From Roseobacter sp. HKCCD6576-2 (lineage in GTDB: Bacteria > Pseudomonadota > Alphaproteobacteria > Rhodobacterales > Rhodobacteraceae), in contig NZ_WVNW01000012.1 in the NCBI RefSeq assembly GCF_013179285.1, forward strand, positions 1 to 35,360: 35,360 bases of DNA, written 5' to 3'. Shown here in pieces: positions 1 through 35,360 of this stretch; within the stretch, counting starts at the first letter, position 1; every line of letters starts with the position of its first letter. The position numbers and the translations under genes were made by a program. The notes under the pieces were generated by a model. The model was given only the letters and a program-made list of their open reading frames with translations. It made no database searches and was not told where the DNA came from.

Positions 1-101
1 CAGGGTCAAAGGTGCATCAAAAACCACTTGCAGGGGGAGGCAGTTCATACATGCTTCCCTAAAACTGGGCCATTACATTGGCCGCGAAAGGGGGATTGGG
101 C

Positions 102-449
102 ATGGCGAGGAAGCGACATTCAGACGAAGACGTGCTGAAGCTGCTGCGTGAGATCGAGCTTAAGCTGACAGCGGGCGATGACGTGGCATCCGCTTGCCAG
201 CGCGTCGGGATTAGCGATGCAACCTACTACAACTGGCGAAAATGGGTTTGGCGGGATGGGTCGCGCCCAGTTGTCGGAACTGAAAAGCCTCGAGAAAGAG
301 AACGCGCGGCTGAAGAAGATTGTCGCAGAGCTCGAACTGGACAAGCTCATCCTCAAGGAAGGCCTGAACCACCTAAAGCCCAGGGCCAGACCATAGACGT
401 GCGGCAGCTGTCCTTCCTCATTATCGGGAAGGCGTGTGAGGTGGAGTGA
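102..449 (+). pseudogene. IS3-family transposase OrfA remnant, frameshifted
   Basis: The reading frame from the ATG at 102 gives an OrfA-type N-terminus (MARKRHSDEDVLKLLREIE, then a helix-turn-helix ending in DATYYNWRK). Near position 247 the homology moves to another frame that continues GFGGMGRAQLSELKSLEKEN and then a leucine-rich coiled coil, up to the stop at 396. One extra G in the run at 248-250 would explain the shift. It lies inside the HTH/coiled-coil region and not at the usual OrfA-OrfB slip site, so a degenerate gene is more likely than programmed frameshifting. No OrfB catalytic (DDE) region follows, so the element is truncated and should not be autonomous. The family call rests on the typical OrfA pattern of HTH followed by a leucine zipper. 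Confidence 0.8.
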
Positions 450-763
450 CAAAACCCGCACATCGGGGGTGCTCAGATCGTGATGGATGATCTCGATCCG
501 GCACTGCTGAAACTGCAGCCGTACGTTGCTGATCCACCGGATCGAGCCTGAGGGAGCACGTCTCAGGCATTGTGACGCTAGGCCAAGCGATATCCAATCG
601 GCTATCTTCTTATCAACCCCGCCGGATGTCAGAACAAAACACGGTAGAGACCGCTGAAGACCAAATCGGCTCCTCGGATTTCAGGGTCGAGGTGAGTGGG
701 CTATGGCCCATCACGAGCGCTTGCCGTGAGATCAGCAGCAGGAGCCCCACCACCTCAATCCAG
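450..763. other. Intergenic region with a 10-bp inverted repeat
   Basis: No convincing gene is visible. It contains an inverted repeat, CTCGATCCGG at 492-501 and CCGGATCGAG at 537-546, with a 35-nt loop. This may be left over from an insertion element end or from a transcript structure. No poly-T tract follows it. Confidence 0.4.
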
Positions 764-1084
764 TCAGAAGGACAAAATGAATGAAACCGGATCTTTCCAG
801 ATCAAAGCGTTTCGCAGTTCAGAAAATCTGATCCGGTCCACCAACAAGGCCTTGTGCGACACAGCCAATTGCTGCCGGGCAACGCGGAGCATCTGGTAGT
901 TGTAATCCGCCGTGTCCAAGGCCGCCTTGCCCATCTGCACCAGCAACACACCAACGAAACAGAAAACCGCCATAGAGATTCCGGGCAACGCCGCAAATAA
1001 TCCGGATGATCCAAACCCGCGTGAAGCCGCGCCACCGGCAACCAAGGCGATAATCACACCCAGCCCAATTCCGCACCAAAGCAC
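764..1084 (-). CDS. Small two-helix membrane protein, unknown function
   Basis: The 106-aa product has two hydrophobic segments: VIIALVAGGAA near residues 9-20 and FAALPGISMAVFCFVGVLLV near residues 30-49. A charged amphipathic tail follows (DYNYQMLRVARQQLAVSHKAL). I recognise no family. The start is uncertain. The GTG at 1084 is the only usable codon, yet the same frame stays open and protein-like upstream to about 1141 (ending RWRRSRCVGFAEIV) with no ATG, GTG or TTG before a stop. An ATG at 1137 lies one frame off, so the native 5' end may have been damaged by a small indel. It is transcribed away from the H-NS-like gene. The gene is probably real but its function is not visible. Confidence 0.5.
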   Translation of the reverse strand: MLWCGIGLGVIIALVAGGAASRGFGSSGLFAALPGISMAVFCFVGVLLVQMGKAALDTADYNYQMLRVARQQLAVSHKALLVDRIRFSELRNALIWKDPVSFILSF

Positions 1085-1363
1085 GATTTCCGCAAAGCCA
1101 ACACACCGAGAGCGGCGCCATCGTTCGACGTTTTCATTGTACCCTCATACTCAATTAATCCCGAAACAGGCTGCTATCTTGGATTGCAGCCTGTCAAATG
1201 ATTTAGGTGGCGCCGGCGTTTCATCGGGTATAAAGCACCAGATGCCCGGCCCATCGTTGACACATTCCTGCGGGACTGGTGCCCATACCGGGCTCTGCGA
1301 ATGGAACTGCGACGGCTCGAGCGGAGCGATAGACCAAGTTATCAGGAAACAGGACGAGCAAAA

Positions 1364-1678
1364 ATGCCAAAGCTAAATCTGGAACAACTCACGGTCGAAG
1401 AGTTGCGACAACTGCAACGGGATACCGCGAAAGCAATCGCGGATTATGAGGAGCGCAAGCGCGCTGAAGCCGTCGCAGAGCTGGAAGCCGTGGCCCAGAA
1501 ACACGGCTACAAACTCTCTGATCTGGTGGGTGGCAAGAAGGCTACCAAAACAGCGGCCCCCGCAAAGTATCGCCACCCTGAAAACCCGGCGATAACGTGG
1601 TCCGGACGCGGTCGGCAACCCAATTGGATCAAAGAAGGCCTGGCGGCTGGCAAGTCTTTGGGCGACTTTGCGATTTAA
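1364..1678 (+). CDS. H-NS family histone-like nucleoid-structuring protein
   Basis: The 104-aa product matches the H-NS/MvaT-like layout. It has an N-terminal coiled-coil oligomerisation helix (about residues 5-50, rich in E, R and K), a linker (KKATKTAAPAKYRHP), and a C-terminal DNA-binding motif TWSGRGRQPNWI near residues 77-88 with the AT-hook-like RGRQP core of the family. The ATG at 1364 was chosen because AGGA lies about 10 nt upstream and the protein begins MPKLNLEQLTVEEL, as usual for alphaproteobacterial members. Such proteins bind AT-rich, horizontally acquired DNA and silence it, which fits a mosaic region. It stands alone on the plus strand. The family call is firm; its targets are unknown. 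Confidence 0.9.
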   Translation: MPKLNLEQLTVEELRQLQRDTAKAIADYEERKRAEAVAELEAVAQKHGYKLSDLVGGKKATKTAAPAKYRHPENPAITWSGRGRQPNWIKEGLAAGKSLGDFAI

Positions 1679-1829
1679 GGGGGTTGCTCATAGTATTCAA
1701 ACACGCCCCCTGCTTACCGAAAGCAGTGGCATGTTCACTTTTGGAGTCTAGGTGGCCGCCTAGTGTCAAGCCTTCGGTAACGGGGTCGTCCCAGTCAAGC
1801 TGTTTTGCGTAGAATGATTGATCCGCCAT
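1629..1829 (-). CDS. Possible small protein, unrecognised
   Basis: This 66-aa frame starts MADQSFYAKQLDWDDPVTEG. It has a strong ribosome binding site, AAAGGAG, about 5 nt before the ATG at 1829, which is the main reason to list it. Its last 17 codons run into the 3' end of the H-NS-like gene on the opposite strand, so the original tail may be lost. I recognise no family. It may be the head of a gene cut off at a junction near 1680-1690. Confidence 0.3.
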   Translation of the reverse strand: MADQSFYAKQLDWDDPVTEGLTLGGHLDSKSEHATAFGKQGACLNTMSNPLKSQSRPKTCQPPGLL

Positions 1830-2407
1830 AGCGGCTCCTTTGGCATTTTGCTGCCCGCCCTGCTTTCTGTTACGGCCTACGGGTAAGATCCTTTGGGTAC
1901 ATGCTTCGGTTCGTGGTCAGCGCGGCGGCTGCCAACAAGATGCTGGTTCGATGTAATTCCGATGTGCCCATCTCATAGGCGTGCTTCGCAAAAGCCAGCA
2001 ACAGTCCTGACCACGGCATCATCGGAACCACGTCCCTGCGGGACCTCCAAGGCCTGCGATCAAGCAGGCAACGGCTTGAGGATCATCCGTTCAAACGGCT
2101 GTTGGGGCGGCATTCGGCATGAAGTCAGTGCCATCGACCCAGAAACACAGCGACGAACGGCCCAAAGCCGACCTTCAACACGTTCTTGGAATGCTGCGCC
2201 GCAGCCTGTCGAACCCGCCGTCGCTGCAAGCGCGACCTCATGGGTTCATCGAGTTGACACATTGCGGCTCAAGACCGTCATCCGGAACGCCGGGGACTCA
2301 CTGCGAGGTCCAACTTGGCGACAAATTATCCCTGACAAACGAGCTCTGGGATTCGAGGCCACGCCCGAGAATTGCATCGATAGCCTCTGTGGGCGTACCA
2401 TTTTGCT
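1830..2407. other. Long region without a convincing gene
   Basis: Open frames cross this stretch, but their products look like random translation: many Arg, Ser, Pro and Cys residues, no motif, no good ribosome binding site. It may be degenerate DNA left by earlier rearrangement. No repeat, RNA gene or transposase motif was recognised. Confidence 0.4.
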
Positions 2408-3010
2408 ATGAGGAAGGGATGGTGGATAGGGGCCATAGTCCTGTTGTGGATCGTCTGGAGTGGTTCTGACGATCCGCTCGATCAAGATCGAACATCATCC
2501 CAACCGGCGAACGAAACTACACAACGCTCGCCATCGCCGACGACAGACACCTCGACCTATGTGTTTGTTACCGGGAACCGCGTCCGCATCCGAAGTGGGC
2601 CTAGCACATCCGACTCGATTTTGGGCCACCTCGATCGCGGAGCCCGCGTTCGACTACAAAGAACTGATGGCTCTTGGGCTGAAGTGGTTTCGTCATTCGG
2701 ACGGGGTTGGGTGTTTTCTGACTACCTATCCCTCGAACAACCTGCTGTTTCAAACACGCCCGCATCCCCTCCAACGAGACAGGTCGCAGCGCCCACCGAC
2801 AGAGAAATACGGGAAGCACGAGCGGCGATCATTCGCCAAAGCATTGCGAGTTACCCTGGTTCTTGCCCGTGCCCATATAATGTTGATCGTGCCGGCAGGA
2901 GGTGCGGGGGCCGAAGTGCATGGTCCCGACCCGGTGGATACAGTCCGATTTGTTATGACAGCGACGTCAGTGACGGTAGGTTGCAATCCTACTTCGCAAG
3001 GCAACGCTGA
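2408..3010 (+). CDS. SH3-domain protein with an N-terminal membrane anchor
   Basis: The 200-aa product starts with a hydrophobic segment (WWIGAIVLLWIVW, residues 5-17), a signal anchor. A Ser/Thr/Pro-rich linker follows, then a bacterial SH3 domain at about residues 50-110, with the landmarks VRIRSGPSTSDSILGHL and WVFSDYL. The C-terminus carries a cysteine-rich motif (SCPCPYNVDRAGRRCGGRSA, then PICYDSDVS). I recall this tail from SH3 proteins encoded beside nuclease genes, and here a nuclease-like gene lies about 0.8 kb downstream. It probably acts in the periplasm at the inner membrane, perhaps binding peptidoglycan. No ribosome binding site is obvious before the ATG at 2408. Domain call firm; function inferred. 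Confidence 0.8.
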   Translation: MRKGWWIGAIVLLWIVWSGSDDPLDQDRTSSQPANETTQRSPSPTTDTSTYVFVTGNRVRIRSGPSTSDSILGHLDRGARVRLQRTDGSWAEVVSSFGRGWVFSDYLSLEQPAVSNTPASPPTRQVAAPTDREIREARAAIIRQSIASYPGSCPCPYNVDRAGRRCGGRSAWSRPGGYSPICYDSDVSDGRLQSYFARQR

Positions 3011-3073
3011 AAGGATCTTGCGCTGCCGGGTCGATGAACTGACTTCGGCAACCCTAGGATTTGAACGCGGACC

Positions 3074-3652
3074 TCAACAACCGTCGTAATTGCGATTCCC
3101 GCTCGCGGTGATTGTATAGGTTCCACCCCGAGGGCCAGTGTAACAACGTCCAAGAGAGCTTTGTCGCGGGCGCGTCGGTGTTGAGATCCTAACGGCAGGT
3201 CGAGAATTGGCAATTTGCCGGATCTCCGTTCCCCATTCGCAAGCCAATCCGTCGCCGTCCCGGTCTAGGTCGTGCTGATCTGAGAATGGGCCACCCGATG
3301 CCAGAAAGAAACGCTGAGCAGAAGCGGCCGAAGCGAAATCCGAACAGTCGTAATCAACTCCAGTTGTCGCTACGGCACCGGATCGATCATAAATGGCCTG
3401 GCCAAAGGCCCGGGCCGTTGCTTGGCCTAGGGGACGCGACCAACACTGTGTGATTCCACGTACGACGAGTTCCGCTTCGATCATCTGATTGCCCAACGCG
3501 TCGGAGGTGCCACGAGAATAGGACGCGCAGAGATCCGATGTGGTAGCGTTTTGCACTCGTGCGGATCGCTGGTCCTGAGGCAGCGCCGAGGGATTAATAG
3601 CGCAAGCCGAGACGACGGCGATAGTCGTGATGCAAACGGCCAATTTGATCAT
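3074..3652 (-). CDS. Excalibur-domain lipoprotein
   Basis: The ATG at 3652 opens a lipoprotein signal peptide, MIKLAVCITTIAVVSAC, whose lipobox VSAC places the lipidated Cys at residue 17. The middle (residues about 120-150) contains an Excalibur calcium-binding motif: DYDCSDF, then DLDRDGDGLACE. The C-terminus (CYTGPRGGTYTITASGNRNY) resembles the short basic modules found on secreted nuclease-like proteins. The mature protein should be anchored in the envelope. It is divergent from the nuclease-like gene that starts at 3850 and convergent with the SH3 gene; the three look functionally linked. A longer frame runs upstream to 3706, but the signal peptide fixes the start used here. Confidence 0.8.
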   Translation of the reverse strand: MIKLAVCITTIAVVSACAINPSALPQDQRSARVQNATTSDLCASYSRGTSDALGNQMIEAELVVRGITQCWSRPLGQATARAFGQAIYDRSGAVATTGVDYDCSDFASAASAQRFFLASGGPFSDQHDLDRDGDGLACEWGTEIRQIANSRPAVRISTPTRPRQSSLGRCYTGPRGGTYTITASGNRNYDGC

Positions 3653-3849
3653 TTGAAGGTCGCCAATGAAGATGGTTGAGGTTACTTCAACAGATTTGGG
3701 CGACAAGAAGTAGCCCCAAAGGCGTTAGTGATCGGCACCCTGGATCTCTGCAGGTGATCGCCTACACATAAATGACGATTAAGCGCACTGAATGGCTTTT
3801 GCGCGAGTGTTCGGGGAAGATTGACGTGACACATGGAGGAAGCTGGCGC

Positions 3850-4287
3850 GTGCCCAAAATCACCAAAGACTGGGACACCCACAGCCCATTTGTCCTCGCG
3901 ATCGTCATCGTGACGCTAGCACTCACATCGCCCCTTTTTGCCATCGACATGTGCCCGCAGAACGGGTCGCGTCACACCTGTATCGTCGATGGCGACACAA
4001 TCTGGCTAAACGGAGTGAACTACCGGCTTGATGGCTTCGATACACCCGAACCGTACACCAACATCTGCGGAGGCCATACAGAAGTGGCTTTAGCGCATCG
4101 GGCATCCGCACGATTGCTAGAGTTGCTCAATTCGAATGAATGGCAACTATGGACGACAGGACAGCTAGACCGCTACGGCCGCGGGCTGGCGACAATTACG
4201 GTCAACGGTCGTGATGTCGGCGACATTCTGATTGCAGAAGGATTGGCGCGGTCGTGGCCAGACGGCGGAGAATTTTGGTGCCATTGA
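3850..4287 (+). CDS. Staphylococcal-nuclease-like (thermonuclease) protein
   Basis: The 145-aa product has a signal sequence or anchor (about residues 13-31) followed by an SNase fold. All catalytic landmarks of the family are present: the calcium ligands in VDGDT (D47, D49), then R59, D64, T65 and E67 in YRLDGFDTPEP, and the second arginine R111 in DRYGRGLA. These match R35, D40, T41, E43 and R87 of the Staphylococcus enzyme in spacing, so activity as a calcium-dependent phosphodiesterase on DNA or RNA in the periplasm or outside is likely. The GTG at 3850 was chosen because GGAGGA lies about 9 nt upstream; an in-frame ATG at 3772 has no such site. It forms a neighbourhood with the Excalibur lipoprotein and the SH3 protein. 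Confidence 0.88.
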   Translation: MPKITKDWDTHSPFVLAIVIVTLALTSPLFAIDMCPQNGSRHTCIVDGDTIWLNGVNYRLDGFDTPEPYTNICGGHTEVALAHRASARLLELLNSNEWQLWTTGQLDRYGRGLATITVNGRDVGDILIAEGLARSWPDGGEFWCH

Positions 4288-4554
4288 TCACGGCCCTTAC
4301 CGGACTCCCAATGCCGTGCTTGGATGCTGCGGTTGCAGCCCGCAAAGCAGACATTAAAATTCGTTTGGCATAGCGAGCGTTGCGCGGGTGCGAGTGTACC
4401 TGGTCTTACTTGACTCCAACCTCACAAACTCGACAGTCTCTCGGTGCGTCCAGAGCATAAGGCAGCGCCAGACGCACGATTTCACGTCTGCCGACAAGAA
4501 CCGGCACCGGACCAATCCGGGAAAGGCCGAGACACCCTTGCACTGGAGAGCAAG

Positions 4555-5550
4555 ATGCCATTCCCGAAAGCGCCTGTAGGCGAGCATGATCACCTGTTGG
4601 AAATCTACGAAACCGAAGTCGAGGTCGAGTATCGCGGCGAGCGGTACCGCGTTCGCGACAACGGCGCGGTCTATCGATTGAACGAGTTCCGGAAGCGCGC
4701 CCGATCCCTCGACAAGACATGGACCTTCGGACGCCAGAACCGCACGACCGGCTACCGGCTTTTGGCCGGTGTGCCTATCCATCGTATTGTCTGCTCTGCC
4801 TTCAACGGCCCACCACCTACTGATCAGCACGTCGTCGACCACATCGACACCAATCGGGCGAATAACAGGCCCGAGAACCTGCGCTGGCTCACTAGGCTGG
4901 AAAACGCACTCCTGAACGAAACCACCGCCCGTCGCATTGAGCTGGCTTATGGGTCGATAGAAGCGTTTCTCCAAGATCCGTCCAAGCCCATAACCGAGAC
5001 AACCTTTCCCGACGTCTCATGGATGCGGACCGTGACCAAGGAAGAGGGTGCCAGAACCAAGTCCCGCTTCGAAGCATGGGCGAAGAGCGGATCGGTTCCG
5101 AGCGGCGGTGCAATCGGCGAGTGGCTTTACGGCACTCGTGAGCGAGCTGACTTCGAGCCGGAACCTGAAGAGTATGAAAGCCTGACGCCATCGGCGATCC
5201 AAGTGAAGTGGAGGGTCCCGACCGAGTTTCCGGGTTGCCCGGAGGCGATGTCAGAGGATGGATTGGAGCGATACGCTCAGAACCTCCGGTTCGGCGAGGT
5301 CTTCGCCCGAAACGACATCTACCAGAGCTTAGTCGTTCAGTGCGCGCTCGTCGAAGAAGGGCTGGTTGTTTTCACCCGCGCCGCGGAAGCTGACGCAATC
5401 AAGGACTGGGCTGTTGCCATGATCACGATCCGTGGCGAGCTGTTCGTTCACCGCAGCGAGCATCAATATTTCACACTTCAAGGTGCGTTAAGGACTTACT
5501 GCGAGCTGACTGGCGAGAGCTTGAATGAGAGCATCGATGACTATTCGTGA
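4555..5550 (+). CDS. HNH endonuclease-domain protein
   Basis: The 331-aa product has an HNH_3-type domain at about residues 25-120. The order is typical: VHRIVCSAFNG-like helix (here PIHRIVCSAFNG), the metal-binding VVDHIDTNRANNRPENLRW with H96 and N100/N108, then a helix LTRLENALLN. The remaining 200 residues (about 120-331) are not recognised and may recognise DNA or regulate the enzyme. The ATG at 4555 has GGAG 8 nt upstream; an upstream in-frame ATG at 4444 has none. It is a stand-alone gene with about 270 nt of empty DNA before it. HNH enzymes of this shape occur in phages, mobile introns and restriction systems; here no partner methylase or intron is seen. Nuclease domain firm, role unknown. 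Confidence 0.82.
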   Translation: MPFPKAPVGEHDHLLEIYETEVEVEYRGERYRVRDNGAVYRLNEFRKRARSLDKTWTFGRQNRTTGYRLLAGVPIHRIVCSAFNGPPPTDQHVVDHIDTNRANNRPENLRWLTRLENALLNETTARRIELAYGSIEAFLQDPSKPITETTFPDVSWMRTVTKEEGARTKSRFEAWAKSGSVPSGGAIGEWLYGTRERADFEPEPEEYESLTPSAIQVKWRVPTEFPGCPEAMSEDGLERYAQNLRFGEVFARNDIYQSLVVQCALVEEGLVVFTRAAEADAIKDWAVAMITIRGELFVHRSEHQYFTLQGALRTYCELTGESLNESIDDYS

Positions 5551-5720
5551 AGGGCATGCCACCCATTTTTCGTATGGCCTTCTTCCCAGCCTAAGTACCG
5601 CGACGTCCGAAAGGGTTATCATCCCGCAAGGTGACTTCTGCTCTCGAGTCTAGCGCTACGGCAATTCAGACGGACTGCAAAACGACGTGACCTGAGAAAG
5701 CAGCAACGCTGCAACAAACT

Positions 5721-5767
5721 ATTGCATATAGATTTCAGATCTCGTATCTATGAAATCTATATGCAAT
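5721..5767. promoter_or_regulatory. Perfect 17-bp inverted repeat (operator candidate)
   Basis: The left arm, ATTGCATATAGATTTCA at 5721-5737, is matched exactly by its reverse complement at 5751-5767, with a 13-nt spacer. The second arm ends 11 nt before the ATG at 5779 that opens the toxin-antitoxin operon, so the repeat covers the leader and probably the promoter. A bound Xre-type dimer or tetramer could repress the operon here. No T-run follows, so it does not look like a terminator. Confidence 0.75.
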
Positions 5768-5778
5768 CAGAGGCATTC

Positions 5779-7098
5779 ATGGACAACAACGTCGTGCAGC
5801 TCTTCAACCCTCCGCCTCAGCCGCGGAGGATCGCTCAAGCCATACGTGTAGGTTTCTCAGAGCACCTGCAGGCCGAACACCTCATCGGGTCCAACAAGCT
5901 GACCGCGCAGCGATTTGTGATTGAAGCAGCCCATGCGACACGGCATGCGCACCTTCTTCAGACCCTACGAGATGCTGGCGCCGAGATAGTCTTGGACACA
6001 AATGTTGCAGAGCTAAGTGTGCCTGGCCGGTTTTCCGGATCGATGAAGGATTCGCCTTGGGCGGTTGATGGGCGGATGCTTGATGCGGATGACGTCAAGC
6101 CAGGTACAAACAAGAGCGTGATTGAACCTATCGCGCGCTTTGCAGTGAAAGAAGGTTTCACGGCCGTTCAAGCACCCACGCATTTTCTCGCGGATGAAAA
6201 AGTGGATTGGCTATCCGCCGACCTGCGATCGGCGGAAGCGCTGCGCATAGCTTTGGATCGTGAAGGTGGCTCACACATTGCCGTGGATTACCCGCTTATC
6301 GTTTCCTATGCTCAGCTTCGCAACCCGGCATTTCGGCGACTAGTCCGTGAAGGTCTCTCCAATACACCGGGCGACTACTTGTGGATCCGCGCCAGCGGTT
6401 TCGGCGGCAATGCCACGGCTACAGGCATTGCGCGGTACATCGAAGCTGTGCACTCATTTCATGACCTGGAGCGCCCCATAATGGCTGATCAGGTTGGCGG
6501 CCTTGCAGCAATGGCAGCATGCGCATTTGGTGCTACGAGTGGGTATGCCTCAGGCATAGATAGTAAACAAAAATTCGATGCCACATCTTGGCTCAAGACC
6601 GACAAACGTGGCGGAGGCGGAGGCGGCAAGAGGATCTACATTCCTGGCCTTGATCGGACGCTGCCAATTGAAGATGCGCGCGCAATGTTCAATGATGCAA
6701 GAACATCTCGTCAGTTTCTTGGATGCAGCGACCCAAGCTGCTGCGGAAGTATCGAGAAGATGCTTGCCAACCCAGAGGCTCATCGCTTGGTTCAAGAGGA
6801 GCGCGCTGTCGCGGCGCTCTCGAACACCCCAGAGTCAGTTCGTACGGATGAGTTCCGCAAGTACGTGGAGCAACGTCGCCAGGATGCGCAACGCTCCACT
6901 CGCTTGAAGAACGCGAGTGAAGCGATGCAGAAAACGTTGGCAGGATCAGCCAAGCGCCTTGAGTTGATTGAGGACCAACTCAAGGGGTTGCACGAACGTA
7001 CTGGCCAACCAGGTTTTGCTCCTGAAGCCCTTCTCCGCGTTGGACAAGCGCCAAGCAAACCTGGAGGTTCGGAAGGCAAGAGCGGGAGGCAACCATGA
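5779..7098 (+). CDS. Unknown 439-aa protein in the Xre-RES operon
   Basis: I do not recognise a family. The first 265 residues alternate short beta-like strands and amphipathic helices (IVLDTNVAEL, FTAVQAPTHFL, HIAVDYPLIVSY, YLWIRASGFGGNA, RPIMADQVGGLAA), which could be a TIM-barrel-type fold. A glycine run lies near residue 280. A cysteine cluster follows (GCSDPSCCG, C316, C321, C322) with a His about 18 residues on, a possible metal site. The C-terminal 90 residues are highly charged and probably helical. The ATG at 5779 was chosen because AGAGG lies 5 nt upstream; the longer frame would begin inside the palindrome. Its stop overlaps the antitoxin start (ATGA), so the genes are translated together. 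It could be a third component of the toxin-antitoxin unit. Confidence 0.65.
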   Translation: MDNNVVQLFNPPPQPRRIAQAIRVGFSEHLQAEHLIGSNKLTAQRFVIEAAHATRHAHLLQTLRDAGAEIVLDTNVAELSVPGRFSGSMKDSPWAVDGRMLDADDVKPGTNKSVIEPIARFAVKEGFTAVQAPTHFLADEKVDWLSADLRSAEALRIALDREGGSHIAVDYPLIVSYAQLRNPAFRRLVREGLSNTPGDYLWIRASGFGGNATATGIARYIEAVHSFHDLERPIMADQVGGLAAMAACAFGATSGYASGIDSKQKFDATSWLKTDKRGGGGGGKRIYIPGLDRTLPIEDARAMFNDARTSRQFLGCSDPSCCGSIEKMLANPEAHRLVQEERAVAALSNTPESVRTDEFRKYVEQRRQDAQRSTRLKNASEAMQKTLAGSAKRLELIEDQLKGLHERTGQPGFAPEALLRVGQAPSKPGGSEGKSGRQP

Positions 7099-7451
7099 CC
7101 GCGATCGCTCAGAAGGAGACTGCTGTCAGCCGCCTTGTCGACGACTTAAAAATTTACGGAGGGCTAAAAGGTCGGGACATTGCGAACATTCTGAGCGTCT
7201 CTCCGCCAACTGTCACTAGGTGGAGTCAAGGCAAAGCCAGCCCCGAGATAGATAAACAAACTGCGATGGCTCAACTCCGTTGGGTCGCACAGCGATTAGC
7301 GGACTTCTACGAACCCGACGAGGTCAGGCTTTGGCTTCAGTCTCCGCATCCACAACTTGATGGAAGACGGGCCTACGATCTAATCGTCGAGGGTCGAACT
7401 CCGGAGGTTCTGGAAATCATCGAACGTCTAGACTCTGGGGTCTATCTATAA
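7095..7451 (+). CDS. Xre/MbcA/ParS-type antitoxin of a RES toxin
   Basis: The 118-aa product has an Xre-like helix-turn-helix (GLKGRDIANILSVSPPTVTR, about residues 24-43) and a C-terminal toxin-binding segment of the DUF2384 type (RLWLQSPHPQLDGRRAYDLI through VLEIIERLDSGVY, about residues 76-116). This pairing is standard for antitoxins that neutralise RES toxins and bind their own promoter. The start ATG overlaps the stop of the 439-aa gene, and its stop at 7451 is followed one base later by the GTG of the toxin gene. The operon order antitoxin then toxin is usual. The 17-bp inverted repeat upstream of the operon is the obvious candidate operator. Confidence 0.9.
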   Translation: MTAIAQKETAVSRLVDDLKIYGGLKGRDIANILSVSPPTVTRWSQGKASPEIDKQTAMAQLRWVAQRLADFYEPDEVRLWLQSPHPQLDGRRAYDLIVEGRTPEVLEIIERLDSGVYL

Positions 7452-7452
7452 A

Positions 7453-8013
7453 GTGGCTGGGCTGGGGAGGCACGACGATCGGCTTCTAGATGCCCTAGAG
7501 GAGATAGGCCGGACACCTTACGAAGGGGTGATGTGGCGCGTTGTTCGCGCTGTTGATGATCGCTCGCCTCTAGATGGGTCCCGTGGTGCAGGGCGCTGGA
7601 ATCCCAATAGTCTATCTGTGCTGTATGGCGCACAGGAACCCGACGGCGCTTTGGCTGAGATTCATCACCATTTGAGCCTGGGACAGCCGGTGTTTCCGTC
7701 GCGAATGCAGCACAATCTATTCGAACTTCAAGTCGACGTCGGTGAGACGCTCAACTTCGCCGACATGAATGCGCTTGCCAAGCTAGGGGTAGAAACTGAG
7801 CGCTATCGCGAGATGCTTTATGGCCGTTCCCAAGCAATTGCAGCTGCAGCCGCATACATGGGATTCCATGGCATCATCGCGCCTTCTGCGCGCTGGAGAT
7901 GCCACAACGTGATCCTCTTCCTCGATCAAATCGAGGACATCGATGAAGCGATCAAGCAAGTAAGTTCGGAACCCGTTGACTGGATGGAATGGCGTGCGCG
8001 ACACGCAGAATGA
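7453..8013 (+). CDS. RES-domain toxin
   Basis: The 186-aa product shows the RES landmarks in order: the strand MWRVV with R29, GAGRWN with R48, VLYGAQEPDGALAEI with Y58 and E69, and a late serine in IIAPSARW (S144). RES toxins attack NAD+ or ADP-ribosylate targets and stop growth when the antitoxin is lost. All three family-naming residue types (Arg, Glu, Ser) are present, so it looks active. The GTG at 7453 sits 1 nt after the antitoxin stop, as in tightly coupled operons; an ATG start is absent nearby. Length is within the usual range. It ends 121 nt before the OLD-family gene, so this stretch resembles a defence or stability island. Confidence 0.9.
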   Translation: MAGLGRHDDRLLDALEEIGRTPYEGVMWRVVRAVDDRSPLDGSRGAGRWNPNSLSVLYGAQEPDGALAEIHHHLSLGQPVFPSRMQHNLFELQVDVGETLNFADMNALAKLGVETERYREMLYGRSQAIAAAAAYMGFHGIIAPSARWRCHNVILFLDQIEDIDEAIKQVSSEPVDWMEWRARHAE

Positions 8014-8083
8014 TTTGTTCGCCGTGCGCGATTGCAGCCAATCCAAAGCACTTTCGGCAACTCGCTGGCTGGCCTTGGTGGAC

Positions 8084-8104
8084 GATTGAATCCATGAATC
8101 AATC
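8084..8104. promoter_or_regulatory. 6-bp inverted repeat upstream of the OLD-family gene
   Basis: GATTGA at 8084-8089 and TCAATC at 8099-8104 form a short inverted repeat in the 121-nt gap before the ATPase gene. An AT-rich stretch (TATGAAATATATTTTG) follows and may include a -10 element. This suggests a promoter separate from the toxin-antitoxin operon. Weak evidence. Confidence 0.3.
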
Positions 8105-8134
8105 ACGTGCTATGAAATATATTTTGAGGCAGAG

Positions 8135-9643
8135 ATGCAGATTTCGCGAATAAGAATTGAGAACTTCAGGAATTTCTCGAAACTTGATGTTAGCGTCGGC
8201 AGTAATGTTGTGGTTGTCGGCGAAAACCGCGTCGGGAAGAGCAACCTGCTGTTCGCTCTACGGCTCATATTCGATCCGGCAATGCCGGACAGTGCGCGGC
8301 AGCTAGGCCTTTCTGATTTTTGGGACGGGCTCGCAGATCGTACCAAGGACGACAAGATCGTCGTGAGCGTCGAGATCAAGGAATTCGACAAAGACGAAGA
8401 TGTGCTGGCACTTCTTACCGACTTTCGGCTCGACGACGATCCCAACAACGTTCGGCTAACCTATGAGTTGCGTCCGGTTCCAGACCTGGAGGACGATCCT
8501 GCGTCAGCCGATGACTATGAATTCATCTGTTACGGGGGTGAAAGCGAGGCCAAGCGTTTTGGTCATAGCATCCGTCGCAGATTAACGATGGACCTGCTGC
8601 CCGCGTTGAGAGATGCCGAAGGCGATCTGTCGGCGTGGCGGCGCTCCCCGCTTCGTCCCTTGATCGAAGAGGCCTTCCGCGAGATCGAGAAAGAAGACCT
8701 TGAAGAGATAAGCGACGCGATTGAAGAGGCGACCGAAAAGATCACCGAGTTTCCTGAGGTCAGCGAACTGGAAGATCGCATTGCCAAACTTTTCGCAGAG
8801 ATGAGCGGCCCGAAACAGGACATCAAGCCGACCTTGGGATTTACCCCAACTGACGCCACAAGACTCTATCGTTCCGTCCGCCTGTTGATCGATGAAGGTG
8901 GGCGCGGGATCAGCGATGCCAGTCTTGGATCGGCCAACCTGGTGTTTTTGAGTTTGAAGACTTTGGAAATAAGGCGACTGATCGAAGAAAACCACCGGGA
9001 TCATACGCTTCTCGCTATCGAAGAACCGGAAGCGCATCTTCACCCACATTTGCAGCGGTCGGTCTATCGCCACGTGTTCGAGGGCGGGAACGACAGCCCT
9101 CTTTCGGTATTGCTCACGACGCACTCGCCCCACATTGCGAGCGTTGCACCTTTGCGTTCGCTCGTGCTTCTGAAGGACGAAGGAGAAGATGGTACGTGCG
9201 GTTATGCAACGCAGGACATCGAACTCAGTGACGCGGAAGTAGATGACATCGCCCGCTACCTCGATGTCACGCGGGCCGAGATGTTGTTTTCGAGAGGCGT
9301 AATCCTGGTCGAAGGCGACGCCGAACGATTTCTGGTTCCAGCATTCGCTGAAACACTCAAGCAGCCGCTGGACAAGCTGGGCATCACAGTTTGCTCGGTG
9401 TCGGGCACTAATTTCAGGCCTGACGCACGCTTTCTTGGCGGGCTGGGAATCCCGTTTTCCATCATCACAGACTGGGACCCGATAAAGGACAAGAAGCCAC
9501 TCGGCTTCAATCGTTCGCTCAACCTCGTAAAAGACATCTCCAAGCAGCAGAAGGTCAAAGAGCAGAAAAAGCTGATTGATGAGCTCAGGGAGTTCAAGGA
9601 CTACGATGAATTCGGTGCGCGCTGCGAAGCGTTCGGCGTGTAA
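8135..9643 (+). CDS. OLD-family ATPase with TOPRIM nuclease domain, 3'-truncated
   Basis: The 502-aa product begins with an ABC/SMC-like ATPase: Walker A GENRVGKS (residues 29-36), signature-like SLGSANLVFLSL, Walker B LLAIEEPEAHLHP, and the H-loop LLTTHSPHI. A TOPRIM nuclease domain follows, with EGDAE at 393-397 and the second acidic motif TDWD (D446, D448). These proteins cleave DNA and many act against phages. The frame stops at about residue 502, soon after the acidic motif, where relatives usually continue for another 50-150 residues. The next genes belong to a different cassette on the other strand, so the end was probably cut off. No UvrD-like GajB partner is present, so a Gabija system is not supported. 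Activity uncertain. Confidence 0.85.
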   Translation: MQISRIRIENFRNFSKLDVSVGSNVVVVGENRVGKSNLLFALRLIFDPAMPDSARQLGLSDFWDGLADRTKDDKIVVSVEIKEFDKDEDVLALLTDFRLDDDPNNVRLTYELRPVPDLEDDPASADDYEFICYGGESEAKRFGHSIRRRLTMDLLPALRDAEGDLSAWRRSPLRPLIEEAFREIEKEDLEEISDAIEEATEKITEFPEVSELEDRIAKLFAEMSGPKQDIKPTLGFTPTDATRLYRSVRLLIDEGGRGISDASLGSANLVFLSLKTLEIRRLIEENHRDHTLLAIEEPEAHLHPHLQRSVYRHVFEGGNDSPLSVLLTTHSPHIASVAPLRSLVLLKDEGEDGTCGYATQDIELSDAEVDDIARYLDVTRAEMLFSRGVILVEGDAERFLVPAFAETLKQPLDKLGITVCSVSGTNFRPDARFLGGLGIPFSIITDWDPIKDKKPLGFNRSLNLVKDISKQQKVKEQKKLIDELREFKDYDEFGARCEAFGV

Positions 9644-9689
9644 CCTGCTGGGTGAAGCAGCCGGTACATCCCATTACCGGACCTTGGCC

Positions 9690-9956
9690 CTAGACAAGGA
9701 TCGCATCGGCGCCGCTGCTGTTGGTCATGACGACCGAGACGGAAAACGGCTGCAGGGCCCGCTGGCAGTAATCCTCGACATAGAAGACCATGTTCCAGTT
9801 CGGCGGGATCACACGTTCGGCCCGCTGTTCAAGCTGCGCCATGTAGTTGAGGCAGGGCAGAACCCCGGTCGCCGTGAGGCGGACGAGATTGCTGCGCTGA
9901 ACCCAATGTGCGCGATAGCTGGCGCAGCCCAGGACCTTGGTGAAAGTGTCCGACAT
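9690..9956 (-). CDS. Unknown 88-aa protein, last gene of the SARP-flanked operon
   Basis: The product starts MSDTFTKVLGCASYRAHWVQ and has three cysteines (about positions 11, 35 and 63) and several aromatic residues. No family is recognised and no signal peptide is seen. The start is supported by AAAGGA about 6 nt before the ATG at 9956. It lies 39 nt downstream of the 108-aa gene and so is likely co-transcribed with it, the beta-barrel gene and the 94-aa gene. Its 3' end lies 46 nt from the truncated OLD gene and marks the left edge of the cassette. It could be a structural or substrate partner, but nothing in its sequence proves this. Confidence 0.65.
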   Translation of the reverse strand: MSDTFTKVLGCASYRAHWVQRSNLVRLTATGVLPCLNYMAQLEQRAERVIPPNWNMVFYVEDYCQRALQPFSVSVVMTNSSGADAILV

Positions 9957-9995
9957 GGCTTGTCCTTTCCTGACAAAGGCACCGCAGGGGCGCGG

Positions 9996-10322
9996 TTACG
10001 CGGGTTTGGCGACGGTGAGCGTCTTGATGACCCGCCCGCGCCACAACAGCGTGACGATCTCGATGGAGGGGTCGCCGAGCGGTTCTTCGTAGAAGGCCGC
10101 GTGGTACATGAAGGCCTGCGATCCCATCATGCCGGTGTTGCGCAATGTCAGATCGAGCGCCCGGAGACGTTCGGCCTGATTGTGCTCCTGCGACCGGCTG
10201 AGGACAGGCTGCTCATTGCTGCTCGGTGTTTCCACCGCGCCTTCGACCACCAGCCGCAGCCCCTCCGCATCGCGTTGGTCAAGTCGGGCGGCAAAGCCGC
10301 GAATCTTGGGCGGGATCGACAT
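9996..10322 (-). CDS. Unknown 108-aa protein in the beta-barrel operon
   Basis: The product begins MSIPPKIRGFAARLDQRDAE and ends with strand-like segments (SIEIVTLLWRGRVIKTLTVA), which suggests a small beta-rich domain. No motif is recognised. The ATG at 10322 has AAGGA about 8 nt upstream, and is preferred to an in-frame start at 10388 that would overlap the beta-barrel gene. The gap to that gene is 25 nt, so one transcript is likely. No secretion signal is seen, so it may stay in the cytoplasm. Confidence 0.65.
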   Translation of the reverse strand: MSIPPKIRGFAARLDQRDAEGLRLVVEGAVETPSSNEQPVLSRSQEHNQAERLRALDLTLRNTGMMGSQAFMYHAAFYEEPLGDPSIEIVTLLWRGRVIKTLTVAKPA

Positions 10323-10347
10323 GGGTAGGGTCCTTTTCGGCGCGGTT

Positions 10348-11466
10348 TCAGAAGGCGAGGCGCAAATTGACGGAAATCTGATCGACATCCTGCAAGCTGC
10401 GGCGGTCGGTTCCGTTGCGGTAGCGGATGTCGAGCGAGGTCCGGCCGCTATCGGACAGCGGGATCGCCAGCCCGGCCTCGTAGAGGATCGCGTCCTCGTC
10501 GTTGATCAGATCGTAGAAGGCATCGACACCCAGGCTGATCCGCGGCGCCCGCTCCCCGCGAAACGTGTAGCCAACCCCCAACTCGGTGCCGACCCATCCG
10601 TATTCGGTGCCGGTGACCAGACCGGAATTGCCGGCCTCGACCACATGGGCGTATTCTAGCCGCAGGTTTGCGTTCCAATCGAACACCCCCTGCTGCGGTG
10701 CATCGAAGTACCCGTTGAGCCGCGCGTCGAAATGATAGGGCGTCCAGATCGCATCCAGACCGTAGATCTCGGCGTCACCGTCGAAATCGGTCCGGTAGTA
10801 GGGCGAAATCGAAAGCTCCTGCAGGTTGATAAGGCCCCCGTAGAACTGCAGTTCGATCTCCACGCCGAACCGCAGGTCGCTGACAGTGGCCCGGTCGTTC
10901 GACCCGGTCCCGCGGAACGACAAGTAAGGGGCAATGACATAGCCCGACAGCGCACCGTCCGGCAGCGGGTCGGGCGAGCCGACATAGAAACAACGCTGTG
11001 CGGTTCCCGGCACCCAGAACAATGTGCCCGCGACCTGCCAGGAGGTGACGCCTGTGGCCCGGTTGTCGGTCACGCTGAACAGGGCACCGAGGTCGGACGG
11101 CTGCGCCAGATTGCTGTTGAGAAGCGAGACATTGAGCGATTCAGCCAATTGCACCGCGCTTGAGGTGCCGCAATTCGCGGCCAGTTGATCATAGACGTCC
11201 TGCACATCGAACACGTCCAGCTCGATACTGGGCTCGTCGGAGTCGAGAAACTGGATGGCGCGCGACAGCTCCTGACCCCGCAGGCTCGGAACAAGCGCCT
11301 GGAGCGCCCGGGCTTCGGCGCCGCGTTCGATGAGGCCGTCGCCATCAACGTCCAGCGCCGCAATCCGGGCGGAGACATCGGCCTGGCCGGGCAGGGCCGT
11401 TGCGGTGACGGCGAGGCAGGCGGCCCAGAGCGTCCCGGCTGCGCGAGGGAGAGACCGATTACGCAT
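10348..11466 (-). CDS. Predicted outer-membrane beta-barrel protein with an EF-hand-like loop
   Basis: The 372-aa product has a signal peptide (MRNRSLPRAAGTLWAACLAV, cleavage probably after ALPGQA). The first mature part holds one calcium-binding-like loop, DVDGDGLIE, then a region with two cysteines. From about residue 120 onward it alternates polar and hydrophobic residues in many predicted strands (ISPYYRTDFDGDAEIYGLDA, YGWVGTELGVGYTF, TSLDIRYRN) and ends in LRLAF with a terminal Phe, as outer-membrane barrels do. The ATG at 11466 has GGAGG about 7 nt upstream and overlaps the end of the 94-aa gene by 8 nt. It is probably a pore, receptor or anchor for the cassette product. The exact family is not recognised. 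Confidence 0.75.
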   Translation of the reverse strand: MRNRSLPRAAGTLWAACLAVTATALPGQADVSARIAALDVDGDGLIERGAEARALQALVPSLRGQELSRAIQFLDSDEPSIELDVFDVQDVYDQLAANCGTSSAVQLAESLNVSLLNSNLAQPSDLGALFSVTDNRATGVTSWQVAGTLFWVPGTAQRCFYVGSPDPLPDGALSGYVIAPYLSFRGTGSNDRATVSDLRFGVEIELQFYGGLINLQELSISPYYRTDFDGDAEIYGLDAIWTPYHFDARLNGYFDAPQQGVFDWNANLRLEYAHVVEAGNSGLVTGTEYGWVGTELGVGYTFRGERAPRISLGVDAFYDLINDEDAILYEAGLAIPLSDSGRTSLDIRYRNGTDRRSLQDVDQISVNLRLAF

Positions 11467-11743
11467 AGACCAGCCTCCAGCCACGCGACAGGTAATCGTC
11501 GTAGATCGCCCCCAGAAGGACCTCCACATTGGGTTTCCACGGCACCTCACCGGGCACCAGCGTCAGGCCGTCTTCCTTAAACCCTTCGGAGCTGTTGATC
11601 TCGTCGAGAAAGCCAATCAGCGTCTGGCGCCCTTTACCGATATGGGTCGAAACGCGGTGATGGTAGGAGACCCGCTTGCCGCTTACCTCATGCAGGCGGG
11701 CAAAAAGCCGGTCGCGAATGATTTTGATGTCTCTGGTTTTCAT
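11459..11743 (-). CDS. Unknown 94-aa protein, first gene of the beta-barrel operon
   Basis: The product starts MKTRDIKIIRDRLFARLHEV and appears helical at the N-terminus, with a C-terminal WRLVYA. No family is recognised. It is the first gene of the operon that reads away from the SARP gene, and its 3' end overlaps the next start by 8 nt. Its promoter region contains the paired TGTGA repeats at 11801-11822. No clear ribosome binding site precedes the ATG at 11743. Confidence 0.65.
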   Translation of the reverse strand: MKTRDIKIIRDRLFARLHEVSGKRVSYHHRVSTHIGKGRQTLIGFLDEINSSEGFKEDGLTLVPGEVPWKPNVEVLLGAIYDDYLSRGWRLVYA

Positions 11744-11800
11744 TGCCGGGGTCCCCGCAGTCGAATGTCCTCATTGCGTGACCCGAGCCTGATCGGTGGA

Positions 11801-11822
11801 TGTGAATTCGGTGTGATTTCCG
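11801..11822. promoter_or_regulatory. Tandem TGTGA repeats, putative SARP operator
   Basis: TGTGAATTCGG at 11801-11811 is followed directly by TGTGATTTCCG at 11812-11822. The two copies are 11 bp apart, one helical turn, as in known SARP sites. The pair lies between the divergent 94-aa gene (58 nt away) and the SARP gene. A matching pair, in the same orientation, lies upstream of the YcaO-like operon at 16927. Confidence 0.65.
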
Positions 11823-11906
11823 CCAAATGCCACACCAGCCCTGCCACAAGGCCCTGATGCACAAGGCACCGTTGCCAAAAAGGTGACCCTACGGCAGGGT
11901 TTAGCG

Positions 11907-13865
11907 ATGAACCTTTCGTTGCAATTCCTTCAATCCGCCTCGGAAATGCGGCTGCGAAAGGCCCGGGCGCTTCTATTCTTCCTGTTGCAGCCGCCCAATT
12001 GGACCCACCGAACAGAACTGATCGTCGATATTCTCTGGCGGCAGCCGGACATGCAGAAGGCCAATGCCTCCTTCCGTCAGACCGTCCGACATGTGCGCGG
12101 CGCCCTGTCCGCGATCCCGGAGGCTGAGGTTGAGACCGGCAGCGGGACGATCCAGCTTGCCGTGCCGGAGGGTTGGGCCCTCGAAACCGAGATCGCCGGT
12201 GGGCTGGCCGATGCCGAGACGTTGGAGGCGATGGCCGATGTGTTGCGGGGCTATCTGCAGCATATGGATCTGCTGCTCGGCCTCTCGGATGCATTTGACA
12301 GTTGGGTCGAGGTGACCCGGACGCAGCTGATTGCCGCCGCCCAGGCCGCACTGGCCGGGCATTTCGCGACGCCGCAGACCGAAACGGCCGCGCGGGCGGC
12401 GGAGCTAGCGATCACGCTTGAACCCCATGCGGAGGCAGCCGTGCGTTGTCTGATGCGCCACCATTGGGCCAATGGCGCCCCGACGCGCGCCATCGAAACC
12501 TATAACCGCCTCTACCGCAGCCTCGACGAAGCCTTCGACGCGGAACCGGAAGCGGCTACCGTCGAAATCCTTGCCGCGATCAAGCTGAACCCCGATGGCG
12601 GCGCGCAGGCCGCGATCCCGGCGGCGGCGCGCAAGATCCGGTTGCGTGTCGTGGCCGTCAGTGACCCGTCGCACACGCAGGCACCGGGTCTGGACAGCCT
12701 GCAGACCGTGCTCCTGTCCGACTTGCGCAACCGCCTGCAGAGTTTCCGCGAATGGCAGGTCGCCGAGGAGGACGCCGAGGAAGGCAGTGGCGAGGCTCTC
12801 ACGATCGCGCTGACACTGCAGCCGTCGGGCACCACCTACCGATTGGCGGTGGCCCTCCGGGCTCCTGACGAGGCGGCACCGGCCCGGCTGATCGAGATCG
12901 AAGATCCGCATGTGGGCTGGCTCGACAAGGTCCGCGGGCTGACCGTTGAGATAGCGAATGCGCTTAAACTTGTCGCCGCAGACCGGCATCGTCAGGACCT
13001 CGCCTCCGACCTCTACGACCGCTGGCTTGGCGCCTTGGCGCAGATCGGCACCTGGGACAAAGCCGAGGAAGAACGCGCCATCGCAACCTTGCGCACCATC
13101 ACGGCCGAGGCACCGGATTTCGCGCCCGCCCATGCCGAACTGGCCGGCATCTACAACGTGCGCCACGTGGTCTGGCCCGGCCTGCGCCTCAGCGAAGAGA
13201 TCAAGGCCACCGCACTGTCCCACGCGCTCAAGGCGATCTCACTCGATCAGCTGGACACCCGCGCGCACCGGGTCTTGGCCTGGTGTTACTGCCACAGCGG
13301 GGCGTTCGATCTGGCGGAGTTTCATTTCGATCAGTCCCTGACGCTCAATCCGCAGAATCCGCACAGCCTGGCCTCCGCAGCACTTGGCTTTGCCTTTTGT
13401 GACAATCCTGACCGCACGCGGGACCAGATTGATGTGGTCACCCGGCTGCTGCCCGCGATGCAGCCTTTTCACATCGTCTATCTCGCCGCCTCGAACTACC
13501 TGATCGGCGAGTTTCAGACGGCCGCTTCGCAAAGCGCGGAAGGGGCAGAATTGATGTCGACCGCTGGCGGATGGCAGAGCGCGGCGCTGGCAAAGCTCGG
13601 ACATCTGGACGAGGCCCGGGCCTGTTTTGAAGGCTATTGCGAGAAGATGGCCGCGCGGTGGTGCGGCCGGGATCCTGCCACGCCGCACCGGGTGCTCGAT
13701 TGGTTTGTCACCTGTTTCCCGCTGCGCCACGAAACCGTACGCGTCGACTTGCGCGGCACGCTCTCACAGCTTCTGCCTGAAGCGGCCGAGCCCGGCGCCT
13801 CAGTTGCACATATTGGTGATGTAGATGCCGACGGCGCGGTGGAAGGCCGTGACCGGATCCCTTAG
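11907..13865 (+). CDS. SARP-family transcriptional regulator with BTAD and TPR domains
   Basis: The 652-aa product has a short winged-helix DNA-binding region (about residues 1-88, with RKARALLFFLLQ, TELIVDILW and ANASFRQTVRHVR). A bacterial transcriptional activation domain follows (about 90-226, AIETYNRLYRSLDEAFDAEP near its end). A middle alpha/beta region comes next, then TPR-like helices at about 385-560 (FAPAHAELAGIYNVRHVV, AFDLAEFHFDQSLTLNPQNP). SARP proteins activate clustered metabolic genes by binding direct repeats near promoters. The ATG at 11907 keeps the usual hydrophobic first strand; a GTG at 11883 is an alternative. It stands between two minus-strand operons that both carry the same repeat pair. 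Its last 66 nt overlap the convergent 239-aa gene. Confidence 0.85.
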   Translation: MNLSLQFLQSASEMRLRKARALLFFLLQPPNWTHRTELIVDILWRQPDMQKANASFRQTVRHVRGALSAIPEAEVETGSGTIQLAVPEGWALETEIAGGLADAETLEAMADVLRGYLQHMDLLLGLSDAFDSWVEVTRTQLIAAAQAALAGHFATPQTETAARAAELAITLEPHAEAAVRCLMRHHWANGAPTRAIETYNRLYRSLDEAFDAEPEAATVEILAAIKLNPDGGAQAAIPAAARKIRLRVVAVSDPSHTQAPGLDSLQTVLLSDLRNRLQSFREWQVAEEDAEEGSGEALTIALTLQPSGTTYRLAVALRAPDEAAPARLIEIEDPHVGWLDKVRGLTVEIANALKLVAADRHRQDLASDLYDRWLGALAQIGTWDKAEEERAIATLRTITAEAPDFAPAHAELAGIYNVRHVVWPGLRLSEEIKATALSHALKAISLDQLDTRAHRVLAWCYCHSGAFDLAEFHFDQSLTLNPQNPHSLASAALGFAFCDNPDRTRDQIDVVTRLLPAMQPFHIVYLAASNYLIGEFQTAASQSAEGAELMSTAGGWQSAALAKLGHLDEARACFEGYCEKMAARWCGRDPATPHRVLDWFVTCFPLRHETVRVDLRGTLSQLLPEAAEPGASVAHIGDVDADGAVEGRDRIP

Positions 13866-14519
13866 GACGTCTACCCCCCTCTGTCTCGCCGGGTTGTCGG
13901 CCTGCTGCTCATAGGTCTCGAAACTGCCGATTAGGTCGTCAAACTGCACGATCAGCCGCTCTTTCAGGGCATCGGTTAGCGGCTGACCATCTTCACCGGT
14001 CATCTCCCCTATGGCACCTGAGATGAGTTTGCTGAAATGCGCCCGCATCAGGATCAAATCCAACTCATAGGTGAGGGGCGGCTCAAAGCCCGGTCCTTTT
14101 GGATCCTGCGACAGCAGGTCCTGCCGCCAGGCAAGCGTCTCGGCGACCGGCACGACAAGGGTCCGCGTGTTTCGGTCCGTATCGCCGGTCACCTTGACCC
14201 GCGTATCCCAGTCGAGCCGCACCTCCGTGGCCTCCAGAATGCGGTCGAGTTCCGGGTCATTGGGATCATGCCCGTCCTCGGGCACCACCATCAACGCTCC
14301 GTGGATCTTTCTGACCGCGTCCCTATACAGTGGGTCCGCCGGATGCAGCGGGCCGGTTTGCGACAGCTCCACAAGCACCTCCCCTATCAGTTCCACCGTC
14401 AGCGGCGTGCCGGTCACGCCCTCTTTTTCCGGGGTCTCGTCGATCGAGCCGTCATCATGCAGGTATTTGACCCGGCCGTTTTCGGCCTGACGGCCGACAA
14501 TGAGATAGCGGTCCAACAT
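13800..14519 (-). CDS. Unknown 239-aa protein after the haem peroxidase
   Basis: The product starts MLDRYLIVGRQAENGRVKYL. The N-terminal part is rich in acidic residues and the C-terminal 100 residues look helical (DLILMRAHFSKLISGAIGEM, AFHRAVGIYITNMCN). I recognise no family. The ATG at 14519 overlaps the stop of the peroxidase gene (TGATG), so it is translationally coupled and presumably works with the peroxidase or with the YcaO-like protein. Its 3' end overlaps the end of the SARP gene on the other strand by 66 nt. An upstream GTG at 14522 adds one residue. Confidence 0.7.
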   Translation of the reverse strand: MLDRYLIVGRQAENGRVKYLHDDGSIDETPEKEGVTGTPLTVELIGEVLVELSQTGPLHPADPLYRDAVRKIHGALMVVPEDGHDPNDPELDRILEATEVRLDWDTRVKVTGDTDRNTRTLVVPVAETLAWRQDLLSQDPKGPGFEPPLTYELDLILMRAHFSKLISGAIGEMTGEDGQPLTDALKERLIVQFDDLIGSFETYEQQADNPARQRGVDVLRDPVTAFHRAVGIYITNMCN

Positions 14520-15919
14520 CACGGGTACTCCTTTTCCCTTATGAGCGTGATCAATTCCATCATACTGTTCGGACGGCTCAGCGCCTCCGACGGGGAGGGC
14601 GCGTTGACCACCTTGCGAAGACGCGTCTCCATCATGTTCTGAAAAAGGAGGCTGCCTAACGGACCGAAACGTCCCCCCTGCCCGTAAAGCTGCGCCTCGA
14701 GCATCAGCGCAAAGAACAAGGGACCGTTAGCGATGCTTTCAGGCGTGACAACGACCTCAAGTTTCGCCTCCGCGTTACGCGCCATCGTTTTCGGGTCCAC
14801 CTGCTGCTGCGCGGCGGGCGGCAATTTCGCGACCGCCGTCTGGATTTCCTCGCGGTAGAGGCGCAGCGGACCGGTATCGGTCGCCGTCCCGAGATCAAGG
14901 TCGAGAACATGTTGGTGATCAATCAGAAGGTCTGGCGACATGCTGGCCGAGATCCCGGTTTTGCTTCCCCCTGCGCCATCGTCGAAGAACTTCGCCCAAT
15001 CGAGCGCCCACCCACCGGTTTTCCGCTCTTTGTCGCGCAGCCCTTTCAGCAGAAGATTGCTCAGAGACTGGGTTTCGGTGCCGAAATCGTAAGACGAGCG
15101 CGGCAGGGCGTGAAAGGTCCGAAACACCCCGTGCAGCAGTGTGGTTTCCTCTAGGTCTAGAGTCTGCGTCCGGGCGATCTCGACTACACCCGGATCGACG
15201 AAGCGCGGTAGAAAATCCGAGCGGATCAGGTGATGCCAGACATTCACAACATGCGCGCGCGCGCCTGCATAGACCGCGCCGGGCGACTGGGCGGATACCG
15301 CAGTCCCGCCGCCCATCAGCGCGCTATACTCCTCTGCAACAAGATTGTGGAACTTCATCCAGATGACCGCCAACCGGTGCAGCATCGTGGTGTCGCGATT
15401 GCGCGGGTCGTAAAGCGCCCGGACACTTGCATCCCCTTTGCCCAGGGTCTCCGACAGGATCCTTCTCGGGGTGATCCGAAACCGGAACGTGTCGGGGTCA
15501 AAAAGATGCGGCAGCATCGCCGGCCCTGCGCCGTAGAGGGTTTCCAGCACAAGCGGGTTTTCGATGAGGTTGTAGCGTTGCGCGGATTGCACGGCCGGCA
15601 CACCGTTCAACGGTCTGAGCTTGTCGCGCCCGGAATGAGGAACGTGATCAAGCGGCACGCTGTTACCGATGTCATGGGCGATCAACTGGCCGAAATAGGT
15701 ATAGCCCACCGGAATTTGCTGCTTTTCTGCCATGCAAAAATCGCGCCACGCGCGTGTCGCGACATACCAGGGCGGCGGATCGCGCGGCGCCTCGAACGCG
15801 AGGTTCAACCCATAGTTGGGGCGTTCCTGGACCCCCAACATCCTGTCCTCGTCCCACTTGGGGTTTAGAATGCCCTTCCAGTCGAGTCCCGTCGTCGTAT
15901 CTTCGGTGTCATCCGTCAT
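14519..15919 (-). CDS. Animal-type haem peroxidase family protein
   Basis: The 466-aa product carries the landmarks of the peroxidase-cyclooxygenase (animal haem peroxidase) superfamily. The distal haem motif YFGQLIAHDIG has H82 and D83; a catalytic arginine lies in DPRNRDTTMLHRL (R173, with Asp176 where many relatives have Glu); a helix follows with KFHNLVAEE; and the proximal histidine H270 lies in GVFRTFHALPRSSYDF. Such enzymes use peroxide to oxidise halides, phenols or peptide side chains. There is no signal peptide, so it should act in the cytoplasm, which is unusual for defensive peroxidases and fits a biosynthetic role. The ATG at 15919 has a very strong GGAGG-rich ribosome binding site and overlaps the YcaO-like gene by 11 nt. 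Confidence 0.88.
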   Translation of the reverse strand: MTDDTEDTTTGLDWKGILNPKWDEDRMLGVQERPNYGLNLAFEAPRDPPPWYVATRAWRDFCMAEKQQIPVGYTYFGQLIAHDIGNSVPLDHVPHSGRDKLRPLNGVPAVQSAQRYNLIENPLVLETLYGAGPAMLPHLFDPDTFRFRITPRRILSETLGKGDASVRALYDPRNRDTTMLHRLAVIWMKFHNLVAEEYSALMGGGTAVSAQSPGAVYAGARAHVVNVWHHLIRSDFLPRFVDPGVVEIARTQTLDLEETTLLHGVFRTFHALPRSSYDFGTETQSLSNLLLKGLRDKERKTGGWALDWAKFFDDGAGGSKTGISASMSPDLLIDHQHVLDLDLGTATDTGPLRLYREEIQTAVAKLPPAAQQQVDPKTMARNAEAKLEVVVTPESIANGPLFFALMLEAQLYGQGGRFGPLGSLLFQNMMETRLRKVVNAPSPSEALSRPNSMMELITLIREKEYP

Positions 15920-16856
15920 CCTCTTCCTCCTCCTGTGATCCCGCCGGGCGCGTCATGAAGGGTCCGGCCAGGCCGCGGTCACGGCTGCGGTAGACCGCAT
16001 CCGGCAGGCGACAGGCCCACACGGCGCGGCCGTCTCCGATTGACAGATCGTCAAAGTTCACCGACGGTTCCGATCCGAGGTGATCAGGCATAGCGGCCTC
16101 CGGTTCGTCCGGCTCCCGCGGGTCACTCGGGTCGAGCAATCTCGGACAGTGCGTCTGGTACGCCTCGATCACTCGTTCCACGGGCCGCACATCCAGATCG
16201 GTGATTCCGGCGCGCGATCCGACGAGCCCTTGCAAATTCACTTCCATCAGCAGCATTTCACGGCAGGCATGGCGCGCCGCGTCGGCAACCGAGGTGGCGG
16301 CCCCGAACCCCAGGATCGGCTCCTGTCCCTGCCGGGTTTCGGATTTGCAGATCACAACTGCGATGTCCGCATCGTAGTCGAGCCGCCAGAACGCCGAGCG
16401 CCGAAGCAAATAGGCCCCCTGGCGCAGCCGCCGCAGCGTGAGCGCCAAACCGGTCTCCGAAACCCAGGTGTCGGGCAGCGTGCGGGCCGGGATGTCCCCT
16501 TGCCACCAATGGCAAATGGCGATTCGTTCATGGGCCTCCCAAAGCGCACGCCGCTTGGCACGTTCCGGCTCGGGGTCAGCCGCAACACCGTCAAACTCGC
16601 TGCTACTGCGCACCAGGCCGGGGGCGTTCGTGGCCGCAGCGACGGCCCGAAACTCCGCTGTTTCGCCAAGGCAGCGGCTCAGTGCCATCAGCCTGTCGCA
16701 CCCGAGTCCGGAAGCAATTGCGCCATTCGCGAGACGGGCCTGCAATATCGCAGCCCTCGGAGCGTACATCGAGCTAATCCAATGGTGTTCGAACCATGCC
16801 TGCATGAGTTCGCCGTCGCGCTCAGCGTCGTTCCATTCATCTTTTTCTGGTGTCAT
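15909..16856 (-). CDS. Compact YcaO-like protein
   Basis: The 315-aa product (from ATG 16856) shows YcaO landmarks in order: ALSRCLGETAEFRAVA (about residues 58-74, matching the first E-x2-E motif, with Phe where Arg is usual), RALWEAHERIAICHWW (about 103-118, matching ExxER and the aromatic pair), and ILGFGAATSVADAARHACRE (about 181-200, the Gly-rich segment and Ala-rich helix). YcaO enzymes use ATP to activate peptide amide bonds for azoline, thioamide or related changes. The spacing between the first two motifs is shorter than usual and some ATP residues differ, so it may be a divergent enzyme or a non-catalytic partner. It is the first gene of an operon with the haem peroxidase. A GTG at 16889 is an alternative start, but a TATGGT-like -10 lies just upstream of it. 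Confidence 0.6.
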   Translation of the reverse strand: MTPEKDEWNDAERDGELMQAWFEHHWISSMYAPRAAILQARLANGAIASGLGCDRLMALSRCLGETAEFRAVAAATNAPGLVRSSSEFDGVAADPEPERAKRRALWEAHERIAICHWWQGDIPARTLPDTWVSETGLALTLRRLRQGAYLLRRSAFWRLDYDADIAVVICKSETRQGQEPILGFGAATSVADAARHACREMLLMEVNLQGLVGSRAGITDLDVRPVERVIEAYQTHCPRLLDPSDPREPDEPEAAMPDHLGSEPSVNFDDLSIGDGRAVWACRLPDAVYRSRDRGLAGPFMTRPAGSQEEEEDDG

Positions 16857-16926
16857 GTCTCCGGCCCAAATCAATCCTTGAGTACGCACTGGACCATACC
16901 CGTTTCGCAGTGTTTTCGGGGAAACC

Positions 16927-16948
16927 TGTGATCTTGATGTGATTTCAC
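16927..16948. promoter_or_regulatory. Tandem TGTGA repeats before the YcaO-like operon
   Basis: TGTGATCTTGA at 16927-16937 is followed directly by TGTGATTTCAC at 16938-16948, again 11 bp apart and on the same strand as the pair at 11801. Nine bases of the second copy, TGTGATTTC, are identical between the two sites. On the transcribed (minus) strand a TATGGT-like -10 element follows about 30 nt downstream. This is the second putative SARP operator. Confidence 0.65.
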
Positions 16949-17262
16949 TATTTGCGGCTTCGTTTCTTTGCTGACGGCAAATTGTTCAGTCTACGAATAG
17001 ACAGGTTTTGTAGCCAAGCAACCGAGCAGCCAAGAATACGGTCGACAGGAGCTCAGAGCGAGCTTTTCCTGGGATTGATCAAAGATACTACTAGTTGTCA
17101 CTTACCCGCTCGCGCCAAACATGCTCGACAGTGAGGTTCAGTATTGACGGCCCAGAGCTGACATTCGTTGGAGAGAACCATGCCGCAGCGCAGCTTCCGG
17201 GAAGCGGACGTTGAGCATCGTTCCAAGGAACGAATACGCTCGGGTAACGATAACCGAGAATT
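16949..17262. other. Region without a convincing gene, right edge of the cassette
   Basis: Only short, motif-free frames cross this 314-nt stretch. It separates the YcaO-like operon promoter from the broken ATP-grasp-like fragment. No clear terminal repeat or attachment site was identified. Confidence 0.35.
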
Positions 17263-17706
17263 ATGGTACCGAGTCATGGCCTCTCGAAGGGTCAATTTCG
17301 CGAATGCATCGCTTCATTTCGAGATCGATCCGCGGCGGTAGTTTACGGGTTTTCTCCGTCGGGAAAATTCACGCAAGTCTGGTATGACCAGTGGCGCAGT
17401 GCCGTTATCTCTTCCTATGGCGCTGCGCTCGAAGAACTTGGACTGCATCCTTACTTTGTCGATGCTGCATCGTTTGCACGCCAAGCATTGGATGGTTCTC
17501 TTCCAAAGGTTACTTGCGCGTTCAACCTGAATGCCGGCATCACTCCGATCCATCATTGGAGCATGGTTCCATCCGTCGCCAGCTGGTGCGGTATCAAGCC
17601 CTTTTCCGATCAGCGGAGCACATACAGAGAGCCCAAAGTGGCGGACAAGCGACGCCCGTCGACAGAGAATGTCACGAAGCTTTGGCTGGTTGGCGCGCTC
17701 GTCTGA
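17263..17706 (+). pseudogene. ATP-grasp (D-Ala-D-Ala ligase-like) N-terminal fragment
   Basis: The middle of this frame reads like the first domain of a D-alanine-D-alanine ligase-related ATP-grasp protein: VVYGFSPSGKF, AALEELGLHPYFVDA, CAFNLNAGITPIHHWSMVPS, WCGIKPF. After KPF (about 17603) the expected sequence stops and the translation becomes low-complexity and basic, and no ATP-binding domain follows in any frame. It is therefore a truncated or frameshifted remnant. Full family members have more than 300 residues. Residues before about 20 may also not be native. The family call is from remembered patterns only. Confidence 0.4.
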
Positions 17707-17849
17707 CAACGCATGGCTTGGGTGTTTGTAAGCGGCGAGGAACGATTGTGGGTCCCATTATCGTTACCGCTCAAAAGGGCGATTTAGGCACAGCGGCCCT
17801 TCCGTTCTGAACTGGCTGAACCAGACCACAGGAGTTCATCAGGCATCAC

Positions 17850-18071
17850 CTAGATCTTGCTGCCACCAGCTGCACCTGAGGCGATGAACGCGGCGCGGGA
17901 CACCAGACCCTGCAAGCCTATGCGGAAGAACTTGGTACTTTTGCCGGTGTCACCAATCATTTCCGGCTCAGTGATCCGCTGACCAGAGATTGGACGCGAC
18001 CCTATTTTCGGAATCGTCGGTAACTCTAATTTATCAAACTCCAGCAACTGCGCACACCCAAGGGAAAACAT
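17850..18071 (-). CDS. Unknown 73-aa protein with a Gly/Ala-rich tail
   Basis: The product begins MFSLGCAQLLEFDKLELPTI and ends RAAFIASGAAGGSKI. It lies 30 nt after the DUF3892 gene on the same strand, the last of a five-gene run. No ribosome binding site is visible before the ATG at 18071. A short charged leader and a small-residue tail are compatible with a peptide precursor, but there is no recognisable core, and no maturation enzyme is adjacent on the same strand. It could also be an ordinary small protein. Confidence 0.35.
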   Translation of the reverse strand: MFSLGCAQLLEFDKLELPTIPKIGSRPISGQRITEPEMIGDTGKSTKFFRIGLQGLVSRAAFIASGAAGGSKI

Positions 18072-18101
18072 GGACGTGATGCGTGAGAAAACGACTGAGT
18101 G

Positions 18102-18392
18102 TCAGCTGCACCGTGGCAGGCTCAGCAGGTTGTTCGGTTCATCGCCGTCTGCTTCGGTTTTCAAGTACTTCTTCCCGTTGCGACTTGCGACGATTACCCA
18201 AACCGACTTGCCATTGGCCGTGGTCCAGAATCGCCATCTCCCGTCCTCGATGCCCTTGATGGCCACGTCGAGTTTAATGCACCAGGCTCCCCCGGTATTC
18301 GCCGCGCCCTTAGCCCCACCGATGCTGTCGATCCGGCGGTCGGCATCGGCGCCGTCCGGAATGATGCAGGTAACCTGATGATCCTGAGGCAT
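18102..18392 (-). CDS. DUF3892 domain protein
   Basis: The 96-aa product starts MPQDHQVTCIIPDGADADRR and follows the DUF3892 pattern throughout: an N-terminal strand with PDG and DRRIDSIGG, a Trp/Ile segment (WCIKLDVAIKGIEDG), and the C-terminal KYLKTEADGDEPNNLLSLP. The biochemical role of the family is unknown to me. GGAG lies about 9 nt before the ATG at 18392, so this start is preferred to 18434. It follows the zinc-finger-like gene by 17 nt and is probably co-transcribed. Confidence 0.8.
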   Translation of the reverse strand: MPQDHQVTCIIPDGADADRRIDSIGGAKGAANTGGAWCIKLDVAIKGIEDGRWRFWTTANGKSVWVIVASRNGKKYLKTEADGDEPNNLLSLPRCS

Positions 18393-18409
18393 GCCTTTGT
18401 CTCCTTCTT

Positions 18410-18736
18410 CTAGGCCGCTTGATCGCCCCGCCATTCACGACGACGATGTCTGCTCGGCAAAAGATGCACCAAAACGGATGCTTCGCTTATCGCCATGCCC
18501 ACTATTCGGTTCGCTTGACCTCGTAGGTCTTTCAGACAGCATGGTCCGCTGCGTTTTTTGCACGACTTATCAACACGCGCTATCCAGCCGCCCCCGGGCG
18601 CATCCTGACGGCGAGAAGACGGGGGCAACCCATCACCGGTCCCATCGCAGTGAAGGCACTTGGACAAACCATCTCCAACTACGCCCCACCCATCACAATG
18701 ATCGCATATCTCCTGATGCGCTATTGCGTCTACCAT
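18410..18736 (-). CDS. Small zinc-finger-like (CxxCxGxG) protein
   Basis: The 108-aa product has two half-motifs of the DnaJ-type zinc-binding repeat near the N-terminus: CDHCDGWG (about residues 11-18) and CLHCDGTG (about 27-34). The rest is basic (SSRRQDAPGGG, SRHRRREWRGDQ), with a second cysteine group (CKKRSGPCC). It lies 37 nt after brnA and 17 nt before the DUF3892 gene, on the same strand. No good ribosome binding site precedes the ATG at 18736. The C-terminal half has the look of a shifted frame, so only the zinc-binding half is confident. Confidence 0.45.
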   Translation of the reverse strand: MVDAIAHQEICDHCDGWGVVGDGLSKCLHCDGTGDGLPPSSRRQDAPGGGWIARVDKSCKKRSGPCCLKDLRGQANRIVGMAISEASVLVHLLPSRHRRREWRGDQAA

Positions 18737-18773
18737 GTCGTTAGTTCGTTTTATTGTACCGCAAAATGGCCGC

Positions 18774-19037
18774 CTACTGGTCCAACCCGAGCTGATCCCG
18801 CAAATGTTGGTTTAGTCGTGTTTGCCAACCCTTGGGGTCTGGCGAGCGCAGGGCATTCAGAACATCATTGTCCAGCTTGACAGTGACTTGAGACTTGTTT
18901 GATCCTGTAGGGCGACCACGCCGCCGGGGTGTCGCGTCAGGTGCTGCTTCCCATGTGTCAGGGTCTTTCGTGATGCGGGCGCGGATTTCAGCGTCCTGCT
19001 CGGGGGTGTTGTCGGCGATATTCGGTGCTTTAGCCAT
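18774..19037 (-). CDS. brnA: BrnA family antitoxin
   Basis: The 87-aa product begins MAKAPNIADNTPEQDAEIRA, has the typical charged first half with RRRGRPTGSNKSQVTVKL, and ends with a ribbon-helix-helix-like segment (LDNDVLNALRSPDPKGWQTR, then LNQHLRDQLGL). BrnA binds BrnT and represses the operon promoter. Its ATG at 19037 lies within the end of brnT (8-nt overlap), the usual arrangement of toxin first and antitoxin second. Length and context fit a complete gene. The symbol follows the family name. Confidence 0.88.
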   Translation of the reverse strand: MAKAPNIADNTPEQDAEIRARITKDPDTWEAAPDATPRRRGRPTGSNKSQVTVKLDNDVLNALRSPDPKGWQTRLNQHLRDQLGLDQ

Positions 19038-19308
19038 TGTGAAATTCCTTTCTCCAGATTTTGATTTCGGTGTTGGTCGCCGGACGCAAGGACACGATGC
19101 GAATTGTGTTCTCGCTACGCTCAACCGTCACGACTGCCGCCAACGTCAAGTCAATCGGACCGATCCACAGTTCGCGCTGTTCATGATCAACGACTTGGGT
19201 GTCCACACACAGGGCAAAGGTCCAGTCAAAGCGGTCCATCGCATCAAAGGACAGGCCATGCTTTTCTGCGTTGATGGCATTCTTGGCGCTGTCCCATTCA
19301 TAACTCAT
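19030..19308 (-). CDS. brnT: BrnT family toxin
   Basis: The 92-aa product shows the BrnT pattern: MSYEWDSAKNAINAEKHGLS (the W-D-x-x-K-x-x-x-N-x-x-KHG motif), FDWTFAL, then IRIVSLRPATNTEIKIWRK with the conserved R-x-A-x-x-x-E. BrnT is a ribonuclease toxin with a RelE-like fold and is neutralised by BrnA. It is intact and followed by brnA with an 8-nt overlap. Its promoter, TTGACA-N17-TACTTT on the minus strand, is embedded in a pair of 24-bp direct repeats, probably bound by BrnA. Confidence 0.9.
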   Translation of the reverse strand: MSYEWDSAKNAINAEKHGLSFDAMDRFDWTFALCVDTQVVDHEQRELWIGPIDLTLAAVVTVERSENTIRIVSLRPATNTEIKIWRKEFHNG

Positions 19309-19332
19309 CGGCTTGTTGATCCCTTTGCTCCC

Positions 19333-19390
19333 ATATTTAAAGTAACGCCTTTTATTCGGAGTGTCAATATTTAAAGTAACGCCTTTTATT
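19333..19390. repeat. Two perfect 24-bp direct repeats over the brnT promoter
   Basis: The same 24 bases occur at 19333-19356 and 19367-19390 (repeat period 34 bp). Each copy contains TTAAAGTAACGCCTTTTATT. On the minus strand the spacing places TTGACA between the copies and TACTTT inside the proximal copy, 17 nt apart, which makes a good sigma-70-type promoter for brnT. The repeats may be the BrnA operator or a duplicated promoter. Confidence 0.75.
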
Positions 19391-19830
19391 TGAGGCCACC
19401 ATTTCTGTGCGCCAAATGGCCGACTGGATCATGCGGGCGTCCGGTGGGGCCGGAACGCAGAGGAGGACCGCGCTTGCACGGTTGGGAATCAGCGTGAATC
19501 TGCCAAGAGAAATCGCCGACCACCCGATGATCGGAAAACAAGCGCAGCCGCCTTTCATGGCGACGCAGCAACACTCAAATCGTCAGATTTGCCAGAGCGT
19601 CAGTGGAGGCAGGTCTGTCTGAACCATCGATGTGATCCTTGCCTCAAGCAAGGACCTCCACTGAACCTTCGATACGGTGCCGGAAAATGAGCATTTGATT
19701 GTGAGCATAGACAGCAAAAGTGGCAGGCCCGCTCATGGGGCCTACCGGACGTCTCACTCAGCACATGCGTCATAGACAACTTCTGTGCTGCCACAGCTCA
19801 GGCAACGATGCTCGATTTTCCGTGCAACGC
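19391..19830. other. Intergenic region with nested inverted and direct repeats
   Basis: No convincing gene is seen in these 440 nt. An inverted repeat, CAGTGGAGG at 19601-19609 and CCTCCACTG at 19655-19663, encloses a smaller hairpin (CCTTGC at 19637-19642 with GCAAGG at 19648-19653). The motif CTGAACC-A/T-TCGAT occurs twice, near 19619 and 19661. This may be the end of a lost mobile element. Confidence 0.45.
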
Positions 19831-20028
19831 TCACGCCCCCTTATTGCCGTAGAGCGCCCGCGCGGTGGCATCTATGGCGTCAAAGGCGGCCTGAGAAAGC
19901 GCCTTGTGATCCTCGGTTGCGATTTCAGGCAGTTGCATGAACGCGGCACAGTCTTCACGGAATGACTGGTAACGCACGGGATCGTTCAGAAATCCGGCAG
20001 CATCGGCCGCGCCGCGAACCAAGTCCAT
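19831..20028 (-). CDS. Small plasmid-type protein, 65 aa
   Basis: The product begins MDLVRGAADAAGFLNDPVRY and ends ALSQAAFDAIDATARALYGN; it looks helical throughout. No family is recognised. Its ATG at 20028 overlaps the stop of the preceding 50-aa frame (TGATG), so the pair is translationally coupled. A longer frame from 20139 overlaps that gene in another frame and is less likely. Its neighbours suggest a plasmid accessory gene. Confidence 0.55.
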   Translation of the reverse strand: MDLVRGAADAAGFLNDPVRYQSFREDCAAFMQLPEIATEDHKALSQAAFDAIDATARALYGNKGA

Positions 20029-20180
20029 CAGACCGCAACCCATGCCTCGTCGATCAGGCCGCAATCTGTGACTGCGAAGCCGTGCCGGACCTCTGCCATT
20101 GCCTTGCGGTATGCGGCGTTGTGCTTTACTGCCTGCCAATAGGTGGGGTCATTCGGTTTTTGAATTCCGATTTCAGCCAT
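20028..20180 (-). CDS. Small plasmid-type protein, 50 aa
   Basis: The product starts MAEIGIQKPNDPTYWQAVKH and ends CGLIDEAWVAV. No family is recognised. A good ribosome binding site, AAAGGAAA, lies about 5 nt before the ATG at 20180. It follows the DUF2493 gene and its hairpin on the same strand and is coupled to the 65-aa gene by a TGATG overlap. Confidence 0.55.
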   Translation of the reverse strand: MAEIGIQKPNDPTYWQAVKHNAAYRKAMAEVRHGFAVTDCGLIDEAWVAV

Positions 20181-20210
20181 TTTCGTTTCCTTTCCTTGAA
20201 AGAGGTTTGT

Positions 20211-20234
20211 GGACGGTCCTTTGCAGGACCGTCC
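20211..20234. terminator. Perfect 10-bp hairpin after the DUF2493 gene
   Basis: GGACGGTCCT and AGGACCGTCC form a perfect stem with a TTGC loop. On the plus strand it is followed by ATTGTTTTG, and on the minus strand by ACAAACC. It lies between the DUF2493 gene and the 50-aa gene, both on the minus strand. It could be a terminator or an RNA-processing hairpin; the weak T-run makes the terminator call moderate. Confidence 0.5.
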
Positions 20235-20244
20235 ATTGTTTTGC

Positions 20245-20664
20245 TCACTCGGCGGTGAACTCGCCGACCTTGATGCCGTTCGCTTCGGCCTTTTGACCAA
20301 GGTTTATCGCAACGCCATTGCCACCGAAGATCAGGGCGCCAATCGGCTTGGCCGCAATGATCGCATCGTTGGCTTTGAATGGAGCGGCTTTACCGTGGCC
20401 CTGCCAGTTTGGCCGAAAGAGGATCTGGCGAACCTTGTTGTTGCGGGCCCATGTGGCCGCAATGCGTTCCACACCCTTGCCATGACCTTTGTGGCAGAGA
20501 ACCATGTCGGGATACTTGGCAAATGTCTGGTCCAGAATGCGGTAGATTTCGCGGCAGTCTTTGGCGTCAGCATCGCCGGTGATGGCAATCTTCGGTCCCT
20601 CGACCTTGTTGCGCTCGGCCTGTTCGCGGTCGTGTCGGTTCAGAAGCTCTTTCGCTTCGAACAC
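20245..20664 (-). CDS. DUF2493 (SLOG/YspA-like) protein
   Basis: The product has the DUF2493 pattern: a first strand and loop, KIAITGDADAKDCREIYRI, then DMVLCHKGHGKGVERIAATW, then FRPNWQGHGKAAPFKANDAI and ALIFGGNGVAINLGQKAEAN. This is a Rossmann-type SLOG fold that is thought to bind a nucleotide-derived ligand, and it is common on plasmids and phages. The start is unclear. The GTG at 20664 is the first usable codon, but the same frame remains open and protein-like (PPKCYEIETGQAYTPVTGSR) back to a TAA at 20806, with no ATG. That stop closes the upstream 71-aa gene in the same frame. The family usually has a longer N-terminus. Confidence 0.75.
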   Translation of the reverse strand: MFEAKELLNRHDREQAERNKVEGPKIAITGDADAKDCREIYRILDQTFAKYPDMVLCHKGHGKGVERIAATWARNNKVRQILFRPNWQGHGKAAPFKANDAIIAAKPIGALIFGGNGVAINLGQKAEANGIKVGEFTAE

Positions 20665-20770
20665 TGCACCGGTTGCCTGCGCGTCTTTTGTGGTGCGGCT
20701 GCCGGTGACGGGCGTATAGGCTTGCCCGGTCTCGATTTCGTAGCACTTGGGCGGCTTGAGGAAGCTGGAA

Positions 20771-20789
20771 GGGGCGGTAGCGCCGCCCC
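20771..20789. terminator. GC-rich hairpin before the DUF2493 gene
   Basis: GGGGCGG at 20771-20777 pairs with CCGCCCC at 20783-20789, with a TAGCG loop. It lies just after the 71-aa gene stop, on the minus strand, and may reduce read-through into the DUF2493 gene. No T-run follows on that strand, so termination would be weak. Confidence 0.35.
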
Positions 20790-20805
20790 AAGGCCCGCGA
20801 GGGGC

Positions 20806-21021
20806 TTATTCTGTGACGCTGTCATCCTGATCACCAGCCTTTGGTTCAAAGCCTACGAGTTCATCAACGGCGACGGGGAAGTCGAGTTTGATGTTGAGGA
20901 CTTGTCCTGAACCATCTGCGCGATCGTTGAGGAAGGCGACACCGACCCGGCGGTAGGATGTCTTTTCGGCCCCGTTGGATGTGTAGGTGACGGGTACAGT
21001 GATATTGAAGCGGTTAGTCAT
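20806..21021 (-). CDS. Small plasmid-type beta-rich protein, 71 aa
   Basis: The product starts MTNRFNITVPVTYTSNGAEK and continues RRVGVAFLNDRADGSGQVLN, ending with an acidic tail (KAGDQDDSVTE). The regular strand pattern suggests a small beta-sheet protein; I recall similar proteins on alphaproteobacterial plasmids but know no function. AGGAG lies about 7 nt before the ATG at 21021, so this start is preferred to 21180. It is the first of a minus-strand series ending in the 65-aa gene. Confidence 0.7.
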   Translation of the reverse strand: MTNRFNITVPVTYTSNGAEKTSYRRVGVAFLNDRADGSGQVLNIKLDFPVAVDELVGFEPKAGDQDDSVTE

Positions 21022-21716
21022 GATCGATCTCCTTGTTTCGATGGGGCTAATAGAGGCAGGGGCGTCAGGGCGTGATGCAGGCTGAAATGCGGAGGGTCCG
21101 CTGCTTGCAGTGGAAACCGTATTTCTGCTTGCCGAGGCTTTAGCTAAGGGAACATCGCGACCGCACCTGCCTAGACACATCGTTGAGAAGCAAGGAGGGC
21201 GTTCATGACGTGAACGCCGATATTGGTGTTCCTGTTACCGTTCCGACGGGACCGAAAACTGCCTGCGGAGCGAAGTGACCTGAGGATTGGTCGCGTAGAA
21301 AGCCTCAGGTCCGGTGCGTAAACGGGTCGCCCGGCCGTTGTGGGACGTGTGATTGATATCCGACTGTGAGCCGGACAGCGTTATTGATACGCCAGCGTGT
21401 TTGGGTCGTGATGGCACTTCGTACATCCGAGCAAAACCAAGTCGCCACCAGCACGTGTCGCGGACAAGCAGTCTGATACAATCAGTTCGCGCTTGCGCGC
21501 ATGGGGACCCGCCCGGCGCAGGGGGGCCTGACTATATTTTCAAGGTAGCGCAGCAACTATGAAAATAAGGAAGGGGCCAAGGCGCGTCCCCCTCCATGAT
21601 ATCAACCCAGTGGTTCGTTGCATGTTATGCTGACGAATGCTTAAGCTGAGCCGATGACGCCTCTGGCCGAACCAACCCACCGGCCCATACGGCCTAACTT
21701 GAGAAGAGAGAATATC
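21022..21716. other. Long gene-poor region with a perfect palindrome
   Basis: No convincing gene is seen in these 695 nt between the divergent 71-aa and HU genes. GGCGTTCA at 21198-21205 pairs exactly with TGAACGCC at 21211-21218 around a 5-nt loop. Neither side has a T-run, so a protein-binding site is more likely than a terminator. A replication or partition function cannot be shown from sequence alone. Confidence 0.4.
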
Positions 21717-21989
21717 ATGAACAAAGTTGACCTGATCAAAGCAATCGCCGCCGACACTGGCGAGACAAATGCAACCGTTGATGCGGTGCTCAACTCGCTG
21801 GCGAACACCACATCAAAGGTCCTCGGTGAGGGCGATGAGGTGACCATCCCAGACATCGTCAAGCTGGGCACCAAGCTGCGCGCCGCCCGTACTGGCCGCA
21901 ACCCGAGGACTGGTGAACCGATCGCTATCGACGCCAAGACCATAGTGACCACAAAAGTGCTCAAGGGCCTTGCCGATCATGTAGCCTAG
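21717..21989 (+). CDS. HU family DNA-binding protein
   Basis: The 90-aa product begins MNKVDLIKAIAADTGETNAT, has the HU arm region RAARTGRNPRTGEPIAI (about residues 57-73), and ends VTTKVLKGLADHVA. The length and the RxGRNPxTGE motif are diagnostic. HU dimers bend DNA and organise nucleoids. The loop before the arm reads IPDIVKLGTKLRA in place of the more usual FGTF-type sequence, which indicates a divergent plasmid or island copy. The ATG at 21717 follows AGAAGAGAG by about 7 nt. It is monocistronic, followed by a hairpin at 22047. Confidence 0.92.
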   Translation: MNKVDLIKAIAADTGETNATVDAVLNSLANTTSKVLGEGDEVTIPDIVKLGTKLRAARTGRNPRTGEPIAIDAKTIVTTKVLKGLADHVA

Positions 21990-22046
21990 CCGTGCCGTTG
22001 AATGAGTTTGAGGTTTTCGACTGCTATATGTAGCAACCTGGCCCAA

Positions 22047-22063
22047 CTGCACCGAACGTGCAG
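22047..22063. terminator. Small hairpin between the convergent HU gene and DnaG fragment
   Basis: CTGCAC at 22047-22052 pairs with GTGCAG at 22058-22063 around a CGAAC loop, followed by an AT-rich stretch (ATAATAAAG). It lies between two convergent genes and may end transcription from the HU gene. Short stem, so moderate confidence only. Confidence 0.35.
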
Positions 22064-22076
22064 ATAATAAAGATGG

Positions 22077-22444
22077 TCATGCCCACCTCCTCCTGGGCAT
22101 GGCCGCTTTCTTCTGCGCCCCAGTATCGCGCGCGGGCATGGTCATCCCCGCCTCATCCGCGAGGATCCGAACCGCTTCCGTGAAGCCAACATTCTCGGTT
22201 TCGCGCACAAACGAAATCACATCTCCCGTCGCGCGACAGACAAAACAATAATAATACCCTTTGCGATCATCGACGTGAAAGCTGGCGGTTTTTCCTGGTG
22301 AAACGGGCACGGCGCCCATAAATCACCCTTCCCTTGGTTGGACTTACGCTGATCCCACGTGACTTTGCGCCCGATGACCTGCCCAATGGATAGCCGCGCG
22401 CGAAGCTCGTCCAGAAATTCTGGTGGTAGTAAACCATTCATCAT
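22077..22444 (-). pseudogene. dnaG: DnaG primase zinc-binding domain fragment, frameshifted
   Basis: The frame from ATG 22444 reads as the start of a primase (MNGLLPPEFLDELRARLSIG, then RKVTWDQRKSNQGKGDLWAP and CPFHQE). It then shifts to another frame that continues TASFHVDDRKGYYYCFVC, FVRETENVGFTEAVRILADE and AGMTMPARD. A run of five A bases at the switch point (about 22297-22301) would need one more A, so a single-base loss explains the break. The CHC2 zinc residues (C-P-F-H, CFVC) survive across the two frames. The match ends after the zinc domain, about 100 residues of a normal 600-plus, so no polymerase core remains. It is a degenerate extra copy, not the housekeeping primase. Confidence 0.8.
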
Positions 22445-22695
22445 TGCAACACAGCCGAAATGAGCAAAGCACCCTAGACCTGTTTCCCCGTTCTTCTCTT
22501 CTAATGCACGGTCCAACTCGGCGTGTGATCTGGCTTCTGAAACACAATAAGGTGCTGCCATTTCTGGCAAGGCTTTAGTGCTTTTGCGACTGTCGCGGGA
22601 GGAGGTGCAACAACCGCTATGCGGAGATCGGTCTCTCAGGAGGAGGATGAGATTACGAACCCGTTGAATGTAGAATGGCGCTGTCCTCCGTCTTG

Positions 22696-22975
22696 TCAGC
22701 GGATTTTGTTCAGCAGCCACGCGTCAAACGCTGCGCGTTGTGATGCGCTCATGCGGAGTCGAGCAGTTTTGATGGCGTCTACGGCTTTGTCCAAATCAGG
22801 GGAAGACGAGCCAGAGCGCTCGGTTTTTAAGACATATGCCGCCCGATCTTGCGCCTGCCAGTTTGTGCGCTCTTGGCCCGATAGTTCGCCGACTTTCGCA
22901 TCCGACCAGGACTTCGGAAAGTGCTTGCCTATCTCGTACGTACTGCCGACCCTGGCACCTTGAAAAGTTGACGCT
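22696..22975 (-). pseudogene. 5'-truncated unknown gene beside the ISL3 remnant
   Basis: The C-terminal part looks protein-like (YEIGKHFPKSWSDAKVGELS, then RTNWQAQDRAAYVLKTERSG, and RMSASQRAAFDAWLLNKIR). The frame runs on upstream into the opposite strand of the ISL3 remnant, where it is only translation noise. The real gene was therefore probably cut near 22960-22990. No family recognised; exact breakpoint uncertain. Confidence 0.5.
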
Positions 22976-22995
22976 TTTGCCTTTGGGTAGGCGTC

Positions 22996-23142
22996 GTCAA
23001 CAACGCCATCGAGCTGCCATGGAGCAACGGACAGGCCGAAGGCCAGATCAACCGCCTCAAGACCCTCAAGCGTGCAATGTACGGCAGGGCGGGTCCCGAG
23101 CTGCTGAAGGCACGAATGCTGCCACGGATCCACACAAAGTGA
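22996..23142 (+). pseudogene. ISL3-family transposase C-terminal fragment
   Basis: The frame reads VVNNAIELPWSNGQAEGQIN, RLKTLKRAMYGRAGPELLKA and RMLPRIHTK before a TGA at 23140-23142. The WSNGQAEGQINRLKTLKR-type sequence is the hallmark of the end of ISL3-family transposases. Only about 48 codons remain and the start of the gene is missing. The fragment lies between two truncated minus-strand genes, so the element both inserted and later decayed here. Family call firm from the motif. Confidence 0.85.
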
Positions 23143-23485
23143 GGAAGACCCGGTCCGCCTCGAGGGCGGCGCCGACATCGGAGCGAAACTGCGGCCGGAG
23201 GTTGCCAGCGAAACGCGACAACCGGCGGAGACGCAGGACATTCGTCAGGATCGAGACAAGACGGGCAAGCAGAAGCACCGGCGCCAGCGCGATGTTGGCC
23301 GGCGCCCGCAGGAGGTCCCAACCGATGGCATGGCGATGCAGGCGCAGCGCGTCGGACAACCGGTAATGCCGCCTAACGAATCCATCGATCAAGGCAAGAT
23401 CGCCTTCGGTGTCTGTGGTCGGTTGGCCCACTACTGCCCCCGCCAGAAGCGCGTGCAACGTACGACTGCGCTGTGAGCCGGACAA
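23143..23485 (-). pseudogene. DUF6635-like protein, 3'-truncated
   Basis: The product starts MSGSQRSRTLHALLAGAVVG and contains DLALIDGFVRRHYRLSDALR, LHRHAIGWDLLRAPANIALA and PVLLLARLVSILTNVLRLRR, a pattern I recall from DUF6635 proteins. It is cut after about residue 114 (ALEADRVF), exactly where the ISL3 remnant begins on the other strand. The rest of the gene is missing. The start at 23485 is the first available but has no clear ribosome binding site. It is not expected to be functional. Confidence 0.55.
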
Positions 23486-23601
23486 GCGAAGGTCTCATTG
23501 GTGCTCGCTACTGTCGGCGCTCCCTCGTAAGGGTTGCAGCCGAACTTGACGATGGACTGCATACCAGATGTAGTATCATCACCAGGCCCTTTATCTAATT
23601 G

Positions 23602-23630
23602 TTGCATTTGTTCCTGTAATGTTCTAAATT
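23602..23630 (+). promoter_or_regulatory. LexA box within a promoter (SOS-type)
   Basis: GTTC at 23610-23613 and GTTC at 23621-23624 are separated by 7 nt, the GTTC-N7-GTTC form of the alphaproteobacterial LexA box. The box sits in the spacer of a good promoter: TTGCAT at 23602-23607, a 17-nt gap, and TAAATT at 23625-23630. The gene that follows starts at 23658. This layout predicts repression by LexA and induction by DNA damage. Confidence 0.65.
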
Positions 23631-23657
23631 GGAAGCAAGCATTTGGAGGATGCCTGC

Positions 23658-23945
23658 ATGGCTACGATCACGCTGCCCGCGACGCCCAAGCAGATCGCCT
23701 ACGCACGCCAGATTGCGTCGCGCCAGAACGTCGTGCTGCCTTGGGACGTCCAATCGGACCGGGCAAAAATCAGTGCCTGGATATCGACGAATACCGGACT
23801 GAAACCGGTTCTTGATCCGCGACCGTCGTCGAAGCAGGTTGCCTTCGCTGAGCGATTGGCGCGGCGGCGCCATGTGTCGGTTCCTGACGAATGCTTCAAA
23901 GATCGCGGTTTGATGTCGCGTTGGATCGATCACAACAAGGCGTAG
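23658..23945 (+). CDS. Small repeat-containing protein under a LexA-type promoter
   Basis: The 95-aa product holds two copies of a roughly 40-residue unit: TPKQIAYARQIASRQNVVLP (about residues 9-28) with a later ISAWIS, and SSKQVAFAERLARRRHVSVP (about 56-75) with a later MSRWID. Each copy looks like a helix pair with an exposed K-Q-x-x-[FY]-A motif. I recall similar small proteins on plasmids but know no function. The ATG at 23658 follows GGAGGA by 7 nt. The upstream GTTC-N7-GTTC box suggests SOS control, and a role in DNA damage response or mobile-element maintenance is an inference. Confidence 0.75.
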   Translation: MATITLPATPKQIAYARQIASRQNVVLPWDVQSDRAKISAWISTNTGLKPVLDPRPSSKQVAFAERLARRRHVSVPDECFKDRGLMSRWIDHNKA

Positions 23946-24118
23946 TCGACGCTTTCCTAATAATCGAAGCTCTCAAGCACCTAGCCAGAGATCGATATGG
24001 CGGCTCCATTATCGTGACCGTTGCGAACGGCCCAGAGCATGCGTAATTGGGCAGACCCTGAACTGAGGTCGAGCTCCTGGTAGGATCACAGGAAATCTGT
24101 GGAAAAGGGAGAATGACG

Positions 24119-24265
24119 ATGGAGTACTTTGCTGGGCTAGATTTGTCGCTGCGATCATGTGCGCTGTGCATTGTTGATGCGAGGGGGAGCGTTGCATTTG
24201 AACGTGAGCTGGCCTGCGACGTCAACGCAAGGGCAAACTCACGGATCGCGAACTTAGCGGACTAG
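24119..24265 (+). pseudogene. IS110-family transposase N-terminal fragment
   Basis: The 48-codon frame begins MEYFAGLDLSLRSCALCIVD, the typical start of IS110 transposases with the first catalytic Asp (D8) of the RuvC-like DEDD site. Homology is lost after about residue 35 and the frame stops at 24263-24265. A strong ribosome binding site (AAGGGAGA) precedes the ATG. The rest of the transposase and its Tnp20 domain are absent, so this is a 5' remnant, probably cut at the border of the catabolic operon. Confidence 0.8.
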
Positions 24266-24337
24266 GCCGTGTCTCGTGAGGAAGGCCCACTCGCTTTAGC
24301 GCCGGGGGTATACTGTTGTGGTTGCGACCCCACAGTC

Positions 24338-26053
24338 CTAGTGACCGTCTTTCGCAATTCGAATGTTCAGAAGAACTTGTCGCCTTTCTCCTCGCGCGAC
24401 GTCAATCGCCCTGGCGATAGCAGAGGGCAGCTCTTCGCCCTTGCTCACCGTCTCGGTGTAGGCGCGACTGGCTTCACCGGTTTTCGTGAAATCTGGGATC
24501 GGCGCAAGCGAGGTGAGTGGGACATCGTTGGACTTCGATGCGCGCCCGCCTTTGTAGAGACCGGAAACCGAGCGTCGAACAGCCCCCCATTCCTCGTTGT
24601 TTAGAACAAGGGTGATAACGGGTAGGTCGAGCGCTTCGCAGAGCTGATGGCATGCCGTTGGATTTGCGAACATGTAGCTGCCATCCCCCATCGTGGCAAA
24701 AACCAACCGATCCGGATCGGCGAGTTGGGCGCCCATGGCGGCAGGCAAGCCCCAGCCCAATCCGCCGGAATGAGGCTCTTGGATATAGCTTTGGAAGTCG
24801 TCCAACTGCAGCGGCGGCAGGGGACATCCGAGTTCGTGGATCACCGTTGCCTTTTGCCCTCGGACCGCCTCACCAAGACAATGGGACACCCACGCCTTGG
24901 TCATTGGTGAGCGGCAGCCCGCTTTGGCCTCGTCAGCAACGCGCTGACGTTCCGCGTCTGACGCAGACACAATCCGCTTTCGGCGGGCCTCAGTCGTGGC
25001 CGGGTCCAACGGCCCGTCTTCCACCGCCGAAATGAGCTCCAGAAGCGATTGCGCTGTATCGCCGCTTAACGTCACGTCCGAGCGGAAGGAGCGCATCGGC
25101 GAGGACCGCGCAAACAGGGGATCCGGGCCCAGGTGGATGATCTTGGCATCCGGGGCGGGGGAGGCGCGATCCGGCCACCAGGGCGCAAGCGCGTCAATCA
25201 CGAGCACAACATCGGCCGCCAACAAGAAATCGTCGGGGAACCAACCGATATGCATGTCGCTCGACATCGGAATTGAGATTTGGTTCGCCCAGTAGTGCGA
25301 GACCGGTATGGCGCGGGCTTCGACGAAGCTCGCCAGCGCGTCAAACGCGGCTTTTGTCCCGACACCGCGCTGGGCGATGATCAGGGGACGTTCTGCAGTG
25401 GCCAGCAACTCCGCCGCTTGGGCCAGATCTTCGCGCGCTGGAGCGGTTCGCGCCGCTTGCAGCTTAGACGCCTCTTCCAATCCGTCTGCCGGACAGGGGT
25501 CACAGAGCACTTCTCTGGGAAGACTCAGGTATACCGGCCCCTTCGGCGTGGAGTTCGCAATCGACCAACCCCGATCAAGAACATCCGAGACCTGATCGGG
25601 AAACCGAAGCTCGTAGTCCCATTTGCACGCCTCACGCACCAAGGCGGTCTGGTCGTACATTTCCTGGCCCCATCCAATGGGCACCGTTCGGGCCCCAAAC
25701 CTTCCACCCTCGGCGACCGGTGTCCGGCCTGACATCACGAACATCGGGATCTGGTCGCAGGCCGCGTTGATTACACCTGTGGCGCCGTTCGACAGCCCCA
25801 CGTTCGTATGCAGCATCACCGCCTGCGCGCGACCCGAGATCTGATAGAAGCCGTGCGCCATACCGACCGCGACATGTTCGTGGGGCACGGTGATCGCCTG
25901 CGGCAGGTCGATCCCCTTGTCGCGCGCTTCGATCAGCCCTTCGATGATCGGTGGAAAGTCCGTTCCCGAATTGGCGAAGACATACTCGACCCCCAGCGCC
26001 TTCAGCTTTCCGAAGAGCGCGCCGCCGGCGGTGACTGAGCTTTGTTCCTTCAT
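24338..26053 (-). CDS. Thiamine-pyrophosphate-dependent decarboxylase-like enzyme
   Basis: The 571-aa product has the three-domain layout of the acetolactate synthase/benzoylformate decarboxylase family: an N-terminal Pyr domain with the catalytic Glu in VPHEHVAVGMAHGF (E59), a middle Rossmann-like domain (about 195-330), and a PP domain with MGDGSYMFANPTACHQLCEA to LNNEEW (about 454-488), the GDG-x25-30-NN TPP site. Such enzymes decarboxylate 2-oxo acids or join aldehydes. The ATG at 26053 lies 10 nt after the aldehyde dehydrogenase stop and has GAGG upstream; the frame's upstream extension to 26215 would overlap that gene. As the last gene of the operon, it may produce the aldehyde oxidised by the preceding enzyme. 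The substrate is unknown. Confidence 0.85.
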   Translation of the reverse strand: MKEQSSVTAGGALFGKLKALGVEYVFANSGTDFPPIIEGLIEARDKGIDLPQAITVPHEHVAVGMAHGFYQISGRAQAVMLHTNVGLSNGATGVINAACDQIPMFVMSGRTPVAEGGRFGARTVPIGWGQEMYDQTALVREACKWDYELRFPDQVSDVLDRGWSIANSTPKGPVYLSLPREVLCDPCPADGLEEASKLQAARTAPAREDLAQAAELLATAERPLIIAQRGVGTKAAFDALASFVEARAIPVSHYWANQISIPMSSDMHIGWFPDDFLLAADVVLVIDALAPWWPDRASPAPDAKIIHLGPDPLFARSSPMRSFRSDVTLSGDTAQSLLELISAVEDGPLDPATTEARRKRIVSASDAERQRVADEAKAGCRSPMTKAWVSHCLGEAVRGQKATVIHELGCPLPPLQLDDFQSYIQEPHSGGLGWGLPAAMGAQLADPDRLVFATMGDGSYMFANPTACHQLCEALDLPVITLVLNNEEWGAVRRSVSGLYKGGRASKSNDVPLTSLAPIPDFTKTGEASRAYTETVSKGEELPSAIARAIDVARGERRQVLLNIRIAKDGH

Positions 26054-26063
26054 GACATGCGCC

Positions 26064-27521
26064 TCAGATCGGATAGGTCTGATTTGGGTCTTCGATGGTG
26101 ATCCAGCGAAGCTCGGTGAACTCATCGATACCGGCGGTTCCCCCAAACCGGCCGTAACCGCTCGCCTTGGTGCCCCCGAACGGCACTTGGGCCTCGGCCC
26201 CAACGGTCGGACCATTGATATGCGCGATCCCAGTGGTCAGTCGTTTGGCGACCTCCATCCCGCAACCGATGTCCTTCGTAAAGATGGCGCAGCTCAGCCC
26301 ATATTCGGTGTCGTTGGCGATCTCGATGGCGTGGTCTTCGTCCTTGGCCCGAACCAGCGCGGCGACCGGGCCAAATGTCTCCTCCCCGTAGATCGCCATA
26401 TCGGACGTCACTCCGACGACAACAGTGGCGGGCATGATGGTCCCATCAAGCGGTACGCCACCGCCGATCGTGCTCGCCCCTTTTCCGACAGCGTCGCTGA
26501 TCAGCCGATCGACGTGATCGATGGTGTCGCGGTCCACCACCGATGCGAGGTTCTGTTCGTCCGCCGGTACGCCAACAGAAAGAGTTGCGATCCGTGCGCG
26601 CAGGGCTGTCTCAAACGCATCTGCAACCGCATCGACGACAATGATCTTCTCCGTCGACATGCAGATTTGGCCCTGATTCATGAACGCCCCGAAGGCAGCT
26701 GCGCGGGCGGCGGCCTCGATATCCGCATCTTCGAGCACCAGCATCGGGTTCTTCCCGCCCAGTTCCAGAAGGCAGGGTTTGAGGTGTTTCGTGGCGCGCG
26801 CGGCGATGATCTGGCCGACGCGGGTTGAGCCGGTGAAGTTGATGCGGCGCGTCAGCGGGTGGTCGATAAGCGTATTGACGACCTCGGGCGCGTCACCGGC
26901 CGAATGTGTGATGATGTTCAAGACCCCGGGGGGCAGACCGCCATCTGCCATGCAGTCTCCGATCAAGCGATGCAGGCCCGGGCATTTCTCTGAGGCCTTC
27001 ATCACGACCGTGTTTCCGCAGGCAAGCGGCATCGCAAATGACCAAACCCCTAGAACTATGGGCGCATTCCACGGCGCCATCCCGACAAGGACGCCAACGG
27101 GTTGGCGATGGGCCATCGAAAGCATGCCCGGCTTGCTTGATGGGATGATCTCTCCCTTTATCTGGGTGGTCATGGCCGCCGCCTCACGGAGGAAGCTCGC
27201 CGCGAGTTTGACGTTGTTTCGGTACCACAGCAGCGTGCTGGCGGTCTCGGCGATGCCAAGGGTTACGAACTCATCAACCCGCGCTTCCAACGCATCCGCG
27301 CAGCTGTTCAATACCTTGCGTTTCTCTTCGGGACTGGTCGATGACCAGGTGACAAAGGCGTTTTGCGCCGCCAGAACCGCCCGATCGACGTCGGCGGATT
27401 TCGCGGCAGCGGCTACGGTGACCGCCTCGCCTGTAATCGGCGACCGCCGTTCAAAGGTTCCACCGTCAATGGCCGGTTCGCTCTTGTTGTTGATGTGCAG
27501 CGAGACCTCGAGAGGGGCCAT
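26064..27521 (-). CDS. Aldehyde dehydrogenase (aromatic-aldehyde type)
   Basis: The 485-aa product is a complete aldehyde dehydrogenase. It has the NAD-binding and catalytic landmarks: WNAPIVLGVWSFAMPLACGN (about 150-169), the GSTRVGQ motif (about 231-237), the general base in LLELGGKNP (E253), and the nucleophile in NQGQICMSTEK (C287), with the usual 34-residue spacing. EETFGPVA and the C-terminal PFGGTKASGYGR are also present. The closest remembered types are vanillin and salicylaldehyde dehydrogenases. The product is the acid of whatever aldehyde the TPP enzyme releases. It starts on the last base of the sulfatase gene (TGATGG context near 27521), so the genes are coupled. Confidence 0.92.
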   Translation of the reverse strand: MAPLEVSLHINNKSEPAIDGGTFERRSPITGEAVTVAAAAKSADVDRAVLAAQNAFVTWSSTSPEEKRKVLNSCADALEARVDEFVTLGIAETASTLLWYRNNVKLAASFLREAAAMTTQIKGEIIPSSKPGMLSMAHRQPVGVLVGMAPWNAPIVLGVWSFAMPLACGNTVVMKASEKCPGLHRLIGDCMADGGLPPGVLNIITHSAGDAPEVVNTLIDHPLTRRINFTGSTRVGQIIAARATKHLKPCLLELGGKNPMLVLEDADIEAAARAAAFGAFMNQGQICMSTEKIIVVDAVADAFETALRARIATLSVGVPADEQNLASVVDRDTIDHVDRLISDAVGKGASTIGGGVPLDGTIMPATVVVGVTSDMAIYGEETFGPVAALVRAKDEDHAIEIANDTEYGLSCAIFTKDIGCGMEVAKRLTTGIAHINGPTVGAEAQVPFGGTKASGYGRFGGTAGIDEFTELRWITIEDPNQTYPI

Positions 27522-29089
27522 CAGGCGTACCTCAATGGTCGGGGGCCGGGCTCGATGGCGTCAAGCATCGCCTGATTCAACTGAAACAGAAGGTCTGACT
27601 TCACCCTGGAAGATGATGGATCGTCCCAGAGATTGTGGGTTTCGTTCGGGTCGGCGGCGATGTCGTAGAGTTCGCCATCCTCGGCGCCCTTGTAGATCGA
27701 AAGACGATGGGTTTCGGTTACAAGGCTCCGGATATTCGGGATCTTTGAGAAGCCCGGGTAGATCTTGTTTTCCTCATGCTCGATCAACACGCACTCGCGG
27801 GGCGAGGCTGTCTGGTCGATTTGCGGCAGGAACGACCGCCCCTGCATCCCAAAGTACGGCAGGACACCGCAGCGTTCGAGGATCGTCGGTCCGATATCCA
27901 CCGAGGCCGCCAAACCCTTTGCCGTCGATGGGCCCTCTTGCGTCGGATCGACCCAGATGAACGGGACCTTGTTCACCGAGACATGCGGGAATGGCCCCTT
28001 CAGCAACAGTGAGAATGCACCCATGTAGTCGCCGTGGTCGGAGTTGAAGACGATGATGGTGTTGTCGGCCTGACCGCTGTCTTGCAGCGCCTTTAGGATT
28101 TCCCCAATGGCATCGTCGATCATGGTGATCATACCCGCGGTCAGGGCCATGGCTTCCTGGATCTGGCGCTTGGGGGCCATGAAGGCCTGTTGCTGGTTCG
28201 CCGGGACCACGCCTTGCTTTAGCAAATCTCTCCAAGCCTTCACCTGCTTTGGCGGGTTTTTGTGTGCCTCGAACGGCAGATCGACGGCGAAGTCATCGGG
28301 ATCGTACATGTCCCAGTACTTGCCGGGCGGGGTAAACGGATGATGCGGGTCCGGAAAGGACACGAAGGCGAAGAAGGGCTGGTCATCGCCGCTTCTGTCA
28401 CCGAGATATCGCTTCGCCTGATCCCGAATATAGGACGTCGGGTACAGCTCCTCGGGGATGCCGGTGCGAAACGCTTGGGGGTTGGTATAGGTATGGGGCA
28501 ACTGGTTTGAGTGGTCCCGCAAGCTGGCCCACTCATTGGTTTGTTGCCTGAGCCACTGAAGGTAATGGCCCCCACATTGGTCGCTGTGGTTGGTCACCAT
28601 CCGGACATGGTCGAACCCATAATAGGGCATCGCGACCCCGTAAGCAGACGGGTCCTCATAGGTTGATGGCTGCTCGGCCGTGTAGACCGCTCCATTGGCC
28701 TTTCTTGCCTCGGGAATGCTCTCGTTCACATCGAGGGTCCGGCCCTCGAGGTCAATCGGTCTGTCTGTGAAGGGCTGGAGATGGCTCTTTCCGATGGAGG
28801 CCGTGTGGTATCCGGCGTCTCTCAGAAGATCGACAAACGTGTTCGCGTCCTCCGGCAGCGGCAACCCGTTGTGCCGCAGCCCGTTCACCGAGGGGTACCG
28901 CCCGGTGAAGATCGCGCCGCGATTTGGCATGCACACGGGCGTTGTCACGTAGAAGTTCGTGAACCGCGTGCCGCGTGCGGCAAGTCCGTCGATGTTCGGG
29001 GTCCGCACAACCGGATGTCCCGCATAGCCCAGCCAGTCGGCGCGATGCTGGTCCGTCATGAAGTAGAGGATGTTGGGGCGTTTGCTCAT
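27521..29089 (-). CDS. Sulfatase-family hydrolase (CxPxR type)
   Basis: The 522-aa product has the alkaline-phosphatase-fold sulfatase layout. The first metal motif is ILYFMTDQHRADWLGYAG (D13). The formylglycine signature is PVCMPNRGAIFTGRYPS, with C53 and R57. PFFAFVSFPDPHHPF follows, and the late metal motif FNSDHGDYMG. The CxPxR form serves arylsulfatases, choline sulfatases and phosphonate monoester hydrolases alike, so the exact ester is open. Cys53 would need conversion to formylglycine by an enzyme not seen here. The ATG at 29089 overlaps the TRAP permease stop (ATGA). There is no signal peptide, so it should act in the cytoplasm on a substrate imported by the TRAP system. Confidence 0.9.
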   Translation of the reverse strand: MSKRPNILYFMTDQHRADWLGYAGHPVVRTPNIDGLAARGTRFTNFYVTTPVCMPNRGAIFTGRYPSVNGLRHNGLPLPEDANTFVDLLRDAGYHTASIGKSHLQPFTDRPIDLEGRTLDVNESIPEARKANGAVYTAEQPSTYEDPSAYGVAMPYYGFDHVRMVTNHSDQCGGHYLQWLRQQTNEWASLRDHSNQLPHTYTNPQAFRTGIPEELYPTSYIRDQAKRYLGDRSGDDQPFFAFVSFPDPHHPFTPPGKYWDMYDPDDFAVDLPFEAHKNPPKQVKAWRDLLKQGVVPANQQQAFMAPKRQIQEAMALTAGMITMIDDAIGEILKALQDSGQADNTIIVFNSDHGDYMGAFSLLLKGPFPHVSVNKVPFIWVDPTQEGPSTAKGLAASVDIGPTILERCGVLPYFGMQGRSFLPQIDQTASPRECVLIEHEENKIYPGFSKIPNIRSLVTETHRLSIYKGAEDGELYDIAADPNETHNLWDDPSSSRVKSDLLFQLNQAMLDAIEPGPRPLRYA

Positions 29090-31014
29090 GCGGTCGCGGG
29101 TCCCTTGCAAACCATCCGGTGCAGGATCACCAGCCCGATGGAGGCGAGCAGGGCCGGTCCGCTGACAAGCGGATCGGGGTGTATCAGCGCCAGTCCCGCC
29201 ACGATCCTCAGCCCGGCCTCCCAAAGCGTCATGCGCCGCGCATCGAACCGGCTGCAGGCAGAGGCCAGCATGTAGATGAGGGCGGCCAGCCGGACCAACA
29301 GGTAGAGAAACGGAACAAGGCTCCACTCCGCGCCTGCCTCGGGCATGATCAGCATGACCGGGTTGAAGGCGAACAGGAACGGAATGGCAAAGATAACGAT
29401 ACCAATTCGTGTGGCCTGGACGGCCGTTCCCATCGCCCCGCCGCCGGAAATCGACGCCGCCGCGAAGGCGGCAATCGCCACCGGCGGTGTGATCGCCGAC
29501 GCCACGCCGAAGTAGAAGACAAAGAAATGCGCGGTCAGGTCGGTCAGCCCCAGGCTCGTCAAGGACGGACCAAGGATGATCACGATCGTCAGGTAGGCGG
29601 GCAGCGTCGGCATCCCCATCCCCAGGACAAGCGCCGCAAGCGCCGCGAAGACCAGGGCAAGCAGCAAGCTCTCGCCCGCACTGCCGCTGATGACCTTGGC
29701 GAATTCAAGCGGCAGGCCCGTGGCACCGAGAACCGCGATGATCAGGCTGACCGTGCCGATCGCCATCAACAACCGCCCAAAGGTGATCCCGCCATTGGCG
29801 AAGCTCTCGGCAACGGTCATGGGCCGTTTCCGCATCTCCGGATTGAGAAAGCTGAGGATCAGAAGGCAGGTCAGCGCAATCATTGCAGACCCGGCCGCCG
29901 AGAAGCCGGACAGGAGCGCAATCACCACGATGGTGACCGGCATGATGACGAGGATGAGGTTGATCCAGTCCCGGGTGGTGATCGGATCAATCTCTTCATC
30001 CTCGGCCACTTCAACGCCCAGAGAGCGTGACTCGAACACCACCGTCGTGAAGAGCGAGGCATAGTAGGCCAGCGCCGGAACGATCGCCGCCGTGATGATG
30101 ATGAGGTAGTCGACCGAGATGAAGTCGGCCATCACGAGCGCCGCCGCGCCCATGATCGGGGGCATGATCTGCCCGCCGGTGGAGGCCGTCGCCTCGACCC
30201 CGCCTGCAAATGTCGGCCGGAACCCGCGCCGCTTGATCATCGGGATGGTGATGACGCCGGTGCCGACGACGTTGGAGACGGCGGATCCGGAGATCGTGCC
30301 AAACAACGACGAGGCCATGATCGCGGCGTGAGCGGGGCCGCCACGAAACCTCCTCATGGCATGGAAGCTCAGCTTGATCATGGATCTGCCGCCCCCGGTC
30401 CCTTCCAGAACCGCGCCCATAATGATGAAGGGAAAAACGGTGTTGATCAGGATCGCGAGGATGTTGCCCATAACACCGTCGCCCGTGTTGTACCAAAGCT
30501 CAGCCGGCGTATCCTGGGTGAAGTCCATGCCTGCGTGCCCGAGGATGCCCGGCAGGTGCTCTCCAAAGAAGAAATAGAGCAGGGCAAGCGTACCGACGGT
30601 CGCGAGCGGCAGACCCCAGATGCGCCAGCAGTAGTAGAGGATGATTAAGCAACCTGTGATGGCCATCCAGGCGTGGAAGTCTTGAAAGAAAAAGAGACCG
30701 ACGTCCTCGATGCGCGTTACGGCGATATTGAAGGACCAGAGCGCGTAGAGGGCGACGAGCACCAGCGCAAAGTTGAACAGCGTAACGGCAATCGCCAGTG
30801 GTGAGCGAGAAAACTCCGAGATCACCAGAAAGGAGATGACAAGCCCGACAGCGAAGACGCCGGGGTGCAAGTCAGCCGCCCGAATGACACCAATCGAAGG
30901 CAACGGGCCGAAGTCCGGCATCGCGTTCAGGTATCCAAGAAGGGCGAACGCAAAGCCGATAATCAGCAGAATCCGGGCCTTGAGCGGCCGTTGGGTTTCG
31001 GCGGCTACATCCAT
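29086..31014 (-). CDS. TAXI-type TRAP transporter permease, fused DctQM
   Basis: The roughly 640-aa product is hydrophobic throughout, with about 16 or more membrane segments. The first third is the small DctQ-like part (GFAFALLGYLNAMPDFGPLP, HAWMAITGCLIILYYCWRIW), and the rest the large DctM-like part (GGGRSMIKLSFHAMRRFRGG, the conserved SLFGTISGSAVSNVVGTG, and GQIMPPIMGAAALVMADF). Such fused proteins work with TAXI binding proteins to import organic acids using an ion gradient. The ATG at 31014 has GAGAGG about 8 nt upstream; a GTG at 31023 is possible. It follows the binding protein by about 75 nt and overlaps the sulfatase start. Confidence 0.92.
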   Translation of the reverse strand: MDVAAETQRPLKARILLIIGFAFALLGYLNAMPDFGPLPSIGVIRAADLHPGVFAVGLVISFLVISEFSRSPLAIAVTLFNFALVLVALYALWSFNIAVTRIEDVGLFFFQDFHAWMAITGCLIILYYCWRIWGLPLATVGTLALLYFFFGEHLPGILGHAGMDFTQDTPAELWYNTGDGVMGNILAILINTVFPFIIMGAVLEGTGGGRSMIKLSFHAMRRFRGGPAHAAIMASSLFGTISGSAVSNVVGTGVITIPMIKRRGFRPTFAGGVEATASTGGQIMPPIMGAAALVMADFISVDYLIIITAAIVPALAYYASLFTTVVFESRSLGVEVAEDEEIDPITTRDWINLILVIMPVTIVVIALLSGFSAAGSAMIALTCLLILSFLNPEMRKRPMTVAESFANGGITFGRLLMAIGTVSLIIAVLGATGLPLEFAKVISGSAGESLLLALVFAALAALVLGMGMPTLPAYLTIVIILGPSLTSLGLTDLTAHFFVFYFGVASAITPPVAIAAFAAASISGGGAMGTAVQATRIGIVIFAIPFLFAFNPVMLIMPEAGAEWSLVPFLYLLVRLAALIYMLASACSRFDARRMTLWEAGLRIVAGLALIHPDPLVSGPALLASIGLVILHRMVCKGPATA

Positions 31015-31090
31015 GCGATGCACCTCTCGCTACGTGGTGTGACGGAGTGATCGAGTTGGGGGCACCGCAGCGCCCCCAAACTGAAACGGC

Positions 31091-32098
31091 TCAGGACCCC
31101 GGAAGCAGGTTCTCCGGAATGCTGATGCCCACCTCTTCATAGTAGCGAGCGGCGCCAGGATGCAGGGGCGCGGCAAGCGACATGAACGCGTTGTCGATGG
31201 TCAGGGGCGTAAGCCCCGGGCTGACCGAGTGGGCGTCATCGAGGTTCTCAAACATCGCCTTGGTCAGATCATAGGCGGTCTGTTCATCCATGTCCTGGTG
31301 CACGCTGACGAACATGACGAAGGCGGATGCCAGAATGTCCTCGTCGTTGTTGGCCTGGTTAGCATATGTGCCCGCCGGAAGGACATCGGCCGCATAGCCA
31401 GGGGTCTGCAGATAGGCATCCCAGGCCGGCGTCCCGAGGATCTCTTCCGGAACACCGAGCAGGCGGAACTGTGTGGCTGAGCCAAGCTGATCTATCGCGG
31501 CGGACCCGATGGTCCCCGACCGCAGGAAGGCATCGAACTTGCCATCCTCGAACGCCTGGTTCGCCGCGCTCCAGGCCAGCCGGATCGCCTCATAGTCCTC
31601 ATTCGCCTTCATGCCGGTGATCGTTTCGATGAGGGCCACGGTCTGGGCCGAAAACGACCCGGCCGGAGGACCCACGAACACGCGCTTGCCACGCAGGTCG
31701 TCCCAGGTCTCGATCTCGCTGTCCGCATAGGTGATCGCGTGAACGTGCCCGCCGAGGAACGAGAACAAGGATCTGACATTTGCCGAGGCATCGATGGCTT
31801 CCTGGCCGAGATCGGCATAGGGCACTTTGCCGGCTTGCATGCGGGAGAAGGCCCCCGCCGGCGTGCTGGCAAGATCAATCGCGCCTGTTGCGACCTTAAG
31901 CACCGAGCGCGTCAGCGTTTGGTCGATGTTGACGCGGATTTCGTGGTCATCGGCGGCGTATTTCGAGAGGAGCTGCGGCACAAGCGCGCTTAGCCCCGCA
32001 GCAGACCCTCCTTCGGCCCGGAGTGTTTCAGCAGTTGCGGGGGCCGCGAACGCCAGCGCGACGAGCCCCCCGGCGAGAGTCTTGCGCAGATGTTTCAT
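31091..32098 (-). CDS. TAXI family TRAP transporter solute-binding protein
   Basis: The 335-aa product has a signal peptide (MKHLRKTLAGGLVALAFAAP, cleavage near ATAETL) and the TAXI-family order: a glycine-rich start (RAEGGSAAGLSALVPQ), IDLASTPAGAF, LRGKRVFVGPPAGSFSAQTV, and a C-terminal LHPGAARYYEEVGISIPENL. The mature protein should bind the substrate in the periplasm and deliver it to the fused permease encoded next. The ATG at 32098 has GGGAGG about 5 nt upstream. It is the first gene of the catabolic operon and faces the LysR gene across a 107-nt gap. The substrate is unknown; TAXI proteins often bind glutamate-like or other organic acids. Confidence 0.92.
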   Translation of the reverse strand: MKHLRKTLAGGLVALAFAAPATAETLRAEGGSAAGLSALVPQLLSKYAADDHEIRVNIDQTLTRSVLKVATGAIDLASTPAGAFSRMQAGKVPYADLGQEAIDASANVRSLFSFLGGHVHAITYADSEIETWDDLRGKRVFVGPPAGSFSAQTVALIETITGMKANEDYEAIRLAWSAANQAFEDGKFDAFLRSGTIGSAAIDQLGSATQFRLLGVPEEILGTPAWDAYLQTPGYAADVLPAGTYANQANNDEDILASAFVMFVSVHQDMDEQTAYDLTKAMFENLDDAHSVSPGLTPLTIDNAFMSLAAPLHPGAARYYEEVGISIPENLLPGS

Positions 32099-32205
32099 GT
32101 GTTCCTCCCTTATCAGCGCCTTGATGGGCATAGTCACACACCACCGCGCCATGTGTAAAATCGATAAAGTGGACATTCCCATACGTTTCCGCATACCTTG
32201 GCGCC
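32099..32205. promoter_or_regulatory. Divergent promoter region between the TRAP operon and LysR gene
   Basis: This 107-nt gap serves both the catabolic operon and the LysR gene. LysR proteins usually bind T-N11-A palindromes here. A candidate is the imperfect repeat around ATACGTTTCCGCAT near 32182-32195, and an AT-rich stretch lies at about 32157-32168. The exact site cannot be fixed by eye. Confidence 0.45.
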
Positions 32206-33132
32206 ATGCTAAACCCCAAGCATCTCTATTGGCTGGCCGAGATCACGGACCTTGGCTCCATCAGCCAGGCAGCTCAGAAGCTGAACGTGACGCAGCCGAC
32301 CCTAAGCCGCGCGGTGCAGGTCATTGAGGATCAGGTCGGCAGCCCTGTCCTTGAGCGGGAGCGATACGGTGTCCGGCCGACACGAATTGGCCAGAGACTG
32401 GCAGAGACCGGCAGGGCCATTGCTGAGAGCCGGATGCAGGCAGAAAACGCAATCGACCTCTGGAGAGGCGGCCAGGATCGCGAGCTACGTTTAGGCGTAG
32501 GGCCGATGCTTGCGGCCTCAATAATGGGTGGGTTCTTTTCCGAACTGTTCGAAGATCGACCCAGATACGCCCTTCGTGTCGTCTCTGCGACCGCGTCGCG
32601 GCTGATCGAAAGGCTGAATGACGGCCATCTCGACGTCGTTCTGGCGCCAGAGCAGATCAATCTGTTCCAGGACGATCTCTTTCAGCACAAGTTGTTTGAG
32701 GACGATCTGGCCGTGTTTGCCGGACCATCGAATCCTCTAAGCGTTCGCTCTGACAGTATTTCTTTGTCACAGCTCGGAGAGCATCGGTGGATCGCGATTG
32801 GGGCGCTATCCGGGATCTTCGGATCGCAGACCGAAATCCTTGCCGGGCTCGGAACCGAGCGTGTGACCGCGTCCATTAGCTTTACCGGGGACATTGTCAT
32901 GGCAGCTGAAATCCTGAGGCGGACGGAAGCCCTCTGTATAATGCCAAGACGGCTCGCACGGCTGTCGGGGGTTCTGGCTGATGCAAATGAACTTAACCTG
33001 ACCGTAAATCTGCCCAGCCGCGACGTCGTGCTTTGGTGCCGCCGGATCGAACGGCATCGCCCGGACATCCTGGACTTCCAAGATAGGCTCGAGACGCACC
33101 TGGCAAGAGCAAGCGGTTTCTCGGGTCGATGA
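32206..33132 (+). CDS. LysR family transcriptional regulator
   Basis: The 308-aa product has an N-terminal winged helix-turn-helix (LYWLAEITDLGSISQAAQKL and NVTQPTLSRAVQVIEDQVGS, residues about 7-46), the LysR hallmark. A linker helix follows and a two-lobed substrate-binding domain from about residue 93 (LRLGVGPMLAASIMG, and later FTGDIVMAAEILRRTEALCI). It is divergent from the TAXI-TRAP operon and so is its probable regulator, responding to a substrate or pathway intermediate. Length is usual. The ATG at 32206 is the first available and no better start is seen. Confidence 0.92.
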   Translation: MLNPKHLYWLAEITDLGSISQAAQKLNVTQPTLSRAVQVIEDQVGSPVLERERYGVRPTRIGQRLAETGRAIAESRMQAENAIDLWRGGQDRELRLGVGPMLAASIMGGFFSELFEDRPRYALRVVSATASRLIERLNDGHLDVVLAPEQINLFQDDLFQHKLFEDDLAVFAGPSNPLSVRSDSISLSQLGEHRWIAIGALSGIFGSQTEILAGLGTERVTASISFTGDIVMAAEILRRTEALCIMPRRLARLSGVLADANELNLTVNLPSRDVVLWCRRIERHRPDILDFQDRLETHLARASGFSGR

Positions 33133-33296
33133 GATCACCTGATGTCCGGTCGAAGGCCCTTTTTTGTGTGCTTGAGCATTCTGGGCGCATTTGAGATTAT
33201 TTCTGCGGCTCGCATTTCGACTGCGGGTTCCCGTCCGTTGAAACGGGATAACTGGGCGCCACGCCAATTCCAAACTCGGCTGGCATCGCTGCGTGA

Positions 33297-33745
33297 TCTG
33301 CTTTCGGCTATGCCAACAACTATCTGATCGACACAAAAAGCTCGGTAATCATGGATGTTGAGGCAACACGAGCGATCCGCCAGGCCGAGGTTGGCGCCTC
33401 ACAAACCACGCTGGATAGGACAGAACAACGGTTTGGGATTAGACCGGATTGGCTGGCTGCAGACACGGCCTATGGTTCCGCCGCAAACCTCGCATGGCTG
33501 GTCAAAAAGCGCGCGATCATCCCCTTTATTTCAGTGATCGACAAATCCAATCGCAAGGACGGGACGTGGTCGCGAGCCGACTTCGAGTGGGACGAAGAGA
33601 ACGACCAGTACATTTGCCCGGAAGGGCATGCCTTGAAGCAGTTCCGGCGTAATTACTCCGACCCGAACAGGGGCCAAAACATCACGGGCACAAGGCGATA
33701 CCGCGCGTTGAAAGAGGTCTGCCAGGCCTGTCCGTCAAAACACCC
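33297..33745 (+). pseudogene. IS1182-family transposase internal fragment
   Basis: From about 33300 the frame reads AFGYANNYLIDTKSSVIMDV, EATRAIRQAEVGA, then the DDE-type stretch WLAADTAYGSAANLAWLVKK, FEWDEENDQYICPEGHALKQ and RRYRALKEVCQACPSK. This is the middle to C-terminal part of an IS1182-type transposase, with the Asp of ADTAYGS and the cysteine-rich CxxC segment. A TGA lies in frame at 33294, and the homology ends at about 33740, so both ends are lost. It joins directly to the luciferase-like gene fragment, in a different frame. Confidence 0.85.
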
Positions 33746-34318
33746 GATGGGACCATTGTCCGGGCTATTCCAGGCGCGGACACGCATGTTCCCGTCTGGA
33801 TCCTCGGTTCGAGCCTACATGGCGCGAAACTGGCGGCCTATCTGGGCCTGCCTTATGCGTTCGCGTCACATTTTGCACCGGACATGCTGGAACAGGCGCT
33901 GGCCGTCTATCGGGCCTCGTTTCAACCATCGGAACACCTTTCACGTCCCTATGTGATGGTGGCTGCGGGGGTTTGCGCAGCGGACACCGATGCGCAAGCA
34001 CACTATCTGCGGTCATCGCAAGTGCTGGCGTTTGCAAGACTGCGCATGGGAAATCCCGGTAAACTCCCTCATCCGATAGACAACGTTGCGTCCGAAATCC
34101 CGGCGGCGGTGCTTGCGCAGGTCAACCATGCCTTCTTCTGCTCGGCGACCGGGTCTGCGGCGACGGTCAAGCAACAGCTTGCCAGCTTTATCGACACATA
34201 TCAGCCTGACGAACTCATGGTGACAGGCATGATACACGATCATGCGGCACGGGTTCGCTCTTTCCAGATTGCTGCCGACGCCCTGATGGACTTGCGTGAG
34301 ATAACAAAGATCGCCTGA
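33737..34318 (+). pseudogene. Luciferase-like flavin monooxygenase, 5'-truncated
   Basis: The frame reads GTIVRAIPGADTHVPVWILG, SSLHGAKLAAYLGLPYAFAS, HFAPDMLEQALAVYRASFQP and later QLASFIDTYQPDELMVTGMI. This is the C-terminal 60 percent of a LLM-class (MsnO8-like) flavin-dependent oxidoreductase. The first 140 or so residues are absent, replaced by the IS1182 fragment. The internal ATG at 33884 could give a shorter product, but it would lack the flavin-binding N-terminal half. The gene is thus broken by element insertion or a deletion at about 33740. Confidence 0.85.
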
Positions 34319-34403
34319 TCGCGTCTTCGTCCCGCTCGGCTGATCCGCAGAGGTTCTGTACGGCATCACGATTGATGTCACGGACCGCGACACTCCCGAT
34401 TGG

Positions 34404-34423
34404 CAACAAATGTTGTTTTGTTG
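34404..34423. promoter_or_regulatory. CAACAAA/TTTGTTG inverted repeat before the antitoxin gene
   Basis: CAACAAA at 34404-34410 pairs exactly with TTTGTTG at 34417-34423, with a 6-nt spacer. It lies 24 nt before the likely ParD start and may be the operator through which the antitoxin represses its own operon. No T-run follows. Confidence 0.5.
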
Positions 34424-34447
34424 GGCTGGTTGAGCTATATGCAATTC

Positions 34448-34714
34448 ATGCCCAGACTCTCGATCGACATTACCCCGGAAGAGCATCAGATGCTCAAGGC
34501 CATCGCTGCCCTCAAAGGGCAGAGCATCAAGGAATTCGTTCTAAAGCGTACCCTTGGAGACGCACCCCCGCTCGACGAGATGAACGAGGAGGAGGCGTTC
34601 AGCGCCCTGTCCGAGTTCCTGAAGCCGCGGATCGACCAAGCTCGGCGTGGAGAGCTATCCACGAAGTCGGTCACTGACATCCATCGTGAGGCGCGCGCAC
34701 AGCTGGAACAGTAA
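34448..34714 (+). CDS. parD: ParD-like ribbon-helix-helix antitoxin
   Basis: The 88-aa product begins MPRLSIDITPEEHQMLKAIA, the ribbon-helix-helix start of ParD-type antitoxins, and continues ALKGQSIKEFVLKRTLGDAP, then a charged C-terminal helix (SVTDIHREARAQLEQ) that should bind the toxin. Starts at 34400 and 34439 are in frame, but only 34448 gives the typical N-terminus; no strong ribosome binding site is seen for any. It precedes a broken parE by 8 nt. Free antitoxin would have no local partner to neutralise. Confidence 0.82.
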   Translation: MPRLSIDITPEEHQMLKAIAALKGQSIKEFVLKRTLGDAPPLDEMNEEEAFSALSEFLKPRIDQARRGELSTKSVTDIHREARAQLEQ

Positions 34715-34722
34715 CGGTTCGG

Positions 34723-35022
34723 ATGACTAGCTACAAATTCACCCTCGCAGCGGAATAAGATCTGAGGGGCATCTGGCACTACAGCCACAAGACGTGGGGG
34801 ACCGACCAAGCTGAAAGGTATCTCGACCAGATCGAGACATGCTGCAAAGCGATCAGCGACGGGGGGACACGGTCGAAGTCCCACGATGCCTTGCCTGACG
34901 ATGTGCGAGTCCACCGTTGCGAGCATCACTACATCTTCTGGCTCACAGGGGATGTGCCAATCATCATCGCAGTCCTTCACGAACGTATGGACCTCTTAAA
35001 TCGGCTTAGGGACCGCCTGTGA
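34723..35022 (+). pseudogene. parE: ParE-like toxin gene with an in-frame stop
   Basis: From ATG 34723 the frame encodes MTSYKFTLAAE, then TAA at 34756-34758, then continues in the same frame as a typical ParE/RelE toxin: DLRGIWHYSHKTWGTDQAER, YLDQIETCCKAISDGGTRSK, VHRCEHHYIFWLTGDVPIII and AVLHERMDLLNRLRDRL, ending at 35022. Only one codon separates this from an intact 99-aa toxin. In relatives that codon is commonly Glu or a similar residue. The toxin is therefore likely inactivated by a single nonsense mutation. A sequencing error is the alternative. Confidence 0.85.
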
Positions 35023-35151
35023 TGCCGGACGACGTCACCCGAAGCTGGTTGGGCAACCCGTTCTCGGACCAGCAATTCTTGCCTTTCATGGCACGCAATC
35101 TGCAATCGCGGAAGCGCCATCACCTGCAGTATTCCTCTCGCCAGCACGATT

Positions 35152-35360
35152 TCAGAACATCACTTTGAGTCCTGCGCTTGCGCTGAGGGCGCTGGCATCC
35201 CCGGCGTTGCCGAGCCCGCTGGCATAGGAGGCTTCGCCAAAGAAGTCCACGCGATCGCTCCACGCATAGGTGCCGCCAATGCCGACCCCAAGCGCCCAGG
35301 CCTCATTCTCGCTCGTCAGCGACGCGCCGGCCACCTCCACCGTGCTACCCGCGCCGAAAT
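35152..35360 (-). CDS. Autotransporter or outer-membrane beta-barrel C-terminus (partial)
   Basis: The frame is open at the window edge, so only the last 69 codons are seen. It shows alternating strand residues (AWALGVGIGGTYAW, VDFFGEASYAS, SALSASAGLKVMF) and ends with a terminal Phe, the signature of a barrel that inserts through the BAM complex. The Gly/Ala-rich turn regions and ending suit an autotransporter beta-domain. The passenger domain would lie outside the window. Confidence 0.7.
   Translation of the reverse strand, partial: FGAGSTVEVAGASLTSENEAWALGVGIGGTYAWSDRVDFFGEASYASGLGNAGDASALSASAGLKVMF

Follow-up and report, generated by a model that had tools for sequence, protein, structure and literature searches.

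The window, i.e., the whole analysed stretch of 35,360 nucleotides, carries in close vicinity the genes for a SARP-type regulator, a compact YcaO, and a haem peroxidase, which raises the question of whether these genes form one conserved system, which neighbours belong to it, and what it does. According to the first-pass annotation, two tightly packed operons on either side of the SARP gene make up a candidate system, possibly a regulon that yields an exported product. All ORF positions given there were confirmed, as was the tight packing. On the minus strand, the YcaO ORF (15909–16889) overlaps the peroxidase ORF (14519–15919) by 11 bases, and the peroxidase stop and the start of the gene for a 239-aa protein (13800–14519) share the bases TGATG. 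The latter gene overlaps tail to tail with the SARP gene on the plus strand (11883–13865).

Co-occurrence across genomes supports the annotation's view of SARP, YcaO, and haem peroxidase as a conserved unit. Among the 292 genomes of the order searched, the three genes occur together in 10 of the 10 other genomes that match the window YcaO; a check for independently occurring homologues thus left the trio standing, with all 10 YcaO homologues of the order sitting in it. The distribution is patchy (11 of 292 genomes, the window's own included). A wider scan, covering the best 80 of 404 relatives, revealed at least 55 distinct loci in which a peroxidase accompanies a SARP; YcaO is present as well in nearly all of them. 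The sole one of 55 loci lacking it within the stretch covered belongs to Tistlia (L091), whose genome has YcaOs elsewhere; at L073 the contig end leaves YcaO presence not judgeable, and in L117 and L130 the gene is partial at a contig end. L130 also has a single peroxidase of the ordinary type in the wrong orientation and none of the cassette type. The cassette loci of the wider scan are alphaproteobacterial by title or lineage, and Paracoccus denitrificans carries the cassette as well (L067). As for gene order, five arrangements were found among 48 classified loci, and in L072 YcaO and peroxidase are fused. Eighteen genomes contain the peroxidase only, of which 3 (L043–L045) were looked at. 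The co-occurrence of the core genes is far above chance, and the core consists of four genes: SARP, YcaO, haem peroxidase, and the 239-aa protein, which has a homologous or a positional counterpart in every cassette examined. The annotation had recorded this last ORF correctly as an unknown, overlooking its role as the fourth core gene.

Beyond this core the flanks are variable (ORF clustering, BLAST): even the commonest gene family, one that contains an ABC ATPase, reaches only 13 of 56 loci. Neither a protease nor an exporter is a general neighbour among these loci. The release of a small product is therefore unsupported, as is the exported product proposed earlier. Neighbour clustering (ORFs of at least 60 aa, BLAST; a small divergent one could escape) yielded no general RRE or ThiF partner. 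A short separate precursor peptide was also considered and rejected: in a non-exhaustive inspection by eye of ORFs of at least 40 aa around six distant cassettes, only the Cys-tail protein described below was noticed to recur.

Regarding the second minus-strand operon, its inclusion in the same system is not supported, since its genes are also present in G264, and partly in G111, two genomes without a match to the window YcaO; it is a module separate from the cassette. It starts with the gene for a 94-aa protein (11459–11743), followed by an outer-membrane barrel candidate (10348–11466), a 108-aa protein (9996–10322), and an 88-aa ORF (9690–9956). Homologues beside a cassette were found for all four genes in L052, for two in L054, and for the 88-aa family only in L075–L079. 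The 94-aa and barrel homologues occur with the cassette in L052 and L054 and without it in L172, and the 108-aa protein has homologues in L052 (109 aa) and L172 (106 aa). In G264 the operon is accompanied by a tyrosinase gene and a SARP-like TPR gene. The barrel candidate does have the DVDGDGLIE loop reported earlier and, by eye, a signal-peptide-like N-terminus, and it is without a Pfam or NCBIfam match. The 88-aa ORF exists as annotated, although comparison with its family shows it to be a truncated member of a 181–190 aa family rather than a small protein in its own right; in L173 this family and the 108-aa homologue are joined in one ORF.

The C-terminus is among the most conserved parts of the fourth core protein. 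A conserved near-terminal Cys, usually second from the end, is present in tail proteins of 58/58 loci. Among these proteins, 46 were found by homology (44 by BLAST clustering alone and another 2 by BLAST against the window protein) and 12 by place and tail, so that in these 12 of 58 loci the evidence is partly circular. In the BLAST cluster, 48 of 48 members have Cys at −2, and the background is 7 of 517 other nearby ORFs (window core genes left out, each genome counted once). The window protein ends in RAVGIYITNMC-N, with a Tyr five residues upstream of the Cys; the codons of its conserved tail RAVGIYITNMCN lie at 13803–13838 (minus strand; Cys codon 13806–13808). This Tyr, at −7, is found in 44 of 48 proteins and hence is not universal. 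When twelve-residue windows are ranked by conservation, the tail comes first of 121 in the small family and third of 229 in the 239-aa family; the body is variable, as is the last residue. The 239-aa protein has no Pfam or NCBIfam family above cut-off, and its AlphaFold2 model (pLDDT 84.6) has no PDB match at E ≤ 0.001, so a known fold was rejected. A small-substrate profile run against 190 genomes of the class gave two matches, both within full cassettes, and a substrate profile run against 200 genomes of the phylum, in a search without a positive control, gave none, which carries no weight by itself. A spread beyond Alphaproteobacteria was among the readings set aside.

Because YcaO and haem peroxidase adjoin a protein with a conserved Cys tail, this tail is the likely target of a novel chemistry. 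Judged from sequence, the unit is probably a four-gene protein- or peptide-modification cassette, in which the YcaO and the peroxidase modify the Cys tail of the 239-aa protein. The same tail may be read differently, with the 239-aa protein acting as a carrier whose terminal Cys is a swinging arm that shuttles a persulfide or thioester between the two enzymes, the end product being a small molecule or a modification on another protein. The position of the Cys at the extreme end of a conserved tail, the variable body and last residue, and the lack of a protease as a general neighbour would all suit a carrier. In DsrC and TusE a penultimate Cys carries sulfur, and the near-terminal Cys on a tail is a feature shared with them. 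However, the sequences do not match: at E ≤ 0.1 neither Pfam nor NCBIfam relates the 239-aa protein to DsrC, and neither lists DsrC for any of 24 small-type members. Moreover, none of the ten neighbour families that were checked is a sulfurtransferase, and a pure carrier leaves the conserved Tyr and the Gly/Asp of the tail unexplained. We thus regard the carrier as unlikely.

The regulator next to the tail protein has 660 aa with a BTAD domain (Pfam 3.5e-7) and TPR repeats, and BTAD is above cut-off in five other cassette regulators as well. Trans_reg_C, the OmpR-type winged helix, is below cut-off in L124 (2.7e-4) and L083 (0.005) and not reported for the window SARP. TPR domains bind C-terminal peptides, and the tail might accordingly be a docking signal for the SARP TPR domain, with the 239-aa protein as a sensor or anti-activator that reports YcaO and peroxidase activity. 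The adjacency of the two genes fits this idea, and over 49 loci the SARP diverges in step with the enzymes (distance correlation r 0.91 with YcaO and 0.95 with the peroxidase), although any linked genes are expected to give such a correlation. Docking needs no Cys, yet Cys is the invariant residue of the tail, which makes this explanation improbable.

The window YcaO scores 42.2 bits against Pfam YcaO (PF02624; cut-off 25.7, E 8.4e-11), and the YcaOs of L083, L124, and L037 are full-length matches to the same family (4.4e-51 to 3.2e-56). The window protein probably starts at the Met at 16856, since 45 of the 50 cassette YcaOs that were aligned have a Met there. A profile of 11 homologues matches the solved structures of TruD (9.5e-34), LynD (1.2e-29), and MusD (8.5e-26), covering LynD only from about residue 406. 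Residues E76, E79, E118, and R122 are kept in 50/50 cassette YcaOs and E211 in 49/50 (L104, L122, and L130 were excluded beforehand; L073, L091, and L117 had no YcaO match). By analogy with LynD and E. coli YcaO, we take these Glu and Arg residues to be nucleotide and Mg ligands.

As for the haem peroxidase, it has a Pfam An_peroxidase match of 25.5 bits (cut-off 25; E 6.1e-6) and by its sequence belongs to the peroxidase-cyclooxygenase superfamily; in line with the annotation, inspection by eye shows no evident signal peptide. The catalytic distal Gln/His/Arg and the proximal His are kept in 56/56 cassette peroxidases (L130 excluded). In contrast, the haem-ester Asp (Asp94-type) is present in 0/56 vs 34/35 unlinked kin, and the haem-ester Glu (Glu242-type) in 3/56 vs 34/35. 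The proximal Asn position is occupied by Asp in 48/56 cassette peroxidases and by Asn in 32/35 unlinked kin. The classical superfamily signature, given in PMC4420034 as GQxxDHD, RxxE, and His-Asn, thus does not apply to the cassette peroxidases, which differ at three haem positions. On a quick tree of 92 rows, linked peroxidases need 2 changes and unlinked ones 3 (shuffled means 28.6 and 28.2, respectively), which is to be read with a long-branch caveat; a single change is compatible with either group.

A plain oxidative-stress or detoxification operon, in which the peroxidase removes H2O2, the rest are accessories, and the island spreads by transfer, would agree with the patchy distribution and the variable flanks. 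However, the same set is kept across five gene orders and a fusion, the unlinked superfamily peroxidases differ at the three haem positions, and the tail Cys is conserved. We therefore consider such an operon very improbable.

For the modification cassette, the chemistry and the order of its steps are what we infer from these conserved features. The folded 239-aa body would present the short conserved C-terminal tail to both enzymes. Using ATP, the YcaO would activate the backbone amide beside the conserved Cys, the simplest product being a thiazoline; the peroxidase, with H2O2, would oxidise the same tail, e.g., thiazoline to thiazole. Alternatively, its target may be the upstream Tyr, possibly joined to the Cys side; protein cross-linking has a precedent in peroxidasin (PMC5377774). 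A conserved tail on a variable body points to a single conserved functional group as the probable product, not to a diversified antibiotic. It could serve as a cofactor or signal, protein-bound or released. Expression of the cassette is probably activated by the SARP.

Compared with azoline/azole RiPPs (TOMM; NHLP/cyanobactin-type), the cassette is alike in having a YcaO nearest to TruD, LynD, and MusD by profile, a structured precursor-like partner, and, towards the C-terminus of that partner, a Cys that could be heterocyclised. Cyanobactin-type D proteins group with the D proteins of NHLP precursors (PMC4603692). The faint NHLP similarity is confined to the small family, whose comparison with the nitrile-hydratase-alpha/NHLP profile gave an hhalign score of 29.0 over 37 columns (P 3.9e-5; controls, n = 8, at most 13.6); the 239-aa family shows no similarity to that profile (P 0.039). 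The TIGR03793 cut-off is reached by none of 24 small-type members (one at E 0.018; nothing is listed up to E 10 for the other 23), and the 239-aa protein is not listed. A proven NHLP fold for the small-family substrate was rejected, as Foldseek reported 3 matches at E ≤ 10 and 0 at E ≤ 0.001, none of them NHLP, and it found an NHLP-like structure for neither the 239-aa nor the small-family model. NHLP kinship of the small family is thus a lead suggested by profile similarity. NHLP precursors have a Gly-Gly cleavage site and a hypervariable core, as described in PMC2887384. The cassette, in contrast, has a conserved tail, and GG is found within the last 60 residues in 7 of 48 tail proteins, so the NHLP pattern does not extend to them. 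It is also unlike these systems in having a haem peroxidase in the set, and no ThiF/RRE, flavin dehydrogenase, or exporter was found as a general neighbour. As with stand-alone YcaOs (bottromycin; TfuA-YcaO thioamidation), no general C-protein neighbour was found for the cassette YcaO. In contrast to those systems, the searches yielded neither a set of methyltransferase and radical SAM genes nor any other general partner, and the proposed substrate is much larger than the known precursors. With lactoperoxidase, myeloperoxidase, and peroxidasin, the cassette peroxidases share a sequence match, the distal Gln/His/Arg, and the proximal His, and they differ by having no ester Asp, mostly no ester Glu, and Asp for the proximal Asn.

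PQQ and mycofactocin are peptide-derived redox cofactors, for which a compact gene set acts on a ribosomally made precursor whose C-terminal residues are conserved. The cassette resembles them in its conserved C-terminal residues and compact gene set, whereas its core has a YcaO and a haem peroxidase and no radical SAM enzyme, and no dehydrogenase partner was identified. A more specific version of the modification reading, which we put forward as a tentative and rather doubtful possibility, is that the cassette makes a hitherto undescribed peptide-derived redox group across Alphaproteobacteria: a YcaO heterocycle on the C-terminal Cys, oxidised further and perhaps cross-linked to the Tyr by a peroxidase that has lost both haem-ester residues and mostly acquired a His-Asp proximal pair. 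The group would be held on a folded carrier, under the control of a dedicated SARP.

Each of the two enzyme families, YcaO and animal-type haem peroxidase, is well studied, and they are not known to act together; searches of the open-licence literature found no paper pairing the two. With a named partner, a single conserved Cys as the named target residue, and a minimal set of genes, the possible new post-translational chemistry is directly testable. The cassette peroxidases, in which the catalytic His and Arg are kept and the haem-ester residues are gone, also present a natural experiment on those links. If the redox-group reading is true, the cassette would be a YcaO/peroxidase counterpart of PQQ or mycofactocin.

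The ORF layout proposed in the first-pass annotation is borne out by the window sequence, and three of the protein types that it named are matched by Pfam: BTAD and TPR for the regulator, YcaO for the YcaO-like protein (42.2 bits against a cut-off of 25.7), and An_peroxidase for the haem peroxidase (25.5 bits against a cut-off of 25). There is an 11-base overlap between the ORFs for YcaO and peroxidase, a TGATG is common to the peroxidase stop and the start of the 239-aa gene, and the latter lies tail to tail with the SARP gene, their ends overlapping. In the genome that the window comes from, YcaO, peroxidase, and 239-aa protein are each matched once.

Within the order, the window YcaO was matched in 11 of 292 genomes, its own included. 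When independent occurrence of the homologues was looked for, all 10 other YcaO-matching genomes, each of which was fetched, carried the whole trio of YcaO, haem peroxidase, and SARP close together. The 239-aa protein was matched in 4 other genomes, all among these 10. As for the window peroxidase, it was matched in 24 other genomes (E <= 0.001), 6 of them with the cassette, and none of the 3 examined among the remaining 18 showed cassette linkage; 4 of the 10 genomes with the cassette have a peroxidase in it that is too divergent to pass this threshold. None of the three window proteins (YcaO, peroxidase, and 239-aa protein) is matched in the one other genus member sampled, and the cassette is therefore an accessory unit.

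For a wider view, named genomes were scanned with five window-type peroxidases, and the best 80 of 404 relatives were added to 13 loci from the order-level set. According to profiles of the three proteins, 59 of these 93 loci have peroxidase and SARP at E < 1e-30; four of them repeat a genome already counted, and 55 distinct loci remain. Among these, only L091 lacks YcaO in the stretch examined, and its genome has YcaOs elsewhere; in L073 the contig is cut, so that YcaO presence is undecidable there, and in L130 and L117 the YcaO is partial at a contig end. The 48 loci with all three genes show five gene orders (29, 11, 4, 2, and 2 loci). L072, L104, L122, and L130 are outside this count, as are the four duplicates and the three loci with no YcaO hit (L073, L091, and L117). 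Thus, the gene order changes and the set stays. A single 818-aa ORF in L072 (Shimia sp. CNT1-13L.2) joins YcaO and peroxidase; its peroxidase part falls below the Pfam cut-off and matches the cassette profile at 2e-98. In L130, SARP, Cys-tail protein, and partial YcaO are accompanied by a single, wrongly oriented peroxidase of the ordinary GQFIDHD type; this locus may lack the cassette peroxidase. In L037 (10292-12946) the cassette SARP bears an N-terminal adenylate/guanylate cyclase domain (Pfam 1e-12).

Cassette hosts include Paracoccaceae, Roseobacteraceae, Stappiaceae, Thalassobaculaceae, Kiloniellaceae, Acetobacteraceae, and Dongiaceae. Paracoccus denitrificans also carries the cassette (L067), directly adjoined by a second, conventional-looking azole-type cluster (11980-17032) with a full-length YcaO (Pfam 9.1e-72) and, as judged by eye, nitroreductase-like, ThiF-like, and radical-SAM-like proteins.

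According to neighbourhood clustering, any gene family beyond the core is limited to 13 of 56 loci at most. An ABC ATPase, a short-chain dehydrogenase, a LysR regulator, and other common proteins are among the ten neighbour families that were looked up. The second operon adjoins the cassette with all four genes in L052 and with two in L054, and the 88-aa family, 181-190 aa at full length, lies beside it in L075-L079. The idea that both operons form one cassette is not supported: the second is a separate module that sometimes joins, found without a match to the window YcaO in genome G264 and partly in G111. In G264 (L172, 6690-12883) the companions of the 94/barrel/108/181 module are a tyrosinase and a TPR protein resembling SARP, in place of YcaO and peroxidase; therefore, the module may accompany other oxidising enzymes too. 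In the window (9600-9960) the 88-aa gene is shortened relative to its family, and no downstream frame continues it. Adjacent to its end lies an OLD-like AAA/TOPRIM gene (8135-9643, plus strand) and, farther on, a RES-domain gene (7453-8013, plus strand), an arrangement that suggests a recombination junction at the cassette edge. The TPP enzyme, aldehyde dehydrogenase, sulfatase, and TRAP transporter DctM subunit at 24338-31023 probably represent ordinary catabolism.

Among 50 cassette YcaOs, E76, E79, E118, and R122 are invariant, and E211 varies once. A profile of 11 YcaOs best matches cyanobactin-type TruD, LynD, and MusD, followed by two further YcaOs. All 56 cassette peroxidases compared (L130 omitted) keep the proximal His and, on the distal side, Gln, His, and Arg. 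The haem-ester Asp (GQxxDHD) is present in none of the 56 compared with 34 of 35 unlinked relatives (in a separate count with L130 included, it is absent in 54 of 55), and the second ester Glu in 3 of 56 compared with 34 of 35. An Asp occupies the second-ester position in 44 of 56 and could still form a haem link. The site of the Asn that pairs with the proximal His was matched through sequence alignment rather than a structure; 48 of 56 have Asp there, compared with Asn in 32 of 35 relatives. Roles of these haem residues are described in PMC4420034 and PMC3533774.

Each cassette examined has, near peroxidase and SARP, a protein of ~120-280 aa whose tail is conserved (lengths depend on uncertain ORF starts, with longer readings in L057 and L073). 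This tail reads RAVGIYxTNMC-x in the window group and R[VI][GA]DYTxxxC-x in most of the distant group; the Cys is all that L037, L038, and L040 share, and L039 and L041 share Tyr and Cys. With all identification routes combined, the Cys tail is present in 58 of 58 loci. Clustering by BLAST was enough to identify the protein in 44 loci, the window among them (clusters of 27 and 17), L057 and L073 were identified via BLAST to the window 239-aa protein, and L163 and L164 by a small-family profile search; ten loci (L037-L041, L087, L104, L117, L122, and L130) were identified by place and tail, which is partly circular. Because L163 was matched via its tail, selection plays a part in the presence of its Cys, though not of its cassette. 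Counted from the C-terminus, the Cys is the fourth residue in L122, the third in L163, and the second in all others. It stands at -2 in 48 of 48 members of the two BLAST clusters, and in 47 of 48 proteins of sets A6 and A7, with Tyr at -7 in 44 of 48. The background value is 7 of 517 other ORFs near cassettes (at least 100 aa, duplicates and window core removed), 3 of the 7 being copies of one family. Ranked by conservation among twelve-residue windows, the tail comes 1st of 121 in the small family, whose members are 15-95% identical to the first sequence, and 3rd of 229 in the 239-aa family, for which this identity is 24-50%.

Three lines favour the fourth protein as a substrate. Cys, Ser, and Thr are common YcaO targets, and the tail Cys never varies; the nearest solved YcaOs (TruD, LynD, and MusD) make azolines; and the small family shows a faint similarity to NHLP. 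For LynD, azoline formation is covered in PMC12455567. Regarding the third line, hhalign of the small family (19 sequences) against a profile of 34 nitrile-hydratase-alpha and NHLP proteins gave 70.6% probability (P 3.9e-5, score 29.0, 37 columns), compared with 0.0-0.9% and scores up to 13.6 for 8 reversed or shuffled controls; TIGR03793 reached E 0.018 in 1 of 24 members. Against the substrate reading count the absence of NHLP similarity in the 239-aa family (hhalign P 0.039), the weak link between the two families (P 2.6e-4 and 0.0037 in two comparisons), and the absence of any solved structure matched at E <= 0.001 by either AlphaFold2 model (pLDDT 84.6 and 85.1). NHLP kinship is treated as a lead. 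The conserved tail might alternatively be a carrier arm or a docking signal.

In the open-licence literature we found no paper on a combination of YcaO and haem/heme peroxidase, including with RiPP or precursor peptide; PMC8776678 deals with a peroxidase of the Dyp type and an unrelated YcaO cluster. For YcaO with Paracoccus denitrificans, the same literature returned one paper, on lanthipeptides (PMC7794033). Peroxidase has a term count of 0 in the main text of each of three studies, the YcaO surveys PMC4603692 and PMC8120280 and the NHLP/YcaO study PMC12455567.

On the reading that fits best, with the fourth protein as the substrate, YcaO would activate the amide preceding the terminal Cys, with a thiazoline as the simplest product, and the same tail would be the target of oxidation by the peroxidase. 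In NHLP precursors the cores vary, according to PMC2887384. The cassette proteins are the opposite, and their conserved tail and variable body suggest that the product is one fixed functional group.
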